Assembly (NCBI GenBank): GCA_021234155.1
Contig: JAJEKV010000103.1
Span: 3,100,001-3,164,000, forward strand
DNA length: 64,000 nt
Origin: Isoetes taiwanensis
Lineage: Eukaryota > Streptophyta > Lycopodiopsida > Isoetales > Isoetaceae
Direction of reading: 5' to 3'
The position numbers were made by a program, and so were the translations under genes. The notes beneath the pieces are model-generated. The model had not been told where the DNA came from. It searched no databases and was given only the letters and a program-made list of their open reading frames with translations. This document shows, piece after piece, positions 1-64,000 of the stretch; the stretch's first letter is position 1, and each line of letters begins with the position of its first letter.

Positions 1-479
1 GTGCTGTTAAGAAAGGAGATTGGGATCACCATAACCTAACCTAAACTTGTTGTAGCAGTTAATCTCCCAGTTGCCCCTGTTGTTGGTCGAGCCCTGTTGC
101 CCCTGTTAAAACCAGAAAACCAGCATGCTCAATCGAACATCCAAGGTATCTTTGGCACTGCCAAGTGCTTACAGAAGTCTCGCAGAGGTTGCATTGAATT
201 GCCATTGGCCAACAAGAAGAGATGAAGCCTACCGTTTACAGATTTGAGCCATTTGAAGAAGTCAAATATTTAGCCTTATTGCACTGCGGTCGAAGATATC
301 CCAATTGATGTTTAGACCTTGGAACTTAGGGATCAGGCACAATAAGAACATTTGGATCACAGCCACGCAGAGGCCTATGCTTATGGTTGCATCTGACCTA
401 GAGGGAATACTGCAGCTTCCCATGATACAACAACAGATCGCCCAGTTAATCAATGTGCTTATGACGACTACTGATATAG

Positions 480-1030
480 ATACTTTGGGAGAAGCTGCCC
501 ACAGAGGTCCTTGGGAGCTATAACCTTTCCTCGCAACCAATGATTTGATGACGAGTATAGGGAGCTCAAATGCTGGCTTCGACAGGTCACTGACCCCGCC
601 GTGCGCCTGCTTGCAATCAGACATTACCACCCTTTCCTCAAGAAAAAGAAAGCCAAGTACATTGCGGAACACAAGCGACAAATGTTTTATCTCCTGGATC
701 ATCATCCAGGACATTCTGGCGAAAGGTATTGAACAAGCCTTTGCAACCTGCAAGGAATATCACTGCAAAGTAATGGGTACAATACTTGCAGTAGCTTTAT
801 AATCCACTTGAGGTCCATCACTGGTCATTACTGAGGCATATGTCAATAAAGGCTTATAGCATCTCGCTATGGCAAGGCGGCAAGATTTGGGTGGCATGTA
901 GGCGCAAATGGGCCGGGCCTCCGATGGTGCCCATCCTAACGACATTGTCCAATAAGGCATTGCTAGAGGGCTTTCCTCCACAATGTACCACTAGTAAGGT
1001 TGTTCTCTACAATGGCTGCGAAGAACTTTG
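480..1030 (+). mobile_element. Decayed LINE ORF2 fragment (endonuclease-RT linker and start of RT)
   Basis: Read across frames, this stretch matches, piece by piece and in order, the LINE at the right edge of the window (about 63075-62500, opposite strand). Shared landmarks are a GEAAH-like start, QVTDPA, a lysine-rich YIAEHKRQMFYLLDHHP segment and, at about 900-1010, WAGPPMVPILTTL followed by ALLEGFPPQ. This linker precedes the reverse transcriptase fingers in non-LTR elements. Frames change several times and stops are present, so it is a pseudogene. The 400 bases to its left probably belong to the same insertion but are too decayed to assign. I see no poly(A) tail or target duplication. Confidence 0.75.
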
Positions 1031-1727
1031 GTTCCAAAAAAAGGCACAACTCCAAAGACCTTGATGCTCGATGCGTTTTTTTGTGACGATCTGCAAAAAT
1101 TAGCAATGGTTTCTCAATGAAATAGACGTCTGATACCGGAACAAACACTCCTGATGCTAGAACTGAGCCATCGCAAAACAAGAAAGAGGAGGTTAATCCC
1201 CTCGAAAGCGCATTATGGGAAATAAGCCTCGAGGCCGGCAGGCCGAGAGGGTTTGTTTTCCCTAATCTGCGAGAGGGGAGGGTTGACCTCCCTTAAACCA
1301 CAAGTTGAGCAGTTTATTAAGCGCATTGATAAGCCCCTGCAGATTTCTAAATCAATAGATCTCTTTGAAACCATGGTTTGTTTTAACTCCGATGGGAATT
1401 TTACGCTTGAATACAAGTGGGAATTTTCTCGCTTGAATACAAGGGCTGAAACTTGCTCTAAAGTTTCGCGAGAACAAATAGCGTGCTTTCAAAAACAAAG
1501 AAACAGAGAATAGTCGCAGAGCATGGCCTAGCAAACAAAGTTGTTGGGCTAAGCCGCTAATCGAGAATTTTTTTCTTTAAGTTTGGCCCGTAGCAAAGCT
1601 TGGCCTCAGAGCAAAAGGCATCTTGTCATGGCCATTATTCTTTGAGCAAGAAATAGAAGCACAAATGCTTTGCACGCGGACACGTGGGTCGGCTTCATCG
1701 TGTTTTTACCTATAAGAGAGAAAATTC

Positions 1728-1787
1728 ATCGATTATGCTAAAACATTCCTACTATTGATCGATTATGCTATAACATTTCTAATGTTG
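1728..1787. repeat. 30-bp tandem repeat, two copies
   Basis: Two adjacent 30-bp units (1728-1757 and 1758-1787) begin ATCGATTATGCTA and end with TTG, differing at a few bases. Each unit starts with ATCGAT. Function unknown. Confidence 0.7.
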
Positions 1788-1965
1788 ATCGATGCTTGAA
1801 AATGATGACGGAGCCTGATGGGGCTCCATCGCTACTGTTGATCGACGCGGAGAATCGGTGCTGACTCAGAGCAAACAGGGGATAATGGACGGATATGATT
1901 ATGGAGGAGCTACGTGGCAATCTCATAACTGTTAGATTAGAATAAAAGAATATTCAAAAATTTAT

Positions 1966-2014
1966 CGTGATAATCTCCTAGAGATTATCATGATAGAGAT
2001 TATCATGATAATCT
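1966..2014. repeat. AT-rich direct and inverted repeat
   Basis: The 15-mer GAGATTATCATGATA occurs twice in a row, and TGATAATCTC on the left mirrors GAGATTATCA. The block can form a hairpin. Function unknown. Confidence 0.6.
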
Positions 2015-2553
2015 TCAGCAATCTCAAATTCCTTATTATAACGTAGGTTTGATCCAACGGCTGCGGACGGTTAGATCGTGATAAACTGCAAGACCTGTGG
2101 TTTAAGGACTAGCATATTTGCAAGAAAAAAATATATTGCAGTAATTACTCAAATATTTTATAAGAGAAAAAATATTCCAAAGATTATGGCAATAACTACG
2201 CCAATATTCTGCAAGAGAAAAATATTTCAGAAGTCCTAAACTTGTTTTGATCGGACGGTGAGGAACCGCGGGATTGAGATAACCTGGCACGTCAAGTTTG
2301 ACAAGCACATAAAATGTGGGCCTAGAGGTTAAAGATCGGTAGAAACAAGACGGCGCACAGAGTGGGTCCGTCCAATCACTCAACTTCAATCTGTTAACTA
2401 AAGTATTGAAATGCCAACATGCATCTGACGTTGGAAAAATCCCACGTTATCCAAGTGGAATACCCATTACGCAAAATATATCCGATAACCATGATGCAAA
2501 ATATCTTCTTGTAGTTGTTCCATTTCATTTTCTCCCATTCCTTGCCGACATCC

Positions 2554-5500
2554 ATGGCTTCTCACGCTGGGCAACAAATTTTGGAACTTCGTTGGGGATA
2601 CCCAATTCGTACAAGCTCAAGTTTATGTGTCGAATTCATCGATTCTTACTTTCAACAGGTATGATCTTATACCGATTCAACATCAACATAAGATTTTGTT
2701 GTCCTAGAAGCTTTGCTCGAGGCCTGGTTTGGGGACAAAGTCTGATTTAGGGAATATAGGTCGCTTTTAGTCTAAACGTTGAACATTTGGTTGTAGGTGA
2801 TGGTATATGGACCTCGCATGAATATCATACTCCAGGCAGTGAATGCCGATGAACAATGTGCTTTGGCAAATGCTTTGGTAGGCTTGTATCTACTAAACAA
2901 AGGCAAGGATACAAGGGGGCGGGATTCTGCACATTTCCTAGCGGCTGCAAAAAGACTTCTGGTACCAAAGACTGCCATAGTTAATTATGTAGAGGCCCTG
3001 ATATATGTATCTCTGTAATAATAAGTGTTGTTAAACTTGTTTAGATCAAGTAGAAAAGGATTTCGATTGCTTGTAAAGTAGCTTCATCGATTTAAAATTA
3101 TAGTTGTCATAACTCTGTTGTTGGACGCTGGTTGAAAGTGTGAAGTTGTGAACAATAAAGAGAACATGCCTTGGATAGTTGAATGTTTCTATCCAACGAC
3201 GTTTTGGTCTAAATTTTATGCCCGTGAAGAGAAAGAAAGAGGTAGAAAATAAAAATCTCGCTTCAAAAGCTCTTGCTTCTGGAAACTTCTCAAACCAAGT
3301 TCATATCAAATGATAAATTACTTGATACATGAGCATTTAATCTATAAACCAAATAATTTTTGAGTCAACAATGATACAGAACCTCTAACCTCATATTAAA
3401 AAAGATAAAAGAAGGATCCCAAATAAGCTTAAAGGGTTCCTTGCTGCAAAATAACAGTTCAGAAAATATTTTTGATTTACTGATTCAGATTAATGCTCTT
3501 GCAAGAGAAATTCAAGAACATGGCTACGGCCAATCTTGTGAATTTGCAATAATGCATGCATTTATTTAAGATAGTTCTAAAGCTATGTGTTACAATGTTC
3601 TGTAAGCAACCCTGTTCCATTGGCCTTGGGACTAAAGAATACTCCTGTGAGGAGAATGATGACACGGTGACCCTTTCAATTTTTGCAATTGCTTTGCGTG
3701 GTTGATGATTTAACCTATAAAATACATGGTATGCAGGAATTCTCAACACCTTATGAATCCAAAGTCGTGAGAGCTGTACTTACACTTGTACAAGGCTGTG
3801 TTGAAGAAGTCCTCATTTCACATTTTGAGGTGTCAAAATGAAGAATGCAGTCATCGATGCCACATTTGTCTTCTTCACTACTTATCGTGCTTATGTCATG
3901 ATGCAGCTTTTAAAAGAGTATCCAAGAGACCTTGCATCTTTGAAACGGGCTCAAACACTTTGTTTTTACACTGGCAGGACTGGGGACATGCTAAAATTGG
4001 CATTGCAGGTAGGTTTTTCTTCGTTATGATCATGATGATGTCTGCATTTAATTGGTTCCTCCTATCTCCACTAATGGTCTATTGCACAGTTATGCAATGA
4101 GGAAGTCCTTCTGAACACAGAACCTAGATAAGAACTCTCTTTTAGTTGTTACAAGCTTTGGTGTCAGGAGGCTGTAGCAATTCGGAACCACAGTGATGGA
4201 ATGAATGGGATAGTCTAGTCAAATACCTAAAATACATCCTTGTAACTGGAAATTGATGGAACATTCTAATTCAGATATCTCCAATAGTTCTGCCATAGTT
4301 ATGTCCGTCATATCGGGGCCTTTGCTTCGTTTTGTGGCTATCTTTAGATGTTAGAAGGGTAAAAGAGATGTTGGAGAATGTTTTAGTCTTTGGGTGCAAA
4401 GATATCCTAAATCCACCAGGCATTTCTAGGTGCAAATTCTTTCCCGTTAAAAATGCAATGCATTAGCCATTTATTCGCCTGAATAGCTCCAATAAGTTAC
4501 TAGGTTTGGACAAACTTTAATTTAATTAAAATCTGGCAGCAAATGGTATTTGTTGAACCAAGTTTGCTAAAAGAGCAACGCATCTTGTATTCGATTGATA
4601 GGTTTTGCCTGAGAATGTTGAGAGTGCATACATGCATGGGATGCTAGCATTTGCTCTAGTTGAGGTTGGAAAGTTCACAGAAGCCGAGAGAGCTGCAAGA
4701 ACGGCATTGTCAATCGAAGAACATGATGTATGGGCGCAGCATGCGGTGGGCATCCTTCACATCTTAAAATTTCCATGTTATCATCTGATCTTTCATGTTG
4801 AGACTAACCATTTCACTTGGCAATTGTGTTCTAGTTATGCCATGTTTTTCAAGCACATAGGCAATTTGACAAAGCGATTACTTTTATGAACGATCATTCA
4901 GGCTCATGGACGATCTGCGGCTCATTTTTGTAATGTCCGACTTTGTACTAAGAAATTATGTTCTCATATCTAGTTTTTTGTATGGATGGATGAAATATTT
5001 TGCTAGAGCAGGTTATTGGTACATCATCCTGATGTTTGCTTTGATTTTAAATTTATCCGTTGGTCTTATCTTTTGTATGCCTTGTGAATGACGTTGCTGT
5101 CTGCGATAGCTAGTGAAAGCAAGGTTTGTGCATTTCAGAGCCCGTTATAAATGCTGCTAAGCAGAATTCTATGATATGCTGTTGTCTTATACAGCATCTA
5201 AGCTCAAAATTAACACAGTATTAAGGTCTGAATTTTGCAAGCTGGGGGTTTCATTTTGATGCTGATGGGAAGGTGGTGCTGATGGGAAGAGAGGCAACCC
5301 AATTGTTTTGCGGGGTAGAATATTATCAGCATAGCTTAGTAATCTTCTTTGTTTCCTTTTTACAGGTACACTCATAACTGGTGGCATCTAGCTATCTGTC
5401 AGTTGGTAGAAGGGGGATCAAATAGCCTGGATGCAGTTCTCTTGATATATGACAAGCATGTATGGGGTGCTCGTGGCGGAGAAGACAAGGACATATCCTC

Positions 5501-6468
5501 AGTGTGTATTATTCAGCAGTTTTCATTCCTAAGCCATACTGGCACTGCTTGATAAATGACTGGATGGTCTTGTTTGACAAACTGACAGGTTTGCTTGAAT
5601 GCAATCGGGCTGTTGTTGTATCTTGATTTATATGGCTTTGAGGCGAGTGTGAATGAAAGAGTTCCTGATATCAGCAGCTGTCTTCTTGTTGAGGTTTGTC
5701 AGTATGAATTATTTGGATTGTTTTGTTTCTTCATATGAGAACAATCTTTGGAAAATCTTACAGGCAACTTGGCACAAGGAATGGCTTCTTGATCTATTGA
5801 CTGTTTGGTTATTAGCGCGCGCCTCAAAACTTGTAGCAGCAAAGCACCTTCTTACACACATGAATGAAAGGCTCGTTTTCCAACCTTTAGACTCAATTTG
5901 TCAAAATAAGATGAAGCATTGGTGGAGACTTTTTCTTTTATGAAAAGCATGCCTAATACTAGCCTATTTCAATTGCAGAGTTAATGACTTAGGATGCAGT
6001 GAAGAAGCAAGTCGGTCTATTCTTGTGGTATGTGGTATTAACATTTCCATATATTTATCATCTTTAATAAATTTGGTCTATGCAGGTTGGATCAGCGCTT
6101 TATGAATATGGAGTCGGGAATGCTGACATGGCATATAGTCTTCTTGGACCATGTTTTGATACTCATTTGCTGAAAGTATGAGTTTATTTATTTCAAATCT
6201 TCTTTGTGGTCATTAATGCCACACTACACTTTTTTAATCAGGTAATTGGAGCATCTGATGAACAGCTACGAGTATTTACAGTAATAGGTGAAAGGTATGG
6301 AAGTGTTCTTTATTCAGCCCGATTTTACTGGTACTGATTAGTAGTCATGGCAGGATGGGTAACATGATATCCAGCAGGAATATTCTGAGACATGAGCCAG
6401 GAACAGCAAAGGATACAAAGACGGAATGTCACTCCGTTGATGGTGGATTGATCCTTCAAGCTGTTTAA
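2554..6468 (+). CDS. Tetratricopeptide repeat protein 38 (TTC38)-like, 13 exons
   Basis: Model: exons 2554-2658, 2797-2961, 3737-3829, 3907-4008, 4602-4745, 4835-4929, 5366-5501, 5589-5693, 5764-5870, 5979-6027, 6086-6175, 6242-6294, 6354-6468. Phases agree at every junction and give about 452 residues, near the usual TTC38 length of roughly 470. Family landmarks appear in order: LLKEYPRDLASLKRAQ, a LSIEEHDVWAQHA helix pair, the conserved YTHNWWHLA block, LNAIGLLLYLDLYG, EWLLDLLTVWLLARA and KVIGASDEQ. TTC38 proteins are soluble TPR-like proteins with no established reaction. All introns are GT-AG except the one after exon 9, which needs a GC donor (AG|GCTCGT at 5871). The last exon (37 residues, ending GLILQAV) does not resemble the usual C-terminus, where an LLERGY-type motif is expected. 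The true 3' end may therefore lie elsewhere or be lost. The ATG was chosen because it opens exon 1 in the frame that joins exon 2. Confidence 0.85.
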
Positions 6469-7018
6469 TTTCTGGGATTCAAATTACCATGCCTATTGCA
6501 ACTTGATGTATGCCATGCAACGGCTTGTTGCTAGAACCAATCAAGGTAAAATAAATTAGGTATCTATATATGATGCAGAATACGAGATTTGTAACAATGC
6601 AAGAGAGAAAGTACAACTCAAGTATTGCATCATCCTTTCTGTATACTAGCCCAACAGTTTACCAATGTTGTTCTTCAGATTGTAAGCTTCAAGGTTCTTC
6701 TCTAGAATGCAGCGTCTCATGTAGACTGCGCCAGAGCTTATTCAGTGTATCAATTTGAAAACTTCTTGAAAGATGATTGAACAGTAGCTTGCAGACGCAT
6801 AATCTCTATCGTGTACAACCTTGTGCAGATTTATTTACGGCTATTTGAATGCTGGTTGGTATGATGGTGAAACAACCTTTGTTGCTATGATGGGCATAAG
6901 TGTCTAAAACTGTGCGGATTTGTAGAAAAATATCCACCCTTTTGTAGAGGAAAAGGGCGAAAGGCAAAGCAAATCAAAAGCAAGGTATCGAGAAGGAAAA
7001 AAAAAAACAAAACAAAAC
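6469..7018. other. Spacer
   Basis: Probable 3' UTR of the TTC38-like gene followed by unassigned sequence. An A-rich run (about 6998-7018) immediately precedes the RING ORF. Confidence 0.4.
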
Positions 7019-7321
7019 ATGGGGAAGGAGGAAGAAGATGAAGAAGAATGCTCCATATGCTGGGAACTTTTCAACCATGAAAATCCGGCAAAAGACACAG
7101 AGTGCGGCCACAAATTCCACCTGCAGTGCGTTTTGGAGTGGTCGGATTGGTCCGCAGCAAAGGGCTTCGAATGCCTCTGCCCACTTTGCCTCCGCCCTCT
7201 TAAGCTCCAGGTAGATTCTCAGCAGCTCTGTGCCGATTCTACAGCACAGCGTTTCGGTTGCTTTGGATTTTTTACAAGCAAGTTTTGGTCCCTCATTGCT
7301 CCTATCTTGGGCTCTCATTGA
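7019..7321 (+). CDS. Short RING-H2 zinc-finger protein (possible E3 ubiquitin ligase or first exon of one)
   Basis: The 100-residue ORF has an acidic start, then CSIC at about residues 12-15, ECGHKFHLQCVLEW at about 29-42 and CPLC at about 54-57. That is the C-x2-C ... C-x-H-x2-H-x2-C ... C-x2-C pattern of a RING-H2 domain, which binds two zinc ions and recruits E2 enzymes. The wording resembles plant RHF-type ligases. A good splice donor (CAG|GTAGAT) follows codon 64 at 7210/7211 in phase, just after the RING. The remaining 36 residues may therefore be intron, and this may be exon 1 of a longer gene whose later exons I cannot find. The T-rich stretch at 7328-7353 could be part of such an intron. 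It could also be a stranded exon copied by a transposon. Confidence 0.6.
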   Translation: MGKEEEDEEECSICWELFNHENPAKDTECGHKFHLQCVLEWSDWSAAKGFECLCPLCLRPLKLQVDSQQLCADSTAQRFGCFGFFTSKFWSLIAPILGSH

Positions 7322-8008
7322 GCACAGTTTTTTTTTTTTTTTGCCCTTTTTTTTTCAATCTCCCTGTTGTTTTGCCTTCCATGGCAAATCACGGTTTTCC
7401 ATGGGGAGCAATACTTGTATGTTTCGTTGTATGTATTGGTCTCAGCGGACATAAAAGTTAAATGAAATTGGATTCATTTCTTCTTCACGTTAAGAATATT
7501 TGCTTTCATAAATTTAAAATTCACATCGTTATTTATACAAACATTTATCGTGGTGGCCAACATTTCTTTAGTTCTAAACCTGTGAGGTTGGACCTACTAC
7601 TAATGTTTAATCTCTTAATGCAATGCCTCTCGTGATAGATTTATGTCTATAAAAGATGCGAAACACTAGATGTTTATAAAGATAACCTTCATCTCCCCTA
7701 AAAGTGGAATATAGGGGATTGCATGTTATGTAAGAGGAAATGTGTGCTTCCAAGTTTTTTGTAGGACGCCGCAAATTTTTTCTTACAAATTAGAATTGTT
7801 AAGAGTTGCTTAATTACGTTTGCAAATGGTTTTTACAAGTTTTTTGTTTGAGAAAAAACTTTTATTAAAAAATAAGGGATTTTATGCGTGACAAACCATT
7901 GGTAGTTCATAAGAATGAAAAGATGTATCTAAAAATAAAAAGGCAAATAGAGAAGGGTCCCAAATCATGAGCAAATCATAGTAATATAATCACAGTCACA
8001 GCCATAAT
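7322..8008. other. AT-rich spacer
   Basis: T-rich runs at about 7328-7353 are followed by AT-rich sequence. No gene or repeat recognised. Confidence 0.5.
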
Positions 8009-8073
8009 ATGCATCAGGTTGCAAAGCAGATGTTCTTTAAGGTTTGTAATGCATCAGGTTGCAAAGCAGATGT
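8009..8073. repeat. 25-bp direct repeat, 40-bp period
   Basis: ATGCATCAGGTTGCAAAGCA continues into GATGT and occurs at 8009-8033 and 8049-8073 with no mismatch. Function unknown. Confidence 0.8.
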
Positions 8074-8117
8074 CCTGTGATGGTTTTAAGTACGCCCGAT
8101 TTGGGTTGGCCTCCCGT

Positions 8118-8397
8118 GGAAACCCTTCCGAATTTTTAATTTTTGAAATCAGGAAGAGTTTTCATGGAAATTCAGAAGGGTTTCCATGGAAATATGGAAG
8201 GGTTTCCATACTGGAAAATCGGATACGGACGCCCGACATTAAGGCGCACGTCCATCAAGTACATGTCACTCCAAAATTCAAATTTTGAGTGGAAACCCTT
8301 CCTGATTTCCTTGCATGATGGAAATTAGGAAGGGTTTCCACAGGAGGAGGAAAATAGGAAGGGTTTCCGCACAAGGAGGAAAATAGGTAGGGTTTCC
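8118..8397. repeat. Cluster of GGAAGGGTTTCC dodecamers in both orientations
   Basis: Exact copies lie at 8196-8207, 8328-8339 and 8357-8368, and in reverse complement at 8118-8129 and 8291-8302. Near copies are at 8152-8163, 8174-8185 and 8386-8397. Several copies sit next to TGGAAAT or AGGAGGAAAATA, so the larger unit is duplicated too. The mix of orientations allows hairpins. It resembles neither a coding region nor a simple microsatellite. Confidence 0.8.
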
Positions 8398-8970
8398 ATA
8401 TGCAGTTAGAAATTTCATGGGGTAAGATTAACTAAGAATCGAGACCCCAAAAGGCACAATGGAGGAACTGCAAAAAACTGCCTCCAAGCTTGTGAAAAAG
8501 TAGCATGCAATCCTTCAAAAGTGGTTCGACTTCAACAACACAATTTGATATATGGCAAACAAACTAGGCTCAGAGTTGAGATATCGTGTGGAAATGCATA
8601 ACTGTTTTTGCCAAGGGGAGGAACAAGCATACATGTGAAGTTTCCCTCGTTAAATATTATTGCGTCCTACATGCAAGAGACCAAAAGAAAGAAAGAAACA
8701 AACTTAAGTAAATGATAAATGTAAACAAGAAAGAACAAACTTAAGTATTTGATAAATGTAAGCAAGTGTCTCGATACATATAAGTCATCAACCCCTTGGC
8801 TTGTTATGAGATAGCCATAGTGCATATAATAGCGCAATAGCAGAGGAGAGAACTTGTCGCTCTCCCCGGATCTGTGGAAGGAGAAAACCAATTCCATCCA
8901 ACCTATAAAATAAAACTATATGAAGTGGTTGGTATAGATATTTTCTAAGTCACATGCAAAAAAAAAAGGT

Positions 8971-9137
8971 TTATTGTGGAGCGGCACTAGACGAAGCTCC
9001 TTCAGTGGAATCCTTGATGAAGAACCTATTTGCCAACAAACGCATGGTTAAAGCCACATGAACGCCGCAACTTGTCGCATCAACCTGGCTAGGCACATCC
9101 ATGTCCTGGATAACGAGTGGTGTAAGCCCATCCCGTA
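8971..9137 (-). pseudogene. 3' end of ULP1-like (peptidase C48) gene, cut off by the retrotransposon
   Basis: On the minus strand the frame reads DGLTPLVIQDMDVPSQ, then a VDATSCGV motif, and stops at 8971 after a serine-alanine tail. The Q and C of VPSQ...SCGV are the catalytic glutamine and cysteine of the Ulp1/SENP family of SUMO-type isopeptidases. The frame runs into the retrotransposon edge at 9138 and resumes without a break at 34770-34796 on the other side. The His and Asp of the active site lie further upstream at about 34912-35060. Confidence 0.75.
9133..9137. repeat. Target-site duplication (left copy), CCGTA
   Basis: CCGTA directly precedes the left LTR, which starts TGTGACG. The identical pentamer follows the right LTR at 34770-34774. 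Five bases is the usual duplication length for Ty3 elements. Confidence 0.9.
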
Positions 9138-10725
9138 TGTGACGCTCCCTGAATATATACGACACCGGCCGTACACATACGGGGACTTTCCCCTCCCATG
9201 GCAACCACGTGCCATGAGCAGGGCCCTCCGTCTATTTCGGGCCATCTATGAAATGATGCCCGAAAGAAGGACACGAAGGGGTCATTCGGCCCACGCCTTC
9301 AATGGGGCTCCTACGTCGCGGAAGCATGAATACAAGGTTAGCATACAACATAAATCACATATAAATAACCACCACGAGGGGTGGCACATCCATCCAAGTA
9401 CCAACGGCAAAGAATATGCATCTAAGCTAAGAAAACACCCAAAACCCAGGTTCTACCCCGGTTCAGACTCTAGTGAGGAGCGACTGACAGCTGGGTCTCA
9501 GGAGATCAGCAGACCGAGTCTTGGCATGGCGTTATGGGCATAGAACATCGACTAGGGTTGTCCACTCCATCCCCCCTCCCGTGCACACACTTTGCGGATG
9601 GGTCGATTCACTTATGGTTTCGCTATAGCCTTAGGAGACGCGCACTGTGGTATCACCCTTGAGCCTACTCGTGTTCATGACACCTGGTCCGATGAGGCAG
9701 TGGTGGGAAGCGCCCCTTCCGGGATCACGCGGTGGTTCCATGGGTGAGCTAGAGAACACGCGTGCGTCGGCAACACCCCGCATCCGTACTCCAACTTACT
9801 CACCCTAAATCTACTCAAAGTACATGGTGCCCCATACGGGTCACACCACGCGCACCTGTGGGAGTCGAGACCCATACCCGCCCTCTACGCGGACCAGGCC
9901 ATCGGGCCTAGCCCTTTGTAGGAGTCTCGGGGAGCCTTTTATGCTCGTGCAAAACCCCACCCCCTACTTCACCATCATGGTGTCCCTTTGTCCGGTGCTA
10001 AGCCGCACCATAGCGCCTATGACCCGGTGGGCTCTTGTGCACAGCCGAACTAGTAGGGTGTTAACGGAAGTACTAGGAGCATTCTATACCCAAGCTCGAG
10101 AGGCCTCTACCCCCCTTTAATCCCTCAAGCATCTTTGGAACTACTAAACTAACTCATAGAGACATCGACCATCCCATATGAGCATCATTCATAATTGAAA
10201 AGTATTCCTAATTACCAAAGAAGGGTTAATCTCAACCAAAACTAGCTTAAAAAGAATACTAGAGTATTATTCTACAATTTGCAAGTTAAACTACCACTAA
10301 CGAGTTGAAGTTTGGGACCCCGTTGTCAAGGGTGCTTCCATAGTCTTTATCTTGGGGTAGCAAACGGATGTAGAGGGTGTCTTGGCGATTGGGAGATGTT
10401 CAAAGAATCGTACTTCTGGCGGCTTATTTGCTCCCTTGTCCGGGCCGGGTCGAAATTGGGGTTAAGATGGGGGTGGCGCTGCCTTTGGTGGCTCAGTTTA
10501 GAAACCCCCATGCTGGCCACTCAGGTTATGCCAAATGGCGCCTTCCCATCATTAGGTGACTTAATAGCAAGTATTTAGATAATTATCCTTTATAGTTAAT
10601 TTAACATAGCTAATTAAATCCCTTGTGGCCAACCCCCTAGGTTATCATACCCCAGGGTGGGTATCTATACTGGTGACGTGTCAATATATTTACACGTAGA
10701 CCGTATAAATGCTTGGAACGTCACA
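9138..10725 (-). repeat. 3' LTR of the giant retrotransposon
   Basis: This 1588-bp copy matches 33185-34769 nearly end to end. A stretch at about 9240-9470 is essentially identical in both, while differences elsewhere are bunched in G/C-rich patches as small indels. ORFs in it occur in both LTRs and are not genes. Terminal dinucleotides are TG and CA. Confidence 0.92.
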
Positions 10726-10740
10726 TTCTCCCCTCCTTAG
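10726..10740 (-). other. Polypurine tract
   Basis: On the minus strand the sequence just before the 3' LTR is AAGGAGGGGAGAA, directly abutting TGTGACG. A purine run here is the primer for plus-strand DNA synthesis in LTR retrotransposons. Its position fixes the element on the minus strand. Confidence 0.85.
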
Positions 10741-13700
10741 AATTAATGTTGTCCTCAGCATTGGTGTTAGTTACAAATATAGGAAGAAATAGATTATGAA
10801 GGAAGGTAATTCCTTGTTTTTTCATAAGCAATATATATATACAAGTATTTGTACTATGAGGGAGTATACGAAACTGAATGTATGTACATAGGTTTCCCCG
10901 AAATCTATTAATATTCGCCAGGATAATGCGAGTATTCTTTAAGATTACACAAAGATTCACTTGAAAGCACACCTAGTGTGAAGGATATATTTTGATTCCT
11001 TTAAGATCCCCCTAGAAAAAATTGATAAAATATATCTCCACGTGCGAAGTTGAACGTACGTACGTGGGGAAAGACTTCCCAAGTCTCTATAAGGTTTCTA
11101 AGTTTATCAACATTCCATTAAGACTAGCCAATATTCTTTTAAGATTCTAACTACACCTATCTCTACATTTGGGTATATTGCTCATGCTTATGCTGCTGTA
11201 AAACCATGGCTGATCAATTTCAAATAGAATGGAACTGCAACAGTCTGTATTCAGACACAAGCTTCTGATCCTTGCTACCAACTGCCCATTCAGGCCCTAA
11301 CTTTGTCCACCAAAATTGAAGCTTGCACATCTTTCTTATAACTAGCAAGATGACAAGTTTTAGATTATTTTGCTACCATTGAATGACAGTGGACTTCAAA
11401 TAACACAAAGTACACTAGCCATAGCAATCACCATCCTTATTATATAGATCTCAGTTCTAGAGTCTACCACAAGCAACCCTAATCCATGTTGCTATAAGTA
11501 AGACCAACGCATTGTATTGAATGAAGCCGCCCACTTAACTTAAAATGACAACTAAGATTAACAGGTAGAAATATGTAGTACTTAATGAAATAGAAAAGCA
11601 TATCAGTATCAAAGAATGTAGTTGTTCTTGGCATCAAATTATCTTGATTGTTTTTATTGGATGGGCTTTAGCTCAGTTAAGTTGATTTCAATGTCTCCCT
11701 TATTAAGGAGCATAAGCGAAAAGTCTCGGAAGGGACAAAAGGTCCGTAAAAAACGAGCATCAATTCTATGCAAACGCAACCAAAAAGTTCATGGCACAAA
11801 TCGAGGCATTTAACTTTCAAAGAATGGTACACACCTCAGCAACTATTGGGATCCAGGTTAAATAAAGTTGATAAGCTGCATCCAGCTAAAAGAGGGCAGA
11901 TGCCACATACAAACTATCCATGTATAAGGGCTTAGACAACAACGTCTAGTGGTCTACAGCTGCAAGAACCATATAAATAGTCAAATGGATGTTTATTTAT
12001 CATGCAACCTCATTTAGAATATCTGCAAATACCTCAGATTAAGTATTGAAGATGGTTGTATCCTTGTGTAGATCAACTATAGCCATCCAAGATACATCTA
12101 GAAGGCAAAAGGCATGTAAATCTTAAGATGTTATGCATGTTGGGTAGTTAACACAAGTACAATCGTTGCAAGTGTATAGGATGAATATGACTTCATTCTT
12201 GCCATTCATTTGTAGCCATGTGTAAGGTCGAAGTCACACTAGATGTTAAAAAAAAAAAACACTCTGATTATCATAAATGTTCTAAATGTTTTTGAAGTTC
12301 TCTTATGAGATTTTGCTTTATTAATTTATGATTTTTTGGATGTTAATGGGAGAACGATAAACCAAGGTTAGTGTAAAAGAAAATTGCTTATAACTTTCTG
12401 TTAATTGCACGTGAACAATAAAGGTCTTTGGGAATCCTTTTAAGCTACGGTTATTACACCCCAAGATTATATTTGGAAAGTTAAAAACTTACTTCTCGAG
12501 GAATAGGCTTTCTTATCAAGTTGCCTTCAATATTTAACAATCATGTCATAGATAATTAATTTATGAAACTTGAGTCTATTTAGTTTCTGCATCCACTATG
12601 CCAACATCATCTTGTACCTTTATCTTTTATATGGCATGGGCATAATGTTGTTGTATTGGCTAATTAAATTGTTGCTTGTGTGAAATGGTTGCACATAGAT
12701 AGCATTTGTGAATACTTGATCATGGTGGTTTGAGATTGATAATTTCTAGGATATGTTTTAGGATAGGCAAGGCTTAGTAATAAAATAGTAATTCTCTCAA
12801 AATAAACTTGCAACTTTCGCCAAAAAGCCAAATTTGATGTGATAACTTTTCAAAATAGTACCTTTTACTAAAAAGTTTAAGTTGCCCAGGAATTTTCGAA
12901 ATACAACAGGTCGTCTTAGAATACCACTTTCGAAAATAGCAAAATTTGCCAAAATGCAAGTTCCATATATCACTTGGGCTCGAACTGTGCACCAGCTCAA
13001 ACTTACATTGCAAAAGTATATCAAATTCTTGTGCGTAGTATTATTCCTAGGGCTTGCATTCTAACAATCAGTGCATGCCTGATTTTCTTTTTTTTTTTTT
13101 ACATCTCTTAACGTCTCTAATAAGAATGGTGTAACACAGTGCTCAATGCCAATGTTGAGGCCTATATACTATGGAATCTAGATTCGCAGTTAGTTTAGCT
13201 TCCTTAGATTTGACCAAGATTCTTTGCATTGTTAGATTTCCTTAGATTTCACCAAGATCTACACGAGATGCATGGAGAAATCTTAGCTGAACCTGCCTCT
13301 GCACAATAAGGTAAATCTGCTAGCTTTAACGGCTCCTTGTAACCTTTTGTCAGAAGAGGGTTAAGTCACATAAACGACAGTCGACTCAAAAGCCACATAA
13401 ACGTCAGTCGACTCAAAATCCCTCCTCTGGAAAATAGGCTTACATTATTACTCGGACACTTCATAGGCTCACAATAAAGGCTTAGAAAATATAGAGCCTG
13501 AAGTGAACTGTTGTCTTCCTGCATTGATATCATTGTGTACTTCATATTTACATGAAGTGCTTGAGGCTGCAGATGACAGCAAGCATGATTGAACCTGGGT
13601 AGTCCATTAACACAACGACCATATAAGAGCATATGGGAAGAGCATCATATATTTGAAAAGCTAGAAACACTCTTAATGCAATGAAGAAGGGCATAAACAT

Positions 13701-14600
13701 GAATAACTTTGTGCATAAACGGGAGCAACACAACTCCAAATGTTGGCGTGTTACTTCTTGCCCAAGGACGTTAAAGATGCCTGCTACAAAATTCAACGGA
13801 GAACCGTTGTGTGCCGCAAGCCTGAATTTTGTGCAGGTGCTACAGAGTTAAACACACCAAAGTCTTAAGGAAAAACACGCCTAAAAGGGATAAAAGAATG
13901 CTCTGTACTATATTGATGGCCCTTCTCTACTAACCAAGAGTGGGAAAACAATAAAGCAGAAAAGAAAGGTCAAAGCAACGAAGATTAGTCATTGTTACTA
14001 GAATGAGTAGTTTACTAATAAAGCTTCTGAAGGTGCAATGCAACAAAAAATCTTGACACCAAGAACGAATAGTTCATCATGTAACAAAAATAGAGTCTGG
14101 ATGCAGTAGGACACTTGAAGCTGGAAATGTGCATCCCTCTAACGGGTTTAAGGAAATGATTCACAGAGACCAAATTACCAGCAATAGTCTCCAGATGATA
14201 GAAGGCATTGCATTGTTTGCATGATGGGCTCTATCAAGATGAGGTGATGATCCCGATCAGAATTATTGCCTGTAGGGCCAGAACTAAAATGCCTTTTGCC
14301 TTGATGCAGGAGCACTATTAATTATAAGGATAGCACATGACCTGACTTCCTGCCTAAGAACCAAGCATGCCGTTATGATCTTTTGAACTTCAAATTTCCA
14401 TGGACTCAGCTATGCACTTAGACAACTTGGAATAGGAATCATGTGCATGAGAATTTCCTGTATGACCATGCATGCACAGGAAGGAGAGTTTGTGCCCAGA
14501 AAAGATCAGTTGGAATTTGGAAGAAGACGAGAGGCTTAAGCAATTGACAATGTTATGCTAGAAAAATTTGCATGATTGCCATACTTAACTATTATAAATA
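10741..14600. other. Internal non-coding region of the giant retrotransposon
   Basis: AT-rich sequence without a recognisable gene on either strand. It includes a 27-bp direct repeat at 13367-13419 and A/T homopolymers at about 12248 and 13089. Its position between pol and the polypurine tract makes it 3' non-coding sequence of the element or an unmarked insertion. Confidence 0.5.
13367..13419. repeat. 27-bp tandem repeat, two copies
   Basis: CACATAAACGACAGTCGACT and its near-identical copy (ACGTCAG instead of ACGACAG) start at 13367 and 13394. Confidence 0.75.
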
Positions 14601-14618
14601 AATGACCATTTACTTTCT

Positions 14619-16077
14619 CTAGGCATTTGGCATACATGATGTTGTCTTGGGGGCATGACCAAGATTTCTTTTGATGAGCTCCTCAATTATCTTTGGCAGC
14701 CTAGAAGGATCTACAACACCTTCTGCATAAATTACCGTTTTCCCTCCAATATCAACGAGTGTCACATTCACCTGGCTGGAAAGCAAGATAAGGAGTCCAT
14801 ATAATCCAAACAGCGATACATTGTTATTTAGAGGAGACACAAAACTCACCTCAAAACGTATAGCAGTGCTTGCACTTATACCTGTCTGCACCTGCATGTA
14901 AGAATTCATGTGTAAACAATTTCGAGCAATTAGAAGCCTATTCATTTTCCCCTTGAATTTACAATAGAAGTAAACTACCTGTGTGATGGGCAAGCAACTT
15001 GAATATTGCAGCTGGTCCAAACATCCACAGGGCAAATAGTTGTGAACGTGGTTGTAAATGGCACCACTTAGACAATCTGTTATGCCTTGTAATTGTTCGG
15101 ACAGAAAATCTGGGATAAAACCTGGTCGAGCAATCAGATCCAGTTGGGCCACTTCTTGTGTTAAACCTGTGAAATCCCAAACGCAACCCAATTCAAGTCC
15201 GCTGTTGCACCTGCAAATGAAGAACTATCTTTAAATGGAAGACCAGTGACCCCATGGCCGCTACTGCTAAAAAATGCGGCAATGATTCCTATCTGCAGTA
15301 AGTGGCGGGTTATAGAGGGCCCAGAAAATTGCACCTCTTTGAAAACATTATTGCTTACCAAGCTGCCACTGATTATGAAAAAAAGAGCACTTAACTAAGA
15401 AAGGTGCTACTTACTTAAGAGCGCCAACTCTTGGATGCAGACAAATGACAGACCAGTAGCAGCCCAGTTGGATTTAATCACATAAATAGTTGGCACCAAA
15501 ATACTACACTGGCACAAATTTCTTTAAAATGAATGCTCCCTAGCAAAAATTGGCAATTGTCAAGCAATTTCTACAGCCAAAACAATCACATTAAACAAAT
15601 AACGCAGCAATAGGACACTCCACCGAGAGTCTCTGTAGTGGAAGCATATGCATTTGACATTTATTAAGTCATTTTTAAAGCATAAAGGCGAACATAAGAA
15701 CCTCGAAGACAACGAGTCCTGGCCAAGCAGACTTGAACTATCTGTATAAAAAGGGGGAATCGTCTGGAGTAGAAAACATGGCTGCTCAAAAATTGACCCA
15801 ATGTTTAAGGCTATTTCTTTGCAAATAACATGTTATGATGCTAACTATAACTTCCAGAAATCGTGATTCCAAATGAAGAAGCAATGACAAAGCTACCTGC
15901 CACACCAAACAGATCCGGATATATATGGTATCGATCTGCTCTGTGGATGCGAATCTTGCGTACCTGATATGGGCGTCCACTTTTTATCAGAAAATGTTCT
16001 GGGGTTCCTCCAAATCGGCTCCAAAGCACCCTTTTTGGAAGATCCATATTATACAGGCAAATCATAGAGGCGGCCAT
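14619..16077 (-). pseudogene. Fragment of an intron-containing gene, product not recognised
   Basis: The minus strand shows exon-like stretches separated by good splice signals. One ends SGRPYQ with donor CAG|GTACGC (about 15963-16077). One ends GISQ with donor CACAG|GTTTAAC (about 15170-15361). One ends SCLPITQ with CAG|GTAGTT near 14985. A short exon starts VQTGISASTAIRFE and ends with GAG|GTGAGT. A last exon reads VNVTLVDIGGKTVIYAEG to a stop at 14619. The pieces are not proven to belong to one gene. I do not recognise the protein. The introns mean this was not copied in from a mature mRNA, so it probably entered as DNA, for example inside a gene-capturing transposon. It sits between pol and the 3' LTR of the giant element. 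Confidence 0.45.
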
Positions 16078-16520
16078 ACTGGCGCCAAAAAAAACTCGTG
16101 GGCAGAGCTCCCCAAAATACAGAGTCGAAAATTTTCTTGTATTTTATCTGTATCTTCTGGCGATCATTCTTATGCAGAAAAACCCTTGAGCTTCCTCTCG
16201 GCATATACTCTGTTATTGTGCGAAATACAGTCACCCCACATGCATAGAAGCCCCTCGTAAACCGATGGCAGAGCCTGTGTTGGGTATGAAAACCCGACAT
16301 GTAGATGATAGTGGATATGGATCTGTACCCTTCGTAGCAACTGTTTTCCAACAAATCTGGAAAGCTTTGCTATTACTGCCGCAGAGTGCTCCTATTCGAT
16401 CAATAACCAAGAGCATATCTGTATCAGAGCAAGAAAAAAATTAGATGTCTGCACTGCAGTAACAACCTAGATTTGCAAATCTCTATTAACGCATAGGAAT
16501 GAAACGGAAAAGCCTTCAAA

Positions 16521-16951
16521 CTAAGCCTCCGCATTTTTTACTGTTGTGCCAAAAAAAGCCTCAGCAATGTCTTTCATCTTGGTTAGAACCATTGAAGATA
16601 TTTCTTCAGCAGCAAACTGCTTCTCCTCGCCCTTGTACTGCACAATAATCATGGGCTTGTCACCTGGTCCGGGAATAACCTTGAATGGCCAGGGCTTATT
16701 GTCGCTCTGAACAGAGGTATCAGAGAACCGCCTTCCAATCAAACGCTTGGCATCGAAAACGGTGTTAATGGGGTTCCTGGCTGCATCTCCGATAAGACGT
16801 TCGGTATCAGTAAAGGCCACATAGGAAGGAGTGGTCCTGTTACCCTTGTCATTTGCGATGATCTCAACACGATCATGCTGCCAAACTCCGACGCAAGAAT
16901 AGGTAGTACAAGATCGATACCAATGGCAGGGCCTTCACCCTTTCCGGCCAT
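16521..16951 (-). pseudogene. Cytosolic Hsp70 (HSC70-type) N-terminal fragment
   Basis: The reading starts [14 protein letters not shown], the hallmark start of plant cytosolic Hsp70. It continues with [45 protein letters not shown] and [19 protein letters not shown] 1-nt deletion just after GIDL destroys the phosphate-binding loop and shifts the frame until about codon 38. Five residues before NPINTV are missing, and a stop follows NAEA, leaving about 140 of the usual 650 residues. The stretch around [12 protein letters not shown], where many plant Hsp70 genes have an intron, is continuous. A T-rich tract ending TTAG lies just upstream and resembles a splice acceptor. It is a dead fragment inside the giant retrotransposon. 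Confidence 0.9.
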
Positions 16952-17275
16952 CTCCAAGATCTAAGAAAAAAAAACGGATTTTTGACAACGGGTTTCATCT
17001 GTATACACAACCACAAACCCAATGCAGTACCCGCAGCCTGGGTAATGTCTTATGCCGGGAATGATAAGCAAAGAAACGGAAGCCGTAGGCGTAGACTGCT
17101 GAGAGAACATAAATTTTCACCCATTTGCATTTGGGGATTACTTACCAAACGACGTGGGAAGCCCAGAGATCTTAGAATGCGAAGAAAAGGATGAAAATAC
17201 CACTGTCGGCCATGAGATGAGTCTAAAATGCAGAAGAAAAAATCTTTATGCCACGTCATAGAAGACCATTAGGAA

Positions 17276-17575
17276 TCGTCATCATTAAAAGCTTTTAAAA
17301 AAAATGAAAAAAAAAAAGACATATGGCATGGCGCCACCTCACAATGGCATTTAATTCATTCTCTTTATCAATGGTCTAGATTAATTCCTCTAAATCGGCC
17401 CCAAAAAATGGAAAAGCCATTAAAATCAAAAGCCCCCAATTCTAACATTCAACCTCAAATAAATTAAAAGCCCCAAATATAGGATTATATAAACTGGGGG
17501 CTTTTGTAGCGTGGGATCCCGAGATCGAGATGGATGGGCCGAGAGATCAAAATGTCTACACACATCTACACACTA
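17276..17575. other. Promoter-like segment with repeated GGGCTTTT blocks
   Basis: Blocks of AAAGCCCC / GGGGCTTTT surround TTATATAAAC and are followed by GATGGGCCGAGAGATC and AAATGTCT. Similar wording recurs near 22995-23290 (GCCACCTCA, GCATTTAAT, GGGCTTTTTATC) and at the left end of the Harbinger element (GATGGGCCGAGAGAC, AAATGTCTC at about 37395). This suggests a shared transposon terminus or captured promoter. No boundary is provable. Confidence 0.4.
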
Positions 17576-17919
17576 AATATAATTGTATATATACAAGTTT
17601 TTTGTACTATCGATGGGATAAAATAAAATGGGATGAAAGCGAAAATGTATAGCTAGTTTGAATCATACATGTACCCATCTTTCTAAGATAAAGATTACAC
17701 TCAAACAATGAAAATCAAGTAAGAAGTTAAAATCCACACAAAATCGATAATTTTGCATTTAGCAAGAATGTTAGAAATTAAAGATTGTATCCTATTGGCT
17801 CGAGAAATAAAAAATCAAGCTAAATTTAGATTAAACCGGAGTCGTATCATCAAGCTAAAAAATTTAGATAACCATCATGATTTGATTATATTCTCAAAGC
17901 TTTTAAAAAATATTCATTC

Positions 17920-18270
17920 AAATTCCCTTAGATTCCCAAAGATTCTCTTGAGATTGCTCTAGATTCTCTAAGATCCTATGAAGATTCCCTTAGATTTTAC
18001 ATGATTCTTTTAGATTCTCAAAGATTTTATGAAGATTCCTTGGATTCCCTTAAATTCTCAAAGATTCTCTCGTGGTTCCCATGGATTCCCTAAGATCCTC
18101 TAGATTCCTCAACATTCTTTGTATTATTTATTTAATGTTATCCTTAACTAGTTTCTCTAGATTCTCCAAGATTTCTTAACGTTCCACCAAATCATTGCAA
18201 GATTAATTGAGATTCTATCAAAATTCCTTGAGATTTTCCAATTTCCCTATGCAAATGATGTGGAGTTAAG
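17920..18270. repeat. Degenerate minisatellite of AGATTCYCT-type units
   Basis: About 25 loose copies of a 10-13-bp unit around AGATTC (variants AGATTCTC, AGATTCCC, AGATTTTA) run head to tail. Strongly T/C-rich on this strand, with no coding frame. Confidence 0.7.
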
Positions 18271-20200
18271 ATAATTTAGAATATTGACATCAAGTTCCGA
18301 TGTTGAGACTCCATAATAACTTCATAACATCTAGACATCCCTCATTCCCTCTAGGGTTCTCAAAATTCCCTAGAGGCGTAAATGTGTTGCATGTTACGAA
18401 GTTCTAGAAGTATAATCAAGCTTAAATGGGTTGGGATGGTGAAAGAAGAGTTGAGGTAAAATTTGAAGACATCAAAGTCAAAGTCAACATTTAATTTGTA
18501 GAAGGTAAGCGCTATGACAATTCTATGGTTCTATAAGGATACATAGAACTATAGAGAGTAAGGACATTGCAAATGTATTTTGTCACTTCAACCTAGCAAC
18601 AAATCGGCATCAAACAAACTAAAAGCGAAAATGAATGCGAACCAATAACCAAAACATAGAAGACTATCAACTCAAATTGACCCTCATACAACCAAGAAAT
18701 GAGCACATCTAAACTAGTTATCAAAATGCATAGGCTAGACACGCAAAGTGAAGCCCAATGGCAAAGTGGCTTCATGGAGCAACAATAACATTACGACAAT
18801 CCTTAATGTGTTGCTGTTTGTTTTGACATATCATGGATAAGCAAGCCAATTATAGCGGGGAACTAGCTTATTTGCACCAAATACATTCTTGGAGGATAAC
18901 ATTACAGAAGTCATTAATCATGCACACATAAACAATCTAAGACCCACTGGCGAATGTAGTTTCCAAAAGGGCTCATTGTGTATTTACATTGAAGATCTTG
19001 TGCCTAAGTGTGGTCCTTGTAACCATGGAGGACCAGTTTTTTTGGACACGTAAGTGCATGCATTGTATAAGCACTCTATGTTTCCTATCTTTCTTGACCA
19101 TTCCTCGTGTTGCTTGGAGGCATAACATTCATCATTATTTATGTTTTTTTTTAACTTGATACATTGAGACAATCAAGGGAGGATATTTCATTGAGTATAG
19201 AAATTGGTTTATTTCCCAAAGGCGGTTCGGTAGGGTGGTCACGGGTGATTTTGTAAAAGCTTTTCTAGTGACACGTGAAATTGTTATGACATGGCGGGAG
19301 CTACATTCACAATTGTTGTCCCATCATTGCAACTCCTTAGATTCAATACCTTTTTGGCACGGAAAAAGGATTCCTCCTATCTTTGTTTTGGAGAGCTTGA
19401 GAAAGTGGTCTATCAAATGTTTCAAGAGGTAACTTTTGTATGGAACATTATGATAGTATCGAGGAGAAGATGAAACATGATAATGAAAATGATGATTGAA
19501 GAGTAAAATTGAAGTGTTTTTTTTCGGAGATTACGCTCTCAAAACAGTTATACTCTAATAATATGGAATAATATTCTCGTGAGCCAATCAAATAAAGTGG
19601 AAATTCATGCGAGAGATGGCAGCAAAAGAATAGTTAGAAGTTACATCATCATCACAAAGAGATGTACAAAAATTTCAAAAGCCATATCCTTTCCAACCTT
19701 ACATTTACTTTTCTAGAATTGAAACCGTTTTACGGTGACAAACAAACAATCTCTCTAGAGTGCCATATTCAAGCAACGTCTCTCCTGTATGCCCTCAAAA
19801 TACAAATGAACAACTCATCAGATCTCAACACACCTTGAAGCCCAAAGACGGAGGTTCCGTTTGGCAATGTAAAGCTTGTACTACGGCTATTAAACCAACC
19901 AAATCTTGGGGGCTGCTATGGCATGGAGATCGTGTGTTTAAATTCTTTGCTCGTTCGGATCTAAATCTACATCTTAAAGTTTTCTTGTTGCACAACTCAA
20001 TGGCAACCAATCCACAACTTTACGATTTCATAGTTTTCTTATTCGGCAAGCACAAACTATGTAGTTAGTATTGTTATAAATTTGGGATCGGCTTTGGCTT
20101 TTGTTATCTAGGTAGCAAGATATAAAAGTAACTAATTCAAGTTTGTCACATGAGCACCAAAAAACAATGCACATGTAAGGAAAAAAATGAAAATATCCAA
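18271..20200. other. Internal sequence of the giant retrotransposon, unassigned
   Basis: Short ORFs on both strands match nothing I recognise. No repeats of note. Confidence 0.4.
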
Positions 20201-20201
20201 A

Positions 20202-20480
20202 TTAGTACCTGGATTCTAGTCTAGTCTCGAAAAGCGCAGCCCCTTTCTCAAGGTAAGATTGACACAACTTGTTTTCTGCATCACATTCACAATCACGTAG
20301 CTTTCTCCTTATTCCAGCGAGCATGCTCTGTGAATGCAAGATTGGGTGGTTTGTTACACTTTCAACCTGTTTTTTTTGCAAAAGTTCAGAGCAACGATTT
20401 CTCAAATTTCATTTCCGAAAAATCGAGATTCTTACCTGGCAAGCCATACTCTGCGAAGACATAAAGGCCAGCAAGCTCTG
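20202..20480 (-). pseudogene. Two-exon gene fragment, product not recognised
   Basis: On the minus strand an exon ending MSSQSMACQ has a good donor (CCAG|GTAAGA). It is followed after about 60 bases by an acceptor (AAACAG|GTTGAA) and an exon reading VESVTNHPILHSQSML, then GIRRKLRDCE and LCQSYLEKGAALFETRLESR. The phases agree. The pieces look like real coding sequence, but the family is not apparent. The intron is unusually short for a plant. Confidence 0.4.
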
Positions 20481-20819
20481 CCCTAGCCACTAGCCTTCAA
20501 AGCATTCTAGGCAAAATCACTACATTCTGTATTTCTCTATTCTTGCACAATAGTCACATAACTTCTAGATTAATTACAAAGGATCCAGACGAAAAAAGAC
20601 GAAATAATATAGGCAAGCAAGACTCTTATTCCACAGTTTCATACTGATAGATTAAAATGAATCCCATATTCCTCAAAACAGCAAGCACAATCTGCTTGAA
20701 GTATTTGGGCAAGAGCATCAATCACTATCATAAGGGGGTGGGAGCAAAATTCCACCAAAATCACAATTCTCACCAAAAGTCGCGACCTACTCGGCCCTAG
20801 ACATCTAGCTGTTCGAAAT

Positions 20820-21780
20820 CATACTATTTGAGGCAGAAACATTAATAAGCCTAAAGCTGCCGAACCTAATGAGGCATCCATGTATTTCTGAGAGCTGATA
20901 TCCTGTCTCAACTAATGTCTAGACAACCAGAAAGATTAACTAGGCATCTTGTATTTTCAGAGTTGGCATCCTGGTCTGAATAATATCTAAATAATACAGC
21001 ATCTACTTCAAGGGTCATCACATGGAAACACGTGCACAGTTTAAAACACCCAACAAATGAGGATCAAGAAGCAAAACACAATAGAAAGTAATGGACAAAT
21101 GTAGAGCTTAACCTAGTATTTGAAAAAGAACATAGCCCAATCATTAACGGACATATCTAGAGCTTAATGTATTACTTACAAATGAACACAGCCCAACCAG
21201 CACCTGGATTCCACGTTGGTTTGAAAGCACACAGATTCCCTCTGGAATCAAGATTAAGAGTGCATGTAGTTCCTTCTGTCTGCATGCAGCCACGTCAACC
21301 ATTAGATTAGCTACACAACAGCAAGGTAAATAGAACAGGTAATTACAACTAGCCATCAAAACTTTCAGAGTTGCCATGCTGGCCTGACTAATGTCTAGAT
21401 AATACACGGTTTGTAACACCCAACAAATGTGAATCAAGCAGCAAAACACAATACAAACTAACGGACATATCAAGAGTTTAATCTACTATATAGAAATGAA
21501 CGTAGCCCAACCACTAACGGACACATCTACAGCTTAATCTATTATTTAAATATAAAACACATTAGCGGCAAAGACTGGATTCCACGTTGGTACAAAAGCA
21601 CACAACTTCCCTCTGGATGCAAGAGTAAGAGTGCCTGTAGTTCTCTCTTTCTGTCGGCATGGCAGCCACGTAAACAACTAGATTAGACACATAGGAGCAA
21701 GGTAAATAAGACAGGAAATAAACTACAACTGGCCAACAAAACTTTCAAAACTCTCTTATTCCATCCTATACTACAATAAC
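20820..21780. repeat. Diverged tandem duplication, period about 365 bp
   Basis: Segments at about 21120-21300 and 21480-21670 repeat in the same order: AGCCCAA(C/T)CA, an ACGGACA block, TGGATTCCACGTTGGT, AAAGCACACA and CCCTCTGGA. Partial third copies of the flank CTAATGTCTAGA occur near 20910 and 21390. One copy contains an exon-like minus-strand frame bounded by GCAG| and |GTGCTG, reading NLDSRGNLCAFKPTWNP. This may be captured coding sequence. Confidence 0.55.
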
Positions 21781-23131
21781 CTTTTCAACCCCATATCCCT
21801 TGGTACATACTCTGAAAGAAAACACATATATAACTTGGGACACCAAACAGCTGGAACAATCAACACAAAATATCAGGGAAGGAGCAAAATACAATGGGGA
21901 CTAAGGCATAAATTCAGATGCTAATTCATAATCTATAGCTACTATCAAACCACACAGATTTCGTCTACAGGTTAGCTTAATATTGTCTATATTTCTCTGT
22001 TCCTACACAAAGAAGGCATCAGAATTATCCACCAAGGAGATTGTGAATGCACAAGAGCTAGACAAATCCCATACCGATAAATTCATTGAAGCCCCACATT
22101 TCTGTGAATGCACAAGAGCTAGCAGCAGTGAAAGGCAAAAATGGAGTTGATCAGAAGCTTGCAGGGATAAATCCGGCACGATAGAATGAAGGTAACAGAC
22201 TCACGTTATGTTCTAGCTTGAAACCGGATGAAGATGGCCCCAAAGCGACACGCAATCATGAAGGATAACCGTAATATCGTGCAATGGAGGTAATGAATGG
22301 AAAGAAACAGAGGCAAAAACACTTATAGATGTATTTTTCGCGTTAGGTAAGCCAAGAATGCTCATTTTTAGGTTTGGAGAAGCAGGAGCTGTATGGAATC
22401 ATGTCTCCTTAAAAACCTTGAGGCAACCTCAATACTGAACTCGTAGGAGCTGAGAACACGACCTACTGGCTCCAGCATGTTTGTTATAACAGATAAAATC
22501 CCTTTCGGGAGTTTAGAAACCAGCATTCGCACACAAAGCTGTGTAACATCTGCTCACAACGGGATTCAGAGTCAGAATCATTTTGAAGGTCGGAAATCGG
22601 ATCTCATTCGCCTCTGGCGCCAACAAGTAATAAGTACATTAGAACGATGAAATATTATTTTAATCTTTTTGCCATACGTAACAAAAAAACAACTTCGATA
22701 CCAGTTCGTCGACCGCAGCAGTTACCCCAGAACCGCCATAGCTGCATCAAACTGGATGGAGGCAGGGGACGGATCTGGAACTGGACGAAGGGGGTTTCAA
22801 CGTGGGCCGTCCAGATCTGGAAAATGAGAAGCCCTGTCCGCCATAGCCGGACAGATCTGCCCCCTAGTCCAGTTCGAAAAAATGCCGCTCGGATTGCCTT
22901 CCAAATATTTCCTTGCAAGTTTTTTATTTTTTCGAAGCCTAACATTCACTGAAAGCCCTTAGATTTATTAGAATTAATTAATATAGGCAATTAAAATCGT
23001 GCCACCTCATAACTTAGCATTTAATGCATCTAGATAGAATTTAATTTTAATGACTTTCTGACCAACGGCAGAGATTAAACCCCTAAATCCAACGGCCGAC
23101 ATCCAAAGCCCTAAATAAGAGGGCTTTTTAT
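21781..23131. other. Internal sequence of the giant retrotransposon, unassigned
   Basis: No convincing gene. A short direct repeat (TGAATGCACAAGAGCTAG) occurs near 22043 and 22105. The segment from about 22990 resembles the promoter-like block at 17276-17575. Confidence 0.4.
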
Positions 23132-23286
23132 CTGGGCCGTCGATCTCGCACATTCGACGGCCCAGAAGGCGACACCTCAATCTCTACCAAAAGGGGGTTG
23201 CTTGGGGTGATTCGAGGTGTCACCTTTTGGACCGTCCATCTCAGAGATGGACGGCCGAGATCAATCTCTACCAACATGTTGGTAGA
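23132..23286. repeat. Cluster of four perfect palindromes
   Basis: Arms CTGGGCCGTCGA / TCGACGGCCCAG (23132-23165), GACACCTC / GAGGTGTC (23171-23221), CCGTCCATCTC / GAGATGGACGG (23232-23254) and the 20-bp palindrome TCTACCAACATGTTGGTAGA (23267-23286) lie within 155 bases. They could fold into a string of hairpins, or be the terminus of a foldback or MITE-like element just downstream of pol. Confidence 0.8.
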
Positions 23287-23899
23287 GCTCATATAATTGT
23301 ATATATATGAGTGATAAGAGATATGTATGCAAAACTTTAAAGTTTGAAAAAGAACAGTTCAAGCACCGAGGTACATTTCACATGATTATCATAATCAAAA
23401 AGTTCAAGGACCGAAGTCCAATACCAACATCAATGGAACAATAAACAAAACATGTAGGCAAAATAAAACTGAAGAGTTCGGGTCATCAGTAACCCTCTAG
23501 CATGGAAATTGGCACGACTGCCATTGGCTTTGCACATGTCAGTATATCAGTACATATGATGAAATTGTGGTTGAAGGGACCACCCCCTTATAATAATTAA
23601 AAGAAAAATACTATCCAGCAGGGAACCTATCATGTCTATGGTTTGCAGTTCCTTGCAGCATAGGGATTGGTGAAGTTCCCATTGTAGCCAAAAGGAAGGC
23701 GGGCTATCAACTATATGCTCTGCAACAAGTCGTGGTCAGGTCACTATTGACGGTACACCACGTCCTAGAGAAGACAAAGTGATCTCATCATCGGTAACCT
23801 GTTATTATTTACGATGCATCTACCCCTCTAAGGCGCTACTCCTGGCAGTCAAGCTTCTAAGCTTACCGCCAGTTGCGGGGTTGATAGCATCGTTGATGG

Positions 23900-24273
23900 T
23901 GCGACCTTGATTCAGCGATGAAGTCCGGATAATGCTTGTCAAGGTCTATCTTCATCACCCCATAGCATCTTCAAGCTGGTAAGTGTTTCCACTTAACCAA
24001 GTATTGCAACATTTGAGTCCTTCTGGTTTGTTTGTAAGCTCGATCAAGAAGAGCTTCAGGCACTATTTCGAGTTGCTCTTCTGTCATTTCTAGGAGGGTT
24101 GGGGAATCCAAAACCTCCTCTGGATCAGGGGTGTGTTGTTTCAGAAGACTCACGTGAAAGACCTTGTGGATCTTCAAAGCGGGCGGCAATTCTAAGCGAT
24201 ATGCCCGCTCTCCAGCGCTCAATAATCTTGAATGGTCCAGCCCATCCGGGGGCCAACTTTTACTGGTTGCCAA
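23900..24273 (-). CDS. Integrase C-terminus and chromodomain of the retrotransposon
   Basis: The minus-strand frame has YRLELPPALKIHKVFHVSLL, the usual end of a Ty3 integrase. It is followed by EALLDRAYKQTRRTQMLQYL, VKWKHLPA and, after a frame change, DLDKHYPDF. This is the aromatic VKWK core and C-terminal helix of a chromodomain. Chromodomains direct integration by binding modified histone tails, usually on histone H3, and define the chromovirus group. The TW-type element after VKWK is degenerate (AEDAMG) and the frame is broken near 23970. Confidence 0.8.
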
Positions 24274-24299
24274 TTTTAAGCTTGGCTTGCTTCACTTTA

Positions 24300-25437
24300 A
24301 TCTTAAGCCAAACTGATTAGCCCCACGGAAAATGCGTGGGGTTACGGCTTATCGGCTACACTTTTTCGACGATTGCGTGCGACCAACAAGTAACCCACGA
24401 ACTTCTTCGACCAGAGCTTGCATCTCCAGGAGGAGTTTTTGAGAAACCTCCACCTTAGAAATGGGGTTATGCCAAGTGTCTGGAGTAAGACATTGGTAGC
24501 CATAGTTTATCATAAAGGGAGACATCACGGAAGACTTACGTTTCATCTTTGTTATAGGCAAACTTCGACCCGGATAAATATAGTGACCCATTGTGATTGC
24601 TTACTCACACATAACTTCTTAGCATATCCTCTATAATGCGATTGGTACATTCTGTCTGACCATCCGTTTGAGGATGATATGCCGTACTCATAGCAAGCTT
24701 GGTCTGAATGGTGGCAAAGAAATCTTTCCAGAATGCACTTACAAATTTGGGATCCCTATCCGACACAATTACTCGTGGCATTCCGTGTAATCTCGAAGAT
24801 CTCCTTGGCAAATAGCGAGAAAGGTATCAAAGTACTGTATCAGCGGGTGCGACATGGCAAGAAATGAGCCATTTTCGACAATTTGTCGACCACAACCATT
24901 AAGGCATCATACCCCCGGAGAGTTCTTGGAAGGCCCACATTGAAATCCATGGTTATCACTTCCCATTTGGCGTTGGGGACATCCAGAGGTTGTAACTTCG
25001 CTGGAATCTACTTCTTTCGGCTTTTGGTTTCTTTGGCCGGACGACGATTAACGCCTAATGTACCTGGCAATGTCCTTTTTCATAGAAGGCCAGAAATAGC
25101 TGGAGCGAATCTTGAAGTAGGTTTTCATAAAACCTGCGTGTCCAGCTATAGGGCTATGTGTGTCATGAAGAATGAGTTTCCGTACTCCTGAAGTCTTCGG
25201 TACACACAACTTATCCTTGTGATATAATAAGTTGCCCTCTTTCTTATATGCACGAAAAGCCTCACGCTTTGTATCCGTGCGAGCTTCCTTAGCCAAACTA
25301 TCCCAAATGTCACAAAACTCCGGATCTGTGGGCAAGGTCTGCTCTATCTGTTTCCCAAACTCACTGGTGAGCGTAGAAATGGCATTACAATGGGTTCGGG
25401 TTACCAAGGGATGGCGTGACAATGCATCCGCAACCAC
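24300..25437 (-). pseudogene. Integrase zinc-binding and catalytic core, frameshifted
   Basis: From 25437 the frame has HDTHSPIAGHAGFMKTYFKI, the HHCC zinc-binding start, and SSYFWPSMKKDIARYI. After frame changes the core continues with [13 protein letters not shown] near 24880, VSDRDPKFVSAFWKDFF (second catalytic Asp) and STAYHPQTDGQTE (catalytic Glu) at about 24605-24811. The enzyme would insert element DNA into the genome, but at least two frameshifts inactivate this copy. Confidence 0.85.
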
Positions 25438-25680
25438 ATTGTGTTGCCAGGCTTATACATAATCTCAAAATCATATTCTTCTAGAAATTCCATCCATCTT
25501 CTCTGACGGAGGTTGAGATTCGGCTGGGTGGATAAATAACGGAGACTTTGATGATCCGTATCCAACTGGAATCTTCTACCAAGAAGGTAGTGTCTCCATA
25601 TATCAGTAGAGCACCGCGGTCCAGCGGCCAACAATTCCCGATCATGGGTAGGATATCATTTGCTTTCTGTTTCATTCATT
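25438..25680 (-). pseudogene. RNase H segment, frameshifted
   Basis: The first half of RNase H ([13 protein letters not shown]) is at the end of the RT frame, which stops at 25656. The remainder continues in other frames as WRHYLLGRRFQLDTDHQSLR, LRQRRWMEFLEEYDFEI and MYKPG. That is the normal order for Ty3 RNase H, with two frame changes between about 25620 and 25660. Confidence 0.8.
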
Positions 25681-27233
25681 TTCTTTGAGTCATAGGCAAT
25701 AACCCTCCCCTCCTGCATTAGGACTCCCCCGGTGGCAATCTTGCTGGCATCCGTCGCCACCAGTTTATCCTGGTCAGGATCGGGCAACGTGAGAACTGGT
25801 GCTGATGTTAGGGCATCCTTAAGCTGCTGGAAACTCTGCTGAACTTTTGTCTTCCAGTGGTTCATCCAATCTTTCACCTTCTCATGCTTTGTGAGATTTG
25901 TAAGAGGAGCTGCAATGTTCGCAAAATCCTTTACAAATTTTCGATAATATCCTGCTAATCCCAAGAAACTCCGGACTTCGGAAACATTCCCTGGAATAGG
26001 CCATTCTCTTACGGCCTCTATCTTTGCGGGGTCTGTAGCAATTCCCTCTGCCGAAATGATATGGCCCAAATAATCGACCTTCGGAGTGGCAAACTTGCAC
26101 TTAGAGAACTTGGCATAGAGTTGATGACGCCTTAGCTTTTGTAAGGCCAATCTAAGATGTTTCTCATGGTCCTCGAGGGTCTTACTATAGATGAGAATGT
26201 CGTCGAAGAAAATAACAACAAAATCATCCAAGTATTGTCGGAAGACATCATTCATTAGGCGCATGAAAGTTGCTGGGGTATTAGTTAGTCCAAAAGGCAT
26301 AACTGTGAATTCATAATGCCCATATCTAGTGCGAAAAGCAGACTTATGGATGTCCTCCTCTTTAATCCTTATCTGATGGTATCCGGAGCGGAGATCAATC
26401 TTTGAGAAATACTTAGCCCCTTGCAACTGATCCATTAGGTCATCTGCCCTAGGCAAAGCATAGCGATTCTTGATGGTATGCTTGTTGAGTTGCCGATAAT
26501 CAATACACATCCTCAGCGAGCCGTCCTTTTTCTTAACGAAGAGAATAGGAGCGCCAAAAGGCGAAACACTAGGTCGGATGAAACCTAGGTTTAGTAGCTC
26601 CTGAAGTTGCTTCTTAAGTTCTGCCAATTCTGGAGGACTCATACGGTACGGGGCCTTGCTGGTAGGCTTGGTACCCGGCTCTAAAGCTATTTCACATTCC
26701 ACCCCTCTAAAAGGAGAAAGCTTCTGAATCTCATCTGGGAAAAGGTCACCAAATTCCCGGAGAAGATGAGCAATCTCCTCTGGCAAGGTATCGATTACTT
26801 GCTTCTGTTTAGCATCTGACTCTATGGAAGCAAGCCTAATGACGCAAAGGAGCTTCTCCTTGCGTATAGCTTTAGCTAACTGTCTGATGGACATAGACTG
26901 CATGATAGGGTTGAATGGTTCACCTTTGATAGTCACGCGGGCTCCATTAGCGGCGTTGAAGGTAACTTCTCTCTTCTCGCAGTCTATGTTGGCTTTTGCA
27001 GATGCCAAGAATTCCATACCAACAATGAGGTCATATTTGCCAATATCCATCAATTCGGCACCCAAAGCAAGCGGTGCACTGCAACGCATCTTAAGATTGA
27101 TGCGGCGGCCATGAGTATGCCTGACCTTACCACTGGCTAGAGTGACAGGCCTCGGTCGGGATCTTAATGTTTCAAGCTGTAAGACCTGGGCCATCCTAGG
27201 GGAAGCAAAATTATGTGTACTTCCCGTATCCAT
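25656..27233 (-). CDS. Retrotransposon protease and reverse transcriptase (intact 525-residue frame)
   Basis: The protease active site is [11 protein letters not shown] at the start, with a second conserved segment [13 protein letters not shown] follows: [91 protein letters not shown], the catalytic box FFDDILIYS, the YLGHIIS segment and the primer-grip region [12 protein letters not shown]. The box is FFDD rather than the usual [YV]IDD or YVDD, but both aspartates remain. The enzyme copies element RNA to DNA in cytoplasmic particles. This is the best-preserved part of the element and has no internal stop. Confidence 0.95.
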
Positions 27234-27296
27234 AAGAATTACAAAAGGCCTACTGTCTACTTGACCTATGGTGGAAATGACAGGTGACTTTCGGCA

Positions 27297-28590
27297 TTAC
27301 CGGTTTCTATAGTCGCAAGGATATGAGACGACCGTGAATATACCTCGAGCCTCCTCTTCGACGGTAAAGGTCGACTCTAGATCGTCCCAATCGAGGTCGG
27401 CCATGGCCAGCTGGGCAGTCTGCGTAACATAAGGACAATTGTGCATGAAGTGCCCAGGTCGCATACACCTGTAACATGCCTTGTCCCGGCGGAGCTGTTC
27501 TCGGGCCTCCTTAGGAATAGACTGTAAGAGGCTCCGCGACTTCCTTGCCGACATTCTTTGTGTTTATCGGCCCGCGGCCGAAGTCACTTTCTTCCGGCTG
27601 GCTATACGAAGTTCTCTTTGAGAGGGCCCGGACTTGGCGAACGGGGTTTGTATGGTGTGGATGGCCAGGGCTGCGAGTAAGGAGCAGGACGCGGATACTG
27701 GTTTCTTGGTGTGTCATCCTCAAGGCTCAATGCCTTAGCCTCGACCTCATGGGCCGATTTGGTCTATAGCCTTAACCATCCGTTTGATTGATGGGGCCAA
27801 CCTTCAATATAGCCCCCTACGGCTCTCTTTTCATTCATACCTGGTACATCTGACCAAAGCATAAATTCATCGGTGTAAGCCTGAGCAGACATACCCTTCG
27901 CTCCAACCTATAAAAGGTCCGAATCTGGCGGCATTTGTGCGACACGAGGCACATAATGTGACTTGAATGCCTTGGCAAACTTTACGAAGTTGCACCGCTC
28001 CGTCCGGATAATGCTTGGCCCTGGCATACCCCTTCCACCAAATCAAAGGCGACTCTGTAAGGTTGGTGGTGGCAACCTTTCTGTATCTTTCTCCGTCATG
28101 CCATAGGATTTTCCCAAACTCCTTCATTTCATCCAACCCGGGGACTCGCATTGATTCGCCTCACGGATTTCCCATCAAACCGGGCCAATTTCCTATTCTT
28201 CCATATACTAGTTATAGTTTGTATCAACCGTCTTCACGGTACTCCTTATCCGTGGCTTTGCATGGTCACCCGGTGATCTGGATGAATCGGAAGACACCGA
28301 AGTGGTTGGCGTGAGGAAGTGGCGCTATCCTTAGAGGAACCGGGGCGCTTAGCATGAGGCCTCCTCACCGGTGCGATGGGGTGGTTCGAGGGGAGATGGC
28401 TGTTGTGCAGGTGGACTCGGTGGTAGCGGAGGTAACTCCGGTCCATCTTCCTGGGTTTGCTGCGGTGGGTTGGCATGCAACACATAGGCTTGTAACTCCC
28501 CTAGCCGCCTTTTCATTAACATCAGTTCTGTTGGTGTGAGTCACTTGGCATTTGAAGGCGTCGCGGCTGGCGTTCACGTGCCCCATCTAA
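27297..28590 (-). pseudogene. gag (capsid and zinc knuckle), several frame changes
   Basis: The C-terminal part contains one CCHC knuckle, CYRCMRPGHFMHNC (about 27465-27510), preceded by a basic RKSRSLLQSIPKEAREQL stretch. Upstream are capsid-like segments WSDVPGMNEKRAV, TNLTESPLIWWKGYARAKHY and RYRKVATTNL (about 28000-28150), typical of the Retrotrans_gag domain. The probable start lies near 28560, with LMKRRLGELQAYVL and a proline-rich stretch. At least four frame changes break the gene. Confidence 0.75.
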
Positions 28591-28599
28591 ATTGAGCAT

Positions 28600-31060
28600 G
28601 AAAAAGGTATAAGCATATTTATAACACATAAATTCTTACAAATTTTATCATGTCGGACAAAGGGTAGAGAGAGAACATAAGGGAAATGTATTATTATGAG
28701 AGGAAAAACTTTTCTATTACAGTTTTACACCTTGAAATTTTGTCAAAAGTTGGCGAGGGGAGTATTACACAAGGACAACATGATACAACCGAAGCTTAAA
28801 GTTGAGCTCACATCTGATTATATAACACAAAAAGAAACTGGAAAGACCCGCCTAGGGTTCGCAAAGGGGCAAGGATTGAATAGCGAACACTCTCACGCCG
28901 ACAACCCTAACGAGCTTGTAAGCGTGCCCGGGCTGGACAATGGCCGGTTGGTATTCCCCGTTGGGCTAATAATAAGGAGATTGAAAAGCCTCCTCAAAGC
29001 ATAAAAAGAGTTGCCCGGTGTGTCGTTAAGCGTCCCTCGAAGGCGGTGCTGGTCATGCTCCAATAGTCCCATGTGCGGCACAAAGTTTTCTTGGTCCTCA
29101 AAAGCTCGTCCCCGAGGATATTAACTATCTCCATCCCTTTGGGTTTGGATCATAGGGTTCTCCCGGTGGCGGGGTTCCATCTCATAACCTTCATCCCATT
29201 CGGATATTCTCCATATCTTTGGCCATAGTCTGTTGGGCTGCCCCGGATCCTCCCTCCAGGATCATGTGGGTAATCCTCTCCTCATATTCCCAAAGGGTCT
29301 CTTCTGCAAGACAATGGAAATGAATATAGAACATTCCGTAATTTCATTATATTCTAAACGCCAATAATTAGAAGAAGACATCATGGAAAAGAACAACTCT
29401 CACTTGTATTCATCAAGACAGTAATCACAATTGATGAGAAAAGGGGTATATTATATTATAAAATGGCTAGAGAATTTGCCAAACCAAAATTTTACAATCA
29501 GACACAATACAAAAATGCGTAGTACAATTATTCAAGAACTAGGGCCTCCCTCTTCATTCGTAGGCCTAGGAGGTGGTGGTGGTGATGCGGTGTCAGCCAG
29601 AGTCACCCAGGGGTCTCTTGTGGCAGCCGCAATAGATGCAACCTCTGGTGGATAGGCAACAGCCAATGGGGCTGCCGTAAGGAGCTTCATGCTCATCCAG
29701 GGTGCAATATCTTGGCCCAAGGCCGTCAGGGCAAGATCCCGTCGTACGAATACATAAGTAAACGTACGATGGGGAGCTTCTTATGCCCGCCAATGTGGAG
29801 AGCACGGAGGGTCCACCATGAAGCTTGACCTCAGGCCCTAAATCTCGGGCTATAAAAGAACTTAGCTCTGCCGAAAAGTCGATAAGAAAAGCGGGTAAGG
29901 TGGTTTCCCAATACCTTCCCTTGTGGGGTCTCGGCGTAGCCACTTCTTTATCCAAATCCATAGGGACTTCTTCTTCCTTAAGTTCTGTTGCTCCTCCTTC
30001 AAATGAGTAGGATTATGGTACAAATCCTCTCCCTAGATCATCTGAACCGGAGGGAACCTCAACCATATTGATATTTGGGACATGAGGTCCCATAGCCGGA
30101 AGGCATCGGGTGAGGGCTGGGAGGGCGGCTCCTGCATCACCAAGTCCGGCCGTAGCAATGTCTCGGCGGGTTCTATAGTCTCTGGCGGAGCTGGGCATTT
30201 CTGCTGCACCTCAGGAGGAAGCTCAATAGAAGTGAAGTCGATGAAATCGTCCATACAATACTCGCAAGCTCATAAAGCACATGGTCTTTTTAAACTTGCG
30301 CCCTAAATCAACCACCATGTGATAGGTCGAGATAATATCCTCCAAGAGAAGATATTCTTGCCCTTGGTGATGAATAAGCTGGAAAGGGCATCTAGTCGAC
30401 AAGCCTACGGCTTGCTCGCGGCGGGGCGACTCTTCCGCCTAAGCGCTTCCAACGGGCAAAGTAAGCCCATGCCTATGTGTTCGTCTTCCCCTCCTCGGGA
30501 AGACTTCGAGGCGGTTGCCTTTCTCTGACCAAAGTTTCATCCTCGGCGTATTGGTCCATGAGGATGGCTAGGGCAAAAGGCAACCTCAAAGGTATTGCCG
30601 CCCACGATCTTTGCAACAGGCGGTGTTTACCCATCAGACTTTCCCTTCAGACACATCATATGCATGGGTGTCTCCCCTAACATCTCGGGACTACCTCCGC
30701 TCCGGATCACAGTTGGGGAGGATCCCCAAGAGGAATACACAGAGGGAGCATCTCTTCCATGTAGAAGTCTAGAAATACGGCATAATCACGGATCTGCGTG
30801 CATGTTGGTAATGAGATCTAGGCTGGCATAGCAAGGGGGCATGCACTGGTCGAAGGCCACTTGCGGATCCGGTGCTCTCAGTCTTCGTACCATGCAAGCA
30901 AGTCGGTGGTACGCCATAAACTGAAAGGGAGGAGAGAGGAAGAGAAACAAATCTAACAATTCAAATGAACTTTAAAAGTTCTTTTAACTCCTTTTATTTA
31001 TCTTGTCGACCCTTGACAATTTGACATTTAAAATCAAATATAAGGTTCTTAATACAACTT
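28600..31060 (-). other. Extra region between gag and the H3-like gene, with unassigned coding fragments
   Basis: Minus-strand coding-like fragments continue here without a normal gag equivalent. They include MAYHRLACMVRRLRAPDPQV (about 30925, directly after an acceptor-like CCCTTTCAG), an acidic proline-rich stretch starting MDDFIDFTSIELPPEVQQ (30254) and a fragment at 29532-29961. Frames break often. I do not recognise a known Ty3 domain. The histone-like hints are listed separately. Confidence 0.5.
29532..29961 (-). pseudogene. Unidentified fragment with weak histone H2A-like wording
   Basis: The frame from 29961 reads PHKGRYWETTLPAFLIDF and later VLSTLAG. In a second frame VRRDLALTALGQDIAP follows, then a proline-rich tail. 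KGRY, a P-x-[FY]-L helix start, a helix ending LAG and an RxLxL segment occur in the same order in H2A (KGRY, PVYL, ELAG, PRHLQL). Spacing differs by about 14 residues and identity is low, so this is a hint and not an identification. DLALTA also occurs at the matching helix start of the neighbouring H3-like protein. Confidence 0.25.
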
Positions 31061-31085
31061 GACTTAGAACAAAAAGAATTTTTTA

Positions 31086-31547
31086 TTATTTATCAAAAAA
31101 ATATTTACAATGGGAAAACCACGGTAACACGAGGCTAAGGGCGCTCCCCAGAATCCTGCGGTGAGGGCTAAATCCTTTGGCATAATGGTGACTCTCTTTG
31201 CGTGGATCGGCGCAAAGGTTAGCGTCACCAAAAAGTGCCACCAAATAGGCTTCCGCGACCTCTTGGAGCGCCAAAATAGCAAAGGTGTGGAAAGCGGAGA
31301 TCGGTTTTGAACTCTGCGTGATCTCCGTAACGACCTCACGGAAGGAAGCTTTCCGTATCGAGAGTTGGGTTGACTTGAAATTTCTGGATCTCGCCCGTAA
31401 GGCAACGATCTTCGGGCGGAACACGTGGGGCTTCCTCGTGGGGCGGGTTTGTAGGCGACCCCTTGGTGGGTGCACCGTCTTGGCTCCAACAAACTGGTGG
31501 GGAGTCATCCACATTTCTTGTCTCCGACCGAGTGGTATTCTTGCCAA
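31086..31547 (-). CDS. Histone H3-like protein encoded by the retrotransposon (single frameshift)
   Basis: The frame opens MAR like histone H3 and has a basic tail of about 38 residues. It then aligns without gaps to the H3 core: RKPHVFRPKIVALR, FKSTQLSIRKASF, EITQSSK, LALQEVAEAYLVALF and DANLCA. One extra base (c at 31208) shifts the frame. The H3 C-terminus, HAKRVTIMPKDLALTAGFWG, continues in the next frame to about 31133. By eye roughly half of the core residues match canonical H3. The tail lacks lysine at positions equivalent to K4, K9, K14 and K27. Loop 1 is not lengthened, unlike centromeric H3. The gene has no intron. It lies between the 5' LTR and gag, on the element's coding strand. 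Whether it ever formed nucleosomes or mimicked H3 is unknown. Confidence 0.85.
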   Translation of the reverse strand: MARIPLGRRQEMWMTPHQFVGAKTVHPPRGRLQTRPTRKPHVFRPKIVALRARSRNFKSTQLSIRKASFREVVTEITQSSKPISAFHTFAILALQEVAEAYLVALFGDANLCADPRKESHHYAKGFSPHRRILGSALSLVLPWFSHCKYFFDK

Positions 31548-31562
31548 AAGCTCAAACGGTCT

Positions 31563-32100
31563 TTAATTTCTCCTTATATTGGCTTGGGATTTTGGACCCA
31601 CGGCCTTCTTACGGTGCTTAATGGTGCGTGTATTTGGGGTGGGTATTGGTCGACCCACTCCACGATGCCCCTCGGTCCTGCTTGGTTTAATTTGGTTCGC
31701 TGAAGAGCCCTCTCCTCTGTTCAAGCCTCTCCGTTCCTCCAGGGCTCTCCTCGAGATCTTCTTGAACACGGGCGAAATGTTGTCTTTGAGCCGGTGAAGA
31801 AGTTCAGCATGGTACCGCCGGGCGGCCCGACTCATATCAATGCGGATGCGTGGTTGGGTAATCCGGCTGATATCGGGGATCGGGGCTCCCCACATGGAAG
31901 CTCTTCTTGAAGCTTCATGCCATCCGATCGGGGAACCTCAATTGCCACGCCATCTATGGCGGCAAAGTCTGTCCCCCTAAATACGGTACTCCCTTCCCGA
32001 GAGCCGCCGTATCCGCTTTCGCTCAATCTCCCGATGGTCATCTTCCTTAGCCAAGCCTCGATGCGATCGGCCTCGGTCCCGATGTCCTCCTCCTCACGTA
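31563..32100 (-). pseudogene. Coding-like region upstream of the H3-like gene, faint H4-like wording
   Basis: Minus-strand fragments read IEAWLRKMTIGRLSESGYGG (near 32041), then in another frame ISRITQPRIRIDMSRAARRY and LKDNISPVFKKISRRALEER, followed by a basic tail rich in R, K and P to a stop at 31563. ITQPRIR and the later VFKKISRRAL fall at spacing close to ITKPAIR and VFLENVIRDAV of histone H4. The third helix is not found, so this is suggestive only. It sits 15 bases upstream of the H3-like start. Confidence 0.25.
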
Positions 32101-32127
32101 TGCCCCTCTTGTTCGGGAGGATAGAAC

Positions 32128-32385
32128 TTATTCAAAGATCATGACCATGTCATGTTGCTTTCGGCGATGGTATAAGAAAGGCGAATGTTGGCCCGGATCG
32201 GGGAATGGCTCCGAGAAATGATAGATAGGATAGGGGATCCTATCGTTATTCTCAAACCGGTTCACCAACTCGTCCAGAAGGATGTCGATGAAAGCCGGGT
32301 CGGTGGCCATATACCGGGCGATCATGGCATAAATCTCAACTATGGTTAGGGTCGAAGGGTCTGGGGCGCTCTTGGTATTGGCCAT
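32128..32385 (-). CDS. Small acidic ORF near the 5' LTR, unknown
   Basis: An 85-residue frame starts MANTKSAPDPSTLTIVEIYA and continues with MATDPAFIDILLDELVNRFE and RIPYPIYHFSEPFPDP. It is the first credible frame downstream of the 5' LTR and primer binding site and may be the N-terminus of the element's extra protein. No domain recognised. Confidence 0.4.
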   Translation of the reverse strand: MANTKSAPDPSTLTIVEIYAMIARYMATDPAFIDILLDELVNRFENNDRIPYPIYHFSEPFPDPGQHSPFLYHRRKQHDMVMIFE

Positions 32386-33169
32386 AGCTGTGGCGCTAAG
32401 GTATAAGAAGGCAGGCAGTGAGGCGCTTGCGGCAAGGGAGACGGCAATAAAGGCGCTAGGGTTCACAAGGCACAAGGGCGGAAGAGCAGAGTCAGGTCTG
32501 GTGGCGATGGCGGGCATCGGCTCGGGCGGTCGAAGGCGCTGGAAGCAGGGCGGAAACAAAGCAACAAAAAGAAAGTTTAACGGCCAGTTAACTTTTGAAA
32601 TTTTAAAAATTTTCTTATTAACTTTTAATTTCGTTATTATAAAATAATTATCTGGGCGGACATCTGCTGGCATGCTCTGATCGGGCGCCCGGCATTATCT
32701 GGCGCTTTCGCCTCGACTAGGAATCGTCGAAAAGCAAGCGGCGCCCAAGTTGACTTTTCAGGGCCGCGTTGACTCCCCATGCAAGACGGGCCGGGCGCCA
32801 TTTGCATTTTCGCTCTTCCACCGCGGTGACAAGAGGCGATAAAAAGCAAAGCGGCCGGGAATTGGTTTCGGACTGCCCTTGACCATTTTTTAGGGAGGCG
32901 ATTTGTTCTAGGGTAATTTGAGTGCGCCCGATCCAATGGAACCACCTTCTCCGGTCTTTTGAGCTACCCAGCGATATTTACATCTCTTCCAAACTTGGGC
33001 CCTCCAATTAAGCCCTATCTTCTTTAAAGCTACAATTTCATAATTTAACCTAAACCGAAACCAAACATCAAAGAGGACTAACAACACATTAACTTAGCCT
33101 CCTCCTAACTACCAGGTATTTACGAAGTTAGTGTTTGGCCGGTGCTATGATTTCGAGCAACCAAAATCA

Positions 33170-33182
33170 CGGCTCGATACCC
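33170..33182 (-). other. Primer binding site (tRNA-Met-like)
   Basis: Two bases after the end of the 5' LTR (minus-strand CGTCACA) comes GGGTATCGAGCC. It differs from the tRNA-iMet complement GGTATCAGAGCC used by many plant retrotransposons by an added G and a missing A. Position and sequence fit minus-strand priming. Confidence 0.8.
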
Positions 33183-33184
33183 TT

Positions 33185-34769
33185 TGTGACGCTCCCCGAA
33201 TATATACGACCACACCGACCATACACATACAGGGGACTTTCCCTCCCATGGCAACCACGTGCCATGAGCGTGAACCCTCCGTCTATTCGGGCCATCTATG
33301 AAATGATGCCCGAAAGAAGGACACGAAGGGGTCATTCGGCCCACGCCTTCAATGGGGCTCCTACGTCGCGGACGCATGAATACAAGGTTAGCATACAACA
33401 TAAATCACATATAAATAACCACCACGAGGGGTGGCACATCCATCCAAGTACCAACGGCAAAGAATATGCATCTAAGCTAAGAAAACACCCAAAACCCAGG
33501 TTCTACCCCGGTTCAGACTCTAGTGAGGCGGCCCGACACCGGGTCTCGGGGAGATCGGCCAGGCCGAAGTCTTGGCATGGCGTTGGCTGGCATAGAACAT
33601 CGGCTAGGGTTGTCCACTCCATCCGCCCCTCCAGTGCACACTTTGCAGATGGGTCGATTCACGCTATGGCTTCGCTATAGCCTTCAGGGAGACGCGGACT
33701 TCGGGGTATCACCCTTTGAGCCTACTCGGGTTCATGACACTGTCCGATGAGGCGGGGTCGGGGAAGTGTCCCCTTCGGGATCACGGTGGTTCCATGGGTG
33801 AGCTAGAGAACACGTGCCGCGTCAGCGACCCCCGCATCCGTACCCAACTTACTCACCCTAAATCTACTCAAAGTACATGGTGCCCCATACGGGTCACACC
33901 ATTGCACCCAGGGAGTGTCAGACCCATACCCGCCCTCTGGTGGCTGTCGGGCCTAGCCCACTGTAGGAGTCTCAGGAGCCTTTTATGCTCGTGCAAGACC
34001 CCACCCCCTACTTCACCACTGTGTCCCTTGTCTGGTGCTAAGCCAGACCATAGCGTCTATGACCCGGTGGGCTCTTGTGCACAGGCCGAACTAGTAGGGT
34101 GTTAACGGAAGTACTAGGAGCATTCTATACCCAAGCTCAGAGGCCTCTACCCCCCCTTTAATCCCTGTTTACTGGAACTACTAAACTAACTCATAGAGAC
34201 ATCAACCATCCCATAACAGAGCATCATTCATAATTGAAAAGTATTCCTAATTACCAAAGAAGGGTTAATCTCACCCAAAACTAGCGAGAAAAAGAATACT
34301 AGAGTATTATTCTACAATTTGCAAGTTAAACTACCACTAACCGTAGAGTTTCTATTTGGACCCGTTGTCAAGGGGGTGCTTCCATAGTCTTCATCTTTGG
34401 GGTAGCGGCGGCTGTAGAGGGTGTCTTGGCGATTGGGAGATGTTCACAACTATGCTCTCTTGGCGCTTTAGTCGCTCCTTGGTCTTTGGCCGGGTCGAAA
34501 TTGGGGTTAAGATGGGGTGGCGCCGCCTTTTGGTGGCTCGGTTTAGAAACCCCATGTCGGGCCACTCGAGGTTATGCCAAATGGCCTTCCCACCATTAGG
34601 TGACTTAATAGCAAGTATTTAGATAATTATCCTTTATAGTTAATTTAACATAGCTAATTAAATCCCTTGTGGCCAACCCCCTAGGTTATCATACCCCAGG
34701 GTGGGTATCTATACTGGTGACGTGTCAATATATTTACACGTAGACCGTATAAATACTTGGAACGTCACA
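33185..34769 (-). repeat. 5' LTR of the giant retrotransposon
   Basis: This 1585-bp copy is the partner of 9138-10725, with TG...CA ends. In the element's direction (minus) it would hold the promoter and transcription start. I do not see an unambiguous TATA box. Confidence 0.92.
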
Positions 34770-34774
34770 CCGTA
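34770..34774. repeat. Target-site duplication (right copy), CCGTA
   Basis: Directly follows the right LTR end CGTCACA and equals 9133-9137. Confidence 0.9.
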
Positions 34775-35924
34775 CCTCCCTGGATGCACCTCTAATCTGC
34801 AGGTAAATCCTAAACATCCTGCATATGGATCTGGCATTAGCAAACATCCATTCCACTCATTCTACAAGCAACTCACGTACCTGTTCAACTGGATAAACAA
34901 AAAACTCTCACCAATTTTCTCCACGCCTTGGGAATCAAAACATAACCAGGATGTTTGCACATCCTCGATGTCCCCAAGGACGGAGTAATCGTCAAGGTCT
35001 CGAGCGAGGATGTACAACCACCAATGAGAACTATCATGATACAAAGAGATGTCACATAAACATATAAACATGCATACAATAAAGTATGACATTCCACTAA
35101 CATTCACCCATGCACGAGGGACCAGAACACCACTCGTAGCCTACTCCAATCCACTACTGGACCATAGATGTCACGAAATAAAGGATCCAAGGAAGGTACA
35201 CTCTTGTCATGGGTGGCAGATCCTCCACGAAAGGGGTATGCACGTGTGTATAACGTGGGATCCACAAACAAGGCACGCCCACAATCCTCGTCAGACAACA
35301 AGAGTCTAATAGTCCTACATATATGCAAAGCATATTTTAGAGAAAAATCAAGCATTGCATACAATACAAAGACATGTTGTTGCACTTACATGATGTAGGA
35401 CCGCATGTGCCAATCTTCCCACCAACCATCATATGCCACGTCAAGGAACTCGGTCATCAGCTCAATAGAACCATGTGGACAAAGACTCGACATGGTCTGG
35501 ACCCTTGTCTCCTCCTGTATGCCCCACTGCACAACATGGTACAAAAGACCATGTGCCTGCCACTCGTATGCTGTAGCAATCTCCCTCGCAATCCGCTAGA
35601 ACCAAGGTCCAGACCTAAAGCTAGTATCAAGCCTCAACCAAATGGGTGCCCGAGCTTCTCACCCTCTCTCCGAAGCCCATCCTCGCAAGGGGACAAAGAC
35701 CTGTGCCAGATAGAAAGTCCCCCGCACATTTTGGTACATAATCCCATGTCCACCTGCAGTCCTATCAAATGTCCATGCCTCATGATTGATCTCTGCCCAA
35801 TCCCGTGGCGATGGGGCATAAGGCGTGACAAGCCCATATCTTCCCATGAGTCCTTCCAGACTAAGGGGGTCCACTGTCACTGTCTCCTGGTCACCTCTGT
35901 CCGTTGCCTCTACATCCTGACTAG

Positions 35925-36025
35925 GCCTGCCCCCTGCCCCTGCCTCTGCCTCTACCTGGTGGCCTACCTCTACCTCTACCTCTACCCCTGCCTCTACCTG
36001 GTGGCCTGCCTCTACCTCTGTCTCT
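35925..36025. repeat. CCTCTAC-type hexanucleotide repeat in the ULP1-like linker
   Basis: About 15 loose copies of CCTCTAC, CCTCTGC or CCCTGC, with the motif CTGGTGGCCT twice, encode an acidic VEAG/VEVE repeat on the minus strand. Confidence 0.75.
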
Positions 36026-37248
36026 GTCACCATCGTCACCCTCATGTCCATCCTGTACGTCTCTGTGAGGTCTGTGCAGCTATCCAGCTCTGTGCCTCGT
36101 GAAAGCTCGTTTGTAGACCTGCAAATGGCTCAAGGGTGCAAGGGCACTGGTACATCCACGTCATGGACAATGGTCTTCATAGTAGAAAGACCTGATGCAC
36201 AGTCCACTGAAGTGGAGCTCGTCGAAGGTGATGGCTCATGGGCCAATGCCCACACGCTCGCTAGGTCCGTATGCACTTCTGTCAACAATCGACAAATGTC
36301 ACCTAAGGAAAGTGATGTCCGAGGTACAGAGCTAGGTAGTGAATCAGGCAGTGACGGTGTGTGCGAAAAGGAAGTGGGAGGAAGTGGAAGTATGTCAGGG
36401 AAAAGAGGAGGAAGTGTGCGAAAAAGAGGTGGGCCGGTACACGTGACAGGCAAGGTGCTAACAGGTGGTGGTGGCACTGGTGGGAAAGGGGATGGTCCAC
36501 ATGGTGGGAAGGGGGATGGTCCACATGGCAAAATGAAGGGGGGTGGTGGCACGGGTGCTACACTAGAAGAGTAGGGGCTGGAGGACAAACGAGGAAAGAA
36601 TGGACGAGACCTCGGGGATGGGAATGATGGTGGTACATATGGGAATGATGTGACAAGGGGTGGTCGCATGGGAACGGGTGGTGGGAGAAAGAGGCGTAAT
36701 AGGCTGAGTGGTCGATGCTAGTGCATATCCTGCATCATGGATGGGTACCCTCCCAAGGCTAAGTCCACATCGCAAGATGTGGATGGCATGATTGGTGTGC
36801 TCTCTGTAGCAAAGGCGAAAGAGCTACTAGATGAACCAGGTAGTCCCAACTGGGCTGTCAAATTTGCAGAACCCCTAATCCACACACCTCGGCTACTTTC
36901 GCGACATCCTCCTCCCCTACTGGCTCTGGGTCAGCTGCCTCATCCTCAATGGGGAGGTCTCTCTCCTCCTCAACAACACCTCTGCCTCCACCCAACCTAC
37001 CGTAGGCCCTTTACGCGCACTCTAGTGAGCGCCTGCACTTTGTCTGCCATCCAACGTGGTCCTCCCTATGGGTATCTCGTAGCTAACTTCTCCTGCGAGA
37101 ATGTCCTCTCAATGGCCTCCCACTCTGCCACTAACCGTCTGTGGAACCTGGCCCTAAAGTGTGTCTCCTGTTGGGACACTAGAAACTATGCCCAGCACAT
37201 CTGTCACCGGGCCCAGGGACTCCTCCCTCCCTCCTTCCCCTCCCCCCT

Positions 37249-37264
37249 CTCTCCCTCCCTCCCT

Positions 37265-37312
<48 letters not shown>
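37249..37312. repeat. (CT)n microsatellite, left half
   Basis: TCCC units grade into a pure CT run that stops exactly at the left terminus of the Harbinger element. The other half resumes at 41815. Confidence 0.85.
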
Positions 37313-37315
<3 letters not shown>

Positions 37316-37791
37316 GTTAGCCACATGCACGAGAATTTTTTTTATCTCGTCATTATCTGACGAGAGATAAAATTATCTGTTATGCCTTGAGAGATGGGCC
37401 GAGAGACAAATGTCTCGTCCACTAACAGGCCCAATTAGGAGGGAGATCCACGGAGAAAGGGGAGGGGAGTCCACGGGATTTTTCTTCCGCCTCTTCCTTG
37501 GCGCCATCGCAAGCTCGAATTATCCCACAGGCAAGATTTTGCCTCCCGGTGAGTGTCGAAATATCCCATATCATTGTTTTCCGGTTTACATTTGTCCCAT
37601 TTTTGTGTTCAAGAGCCATTTTTGTTCAATCTCGGCTCTACAATCGACTTCGCGCCGGATTTGCATTGTTTGATGGATCCGGTCATTTTGGGCATGATTG
37701 CCATGCTTTTGAGGGCTATTCAACTTCGGCTTGGCTTTCCAAAGCTCCCCGTCTACATTTGATCTGAGGGGAAAATGAACGAGAAGGGTCA

Positions 37792-39062
37792 ATGGATATT
37801 TTAGAGCGGAATGCGAGGTGGAAGATAATATTCATCACATGTGTGCAAAGCATCCACACTCTTCCTAGCGCCTTGTTCGAGATTAAGGAGGCCTCCCGAA
37901 GATTTTGGGTATGTCCAAGGCGGCACAAACACAGTGGGACAACATTGATAATCACGCTTTGGAATTGCCTCCCCTCTTTTGAGGACGATATGTGGCACCA
38001 GTTCTATCGGATGAAGAGGTCTGCATTTGAGAATTTAGTTCGACTGATTGTGCCTTACTTAATCAGGCCTGGAATGAAGGTCAGACTGCCTGTTGATCCC
38101 AGGAAAGCAGTGGCCATGGTGCTTTATTTTTTAGCTCATGGCGAGAAACCCTTGCATGTAGGTCAAAGATTTTATGTAGGTAAAGCTACTGTGCAGAAAT
38201 ACACGAAAAAAATAACTCTTGTCTTGGCATCCAAGACTATGCTTTACAAGAGGTTCATTGCTTTACCAACAGGTCAAAGATTGTTGGACATAAACAAAGA
38301 TTTTGAAGATGCAACAGGTATACCAAATATATTTGGAGCTGTTGATGGATCTCATATATATTTGTACAGAAAACCATGGAGCAAAGACAAGGGTGATGAC
38401 TATTATTCAAGGCACAAAAGACATTCCTGCCTTATGCAAGGTGTGGTTACTCACCAAAGAATTTTTATTAATGTTTGTGTGAATAGGACTGGTTCTGTGC
38501 ATGATGCAAATCAATTTAAGAAAAGTTTGTTGTACAAGAGGTTGGTCGCCAAACGGATAATGCAAGAGCCTACTATTCGGATGGATGATGGTAAAAAGAT
38601 TAGTCGGGGTCAAATGGTGATCGGGGAGGTGGTGTTACAATTCCACAAATTTGCTTGGGGATTCAAAGATATCCCTCTCGAAGATTTCTGATTAAAGTAT
38701 TCCCTGATGGAAAGGGAGCCTATGGCAGATTTAATAAAAGGATTTGCAGAGGTAGAGTTTGTGTAGAAAATGGTTTTGGTATCGTTAAGGAAAAATTCAG
38801 AATTTTAAAGGCATTGCCTATCCATGTTGGTAGAGCAGCCAAAATAATCCATGCTACTTGTGTCTTGTGGAATTTCTGTATCATGCAGGACCTTCAGCTG
38901 GATTACTTGCCATTGCAACCTGATATTCACGAAATTGAATATTATGAGGCAGAGGTAATGAACAAAAGGATGAAGAAAGAAGGGGATCAAATTAGACATG
39001 TCATATTCGAATTTGGAACAAGTGAATGGAGATTGAATCTTCGCCAAATTATTGTTACATAA
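37792..39062 (+). pseudogene. Harbinger transposase (HARBI1-like DDE), one frameshift
   Basis: The first frame (37792-38691) contains MKRSAFENLVRLIVPYLI, AMVLYFLAHGEKPLHVGQRF, the first catalytic Asp in FGAVDGSHIYLYR and the second in NRTGSVHDANQF. Near 38690 a frame change leads into the second frame (to 39062), which carries CVENGFGIVKEKFRILKALP with the catalytic Glu and a typical RAAKIIHATCVLWNFCI C-terminus. The DDE triad is therefore present but split. The first 60 residues are not conserved wording, so the start is uncertain. The region between the halves is also shorter than in intact relatives (the usual D-x-Y-PL segment is missing). Confidence 0.85.
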
Positions 39063-39146
39063 TTTCGATTCTTGAACTCTTGGTACATAATTCTAAATGT
39101 TTTTGTTCTCGGCCGGCTGGTAACAAACAAGACAATAATTGCTCTT

Positions 39147-39490
39147 TTCAGCAAATGATGCAAACTTAAATAGTTATGTAGAGTTCTATTTCCATGTGCA
39201 GATACAATTGAGTTGGACATATTGTGTATTGTGAATTGTGTTTTGTGAATTGTGGATTGTGAATTAAGCAATGTGCTTTGTGGCATTGAAATGTGTATTT
39301 TTCGTTTACATTTCTTGCTTTTACAGAAACCTAAAGTAACATTTGCTACTATTCAGATAACATGACATTCAGCAAATGATGCAAACTTAAACACACAATA
39401 CTTTGTTTGTGAACTCATTTTGTGAAACAGTTATGTCTATGTAGAGTTCTATTTCCATGTTATGTTCAGAAAGCATTGAGTTGGACACAC
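39147..39490. repeat. Internal direct duplication downstream of the transposase
   Basis: TTCAGCAAATGATGCAAACT occurs at 39147 and 39368. GTAGAGTTCTATTTCCATGT followed by TTGAGTTGGACA recurs about 240-260 bases later. It is non-coding sequence between the two convergent Harbinger genes. Confidence 0.7.
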
Positions 39491-40179
39491 TTAAAGATCC
39501 CTGTTAATAACACAACTACAAACTTAAATCTGTGCACAAACAATTTCACAACTAGTGAACTTTGTACTAAATGAACTCAAAAGTACAGGTTTACATTTTA
39601 CGGTTTGGGACAGAATCGCACAAAAAGCTTGTGCAAAAGAATGGAATTGTGGATCTTCCTTGTTTGAAGTATGGAAACTTCATTCTCCTCTACTGTGCAT
39701 GCAGAGTTTGAGGAACCGACAGACATGGCTGCAGAGCTTGAGGAGCTTGAGGAGCTTGGAGATGGCAAACGATGGCGGAATCTGAAGCGCTCCCGCACTA
39801 CTGTTTTCGCCCTCGCCATCTCCTCAATAGAAAAAGGAAGAAATAATGTTTGGCACACTAAACGAAGACGCATTTATGTATTGCTGGCTGATGGTACAAT
39901 GGACCAGAATCTATAATGGTATAAATCATATATTGGAATAATAAGACCAATACTACCGGACCAATACCAAGCGGCATGTTATGGGGACGACTTAGGTTTG
40001 CAAATAGAAAAATTCTTAAAGAATTGAAAATTACCTAACCATTACATCACATGAGACAATATGAGACAAACATGTGACATCAACTTAGAATCTCAAAATA
40101 ACAGAATTACTGTAACAGAGTATTGCAGAATAACAGAAAAACAGAGTATAGAATTGAGAGGTGAATTACCTCAATTTAG

Positions 40180-41181
40180 GAACTTGATTTCGATGAAGCA
40201 AGCTTGGCAATCTCCAGGAGGGTATCTTTTGTCATCTGACAAATGCTTTGTGTCATAGTGGCCATTGATTCAGCAATTTTCAAGCTGTTGGCTGATCTCA
40301 TTGTCTCTAATTCTTTGATCAATCCCGCTTTCTTCACGTAATCCTCCCCTCATGAACTCCAATTTTTTTGCTTCATTTTCCCCAAAACTGCTTTGCCATT
40401 TTAGATATGCTCGCTGCAATATCTTCATCTATATGAACTTCGAGATCTTCTTTTTGTTGTTGGCTTCCCATAAACTCCTGGTTTATTGCAAGCGGCCAGA
40501 TCTTGGGCTTGTATCGTAAATATTTGCAGCCACTTGGAGTCTCTTTCGAGCACTAGTATTGTCTTTTACCGCCATTCCCAATTGGATTTGTATGGACTGG
40601 CAGAACACCTCCATTGTTCTCAACATTCACATTCTCAACATTTACAAATTCTTCTTCAACAAAGGAAGCTTCAAGGTGCCAATTGTCTCATAGAATGCTT
40701 GAGACATAAATTCATTTGTGAACATATCGACTTCTTGAAATGCCTCGGGACCAAAAGATCCATCATCTCCACCACCGGTATGTCTCTCTCATTAGTCCGT
40801 CTGCTTTAAATCTTCCATGACTTCAAACCATGGCCATTTCGAGGGTTCGCTCCAGTCCTCTCTCGAAGCTTCTTTCTCATCCCTAAATTTAATCCGCAAT
40901 TTATCCCATTTGTTTCTCAAGCGCTTTATATCTTCTAAGCCCTCAACTGAATGTCGAAGTTTTATCATGATCTCTCTCCACTGACTGGCGGATAGATTAA
41001 TGTTCCCATTATTATGCACTTTATATTCTTTCATCAAGGAAAGCATTGTGCCAATTGCATTGTCAGACCAATCAACAGGACGCTTTCTTTTCTTGCTTTC
41101 AATGGCATCGGCATCACTTCCATGAACAATCAAGGCCAAAAGAATTATCGGGGGCATCGACTCACCGTGCTTTGGAACCAT
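40180..41181 (-). pseudogene. Harbinger Myb/SANT-like DNA-binding protein
   Basis: The frame 41181-40792 reads KKRKRPVDWSDNAIGTMLSL, then LSASQWREIMIKL, EDIKRLRNKWDKLRIKF and DWSEPSKWPWFEVMEDL. This is a trihelix/Myb-SANT-like domain with its characteristic tryptophans. Beyond the stop, other frames continue the family's C-terminal half (FMSQAFYETIGTLK near 40690 and MATMTQSICQMTKDTLLEIA near 40200), so the gene is broken or spliced. In Harbinger elements this protein binds the element ends and brings the transposase to the nucleus. Confidence 0.75.
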
Positions 41182-41681
41182 TGCCTTCTTTACGCTTCCT
41201 CGATTGCAATCCTTTGCACCTTCAGCCGAGAGCTGATCCGCAATGCATCGATTCGTGAATTTGACCGATCATCTTCTTCGGCCTCTTAGCAGGCAATTTC
41301 TCGGATCTAGGGGGCACAAAGGGTTTCGCGGTTGCTGGAAGAGCAGATCTAGAAGCTCTAGTCATGATTTAGAGTCTGCTGTAATAGAATTTGATAGCAA
41401 ATTACTTCTTGAACACAATTTCAATCAGAAATTTACAAGAAAGATTCCGAACCTGAGACCCGAAATCTTAATGCAAATGCTTGAGGAATTTGGATTGCAA
41501 GGCCGATCTCGACACCCCCGATGCGGAATTGGGCGGGGAGGCTTGGCGAATCAAAAACAGGGGATCATTTCTTGAAGGGGTCGGAATTGGTGGCTCGATT
41601 TCGGGAGAGTTTTGGGCGCAAAACTCAAAAGCGGCCGTTATGCCCCCTAACCATAAAACAGCCGAGAGGGTTAATGGGAAC

Positions 41682-41703
41682 GCCCCTAACAATAGTTAGG
41701 GGC
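41682..41703. repeat. Subterminal hairpin
   Basis: GCCCCTAAC and GTTAGGGGC are separated by four bases, followed by ATTTTATCTCTC, about 110 bases inside the right end of the Harbinger element. Confidence 0.7.
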
Positions 41704-41811
41704 ATTTTATCTCTCAAAGGGAGAGCCAAATTTTTGACTCTCCCTTCATCTCTCGCCATCTCCCATCTCTCCCCATCTCTCAAATCATCTCTCAACCCCC
41801 ATGTGGCCAAC

Positions 41812-41814
<3 letters not shown>

Positions 41815-41888
<74 letters not shown>
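41815..41888. repeat. (CT)n microsatellite, right half
   Basis: A pure CT run begins exactly where the Harbinger right terminus ends. On the minus strand it is read as an Arg-Glu repeat within exon 2 of the ULP1-like gene. Confidence 0.85.
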
Positions 41889-41890
<2 letters not shown>

Positions 41891-42428
41891 GTGCCGCCTC
41901 ATCGTCCTTGTCCCTCAGATGCACTCTGCGTGCACCACGAGTCCAAGGCACCCACGGTACCTCCCCATGCTGTCTCTCGTGGTGCTTCTTCGCATCATCC
42001 ATACCTACACCCCAACCACCCTGGTCTTCTGGAAGCGTGCGTGTGCAACCCTCGTGCTCACAAAACCATCTATCATGGGACCTTGTAGGAGCCCCAGGGA
42101 TGGTGATCAATAATCAACGTATTCTCCAATGTCCATGGAGCTCGTCCCTAAAGAATTCTAAATTCTAAGTTCACACAACTCTAAAGCAATGGACAAAAAA
42201 ATAAGTTTTTTCTACATACGGGAATAATACTATGTTTCCTCTACGTCTAAAAGAACAAGAAATAAAATTGGAAGACACCTTATATTTGTGTCCATGACTA
42301 GATACCGAACAATAGAAATCTACGCTTATACTACTAGAGACTAACCCGTCGGGCGCAAACGTCGTAATCAGCTGTGCAACGCAGGGCGCTGTGCCCACTG
42401 CATCCTGGCCCATGCCTATGCCCACCAT
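41889..42428 (-). pseudogene. 5' exons of the interrupted ULP1-like gene, with a C2H2-like motif
   Basis: Exon 1 (42428-42346) starts MVGIGMGQDAVGTAPCVAQL and ends TTFAPDG with donor GACGG|GTTAGT in phase 2. Exon 2 begins at 42081 (acceptor CTACAAG|GTCCCAT) and continues in the matching phase as SHDRWFCEHEGCTRTLPEDQ, then KKHHERQHGEVPWVPW, and runs into the Arg-Glu repeat made by the microsatellite. C-x4-C followed by H-x3-H suggests a zinc finger. Orientation and position make this the N-terminus of the gene whose protease end is at 8971. The link across the two transposons is inferred. Confidence 0.5.
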
Positions 42429-43329
42429 ATCTATTTTAAAACATTACAAAAGAAGCGTAAGCATGTAATCTACTAGAAACGTGTAAAAAAATTACTAACA
42501 AAAAACACATAGTGATTTTTGAACAATCAATGACAAGCAACAAAGAAGAGCATCCTGCCAAACAAATTGTGAATTCCAAGAGAATTTGATTCACTACTTC
42601 ACCTTTGACTTATAACTGTACACTATAATCGTTCAAGGTAGAACCTATTTGAGTGGATATAGAGAACCCTTTTTTACTTCCATGACCATTTACATAAGCA
42701 AAAAGAAGAAGTAGAGATCCAATGAAAGGATAAAAATTGCACTTTGAGTGCTTTTATTTATAATATTTGAACACAATACATTTGGAGTTCTGGATTGGGT
42801 TAAAACCCAAGCGTTTTTAATATTATCAAAGGAAATAAGAATGTCGAAGAGAATTCATGATCTGCCCAATTGGTAAATGTGCTCCACCTTCAAGCATTCA
42901 AGATGAAAAGGATTCAAAAAAATTTCATTAGAATTAAGCTATTCTTCAAGGAAATAGATGCAATTATTTACATGCTAATTGCATGTGCTAATTATTTGTA
43001 TGCTATAATGAACAAGATGGAGAAATTTTTCTAACCTTATATTGTGCTCCAAGCTCAACAAATTTAGCATCTGGAGTAATAGTAGAAACATCCACAAACA
43101 TCTGATTCTCGGTTATTTGTTGAACTTGAAGACTAGCACAGAAGCTGATTTTGGCTGATTTCCGTTGCCCTAGCCATCACAATCCTTTCTTTTCCATAGC
43201 ATTTCTTCTCTGAATCCTCCATTTTTCTTCCTTATTCTTGGATAGGGCAGTACTGTTTGTACTTTTTCGACGAAATCCAAATTCTGTTGCCGAGTTAATT
43301 GGTAGAATCGGCTCTATTCAATATTAATC
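42429..43329. other. AT-rich spacer
   Basis: No gene or repeat recognised on either strand. Confidence 0.5.
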
Positions 43330-43831
43330 TATCATATACATTCATCTTTTCAGAGCCAAAATAACGAATGCTTGTATCTATGCAATATAGGATTGGACAT
43401 TTCAAAGTATTTCTGTAAGGATTTCTATATAGATAATCCCAAAACTATAAACATTGGCCTATCTCAAGGTATGACCCTCATCTGCCTCCATCTCTGGGGG
43501 CTAGTACATAGGTGTACTTGTCTCCGTTGTGTGCACTTAGGTCTAAAATCCTGGTTTAGCTTTACCAAAAACAGTAATTTTGATGATGAAGCCCTCATCC
43601 CCTCCCATCTTCACCAAGATATTCATTGTCTTTATATCCCTGTGAATCGCATCTTATGATATGAATTGAGTCATTTCTGGATAGGGTCTCACTCTCTATG
43701 TACTTTTCCAGATCTGTTTCTATGAGCTCCATGACAAGAGCCCTTTTGAACGTGCCATTGCTTCTAAATATGGAAAGTTGGCTTACCTGACATTCTGCTC
43801 CCATCTTCAACCCCGTGGTGACACGTGTCAA
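43330..43831 (-). pseudogene. Receptor-like protein kinase fragment
   Basis: The minus strand shows NGTFKRALVMELIETDLEKY (hinge), then in shifted frames IHRDIKTMNILV (catalytic loop with HRD), KITVFGKAKPGF (VFG in place of DFG), a PPEMEADEGHTL activation-segment end and ANVYSFGIIYIEILTE (helix F). The order is right for a plant receptor-like kinase of LRK10L type. It has stops and frame changes, lacks the N-lobe and has lost the metal-binding Asp, so it is dead. Confidence 0.75.
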
Positions 43832-43907
43832 TGTTTCTAACTCTGAAAGTGGATTAAAGTCGCACTACACTAAAGACTTGTGTGGACAAGTTATTTTTCA
43901 GAATGTG

Positions 43908-43979
43908 TTCCAGAATGAAGCCCAGAATGCATTCCAGAATGTAGCCCAGAATGCACTCCAAAATGAAGCCCAGAATTTC
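43908..43979. repeat. 24-bp minisatellite, three copies
   Basis: Units TTCCAGAATGAAGCCCAGAA-TGCA at 43908, 43932 and 43956 differ by one to a few bases. They read through as a Q-N-A-rich repeat on the plus strand. Confidence 0.8.
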
Positions 43980-44806
43980 ACTACAGATTATTTTAACAAG
44001 TAATTGACATTGAACGATTCACAGTTGATTCAAAAGAATCAAAAGTTCAGATTTCCATTTACACTTCAAAGCTTTACAAAAGGTCAAGATTTGGACTTCA
44101 AAAAGACAAGATTTGGATCGTCTCCTTGATCCAAGAGGCCCTCTACAACTCCCATTTCCTCCGTATATTTTGAACAAATGGAAATTTCTGTGAGAAAGAA
44201 TATCAAAGAATCGTGATATGTGAGATCTTCTTGACCTTCAGGCGGCATTCCAGCCATAGAATAGCACAAGAACGCTGAAAAAACATAAGCCCAAAGCACA
44301 AAGGCAACAAAATGCCAGAAAATGTCGAGCCATTAGAAACTTTCGAAGACTAAGAACCTTGAAGAACCTGATAGAAGGAAGAAACAGTGTCAGTAACATA
44401 ACACAGAAGCAAACATAACAAGAAAACAAAGAAATTACCTAAAATCAAAGGATCTTCCAAACTGGATGGATCTCTCGTCCAGGCGCCTTCAAATCGGCCA
44501 AAATATCAGGATCTTTACCATTATTTGGTGCTTATACAAGAACACAGGCCAGAAGAAAAAACCGTGCAATACCTCTGCACAAGCGCCAAAATCTTGTCCT
44601 AGGCGCCAAAAACCCTTAGCAACGGTCTTGAAGCATTTCAGCAACGACCTTCAAGCGCTCCATTGAAGCAATGCCATAGCTGGAGGCACCATAGCCGGAG
44701 ATAGCCGGAGACGCAGAAGAAGAAAGAAAGGAAGGAAAAATTATGGAGGACCACTTTTATATGGTGACGTGGCAGAATGCCAGCTAAGCCATCTTTTCGT
44801 TATGCC

Positions 44807-44903
44807 AAAGTCCCCTTGGACTTTTTTTTGGCCTGTCAAGGGGGCTTCCGCGCTTCGCGCGTTGACCCCCTTTCCAGGCCAGAAAAAAGTCCAAGGGAAC
44901 TTT
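44807..44903. repeat. Foldback (long hairpin) with GC-rich inner palindrome
   Basis: The left arm 44807-44844 (starting AAAGTCCCCTTGGACTTTTT) pairs with the right arm 44866-44903 (ending AAGTCCAAGGGAACTTT) over 38 bases with few mismatches. The 21-base loop itself contains CGCGCTTCGCGCG. It could be a miniature foldback element or an inverted-repeat small-RNA source. Confidence 0.85.
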
Positions 44904-46914
44904 CCCTTGTACTGAATGCCCTAATATCTGTATTACATGTGGTGTGCCCTTCAAACTTCTGCAAAACTTGATATTCATTTTCGTCGCTAGCATCGATTTC
45001 TTTGTTATCTACTCGTCTGTTGCTCCAAATGACGTTTTGATACCTTGCTGGTTTCAGGTTCGGTTATTATGTTTTTCGCATTTGCATTGTTCGTCTGGTG
45101 GAGTTAAATGGCGAGAATAGATTTTGCATTTATTAGTTTGCTGGATGCCATGACATGTAGAGATCAAACTACAATTGTGATTCTAATTTTGAAGTTTTGT
45201 TGTTCGAGTTAAGAATCTCAAGACGTCCATATGCAAGAAGTAAAGAGAGAAAAATTAAGGCTCCATGTTTTCAAATCTTTCGGGTTTGCTTAGATGCTGG
45301 AAGGAGTTTGATACGAAAAATTACAAAGATGGTTTCGTATCATTCGAAATGGTGTTAATGACAATCAAGCAGTTTGTTATTTGGTTTTTGTGTATTGAAA
45401 TATACGTCACAGTGTTGTGCCAGTTGACTAGATACAACAAATAAGAGTTGACTAGATACAACAAATAAGAAGTGTTGACTAGTAGGTACGGGAAAGAAGA
45501 TATATTTTAGTGTGCTTTAGGATGAAATGTTTTGCTGAATTCTAATGTGCACCACTCCATCTCGTTATCTGAAACACTACCCACTATTTGGTCGACAATC
45601 CAGGATGTCTTGCTGGAGTCAGAGTATTCTTGGTCCGAGCAATTAGACAGTTATGCCCTTTTACAAGCTTTCATAACATGCATTATTATGAAACAAATAT
45701 TTGCTTCATAACATCTAGCCTTAATCCAAGGGACAACTTTCATTGTTAGTTTAAGCTAATTGTAACACCTATAGGTATGTTGTGGACATCCTTACTTATA
45801 ATTGTTGGGGATATGATTAAGAGATAGAAAACTAAAATGAGTTTTGTACATTGTAAGATGGACTTCATGTTTTTATTAGCAAGACAAAAGTGAATATTAT
45901 TAATTTTAGTGTTAAATAAGATGTAGTCATGTAGTTGTTGAGGCTTCATAGAACTATCAAACGAGTCACGTGACTACAACTTATCTAATCCAAGAAAATT
46001 ATATTTTGATGATACCATGCAAAGGTGTAATTTGTATGGTGAAAGTTATTGATACCAAGCAATGATGTAATATATTTGGTAGAAACTATTGTCTAAGTTA
46101 GCATCACGGGCCATGACCAGCACATTGTATTTCAATGGATAGGCAACCACATCTTTGTCGAGACAAGTAGGAGAAGTGAGATTGGCGTCTAAGCAAAATA
46201 GATTGTGGATGCCAAGTGTAGTTTACAGGCCCCAGTAAATGCAAGAACCACACTCCCTAGTTTGTGAAGTTTAAGCCTTCGTCAGTAGCTGAAGAGCCAT
46301 GTAGGAAGTTAAAAATGCATGTTTCTAAATCTAAAGATTTGGCAAAAATATGCTGCCATGGTAGAAACAGTCTGATCTGGTCATTCAGGTACTTATATCA
46401 GTAGCTTAGCATTGCTTTTTGAATATTTTTCCTGTTGCTTTCTCCTTTCTATTGTCTTTCCTTTATTACATTGTACCTTAGACATTTTAAATTCCTCTTC
46501 AAGAACAGAGCAATGCCATAGAGCATATGGAATCATACTCCACAACACTCTACATATATTAGTGCATCTAGAGCAATGGTATTCATCCAGTTGGATAGTG
46601 TTCTTCCAGAGAAACATATGTCCCTAGAACAGATGAAGCGCAGTCGTGCCTGTAATACTGCCTCCATTCCATCAGCAAAAGTAGCTGTTTCCTTCGGTGG
46701 AGAAGATGGTAAACGGCAGCTCGACCAATTTAACTAGCCATGTATAATGTCCTTTATTTATGCACGTCAACTGCAAGCATCAACATCAGCAAAGCACATT
46801 AACCCACAGACATCTATGAAGGATCTGCCACCACAAGGCAAAAACTTTGGGATGAAGCAATTTATCCCAAGTCTACGACCATATTCGCTTCCATTGAGGA
46901 GGGGGAAGATGAAG
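44904..46914. other. Spacer with short tandem repeats
   Basis: No gene recognised. A perfect 24-bp tandem repeat (AGTTGACTAGATACAACAAA-TAAG) is at 45422-45469. A diverged 40-bp tandem pair starting GATACCA is at 46011-46090. Confidence 0.5.
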
Positions 46915-47960
46915 CTACCAACCAGCTCGAAGGGGGACAATGTCAACATCCACCAAATTCTGATATAAAGAATGCACAAGTTGTTGTGCATTAACAATTT
47001 GGGGACCAATCCAAATAGGCATATCAGCTGGTTGGGAGGGAGTGGTTGTTAGAATATTAGCCACCTCTTGCCAAATAGCTTTGTCCCATCGAGATAGCAT
47101 GAACTTAGTCTGAAAAGCATCCCACGACAATAACTGACCAACTTCATACCAAGCATCAACTGTGAGAATGCCTGCAAGCCTCCAAGGCCGCTGAGTCAAT
47201 GGATGTATCATAGCATACAAAGTTATATGATTACTAAGAGGAATCCACCAGCATGGAGCACTTAACTGTATGCAAGCATCAGGATTGATTTGAAACAACG
47301 CTAGAAATGTCTTTCAAAAATCAAGTAGGCCCTTTAAGAAGGGGGAAATATTAGGATATGGGCGAAACTGAAAAAAGAGACACCAAGGAAGAATTGCCTT
47401 TTCAAAAGAAACACTGCCCAAATGCTTGCATAATCAACCTCATTCCAGATAAATGGACCATGCCCACCTGATAGCGACAGATAAACTTAGAAATCATAAT
47501 TTTACTCTGTAAGGTAAAGTCAACTATACCTAGCCCACCCGCAAATCTTGGCTTGGTACATGTGGACCAAGCAACCTTCACACCACACCTGTCTCAGTAC
47601 GAGCCCAAATGAAGTTGCGAACAATTGCTATAACCTTCTGAAATTTTGATTATGATGCCAGCACTGCAGATGCCATATAAACATGAGTGTTGCTGAGGAC
47701 ATGCTTAGCAACTAGTATCCTCCCTGCCAAAGAGAGCTTAGATATATTCCACTAGAAAAGATGCTTACGCAAGCCTTCGATATAACATCACATGCATCTG
47801 AGGTAGAAATATGTATACCTACAGGAATGCCCAAGAGTTTAGTGGCTTTACCATGAGGAAGTACTTTCCACAGATATTCATGGACGCAAGAAGGAACTGC
47901 AGCATATAAGGTCCATAAAGCAGAGCACTTCAACCATCCAACAAGAACCTCAGATGCCAA
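46915..47960 (-). mobile_element. LINE ORF2 C-terminal fragment (minus)
   Basis: In several frames the minus strand shows HGKATKLLGIPVG (post-RT segment), a GRILVAKHVLSNTHVYMAS stretch, WARTETG, then PCWWIPLSNHITLYAM and GILTVDAWYEVGQLLSWDAF to 46915. This is the region after the RT in plant LINEs. The segment is diverged from, but clearly homologous to, the plus-strand fragment that follows. Confidence 0.7.
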
Positions 47961-49219
47961 TGAGAAAGAGTCGAGCAGAAGGCATGGTTTTGCTTCATCA
48001 GTCGCTGTCGCATTCGATAGTTTTCCATAAGCCGTCTGTGCCCGCGCGGCTTCCTTGGGCGTTGTTTGTGGATATCAGGCCGTATGTTAATGCCTCTCCC
48101 TTGCTGAAGGGGCTTCTACGAGCCTGGAAGCAGGTCCGCCCGCTATTTGCGATCAACGCCTCGAGCTGTGTCCAGTTAGAGTCATCGCCATGGTGGATCC
48201 CTCTCAGCCCGGGTGCGTCACCTTCGGTGCTGGCAGCATCCATAGATCCTCGAATGCAGTGCAGGTGGACTTAGCGTGGGGTCTTGACAGTGGGGGATTG
48301 GTATGTTGACGGGCAGCTGGCGCCCTGGCAGCTTTTCCGTCACAGGTTTCGGCTTCAAGAACAAGATTGTGCTATCTGGGCGCGAGTGGCTAATACTCTG
48401 CCGCTGAACTCTCCGCACGGGATGGGTCGAGTATGGCGGTGTCACACACGGGTTGACCCCTCAAATTTCGTGAAATCTTGTTATGAGCTTCTCGCAATTC
48501 AGGATGAGTTGTCCCCCTCGGACAGCTGGAGTCTTCAAGTACCGGGAGACGACTGGGGCAAAATCTGGAGATGAGTGTGGAACCCAATCTCGCCCCCCCA
48601 AGGCTCGAGTGTTGTTGTGGCAGATAGTGCACCGATCCCTGAGGGTGAATACGTGGGTTCACAGGATAAGTCCGATGATCAACGACTTGTGTCCAATGTG
48701 TGGTGCCTGTGCCGAGACTTTGGAACACTGTATGTTTCTCTGCACAGAGGTTTAGGCCCATGGCAGTGGGCCCTAGGCCTCTTTCACACCTCTCTCCGTA
48801 GTCAAGAAGTTCTTTTGGGAATGTATCCCAGTAGGTGGTCCCAAGTTTAGAGTCTGGCCTTCCATTTGTGCAAGGCCTGGCTTCTGTGGCTCATATGGAA
48901 GCGGCGACGCATGAAGGTGTTCAGGAATGAAGAGGTGTCATCTGGTGCTTTGATCCCGCAGTTGACGTACAAATTATACCTTTCCTACCTGGCATCTCCT
49001 CGGAAAGAGCAGTTCAAGGCGGCTATCTGGGAAAGGATCCTTCTCATTGTAGACAGCAATGGCAGGTTTGTTTGCTCAGTCGTAGTTAGGTTTGCGTGCA
49101 GTCGGGGTCCTCCCTCGAGCGTTTGCTCGGGCAGGAGTTCCTCTGTATCGCTCTTCTTGTACTTTATGTCGTATTAATATTAGTTAATTTGATCATTCAA
49201 CAAAAAAAAAAAAAAAAAC
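47961..49219 (+). mobile_element. 5'-truncated LINE with zf-RVT domain and poly(A) tail (plus)
   Basis: Frames read SPWWIPLSPGASPSVLAASI, VLTVGDWYVDGQLAPWQLF, then SRPPKARVLLWQIVHRSLRV and MINDLCPMCGACAETLEHCMF (the zinc-binding zf-RVT domain), KAWLLWLIWKRRRMKVFRNE and SPRKEQFKAAIWERILLIVD. A run of about 17 A residues at 49201-49217 marks the 3' end. Two or more frame changes inactivate it. It abuts the minus fragment head to head near 47960. Confidence 0.85.
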
Positions 49220-49352
49220 ACACACACAATTGCAGCTGATGAAATGGCATCTCTTTGTTCCCTAAAAATTAGAGGTTTCCACACGTTAGGGCATAGTTCG
49301 ATAGATGCGCGTGAATCTAATGTCTTATAATGCGCATCCTTCCGCATCTGCA

Positions 49353-50465
49353 GGGTTGGAAATTGAAGGGCTGCCCTTACTTTTTTTTGAAGGTCACCCT
49401 AAAAAGTGGACTTTCAAATTGCATGGCATAATATAAATTAGACTTTCATTTGCATTGTTAGTCTCAAAGTAACAATGTGCGGCCTTAATTTTTTTTTCTC
49501 CTTAAAATACTTAAACGTAACAATAACACATAAAAATTGTATGAACATCATTAACTTTCAGCTCTTCCCGGACTCAGCTTACAGTTCTGAAATTTCGTTC
49601 TTCAGCAAGAAGCATTGCCTTATATTTTGGCTGCCCAAATAGATTCAAAGATTCCGTATTTGAATTTGTTTCATGCATTCTAGCTGCTCAAATGGATTCG
49701 GTTGATCCCATCCTTTGCTTCGGGGCATGATCCGACGAATTTGGGGCATGATTAGATGATTCGGGATACAATTTAGAGCTGCATAGTCATCGGCGTTAGA
49801 AGTATCAGAGAAAGAAAAGAGGAAAAAATTTCCCCCCAATTTCATTAAGCAAGCAAATGAAATTTTTTAGAATCCAAATTCGGTTGGCAATATTACTTGC
49901 CGCCATGCCAAACTATAATTATAATGCTATAATGTAAATAATGAATTTCTTGCTATTTATATATATTATTCCTTACTTCTTTCTGGGCGTTTGGTTTAGT
50001 GGTAACACACTAGTTCCTTAGCAATGTGGTCCCGAGTTCGAGACCGCCCAGAATCGCACGGTTGGGGGCAGGGCCCAACCGAGCAATGTAGTGTGGTGTG
50101 TGGTCACATGTCCAGTTGGATGCTGCCTAGTGGCGTGACGTTAAAATACCATCTATCTATTTATCTATCTATCTATCTTTGATTTCTCCAATTCTTATTT
50201 CTCTAGTATATATGGTATCTATATCGTAATAGTACAATAGTTGGTTGATATATAATACGTATATAATACATATATTTAAAATAAGGGTATAAGTGCATGG
50301 CTATGCCAAAAGTAGACTTTTTGTTGCATGGTAAAAAAAATTTTGACTTTGATTTTGCAAGGCTATGAAAAGTGTAGACTTGTTTTTGAAGGTCTATTTT
50401 TTTTGGACTTTATTTTGCATGGTTTTTAGGGTCTTGCAAGGGTTGCAGCCTTCAATTTCCAACCC
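49353..50465. mobile_element. Non-autonomous TIR element (1.1 kb)
   Basis: The left end GGGTTGGAAATTGAAGGGCT (then GC) and the right end, reverse-complemented GGGTTGGAAATTGAAGGCTG (then C), match over about 21 bases with one indel. Weaker similarity (ACCCTAAAAA, GCATGGC) continues inward. There is no coding sequence. GCATCT words flank both ends, but no clear target duplication is visible. A SINE sits inside. Confidence 0.7.
49984..50178 (+). mobile_element. tRNA-derived SINE
   Basis: The head resembles a tRNA gene: an A-box-like GGTTTAGTGGTA (49993-50004) and a B-box-like GAGTTCGAGACC (50034-50045), spaced as in tRNAs. An unrelated body follows, and the 3' end is an (ATCT)n run. Box order and the simple-repeat tail are typical of plant SINEs. 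RNA polymerase III would transcribe it, and LINE machinery would mobilise it. Confidence 0.75.
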
Positions 50466-50534
50466 TTCTAAAGCATCTAAAGTCAAAGTTAGGTTGCCCT
50501 TTTCCCCGTTAGGTTTTCCCTGTCCCGACATTCC

Positions 50535-50695
50535 AAAATTGTCTCCTTTGCTGCCGAAATGATGAGCCGATCTGTTGAATTTGTTCCTGAATCAATCCCG
50601 TGCTGCCGAAATCCATTCCCTTGCTGCCGAAATTGATTCCTTGCTGCTTAAATTGTTTCCCTTGCTGCCAAAATTTGTCGCCTGCTGCCGATTAC
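50535..50695. repeat. Minisatellite around TTGCTGCCGAAAT
   Basis: At least five loose copies of a 26-30-bp unit beginning (C/T)TGCTGCCGAAAT and ending TTCC. They differ by small indels. Confidence 0.7.
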
Positions 50696-51333
50696 CATCC
50701 AAAGGGAGGAAAGGTCAGAGAAATCGGGTTTGAGAGGAAGGCCAAGCATTTCGAGCATGTCTGCTCTGCAGCAGGTATAGTTACAATATTACAGAGTTTG
50801 TTGGGTATTTTTGTGGGATCAGTCAGTGGTTAGAAATAATGGAAGTAAGGAATGAAATCAGTAGCAGTAGCAGCTCTTATTTCAGTGCTTTTTAAGCAGA
50901 CAATATGCCTAAGAAAAAGGGTAAATTATGGGATGCTGCATGTGATAATATGCCATGGAACCTAGTATTTCTCGTGTCACTCTATAATTTAACAGCTACT
51001 ACATCTTCTTTTGCTTATTCATGTCATGCTTTAGTTGAACTTTAATATATTAAAGGTTTATAACTCTAAATCTGTTATTCTTCATGGATTTTATTATTTA
51101 AAACTTTATATGCCGCATCTAACGCATCTTAAAAATCGATAGATTCTTTAGATGCTTAGATGCTTAAGATGCTCGCATCTCCCGCATCTATCTTTAGAAG
51201 CTTTTGAACTAGGGGTTAGGGTGGGCAAATTCGAGCTGTTCAGTGTTATTTGATGTTTGACAAAATTGGATGGTTCATGTTGAAATCTGAAAAGGTTGAT
51301 CTGAAGTTGTTGATTGCAGGTACGCTTTAGCCT

Positions 51334-51851
51334 TTGGTAAATTTTGGCTGTTTTGAGTTGGTGGCAGTCGAGGGAAGTTTGGCACTCGAAGGCAGTTGTT
51401 GGAGGCAGCCAAGCTGGTGTCATGCTGGAGTGTTGCAGTGTCTGGAACCATATTCTTGTGAGGCAATAAAGCGCACTGCTTTGTGCATCGGTGAGGCTGT
51501 ACTTTTTTGTGTAGTACTAATTGACCTTGTCAATAAATGGCGAGAAGAGAGTGCATCCAGGATTTTAGGCCCAAGGTATGAGATTTTTCCTTTGTATTAT
51601 TTCCTTTGTAGTTTTCAGAAATTCTGATTTTATTTTCTGTCAGCTTTGTTCTCCTCTGTCATGGATCTTTTATGAGTACGAGGATCAATGGCAGCATCCA
51701 GCTCAGCATCAAAATAACCTTCCTCTGTTGCGGAGCCAGCTAGACTTACTATCACAGATACAAAAGGAGGTAATAAGGAGCTGCCATGTTGCAGAGTCAG
51801 CTTTACACTTTGCCGTTTATTCCACGTTGGCATTGGTGGTCATTATGACAG
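51334..51851 (+). other. Possible host gene exons, unknown product
   Basis: A frame to 51575 (EAIKRTALCIGEAVLFCVVL, then VNKWREESASRILGP) ends at a donor-like AAG|GTATGA. A second frame from 51619 (acceptor TTTTCAG) joins in phase, reads FYEYEDQWQHPAQHQNNLPL and KEVIRSCHVAESALHFAVYS, and ends at donor ACAG|GTGAGT (51851). Two hydrophobic stretches may be membrane segments. The implied 43-base intron is too short for most plants, so the model may be wrong. Family not recognised. Confidence 0.25.
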
Positions 51852-52439
51852 GTGAGTGCCTTTGGTAGTATTTTTGAAGTTATATAATACTTAGTTAAGT
51901 ATTAAGATTGTCTATGATGGCAATGTTCCATACCAACAACTTATTCATGTTTAGTATAATTTACAATTTCGTCTGTATGTTCTAACATCCTTTTTAAAAC
52001 TGTTCTCATTTTCTGATCATATTCAGACCCTCCTCTTGATAAACGTTATCATTGCTTTTTTTACTAATCATTGATAAGCTTTATCACTAAGTTTTAGTCC
52101 TGCATTCTTATGGCTCTTCTCTTGGTGCGCTTGCAATATTAACCTGTCATCCGGACTCTATTTCTCTGGGGATCCTCTAACTTTGGGCTCGCAAATACTC
52201 TGGGTATCCCAGACCATGGGATTGAATATGCCTTGAAACTAAAGTGGGTCCCCAGCCGCTGATCAAATTCAAAACAGCCTCATATATAATTCAAAATAGG
52301 AAACCGCTTCATGATCTGCCAAATGTATGGATGAAGATTTGATCCTGCTGCAACTCGAGCACAAGCGCAAATGTTTACAACCATTACCCATGATTTGAAC
52401 ATTAATCATAAATAGGGTCTATGAGACCACTGGCTCATT

Positions 52440-54500
52440 AAAGTTGGCAGCATGGAACTGCAATGGCAGTTTATGCAGGCACCTGGGAAGTGTAATGGAT
52501 GTCATCAGAGATAAGGAGCATAATTTTAGTGAAGGGGAAACATTTGAAACTTAGCTGGAAGGCCTTCCGGATGTAAGCGGGTACAACTGAGATTCCGTTT
52601 TTAGAGGGTTTCCTAAGCGGGTACAACTGGGAATCCGTTTTTAGAGGGTTTTTTTCCTAGTGAAGGAAATTGTAGAGGTTCAGGTGGAGTGGTTGTTCTA
52701 TTCAACTTGGAGCGTGTAAGGATGATACAGGTGATTAAAAAAGATGACTTGGCACGCTTGATTTGGGTTAGATCAAAAGACCTCACCTCTCAGGCTTGTA
52801 CATAACAGCCTGCTGCTTTTCTCCTTACCAATTGAAATATACAAATCGAGACACAAATGATGGCTCCTCCCCATTTCTGACACTCTAGGACGATCTTGTA
52901 GGATTCGCCAACAAAGGAGAGGTATTGCTGGTCGGTGATTTCAATGTCTGAACATCGGATCACCAGGTGCGCTTTTTTGAAACCGCAGGGGAGTGCAAAC
53001 AGAGAGAGTCTCAGCTGACAAACCTGCTACACTAATTATGGGCATTGTTTGCCGGAATTGGGACAGATGCATAATTTGGTTATCTATAATGGTCTTCCCA
53101 ACTGGCCTCTTATCTGATAAATTCACCTATCACCTGTGCTCCTCACAAGGAGAAAACAATGTAGTAGCCTACTTGATGGGGTCACCTTCGTTAGACCCAA
53201 ATTGAAGGTTTTGTATAGAAGGCATCCATCCATTATGGAGACCATAACATAAAAGTGTTTTGCAGCCTTCTACCATAAGTTTGAATTTGACCACTCGCTA
53301 GGCCCACTTTATAGTGAACATCTTCAAACGCTCATGCTGGGATACAATCAGAAAGCCGCTATATTTGCAAAATCATTACTTTAAGCTGCTCTACGTACCT
53401 TTCGTACAAAGTTTGGGCCCAAAAGTTCCAAAACAATAGAGGGCAGATGCCGCAGGATGGGTGGTAAGTATGAAAACTGTAAGACTCTACATAAACAGCT
53501 CAAATACACTTTGACTCGTGATCACAAGTCAGTCGCAGTTTGTAAAAAAGCTTACAAACAGTTCATCAAAGAGGAAGAAGCAGGCTTTTGAACACAAAGT
53601 GCGAGAGGACGTGCTTAGTCTTCTATATAGCAACAATTGGCAAAGTTTTGGAAGAAACTAATGTTGATAAAACCAGCCTGCCCACCAGGTTTGGAAGTCT
53701 TTTGTCACATCTCTTTTGGATGTTTCCACGCGAAAGATTGGTGGTGGTCAGAGGCCAGATTCCTCATCTTTCTTCTCCATGGCTCATCCATAGGGCTATT
53801 GAGAAATTGAACAAAGGAAAGGCAAAGGACTGTGAGGATCTACAGTCAGAACAGTTAATTCATGGCATTGATACACTCACTCCAATCATCAGTGACCCAT
53901 ATATGCTGGCCCAAAAATTGGTCTTCTACTGTTCTAAATATAATTTACAAAGCAAGTGAATTCTGGGAACTATCAGTTAATCATGATTGGACATGCAATG
54001 GCTAAGCTGTATGGGACTGCTTTAGAGCTGATTGTCTGCAAACTTGCAGAGGAAGATGGTTTAAGAGGTTGGGGCCAAGCTGGTTTTTGGAAAAACTTCT
54101 CCACAATAGACCATATCTTTACTTTTAAGAGCTATTATTGGGGAATCAAAAGCTATTAACAAGGAAGTATTTTGCTGCTTTGTGAATTTCCATAAAGCAT
54201 TTGATACAGTTCCTAGAAACAGGCTAGTTCAGAGATTGAAATCTTTAGGGCTATCAGATGATCTTATGGGATGTTCTCACCCTTTATAAGAATGTATCGG
54301 GCAGATTTAAAATGGATGATAAATCATTGGAGGAGGGGAGCAGTGCAATTGGGGGTGCAATTGGGGTAAAGCAAGGCTGCCCAATCTTGCCAACCCTTTT
54401 TTGGGCTCGACATTGATGACTTAGAAAACTTCGCAGAGAAGGATTCTTGTTAGCACAAGAGTGCATCAATCCTGCCCTATGCGGATTAAGCACAGTCACT
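52440..54500 (+). mobile_element. Decayed LINE ORF2 (endonuclease to RT)
   Basis: The plus strand shows AAWNCNGS (endonuclease start), a degraded LVGDFNV-like stretch near 52930, and then RT landmarks: NYQLIMIGHAMAKLYGTALE, GWGQAGFWKNFSTIDHIFTF, CFVNFHKAFDTVPRNRL (motif A) and KQGCP (motif B) near 54370. Many stops and frame changes. It is related to, but distinct from, the LINE at the right edge, which has DFAKAFDTVPRDRVW and VRQGCPLSPTLFGLY at the same places. Confidence 0.8.
52574..52653. repeat. 40-bp tandem repeat, two copies
   Basis: TAAGCGGGTACAACTG and CCGTTTTTAGAGGGTTT recur at 52574 and 52614 with two or three mismatches. It is a local duplication inside the LINE endonuclease region. 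Confidence 0.85.
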
Positions 54501-55704
54501 CAGTTCTCAACACTTGTTCGGTCCCCAACAATCATTTGAAATGTCATGAGGTAACTATGTATAGTTGTAGCAGACAGGCGGAGCTCTTGGAAAGGATAGT
54601 CTCATGTCTCTTCTTATCAGTTAGAGATTGAAGCTGACTGAGCCAAGGGTAAGGCACATGAAAGAATCTGTCAAGTGTGCAATTTAAGGGCAGTAGGGAG
54701 AATCAGAGGGACGCTTATCTTTTTGTGTCCAGTATACTATTCAAATAAGACGAAGGCACCATGTCCTTTCAGGGACCCAACCACTGTGAGGCAACTCAAC
54801 TTTCCAGTCCAGAAATGTCTTGCATTTTATAAATATGAACTCATCAAACTTAGAAGAAACGTGCTCAAACAAAAAGAAGCTGATTCAGAATAAGTGCTGA
54901 CTTCTTCTCTCGTGCTCGACCTGGCATCATTAAACAGTAATAGGAAAGGAAGTCAAAAGGGTCCAGTGTGGGCTTTTAGAATGTGGCCAAAAACATTAAG
55001 AAAGCACAGCCCCAAAAGAAGAAAAGGGACCATAGGCATGTAAAAGCATCACAGCGTTTTTTCAGGCCCTAGGGTGCTTGATAAGCTTTATCACTAAGTT
55101 TTAGTCTGCGAGATTTAACTCGCACTTTCAACTAGGAGAATGCTCCTAGATGTTGAAGTCTTGCTGTATTTATTTCGTCTCATAGACCCTGATCTGTGAC
55201 CACTATTCAAAACATTCGGTGCCTTATTGGAAATGCATGTTGCTGTCAATAACTTTGCCTAAAATCCTTGTCCTCTAAAACCATACTGACCATGCAAAAT
55301 CCAACAAGAGTTTTGCTTCCTTTCTACGCTATTCTGAGCCCGAGCATACAACAGAATCAGCTTCCTCCTTATGCCTTTTAATACTTGTATACTTACTCAT
55401 TTCCATAATCAGCTTCTAGGGCCTCAAACTTAGAACCGATTTCAGTTTTCACCAAATTCTTAAATATCGACAATGGCTCAGAATTTAACTGCAAGATGAA
55501 AACCCATGCAAAGCTGTTTTAAGTAATCCAGAGTAAGGTTGAAGGTATTGAAGATCCACAAAGTCAAATGGGCCTCTGTTAAATATATTTGCCTTTCCCC
55601 TTGAGAGCAGCCCAACTTTTTGCTATAGTTAGCAGATTAACCTTTAAAGCTAGGATCAATGCCACATCCTTGAACTTCTTCTATGGTTGGAACCCAACTA
55701 GATT

Positions 55705-56137
55705 GTGTTAAACTTTAGTGTAACTACCCCTATATTAAAACATATGTAGCCAAGATGATGCCTCATAATATGAGCAGACGTCCAAATTCACTACTATTTA
55801 CATAATAGACTTATCTATAGCTAGAAGTTAAGCAGGAGCGGTTATGAAATTTTATAGCGGTTTTCTAATGTGATTACGTATTTTTATAACGTTCTGGTGG
55901 CCAGGCCCGTAGTTAATTAGGCTGGCTAGTTATGTATTTAGTAGCTGGACAAATGAAGGATCGCAGGGCAGTCCACTCTCTTTCTTATCGTTTATAATAT
56001 ATATATGTATAAAATAGACGTGACTATAATTTACAAAATTTTCTCATTGTATGTACTTTTTTTTACCGAATTAACTTGTTTATGTGTCGTCTTTCATTAC
56101 ATCATGATCTTCTTAAACTTTATCAGTATTAGAGCCA
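55705..56137 (+). mobile_element. Tentative LTR with primer binding site
   Basis: A segment starting TGTTAAAC and ending TTTATCA at 56124 is followed at once by GTATTAGAGCCAC, one base off the tRNA-iMet-type primer site. The interior has AT-rich promoter-like sequence (TATATATATG near 55997). Downstream frames (DYAKIYQLKFYTQ near 56490) might be gag but are not recognisable. No partner LTR is in the window. Confidence 0.4.
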
Positions 56138-56459
56138 CTCATGGTGTTATGATAGAGATCTTTGCCAAGAGGGATCTTCATTCTTCTTTTCATAAATTTT
56201 TTGGAGCTTCTAGCAGCAAGGGAACAATCCAGTTGGCTATCTAGCGAGCCAAATCTTGTTCTTTTTGGATGACTCCTCGAGATTATAACGATTTTCTGCA
56301 AGGAAGTACAAAATATTGGCTTTTAGAAAATAGAAGGATTATTTATCCAAGATCAACGATTTTTAAAGATCAGATAGTATATTATGGTTGGTTTAGTGTC
56401 TTTTCTATGTTGATCAGTACTCCTCGCAATCTTTCACAATTTCAGGATTCCTGAGAAGT

Positions 56460-59400
56460 GGTCTCTGAAAGGTTGTTCTCTTGACTATGCGAAGATTTAC
56501 CAATTGAAGTTCTATACGCAGGTCTGCTTTATGAGAAAGCAGTTAGATCATCCAAATGAAGATTTGATCACTCAAATTGAGTCCATCTGGGTAGTTGAGG
56601 GTGATTGATGAATAGATTTGATTCATAGATTGCCTAATCTGCGGAATGCTTCATTGGAAATATCTCTCATTCGATTATTTTTGGGGTGAAGAGTATTCGG
56701 ACATGGAGAATTTCTAAGGATTCACCGGATCTGCAGTTGTGGCCCATCTAGGTTTGTCTTTGTTCCTATTTTGGTCGGAAATGCTTAGAGCATGTATGTA
56801 GTTTGAACTGGAGTTTGCATGCTGTTAGCCATCAACTACTTGTGGAGTTGATTGCCTTGGATTATAGCCATTTCTTTTCTAGATGTGGAAATTATGTTGA
56901 ATCATGTCAAATTCGAGTAGCATATGAAACTTAAAGTGAAATCTCAGTGGCTGAGATTCACAAGGTCAATACGTCCCATTTGCTTCAAGTCACACTTCAC
57001 CTTCAAAAATCGTCCAAGAGATTTGACTCACAAATCTTGGAAAATTGCAAATCTGAGAGAACCTTCCTAGTCAGAGTCATCCCCGTATTCTTTTACATAC
57101 ATGGATTCGTTCCGTACTGAAGAAATGTTATAGCTATCTTCAACATGCTCCTCCTGGCTGGCTGGTTCGGTTCTTGAAGGCTTGTTATAGCCCTCTTCAA
57201 CTTGATTGCTAGATCAATCGATTATGTGGATAGGAAGACCTGATGCCCCAGGCTTGGGGACAGCCACCTAGATCGAGTCCCATGTTCTTGAAGACTTTTG
57301 ACATTTTTGAAGTGCTAGCATCATTAAGGAGACTTTTGACATGCTGGCATTATTTTAGGCTCGGGTGTTGACTCTTGATAACTTGGATGAAGTTTTCATA
57401 TGATGTATTCACTAATTATCTTGGACAACGAATGGAAATGAGACAAGGACTTAAAAGGCTGTGAAAGGGTAGGAATGTATTGATCTTATTGATCAAAGGA
57501 CTCATTGATCGCAAGATTGTGACGTTGTGTCACATTGTGTCGATGATTGATGATCTAGTGCTAACTTGGTGGCTGATGATCTAGTGCTAGCCTGATGCTA
57601 CAATCAATGGAAGAAATTGATAAGAGTTCTTTGTTGACTTTGTTGATGTTGAGTTTTGCTATGTGATTCATTTTGGTTTGACAGAGCTAAGTGAAAGTGG
57701 CAAGTGCCTTTGCTTCCTCAAATTGTTTTCTCTTCGTCAAAATGAGCTGGACACAAAGTGCCTTCTTTTTGTCAAAATGATCTCGAGCTAGTAGGAAGAT
57801 GATTTGGATAGGGTAATCTGAGTCAAATGTGAACTTATGAGGACAAATTTATGTTGGTATAGATGTCTATATATACAAATGAAGACTAAAAGAGTGAGTT
57901 GGGCGGATTTTGTTGTAGCCAAAATTTTCTTGCTTAGGCCTTGTGAGTAAATGTGGAGAGTCGGGCATAATGGACCTCCTTGAGGCTGGAAATGGATACA
58001 TAAAGGCAACTTTTGCCATGTCATTAGTTGTCATTTTAGCATAAATGTGACTATAAGGGTCTATTCACACTCAAGTGTTGTTAACTTTTAATGTTAATAA
58101 GGTGATTATTTTCACACCAAAGCTACTCTAGGGATTTTGGTTAGGCTAAACTGAAATCCCTTCATACATTTTTAGTTAAAAATTTAGTCAAAGACATAAA
58201 AACTATGAGCAGATTCAAGTGACCTCAAAAAAATCACTTTTTAACTTTTAATGTTATTCTTTGTTTTGCTTAGTTTTGCTAACTTAACTTTAATGTAGTG
58301 ATGATGATTTTAGTTAGTATTTGTAGTGTAGAAACTTTTAACTATTTTCTTAACTAATATGTTGAAGTATAAGTTAACTTTAATTTTGGTTAAAAGTCAC
58401 TTGCCGTTCAAATGGACTTACATGCACTTTAAGTCTCATAGTCTTCCATTGAGCTTACTTGAGTTTGCCTCACTTTATGATCTTAAATATGTCGTGGGTT
58501 TAAACTTCTTTCAATATGTAATGTTTGGGTGGAGCCAGATTTTGTCAATTATAGGTATTTCGTACATTCAATAATGGCTTGCGCACCTCATGTTGTTGTT
58601 CCGTTCAAAGCTTGAGTGAGATTTGTCGCATTCAAAGCTTGAGTGAGATTTGTCGCGTGTAAGTAAAACTTGAGTGAGATCTATTTGTCGTGATCGAATG
58701 GTTGAAATCTCCCTCGCACGTTAGGTAGGAGAATGAGCACTTAGTACGCTCTTATGTAGGGTGCAGATCAAGCTCACCTTAGAAGGCTCGCCGCCTATTA
58801 TCTCTTACATTAAAATCTTAAATACAATTGTGATTTTAAATACAATGCATCTGAGCTTAAATTTTGGTAATTTGAATCATAGAAGACTTTAAGTAATTGA
58901 CATACAAAAAAATGTGCAGATGTAAGATTGATATAAACTTTGATAACTTGAATAGGACGTAATTATAGGGATTTTAACAAATTGACATTGAAAAATTGTA
59001 TAGATGTAAGATTGATATAAGCAATGTTGTGTTAAATGATTGTTTCTTTTTAACAAATTAAAAGTTGTTTTCTGTGTTTTTTTTAATATCTTTGCATGCT
59101 CGAGTTAAACCAATTCCTATGGACCTTGTTCACCGATTTGGTACTTCATCACTTGTGTTTGCGTGTGTATCATTTTGTGGAAAATATGGAATTGGCTTCG
59201 GTATGTAGTCGAGCTACAAGTTGTTGAGCTGCATATTTGGGAACGGTGTCATTATCTGGATATCATTATTGGCGATTGTCCTATTAATCGGATAGGAGTT
59301 TCTTTAGGACAATGCATCTATGTTATTGTCTATGTTGTACTAGTTATTTGTGCCTTCCTAACTCCTATTTTAGGTAATTGGGTACATTCTGATTTTTTAC

Positions 59401-60130
59401 GGGAGAGGTGAACTTGTAAATAGCTATAATATGAATATTAGGAAATTGACATGGATAAGAGTTTTTTGAATCTTGATTTTTGATTTGGGTATTAGTTAAA
59501 AGGAAAATCTAAAAAATGCTCTTATATCTGCCCATATTTGTTAAAATACTCTTGAATTTGAAGGAAGTATTAAAATGCATTTGTGATACTTTTTAATCTA
59601 CCTTTAAAGGCTTTTTTATTTTTGAGAAGGATTTTTATATTTTCAAATTGGAAATATTACAACATTATAAACATCCTTCATGGTTCAAATAAAAATTAAG
59701 CATAAAGTTTTGTGCTTATAAGTCTCTTTCAATCTCTTCTTTTTAGCTTATACTACAGGATCCGAATCATCTTTCAAACTAGGAAGAGTGCTATAGCAGT
59801 CTAGTTATAAATTTTTTAGAAGGTGCAAATATGTCTTTACTTTACAGATGCAATAATATTTTCTTACCATGACCAAAACGTAGAAAAGAAAAAATATTCT
59901 TTTATCATGAACAAAAATGTAGAAAAGAAACATAAATATAAATACAACTATTTCTAGAAGCTACCACTATTTTCCCTAAATTTTGGTATCTCCACTAGTA
60001 CATAAAATTGATCAACCAATAATGTACAACATAAACTTGAATATCTAATTGAGATGTTGCATTCTCGGGGTCCCATTAGAGGTCGGCCTAAAACTGGCTA
60101 GACTTAGAACAAGCCCAGTCACCAAACTCC
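56460..60130. other. Long spacer without recognisable genes
   Basis: AT-rich sequence with scattered short ORFs that match nothing. A 27-bp tandem repeat (TTCAAAGCTTGAGTGAGATT-TGTCGCA) lies at 58604-58657. Near 57550 the phrase GATGATCTAGTGCTA is repeated. Confidence 0.5.
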
Positions 60131-60135
60131 TCTCT

Positions 60136-60282
60136 TTAAGCCCAATTCAAGATGTAAGCGTCGTAGGGTAGAGAGTATCCCCTAGCTCGGCAATCTCATT
60201 TAAGTCCTTAAGCCCGATTCAAGATATAGAAGCGTCGTCCCGCATAGAGTATCCCCTAGCTTGGCAATCTCATTTTAGTCCA
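60136..60282. repeat. 73-bp tandem repeat, two copies
   Basis: Units start TTAAGCCC(A/G)ATTCAAGAT and include AGAGTATCCCCTAGCT and GGCAATCTCATTT. They lie at 60136 and 60209 and differ at about eight positions. Confidence 0.85.
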
Positions 60283-60316
60283 TTTGCTAATCAAGACTGC
60301 AATATATAATGGAGAA

Positions 60317-60374
60317 GAACAGAATAATTTATTTCTTTAACATCAGAACAGAATAATTTATTTCTTTAACATCT
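60317..60374. repeat. 29-bp tandem repeat, two copies
   Basis: GAACAGAATAATTTATTTCT followed by TTAACATC occurs at 60317 and 60346. It lies about 0.5 kb 3' of the LINE coding region at the right edge and could be part of that element's 3' end. Confidence 0.8.
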
Positions 60375-60839
60375 AGTACAGAAGGGTAGAAGAAAACCAC
60401 AGAAAAGTTCAAGAGAGATCCACGATGCTTCTAATGCAAATGAAAGCTCCCCAGACAAATCAAAATTTAGACTGCAACAACTTTCGTATGGTTTAAATTC
60501 CAATCTGCATCCTTCCTAGGTCGCCCAGACTCAAGAAAGCATTTACCAAGGAAGGAAAACGACACATGAATTCTTAAGAACAACAAGAATAGAATAGAAT
60601 AGATTTTTAGCGTCCACGCCACGGAGACCGACCGGCCTATGGGACTCAAACAAAAGAGAGCAAACAAACGATATCTTGTGGGGATTAAAAAAACCCCGCC
60701 CCAAAGGATTTTCGAGGGAAAAACCTTAGCAAAGAATAAGTCCGCCGGCATGCTTTACAATTGTGTAGAACGGTTCAATGTTTGTCCTAAGACACAACCG
60801 AAGTCCGGTGCATCCATAACCTCCCTGGAGGTATGACCC

Positions 60840-63800
60840 CAACAAACCCATCGACGCAGAGGTTCAACAACTCATGCAACGGTTGGCGTGCACTAGTAAT
60901 CGAACATACCCGCCTCGATGTGGGCAAACGCCGGGCGATCCGAGGGCATGACATTCATCCTCAATGGCGCCTCGGTGGCAACATCGGCAAAGCCTTTGCT
61001 CGTGCTTCCCGGAGCCCAACGCCTTGTCTCAATACGGGGCATGTGCACCCGCGCTTGAATGGAAGCTATAAGTCCGCTTCTTCATGGGCAAGCTGGGTGT
61101 ATAAGCACTTGGTGTGGGCCTCGTGAGCCAGGATTGACTTGTCTGGCGATAGTGTGCTAGCTTAACGCGGCGCCGAAGCATCCGTATCCCGAAACGAAGG
61201 AACGAGCATCTAGGTACAACTTAAGTGCCTTGTGATCTTTTTGTCTTTTCATGTACACATCCTGCTTGCCTGCACACCCCAAATAAGCGGAGAACCATTG
61301 AGCTTGCTTGTCCTTCCCGCAGTGCTTGCGTTGGGGACCCATCGCCATGGCCAAAGCAAGGTTGGGCAAACGTGTATCACCCATAGCGACCACCTTCTCG
61401 AAGTAAATGATATGACGTTCTAATGCAGCCGCTTGAAGGGGCGTAAAACCCGTCTCCTCGTAGTAGGATCTCGTATGGAATCGTGGACTTTACCCCAAGG
61501 GCTCGTGCCAAGAAGGCTTTCTCGCACCGCCGAGGTCATTCCAGTGCCGAGGGATATCAATCAACCCCATACTGGCCCCATATAAAAGGACCGGCTTGAC
61601 CAATGCCCGAAATAAGTGTGACTAGTGGCCCTGTGCATACAACTCGCCGCGTGGTCGCTATTCTCGCATGGCATAAAGTGCTTTCCAACCCGCCGTGACT
61701 CGCAACTCCGATGGCAACATCCCAATGGGTGGTAGTAGAGAACTCGACCCCCAAGTACTTGTAAGTCGGAGCCACCTCTACATTCTCCTCATTCCCTGGT
61801 AAGTGAATGAGGGAAGCCTTGGTCGACGGATGATGAAACTAGCAAACACCCTAGTTTTGGCCAAGTTAACTCGCATGCCTGAATCGGCAAAAGTGTCGAG
61901 CATCCGTGTGACGTTGCATGTCCTCCGGAGTATAGGCTAGAGGTTGACATCACAAGATATATGAGTTGCCGGATTGTGTGATGCATGAGATGGGCGCCCA
62001 CACTTCCATGCTCAGAGAGCCAATTTTCCAGCTGGTCAATGTACAGGCCAAAGAGTGTGGGGGAGAGGGGGCAACCTTGACGCACTCCAATACTACTGAT
62101 TACCGGTTGTCCTGACGATGTGATACGGCCTGAGCATGCCTCATACAACCTATACACTGCATTCTGCAAGTCAAGGGGAGTCCCCAACTGCCGCAGTCTG
62201 TTCCATACCCTGTCCCGGGGCACTGTGTCAAAAGCTTTTGCAAAATCTACGAAACAACAGTACAGATTTTATCGGTGATTCCTGCCATCCTCAATCAATG
62301 TGCGCAGAGTGAAGATATGATCAAAATGGTGGAATGCCTGGGCCGAAAACCTGCCTGTGTGAGAGCTCGCACATCTGCCTCCTCTGCCCATATTGTCAGC
62401 CGCTGCTCAAGGATGCCAGGCAACAGTTTTGCAAAGAGAGAGCTGACCATAATAGTACGATAGTTGGCCGGGCATTGAGGGTCCCCATGCCTTGTATATG
62501 GGCACAACTCTACTAGTGGTCCACTGTGGAGGGAAGCCCTCTTGCAATGCTTTGTTGAATAATGTCGTGAGAACAGGCACCAGTGGAGGCCCAGCCCATT
62601 TCAGAAGTTCCGCCTGCATGCCATCTAAATCACGCCTTCCCATTAGCCGACGTTGTAGGCCCATGATGACATCCCCTCTGTGATGACCGCAGCCATGCCT
62701 ATCTCGTGGAGGGATCGGTGTCCGCCCCGAAAGCCGGTCGTGAAGCCATTGCAAGTATTGTATCCATTGCTCCGAGGTGATGTTCCCTGTGGGCTGTGCA
62801 GTCTTGCTCAAGACCCTTCTCCAGAATGTCTTGGGGTGCCGATCCAGGAGACCAAACATTTGTTGCTGATGCTCTGCGAGGTAGCTGGCTTTCTTGCTCT
62901 TGAGGAAGGAGCGGTATTGACTGATGGCCTGTGGGTGGGAGGCAGGATCAGTGACTTGCCGGAGTGTGCGCTTGACCTCCCGACACTCATCATCGAACCA
63001 CCTGTTGCGGGGGAAGGTGGTAGTGCCCGAGGTTCGCCGTGAGCGGCCTCTCCCAAAGCATCTCTCAGCCGTCAAGGGCGAGCCAAAAGCAGCTAGACAT
63101 TGCCGCTGAAGTGTGGGAGTTGCGCCGTCCCGCCAGTCATGCTCAAGCAACCGGGCATAGGTCCTCGTGAAGCGGTAGTCCAGCGCTACTGGGCACCTGG
63201 GTGTTGAGGCAAAGATGCACGGGAGCTTGCCAATGGAGATGCATGAAGTGGGCTGGGGGTCCGAGTCCACTTCCTCGCCCCGAAAGTGTGCATTCCAATG
63301 GAAAATGGGCAACCAGTGCAGATCCTGCTCTCAACAAGCGTATAATCCACCACACCGGAGCCGCCCCTTGGTTCTCCCCGTCTACAAGTGCAAAATTTGG
63401 AAGATGGCCATTGTGCCAACCCATTACAAATAACCGTGTCAAAGATACTACCCAAAGAACAACAACCGCCGCCATAGCGGGAAATATGGTTGTCGCTCGA
63501 CACCCTTGACCAAGCCACCTCTGCGGGATTCAGCCAAGAAGACGTCCTCTCCCGCCAGGGGCTCAAATTTTGGGACTCGCCGCTCCTCGCGGCGCGTGCA
63601 TTAAAGTCGCCAAGCAACATAACCTTGCCCAACTGTTTTGGCCGCTATATGTCATCATATAGATCGACATAGGGTTCCATCTATCCACATCCAATGAGTG
63701 TTATAAAAGTTGTTTCTCGACATGTGGAAAGTAGCATGCCGCTATGAACGTAACACCGCCCTTTGTCATCTCAGACGCGGGCACCCACAAGTATCGATTG

Positions 63801-64000
63801 TACCTATCCGTTTTGTGCAATGGTGACCTAATGCCCTAAGGTTGCACGATAGTAGCAGTAACCCCGCCATGTCCTCGCTTTGCCTGTGCACTCATTGAAC
63901 ACCGAGAAATACAGATAGCCCGAGGTTCGGCAAACAGGTCTCCTCGGTGATGTTCCCATGTTTCCATGAGGAAAATGAGATCCATATCCGGGTGCAATAG
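60840..64000 (-). mobile_element. LINE (non-LTR retrotransposon) ORF2, frameshifted, running off the window
   Basis: The endonuclease begins before the window edge and shows LIFLMETWEH, KRGHGGVT, VTFIAACYFPHVEK, VMLLGDFNAR and GVVDYTLVE (64000-63300). A linker and RT follow: RNRWFDDECREVKRTLRQ, WAGPPLVPVLTTLFNKALQE, NYRTIMVSSLFAKLLPG, QAGFRPRHSTI, FAKAFDTVPRDRVW (motif A) and VRQGCPLSPTLFGLY (motif B). The YADD catalytic box near 61960 is destroyed by small deletions, but LAYTPEDMQ-like wording resumes in another frame. TYKYLGVEF follows at 61557-61775, then a degraded C-terminus to about 60840. The enzyme nicks DNA and reverse-transcribes its own RNA at the break. This copy is dead in RT. 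The family matches the fragment at 480-1030. Confidence 0.88.
62407..63312 (-). CDS. LINE endonuclease-RT linker, longest open frame (301 residues)
   Basis: The frame carries LDYRFTRTYARLLEHDWRDG, TTFPRNRWFDDECREVKR, LKSKKASYLAEHQQQMFGLL, RHPKTFWRRVLS and WAGPPLVPVLTTL. This is the helical region between endonuclease and RT and the first RT block. It is the largest intact piece of the LINE ORF2. The neighbouring blocks on both sides continue in other frames. Confidence 0.8.
   Translation of the reverse strand: MPIFHWNAHFRGEEVDSDPQPTSCISIGKLPCIFASTPRCPVALDYRFTRTYARLLEHDWRDGATPTLQRQCLAAFGSPLTAERCFGRGRSRRTSGTTTFPRNRWFDDECREVKRTLRQVTDPASHPQAISQYRSFLKSKKASYLAEHQQQMFGLLDRHPKTFWRRVLSKTAQPTGNITSEQWIQYLQWLHDRLSGRTPIPPRDRHGCGHHRGDVIMGLQRRLMGRRDLDGMQAELLKWAGPPLVPVLTTLFNKALQEGFPPQWTTSRVVPIYKAWGPSMPGQLSYYYGQLSLCKTVAWHP

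Follow-up and report, generated by a model that had tools for sequence, protein, structure and literature searches.

An ancient histone H3 fusion gene is an integral part of a chromodomain Ty3/Gypsy retrotransposon lineage in Isoetes taiwanensis

Plant chromoviruses, in the accessible portions of two published accounts (PMC2864245, PMC3350952), are Ty3/Gypsy retrotransposons with TG...CA long terminal repeats (LTRs), a 5-bp target site duplication (TSD), a Met-type primer binding site, the gene order gag-PR-RT-RH-IN and a chromodomain that ends the integrase. No histone open reading frame is mentioned in those portions, and the Selaginella element SM-Tcn1 is described there with gag and pol only. 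Mobile elements that carry a histone gene are already known from fungi. According to the available part of PMC3538342, a hAT element of Pyrenophora tritici-repentis has its own H3-like ORF (H3L); it is a DNA transposon with terminal inverted repeats (TIRs), present in 26 nearly identical, recent copies in the reference genome, with ESTs reported, insertions in the histone tail and suspected drift in the fold. A captured H3 has likewise been amplified by a hAT in Pseudocercospora fijiensis and relatives, where the hundreds of copies were inactivated by RIP (PMC6710886, in the part available). Large DNA viruses are also selfish elements encoding core-histone homologues, in the form of several histones or doublets (PMC9145170, PMC11500106, accessible portions).

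Here we describe a chromodomain LTR retrotransposon of Isoetes taiwanensis that shares the chromovirus features listed above but, unlike the described chromoviruses, places two large ORFs ahead of gag, with a histone H3 domain at the end of the first. It differs from the hAT-borne H3L, a case of transduplication within an element with TIRs and a hAT transposase, in being an LTR element with reverse transcriptase and integrase; its H3 is part of a fusion protein and shows saturated synonymous divergence and strong constraint. In contrast to the large DNA viruses, the retroelement has just one histone domain, an H3 joined to a non-histone partner and very close to host H3. Among openly licensed PMC papers, we found no retroelement with a histone gene. 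The original prediction that no chromovirus of such a layout had been described thus stands for retroelements within that literature, but H3-like genes in fungal hAT elements are in print, and the retroelement case is an addition to them. An LTR retroelement as carrier, a histone fused to an element domain and long-term constraint are the apparently unreported features, which we have not seen in print.

The element lies on the minus strand at 9138..34769 of the analyzed 64,000-nucleotide stretch of contig JAJEKV010000103.1 (hereafter the window), where it was recognized by its LTR pair, its TSD and its PR, RT, RH and IN domains. The 5′ LTR (33185..34769, minus strand, TG...CA) and the 3′ LTR (9138..10725, minus strand, beginning TG and ending CA) measure 1.6 kb each and are 89.5% identical. 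At its outer edge, each adjoins an identical five-base sequence (TACGG in coding-strand orientation), located at 34770..34774 on the side that is upstream for the coding strand and at 9133..9137 on the other, in agreement with the perfect duplication first noted. Directly inside the 5′ LTR lies the primer binding site (33160..33184, minus strand). Of 17 copies compared, 12 have TGGTATCAGAGCC here, which we take to be of the initiator-tRNA-Met type, and five, the window included, have an altered sequence. The apparent length of 25.6 kb arises because a later insert of ~12.5 kb occupies positions 10790-23290, as comparison with another copy (L009) revealed: the positions flanking the insert sit ~25 bases apart there. 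This insert, in the 3′ part of the element, contains a strong HSP70 fragment (2.6e-42; 16521-16934, minus strand) and might represent a transposon that had picked up host sequences before nesting here.

From the 5′ LTR inward, the gene order is ORF1, ORF2 and gag-pol, all on the minus strand. The ORF1 region (31130..32385, end approximate) begins with an ATG at 32385 and comprises an N-terminal element domain (31797..32385), a basic linker in place of the H3 tail (31434..31622) and a histone H3 core equivalent to residues 37-135 (31130..31433, end approximate); its reading frame is broken in the window copy. ORF2 follows at 29560..30920 (ends approximate; ~460 aa in intact copies), then gag at 27297..28632 (ends approximate), with a CCHC knuckle at 27462-27476. 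As first noted, the H3 domain is encoded on the same strand, after the 5′ LTR and before gag. Pfam delimits protease, reverse transcriptase and the start of RNase H (25656..27296) and the integrase zinc-binding domain (25048..25452); the SH3-like C-terminal part of the integrase and the chromodomain lie at 23900..24168, in a frame that is broken in the window.

The Pfam families recovered in the window were RVP_2, RVT_1 (1.5e-38), RT_RNaseH_2 and Integrase_H2C2. Ty3_capsid was matched in copy L023 (2e-16) and Chromo (PF00385; 1.6e-8) in copy L009:3-554, behind SH3_Tf2-1, and the cognate capsid and chromodomain motifs are likewise present in the window, the chromodomain residues at 23986-24009. 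With LTRs, a 5-bp TSD, capsid-PR-RT-RH-IN and a chromodomain after the integrase, the element is a chromovirus. Elsewhere in the window we noted a broken DDE_Tnp_4 transposase (37768-39062, plus strand), which we take to be of PIF/Harbinger type, next to a Myb/SANT-like frame (40792-41268, minus strand), a pairing as in Harbinger elements, and an inverted repeat pair (478-1003 and 62504-63063; 69% identity across 564 bases).

The window frame at 31086-31562 (minus strand) matched PDB H3 chains at 3e-21 and Pfam Histone at 7e-15, and intact copies matched PF00125 at 6.6e-41 (L016) and PDB H3.3 at 1.8e-52 (L023), scores that rule out a chance resemblance and uphold the H3 homology that had been claimed. 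A protein search with the broken window frame returned no match among 63 candidates; with an intact copy, 5805 H3-type proteins stood among 8000 scored. The histone fold is present in one ungapped piece, with 86 of 99 residues identical from K37. Relative to host H3.3, 11-12 of the 99 core residues are changed; T107A and I124L are common to the two element families described below, and positions 86, 87, 102, 125 and 135 are altered in both. The residue preceding K37 is R in all nine element copies compared and K in all four host H3 genes; both families thus have R where H3 has K36. At residue 77, where host H3 has E, many element copies also have E and others Q. Core positions that we take to contact DNA, H4 or the second H3 are nearly all kept.

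Centromeric H3 (CENH3) is likewise an H3 variant with a replaced N-terminal tail. Its loop 1 is longer than that of H3, whereas loop 1 of the element H3 has the H3 length in all 22 open cores; together with a core identical to host H3.3 at 87 of 99 residues, this rules out a CENH3 origin. The canonical ARTKQTARKS tail is absent from the intact copies compared, which have ~300 aa of element sequence instead. The predicted absence of K4, K9, K14 and K27 was therefore correct in outcome but not in its reason, since the entire tail is replaced by an element domain and linker and the tail quoted in support was partly out of frame.

Two details of the original prediction did not survive comparison with intact copies. 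The frame at 31086-31562 has no ATG start: the M of its supposed "MAR" beginning is a TTG within a longer open frame, and intact copies use another frame there. Nor is a single extra base at 31208 the only break, as the frame changes more than once and the pieces of ORF1 fall in separate frames at several places. Assembly errors at methylated sites probably account for some of these breaks. Compared with copy L012, the window copy carries substitutions at 23% of CG, 25% of CHG, 8% of CHH and 11% of A/T positions (25%, 24%, 13% and 16%, respectively, against L023), and indels at 5.9% of CG and 4.2% of CHG sites versus 1.8% of CHH and 2.1% of A/T sites, a ~2- to 3.3-fold excess at CG/CHG. Deamination is insufficient as the sole cause: 144 of 281 CG/CHG substitutions against L012 are of types other than C-to-T, and indels concentrate at the same sites. 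It is these non-C-to-T changes and the indel excess that point to assembly error. The corresponding non-deamination shares in other copies are 24/77 (L016, a cleaner copy) and 48/153 (L024).

Mismatches and indels concentrated at CG/CHG sites were observed in five noisy copies (the window, L014, L015, L018 and L021), a pattern that is probably Nanopore error at methylated cytosines. Base-calling at such cytosines may have erred in repeats beyond the reach of short-read polishing, and real decay may contribute. The assembly, given in the accessible part of its description as 1658.30 Mb in 204 scaffolds and 909 contigs, was built from Nanopore reads by minimap2/miniasm, followed by racon and pilon polishing (PMC8566536). 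Errors of this kind call for caution in diagnosing pseudogenes among plant repeats when an assembly was made in this way.

In intact copies, ORF1 is a single fusion protein. Complete reading frames of 404-414 codons from the ATG were found in L016, L023 and L025 (3 of 20 loci under a strict pattern), and long fusions are open in L059, L060, L062, L064 and L065 too. The order is an N-terminal domain, a charged stretch, the basic linker and a C-terminal H3 core of ~105 residues. None of 4153 public protein candidates sharing words with the ORF1 N-terminal part gave a score, and a comparison of this part with PDB gave nothing convincing (best E 0.22). ORF2 (~460 aa) had no Pfam match above the cut-off; inspection by eye showed a pair of similar motifs in it, of the form LPVxxxxGxxYL.

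Of 20 linker rows, 12 read in frame, and 10 of these contain an ARK[S/T] motif; the corresponding site is AHKS/AHKA in L060, L062 and L065, and the divergent family lacks the motif. In the chromodomain of the element, presumably only one of the three aromatic residues of the cage is present. With an inconstant motif and an incomplete cage, recognition of the linker as a histone-tail mimic by the element's own chromodomain is a weak proposition, and a simple loop in which the chromodomain reads its own H3 is not supported.

We searched the assembly (1,658,258,908 bases, 1110 contigs) with the H3 segment; among the 40 of 1227 first-look candidates that were scored, 39 places besides the window matched at 79-88% identity. 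All 39 were taken, as 20 loci of 9.5 kb (one of them, L011, covering two places) and 18 loci of 1.4 kb; having been chosen by their H3 match, they yield counts that concern H3-bearing loci. A 5′ LTR lies near the H3 segment in all 20 long loci, and in 19 of them the order 5′ LTR, ~1.6 kb, H3 and ORF2 region runs in one continuous orientation, so that the expectation of several copies with an H3 frame at the same place was borne out. In the remaining locus, L022, an internal inversion has flipped the H3 segment relative to the 5′ LTR. In 15 of the 20, the next feature is a match of >1.1 kb to the gag-PR stretch (in two pieces in L018), and the sequences end there; among the other five, L011 retains 136 bases of this stretch, the piece in L010 is inverted, and L017, L022 and L028 have none.

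Six elements were traced to their far ends. L012, L016 and L023 have a matching far LTR and exact 5-bp TSDs (TTATT, GTGAA and ACTTA), and the far LTRs of L024, L025 and L027 are partial only. LTR-pair substitutions in the three fully bounded elements number 94/1522, 140/1563 and 16/824 (aligned part), assembly noise included, and these three are independent insertions of different age. The presence of the H3 segment at the same place in many elements rules out a one-off capture.

In a search of the genome with a plant H3 protein, the best 150 of 9022 first-look candidates were scored. Fifteen were host H3 genes, full length and 96-98% identical to the query, whereas the other 135 were element-type by identity (71-86%), most aligning only from about residue 17-36. 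Twenty of the 135 were inspected at the DNA level (nine newly fetched, 11 from earlier loci), and all 20 had the element-type core. The sequence is thus neither near-identical to a host H3 gene nor present only here. No stop interrupts the match in 129 of the 135, and for 49 the surrounding stop-to-stop frame spans 400 aa or more; because the 135 are the best-scoring matches, the intact share of the whole family lies below 49/135.

The H3 core was then compared across 39 loci (38 fetched plus the window). An unbroken 91-residue core is present in 22 and a broken one in 17, the window among them. Across the 231 pairs of the 22 cores, dS has a median of 0.56 and a maximum of 1.19, and dN/dS (NG86) has a median of 0.023 and a maximum of 0.086 in the 222 pairs with dS above 0.1, well below 1, as an element gene was expected to show. 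Twenty-two pairs of cores are identical in protein at dS of 0.08-0.96. Parsimony-informative sites number 5, 1 and 53 at codon positions 1, 2 and 3, and the other two frames of the same DNA give median dN/dS of 2.15 and 2.24 (38 and 15 usable pairs). Selecting copies for an open core lowers dN somewhat, but it cannot create dS of 0.5-1 with an unchanged protein. The H3 core is under histone-grade purifying selection.

A smaller set allowed comparison by region. Median pairwise dN/dS was 0.033 for the H3 core (10 copies), 0.062 for gag (7), 0.066 for protease (3 copies, only 2 pairs), 0.115 for the ORF1 N-terminal domain (5), 0.12 for ORF2 (9-10) and 0.16 for the linker (9). Among these six regions, the core is the most constrained. 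In a Mantel-type test on 6-9 copies, third-position distances in H3 showed a weak, non-significant correlation with distances in the LTR, ORF1-N, ORF2 and gag (r 0.16-0.28; permutation p 0.06-0.24), which gives no firm support to strict co-descent of H3 with the rest of each copy and makes recombination between element copies likely.

These values bear directly on whether the H3 might be a passenger, acquired accidentally from the host and of no use to the element, as with H3 in fungal hAT transposons. That precedent and the 17 of 39 loci with a broken core speak for it. Against it stand a dN/dS of 0.023 with dS up to 1.19, the fusion to an element domain, retention across divergent families and the concentration of differences in noisy copies at CG/CHG sites. 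The copies of P. fijiensis are inactivated by RIP; the core is open in 22 of the 39 sampled Isoetes loci. A passenger pseudogene is contradicted by dN/dS, and a single recent burst of open copies is excluded by dS. We therefore consider carriage without function very improbable. Copies with H3 at the same place, dN/dS far below 1 and divergence from host H3 substantiate the original claim that the gene belongs to a chromodomain LTR retrotransposon, and we regard it as virtually certain that the H3 fusion is integral to the element and under constraint.

A second, divergent family extends this history. In L063 (C1014), which belongs to a different family, a 260-aa fragment of ORF1 is open and contains the N-domain motif, a different linker and an H3 core. 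In its neighborhood (L066), homologues of ORF2 (L066:5569-7060), gag and protease follow one another as they do in the first family, those of ORF2 and gag being fragmented; no LTRs were found in the 9 kb around L063. On the minus strand of L066, a chromovirus-like gag-pol of yet another family adjoins the divergent H3 element.

Between the two families, 85 of 99 H3 core residues (86%) are identical, versus 36-40% in ORF2, 45-52% in gag, 58% in a protease stretch, 43-45% over the whole ORF1 fragment and about 30% in the ORF1 N-terminal part (18/60, counted from the alignment). Synonymous differences are saturated between host and element H3, and also between the families (pS 0.80-1.02). Saturation between host and element indicates that the capture is old, and a single old capture of H3 that would predate the family split is the simplest reading of these comparisons. 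ORF1 is an ancient, integral gene of this chromodomain Ty3/Gypsy lineage.

The same comparison weighs on a role inside the particle, in which the H3 domain would condense DNA or RNA in the virus-like particle or pre-integration complex and not act on host chromatin. The position of ORF1 upstream of gag and its basic linker would suit such packaging, and histones of large DNA viruses do form nucleosome-like structures (PMC9145170, PMC11500106, in the portions available). The element, however, is already equipped with a gag that includes a capsid domain and CCHC knuckle, and packaging alone would not lead one to expect 86% identity in the H3 core across families whose gag is 45-52% identical. 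In passing, we noticed no element-borne H4, H2A or H2B. On balance, packaging appears unlikely.

H3-like action, that is pairing with H4 and entry into nucleosomes, would be the most likely role, because nearly all core residues have been preserved in an element that otherwise diverges. ORF1 would pair with host H4 and be built into nucleosomes or, at the least, host histone chaperones would bind ORF1-H4 in the manner of an H3-H4 unit. Chromatin would thereby receive an H3 with an element domain in place of the modifiable tail, and this N-terminal domain would be exposed. Displayed in this way, the domain could tether element particles or integration complexes; or the chromatin of the element could be kept from marking at K4, K9, K27 and K36. 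We hold incorporation into nucleosomes or chromatin, as a working principle drawn from sequence comparison, to be evenly poised.

A further possibility is that the H3 domain hijacks nuclear import or histone chaperones, recruiting H4, Asf1 or importins so that the element complex would enter the nucleus or follow replication, with nucleosome assembly unnecessary. The C-terminal core of H3 is where H3 meets H4 and Asf1, and in the element it is nearly unchanged. Positions 86-87, which presumably adjoin a variant-specific chaperone motif, are changed in both families, also as such hijacking would have it. The presumed DNA-contact residues are nevertheless kept across the core, beyond what import alone should need, and we give import or chaperone hijacking a low probability.

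Taken as a whole, an ancient, integral H3-fusion gene combined with placement of ORF1 on chromatin is the explanation towards which we lean slightly. More tentatively, deposited ORF1 might act as an H3 with an element-made tail, leaving chromatin on element DNA or at integration sites unmarkable at K4, K9, K27 and K36 and recognizable by element proteins. An effect of the element H3 on host chromatin, as first proposed, is plausible as a hypothesis.

Histones are textbook examples of essential host proteins, and a retrotransposon that has long kept an H3 fusion, with the histone more conserved than any other region compared, has a chromatin building block of its own. It offers a system for asking how H3 silencing marks act on transposons, and whether elements write or block chromatin states. 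As a natural tail swap, it would also allow biochemistry to ask which features of H3 are needed without the tail.
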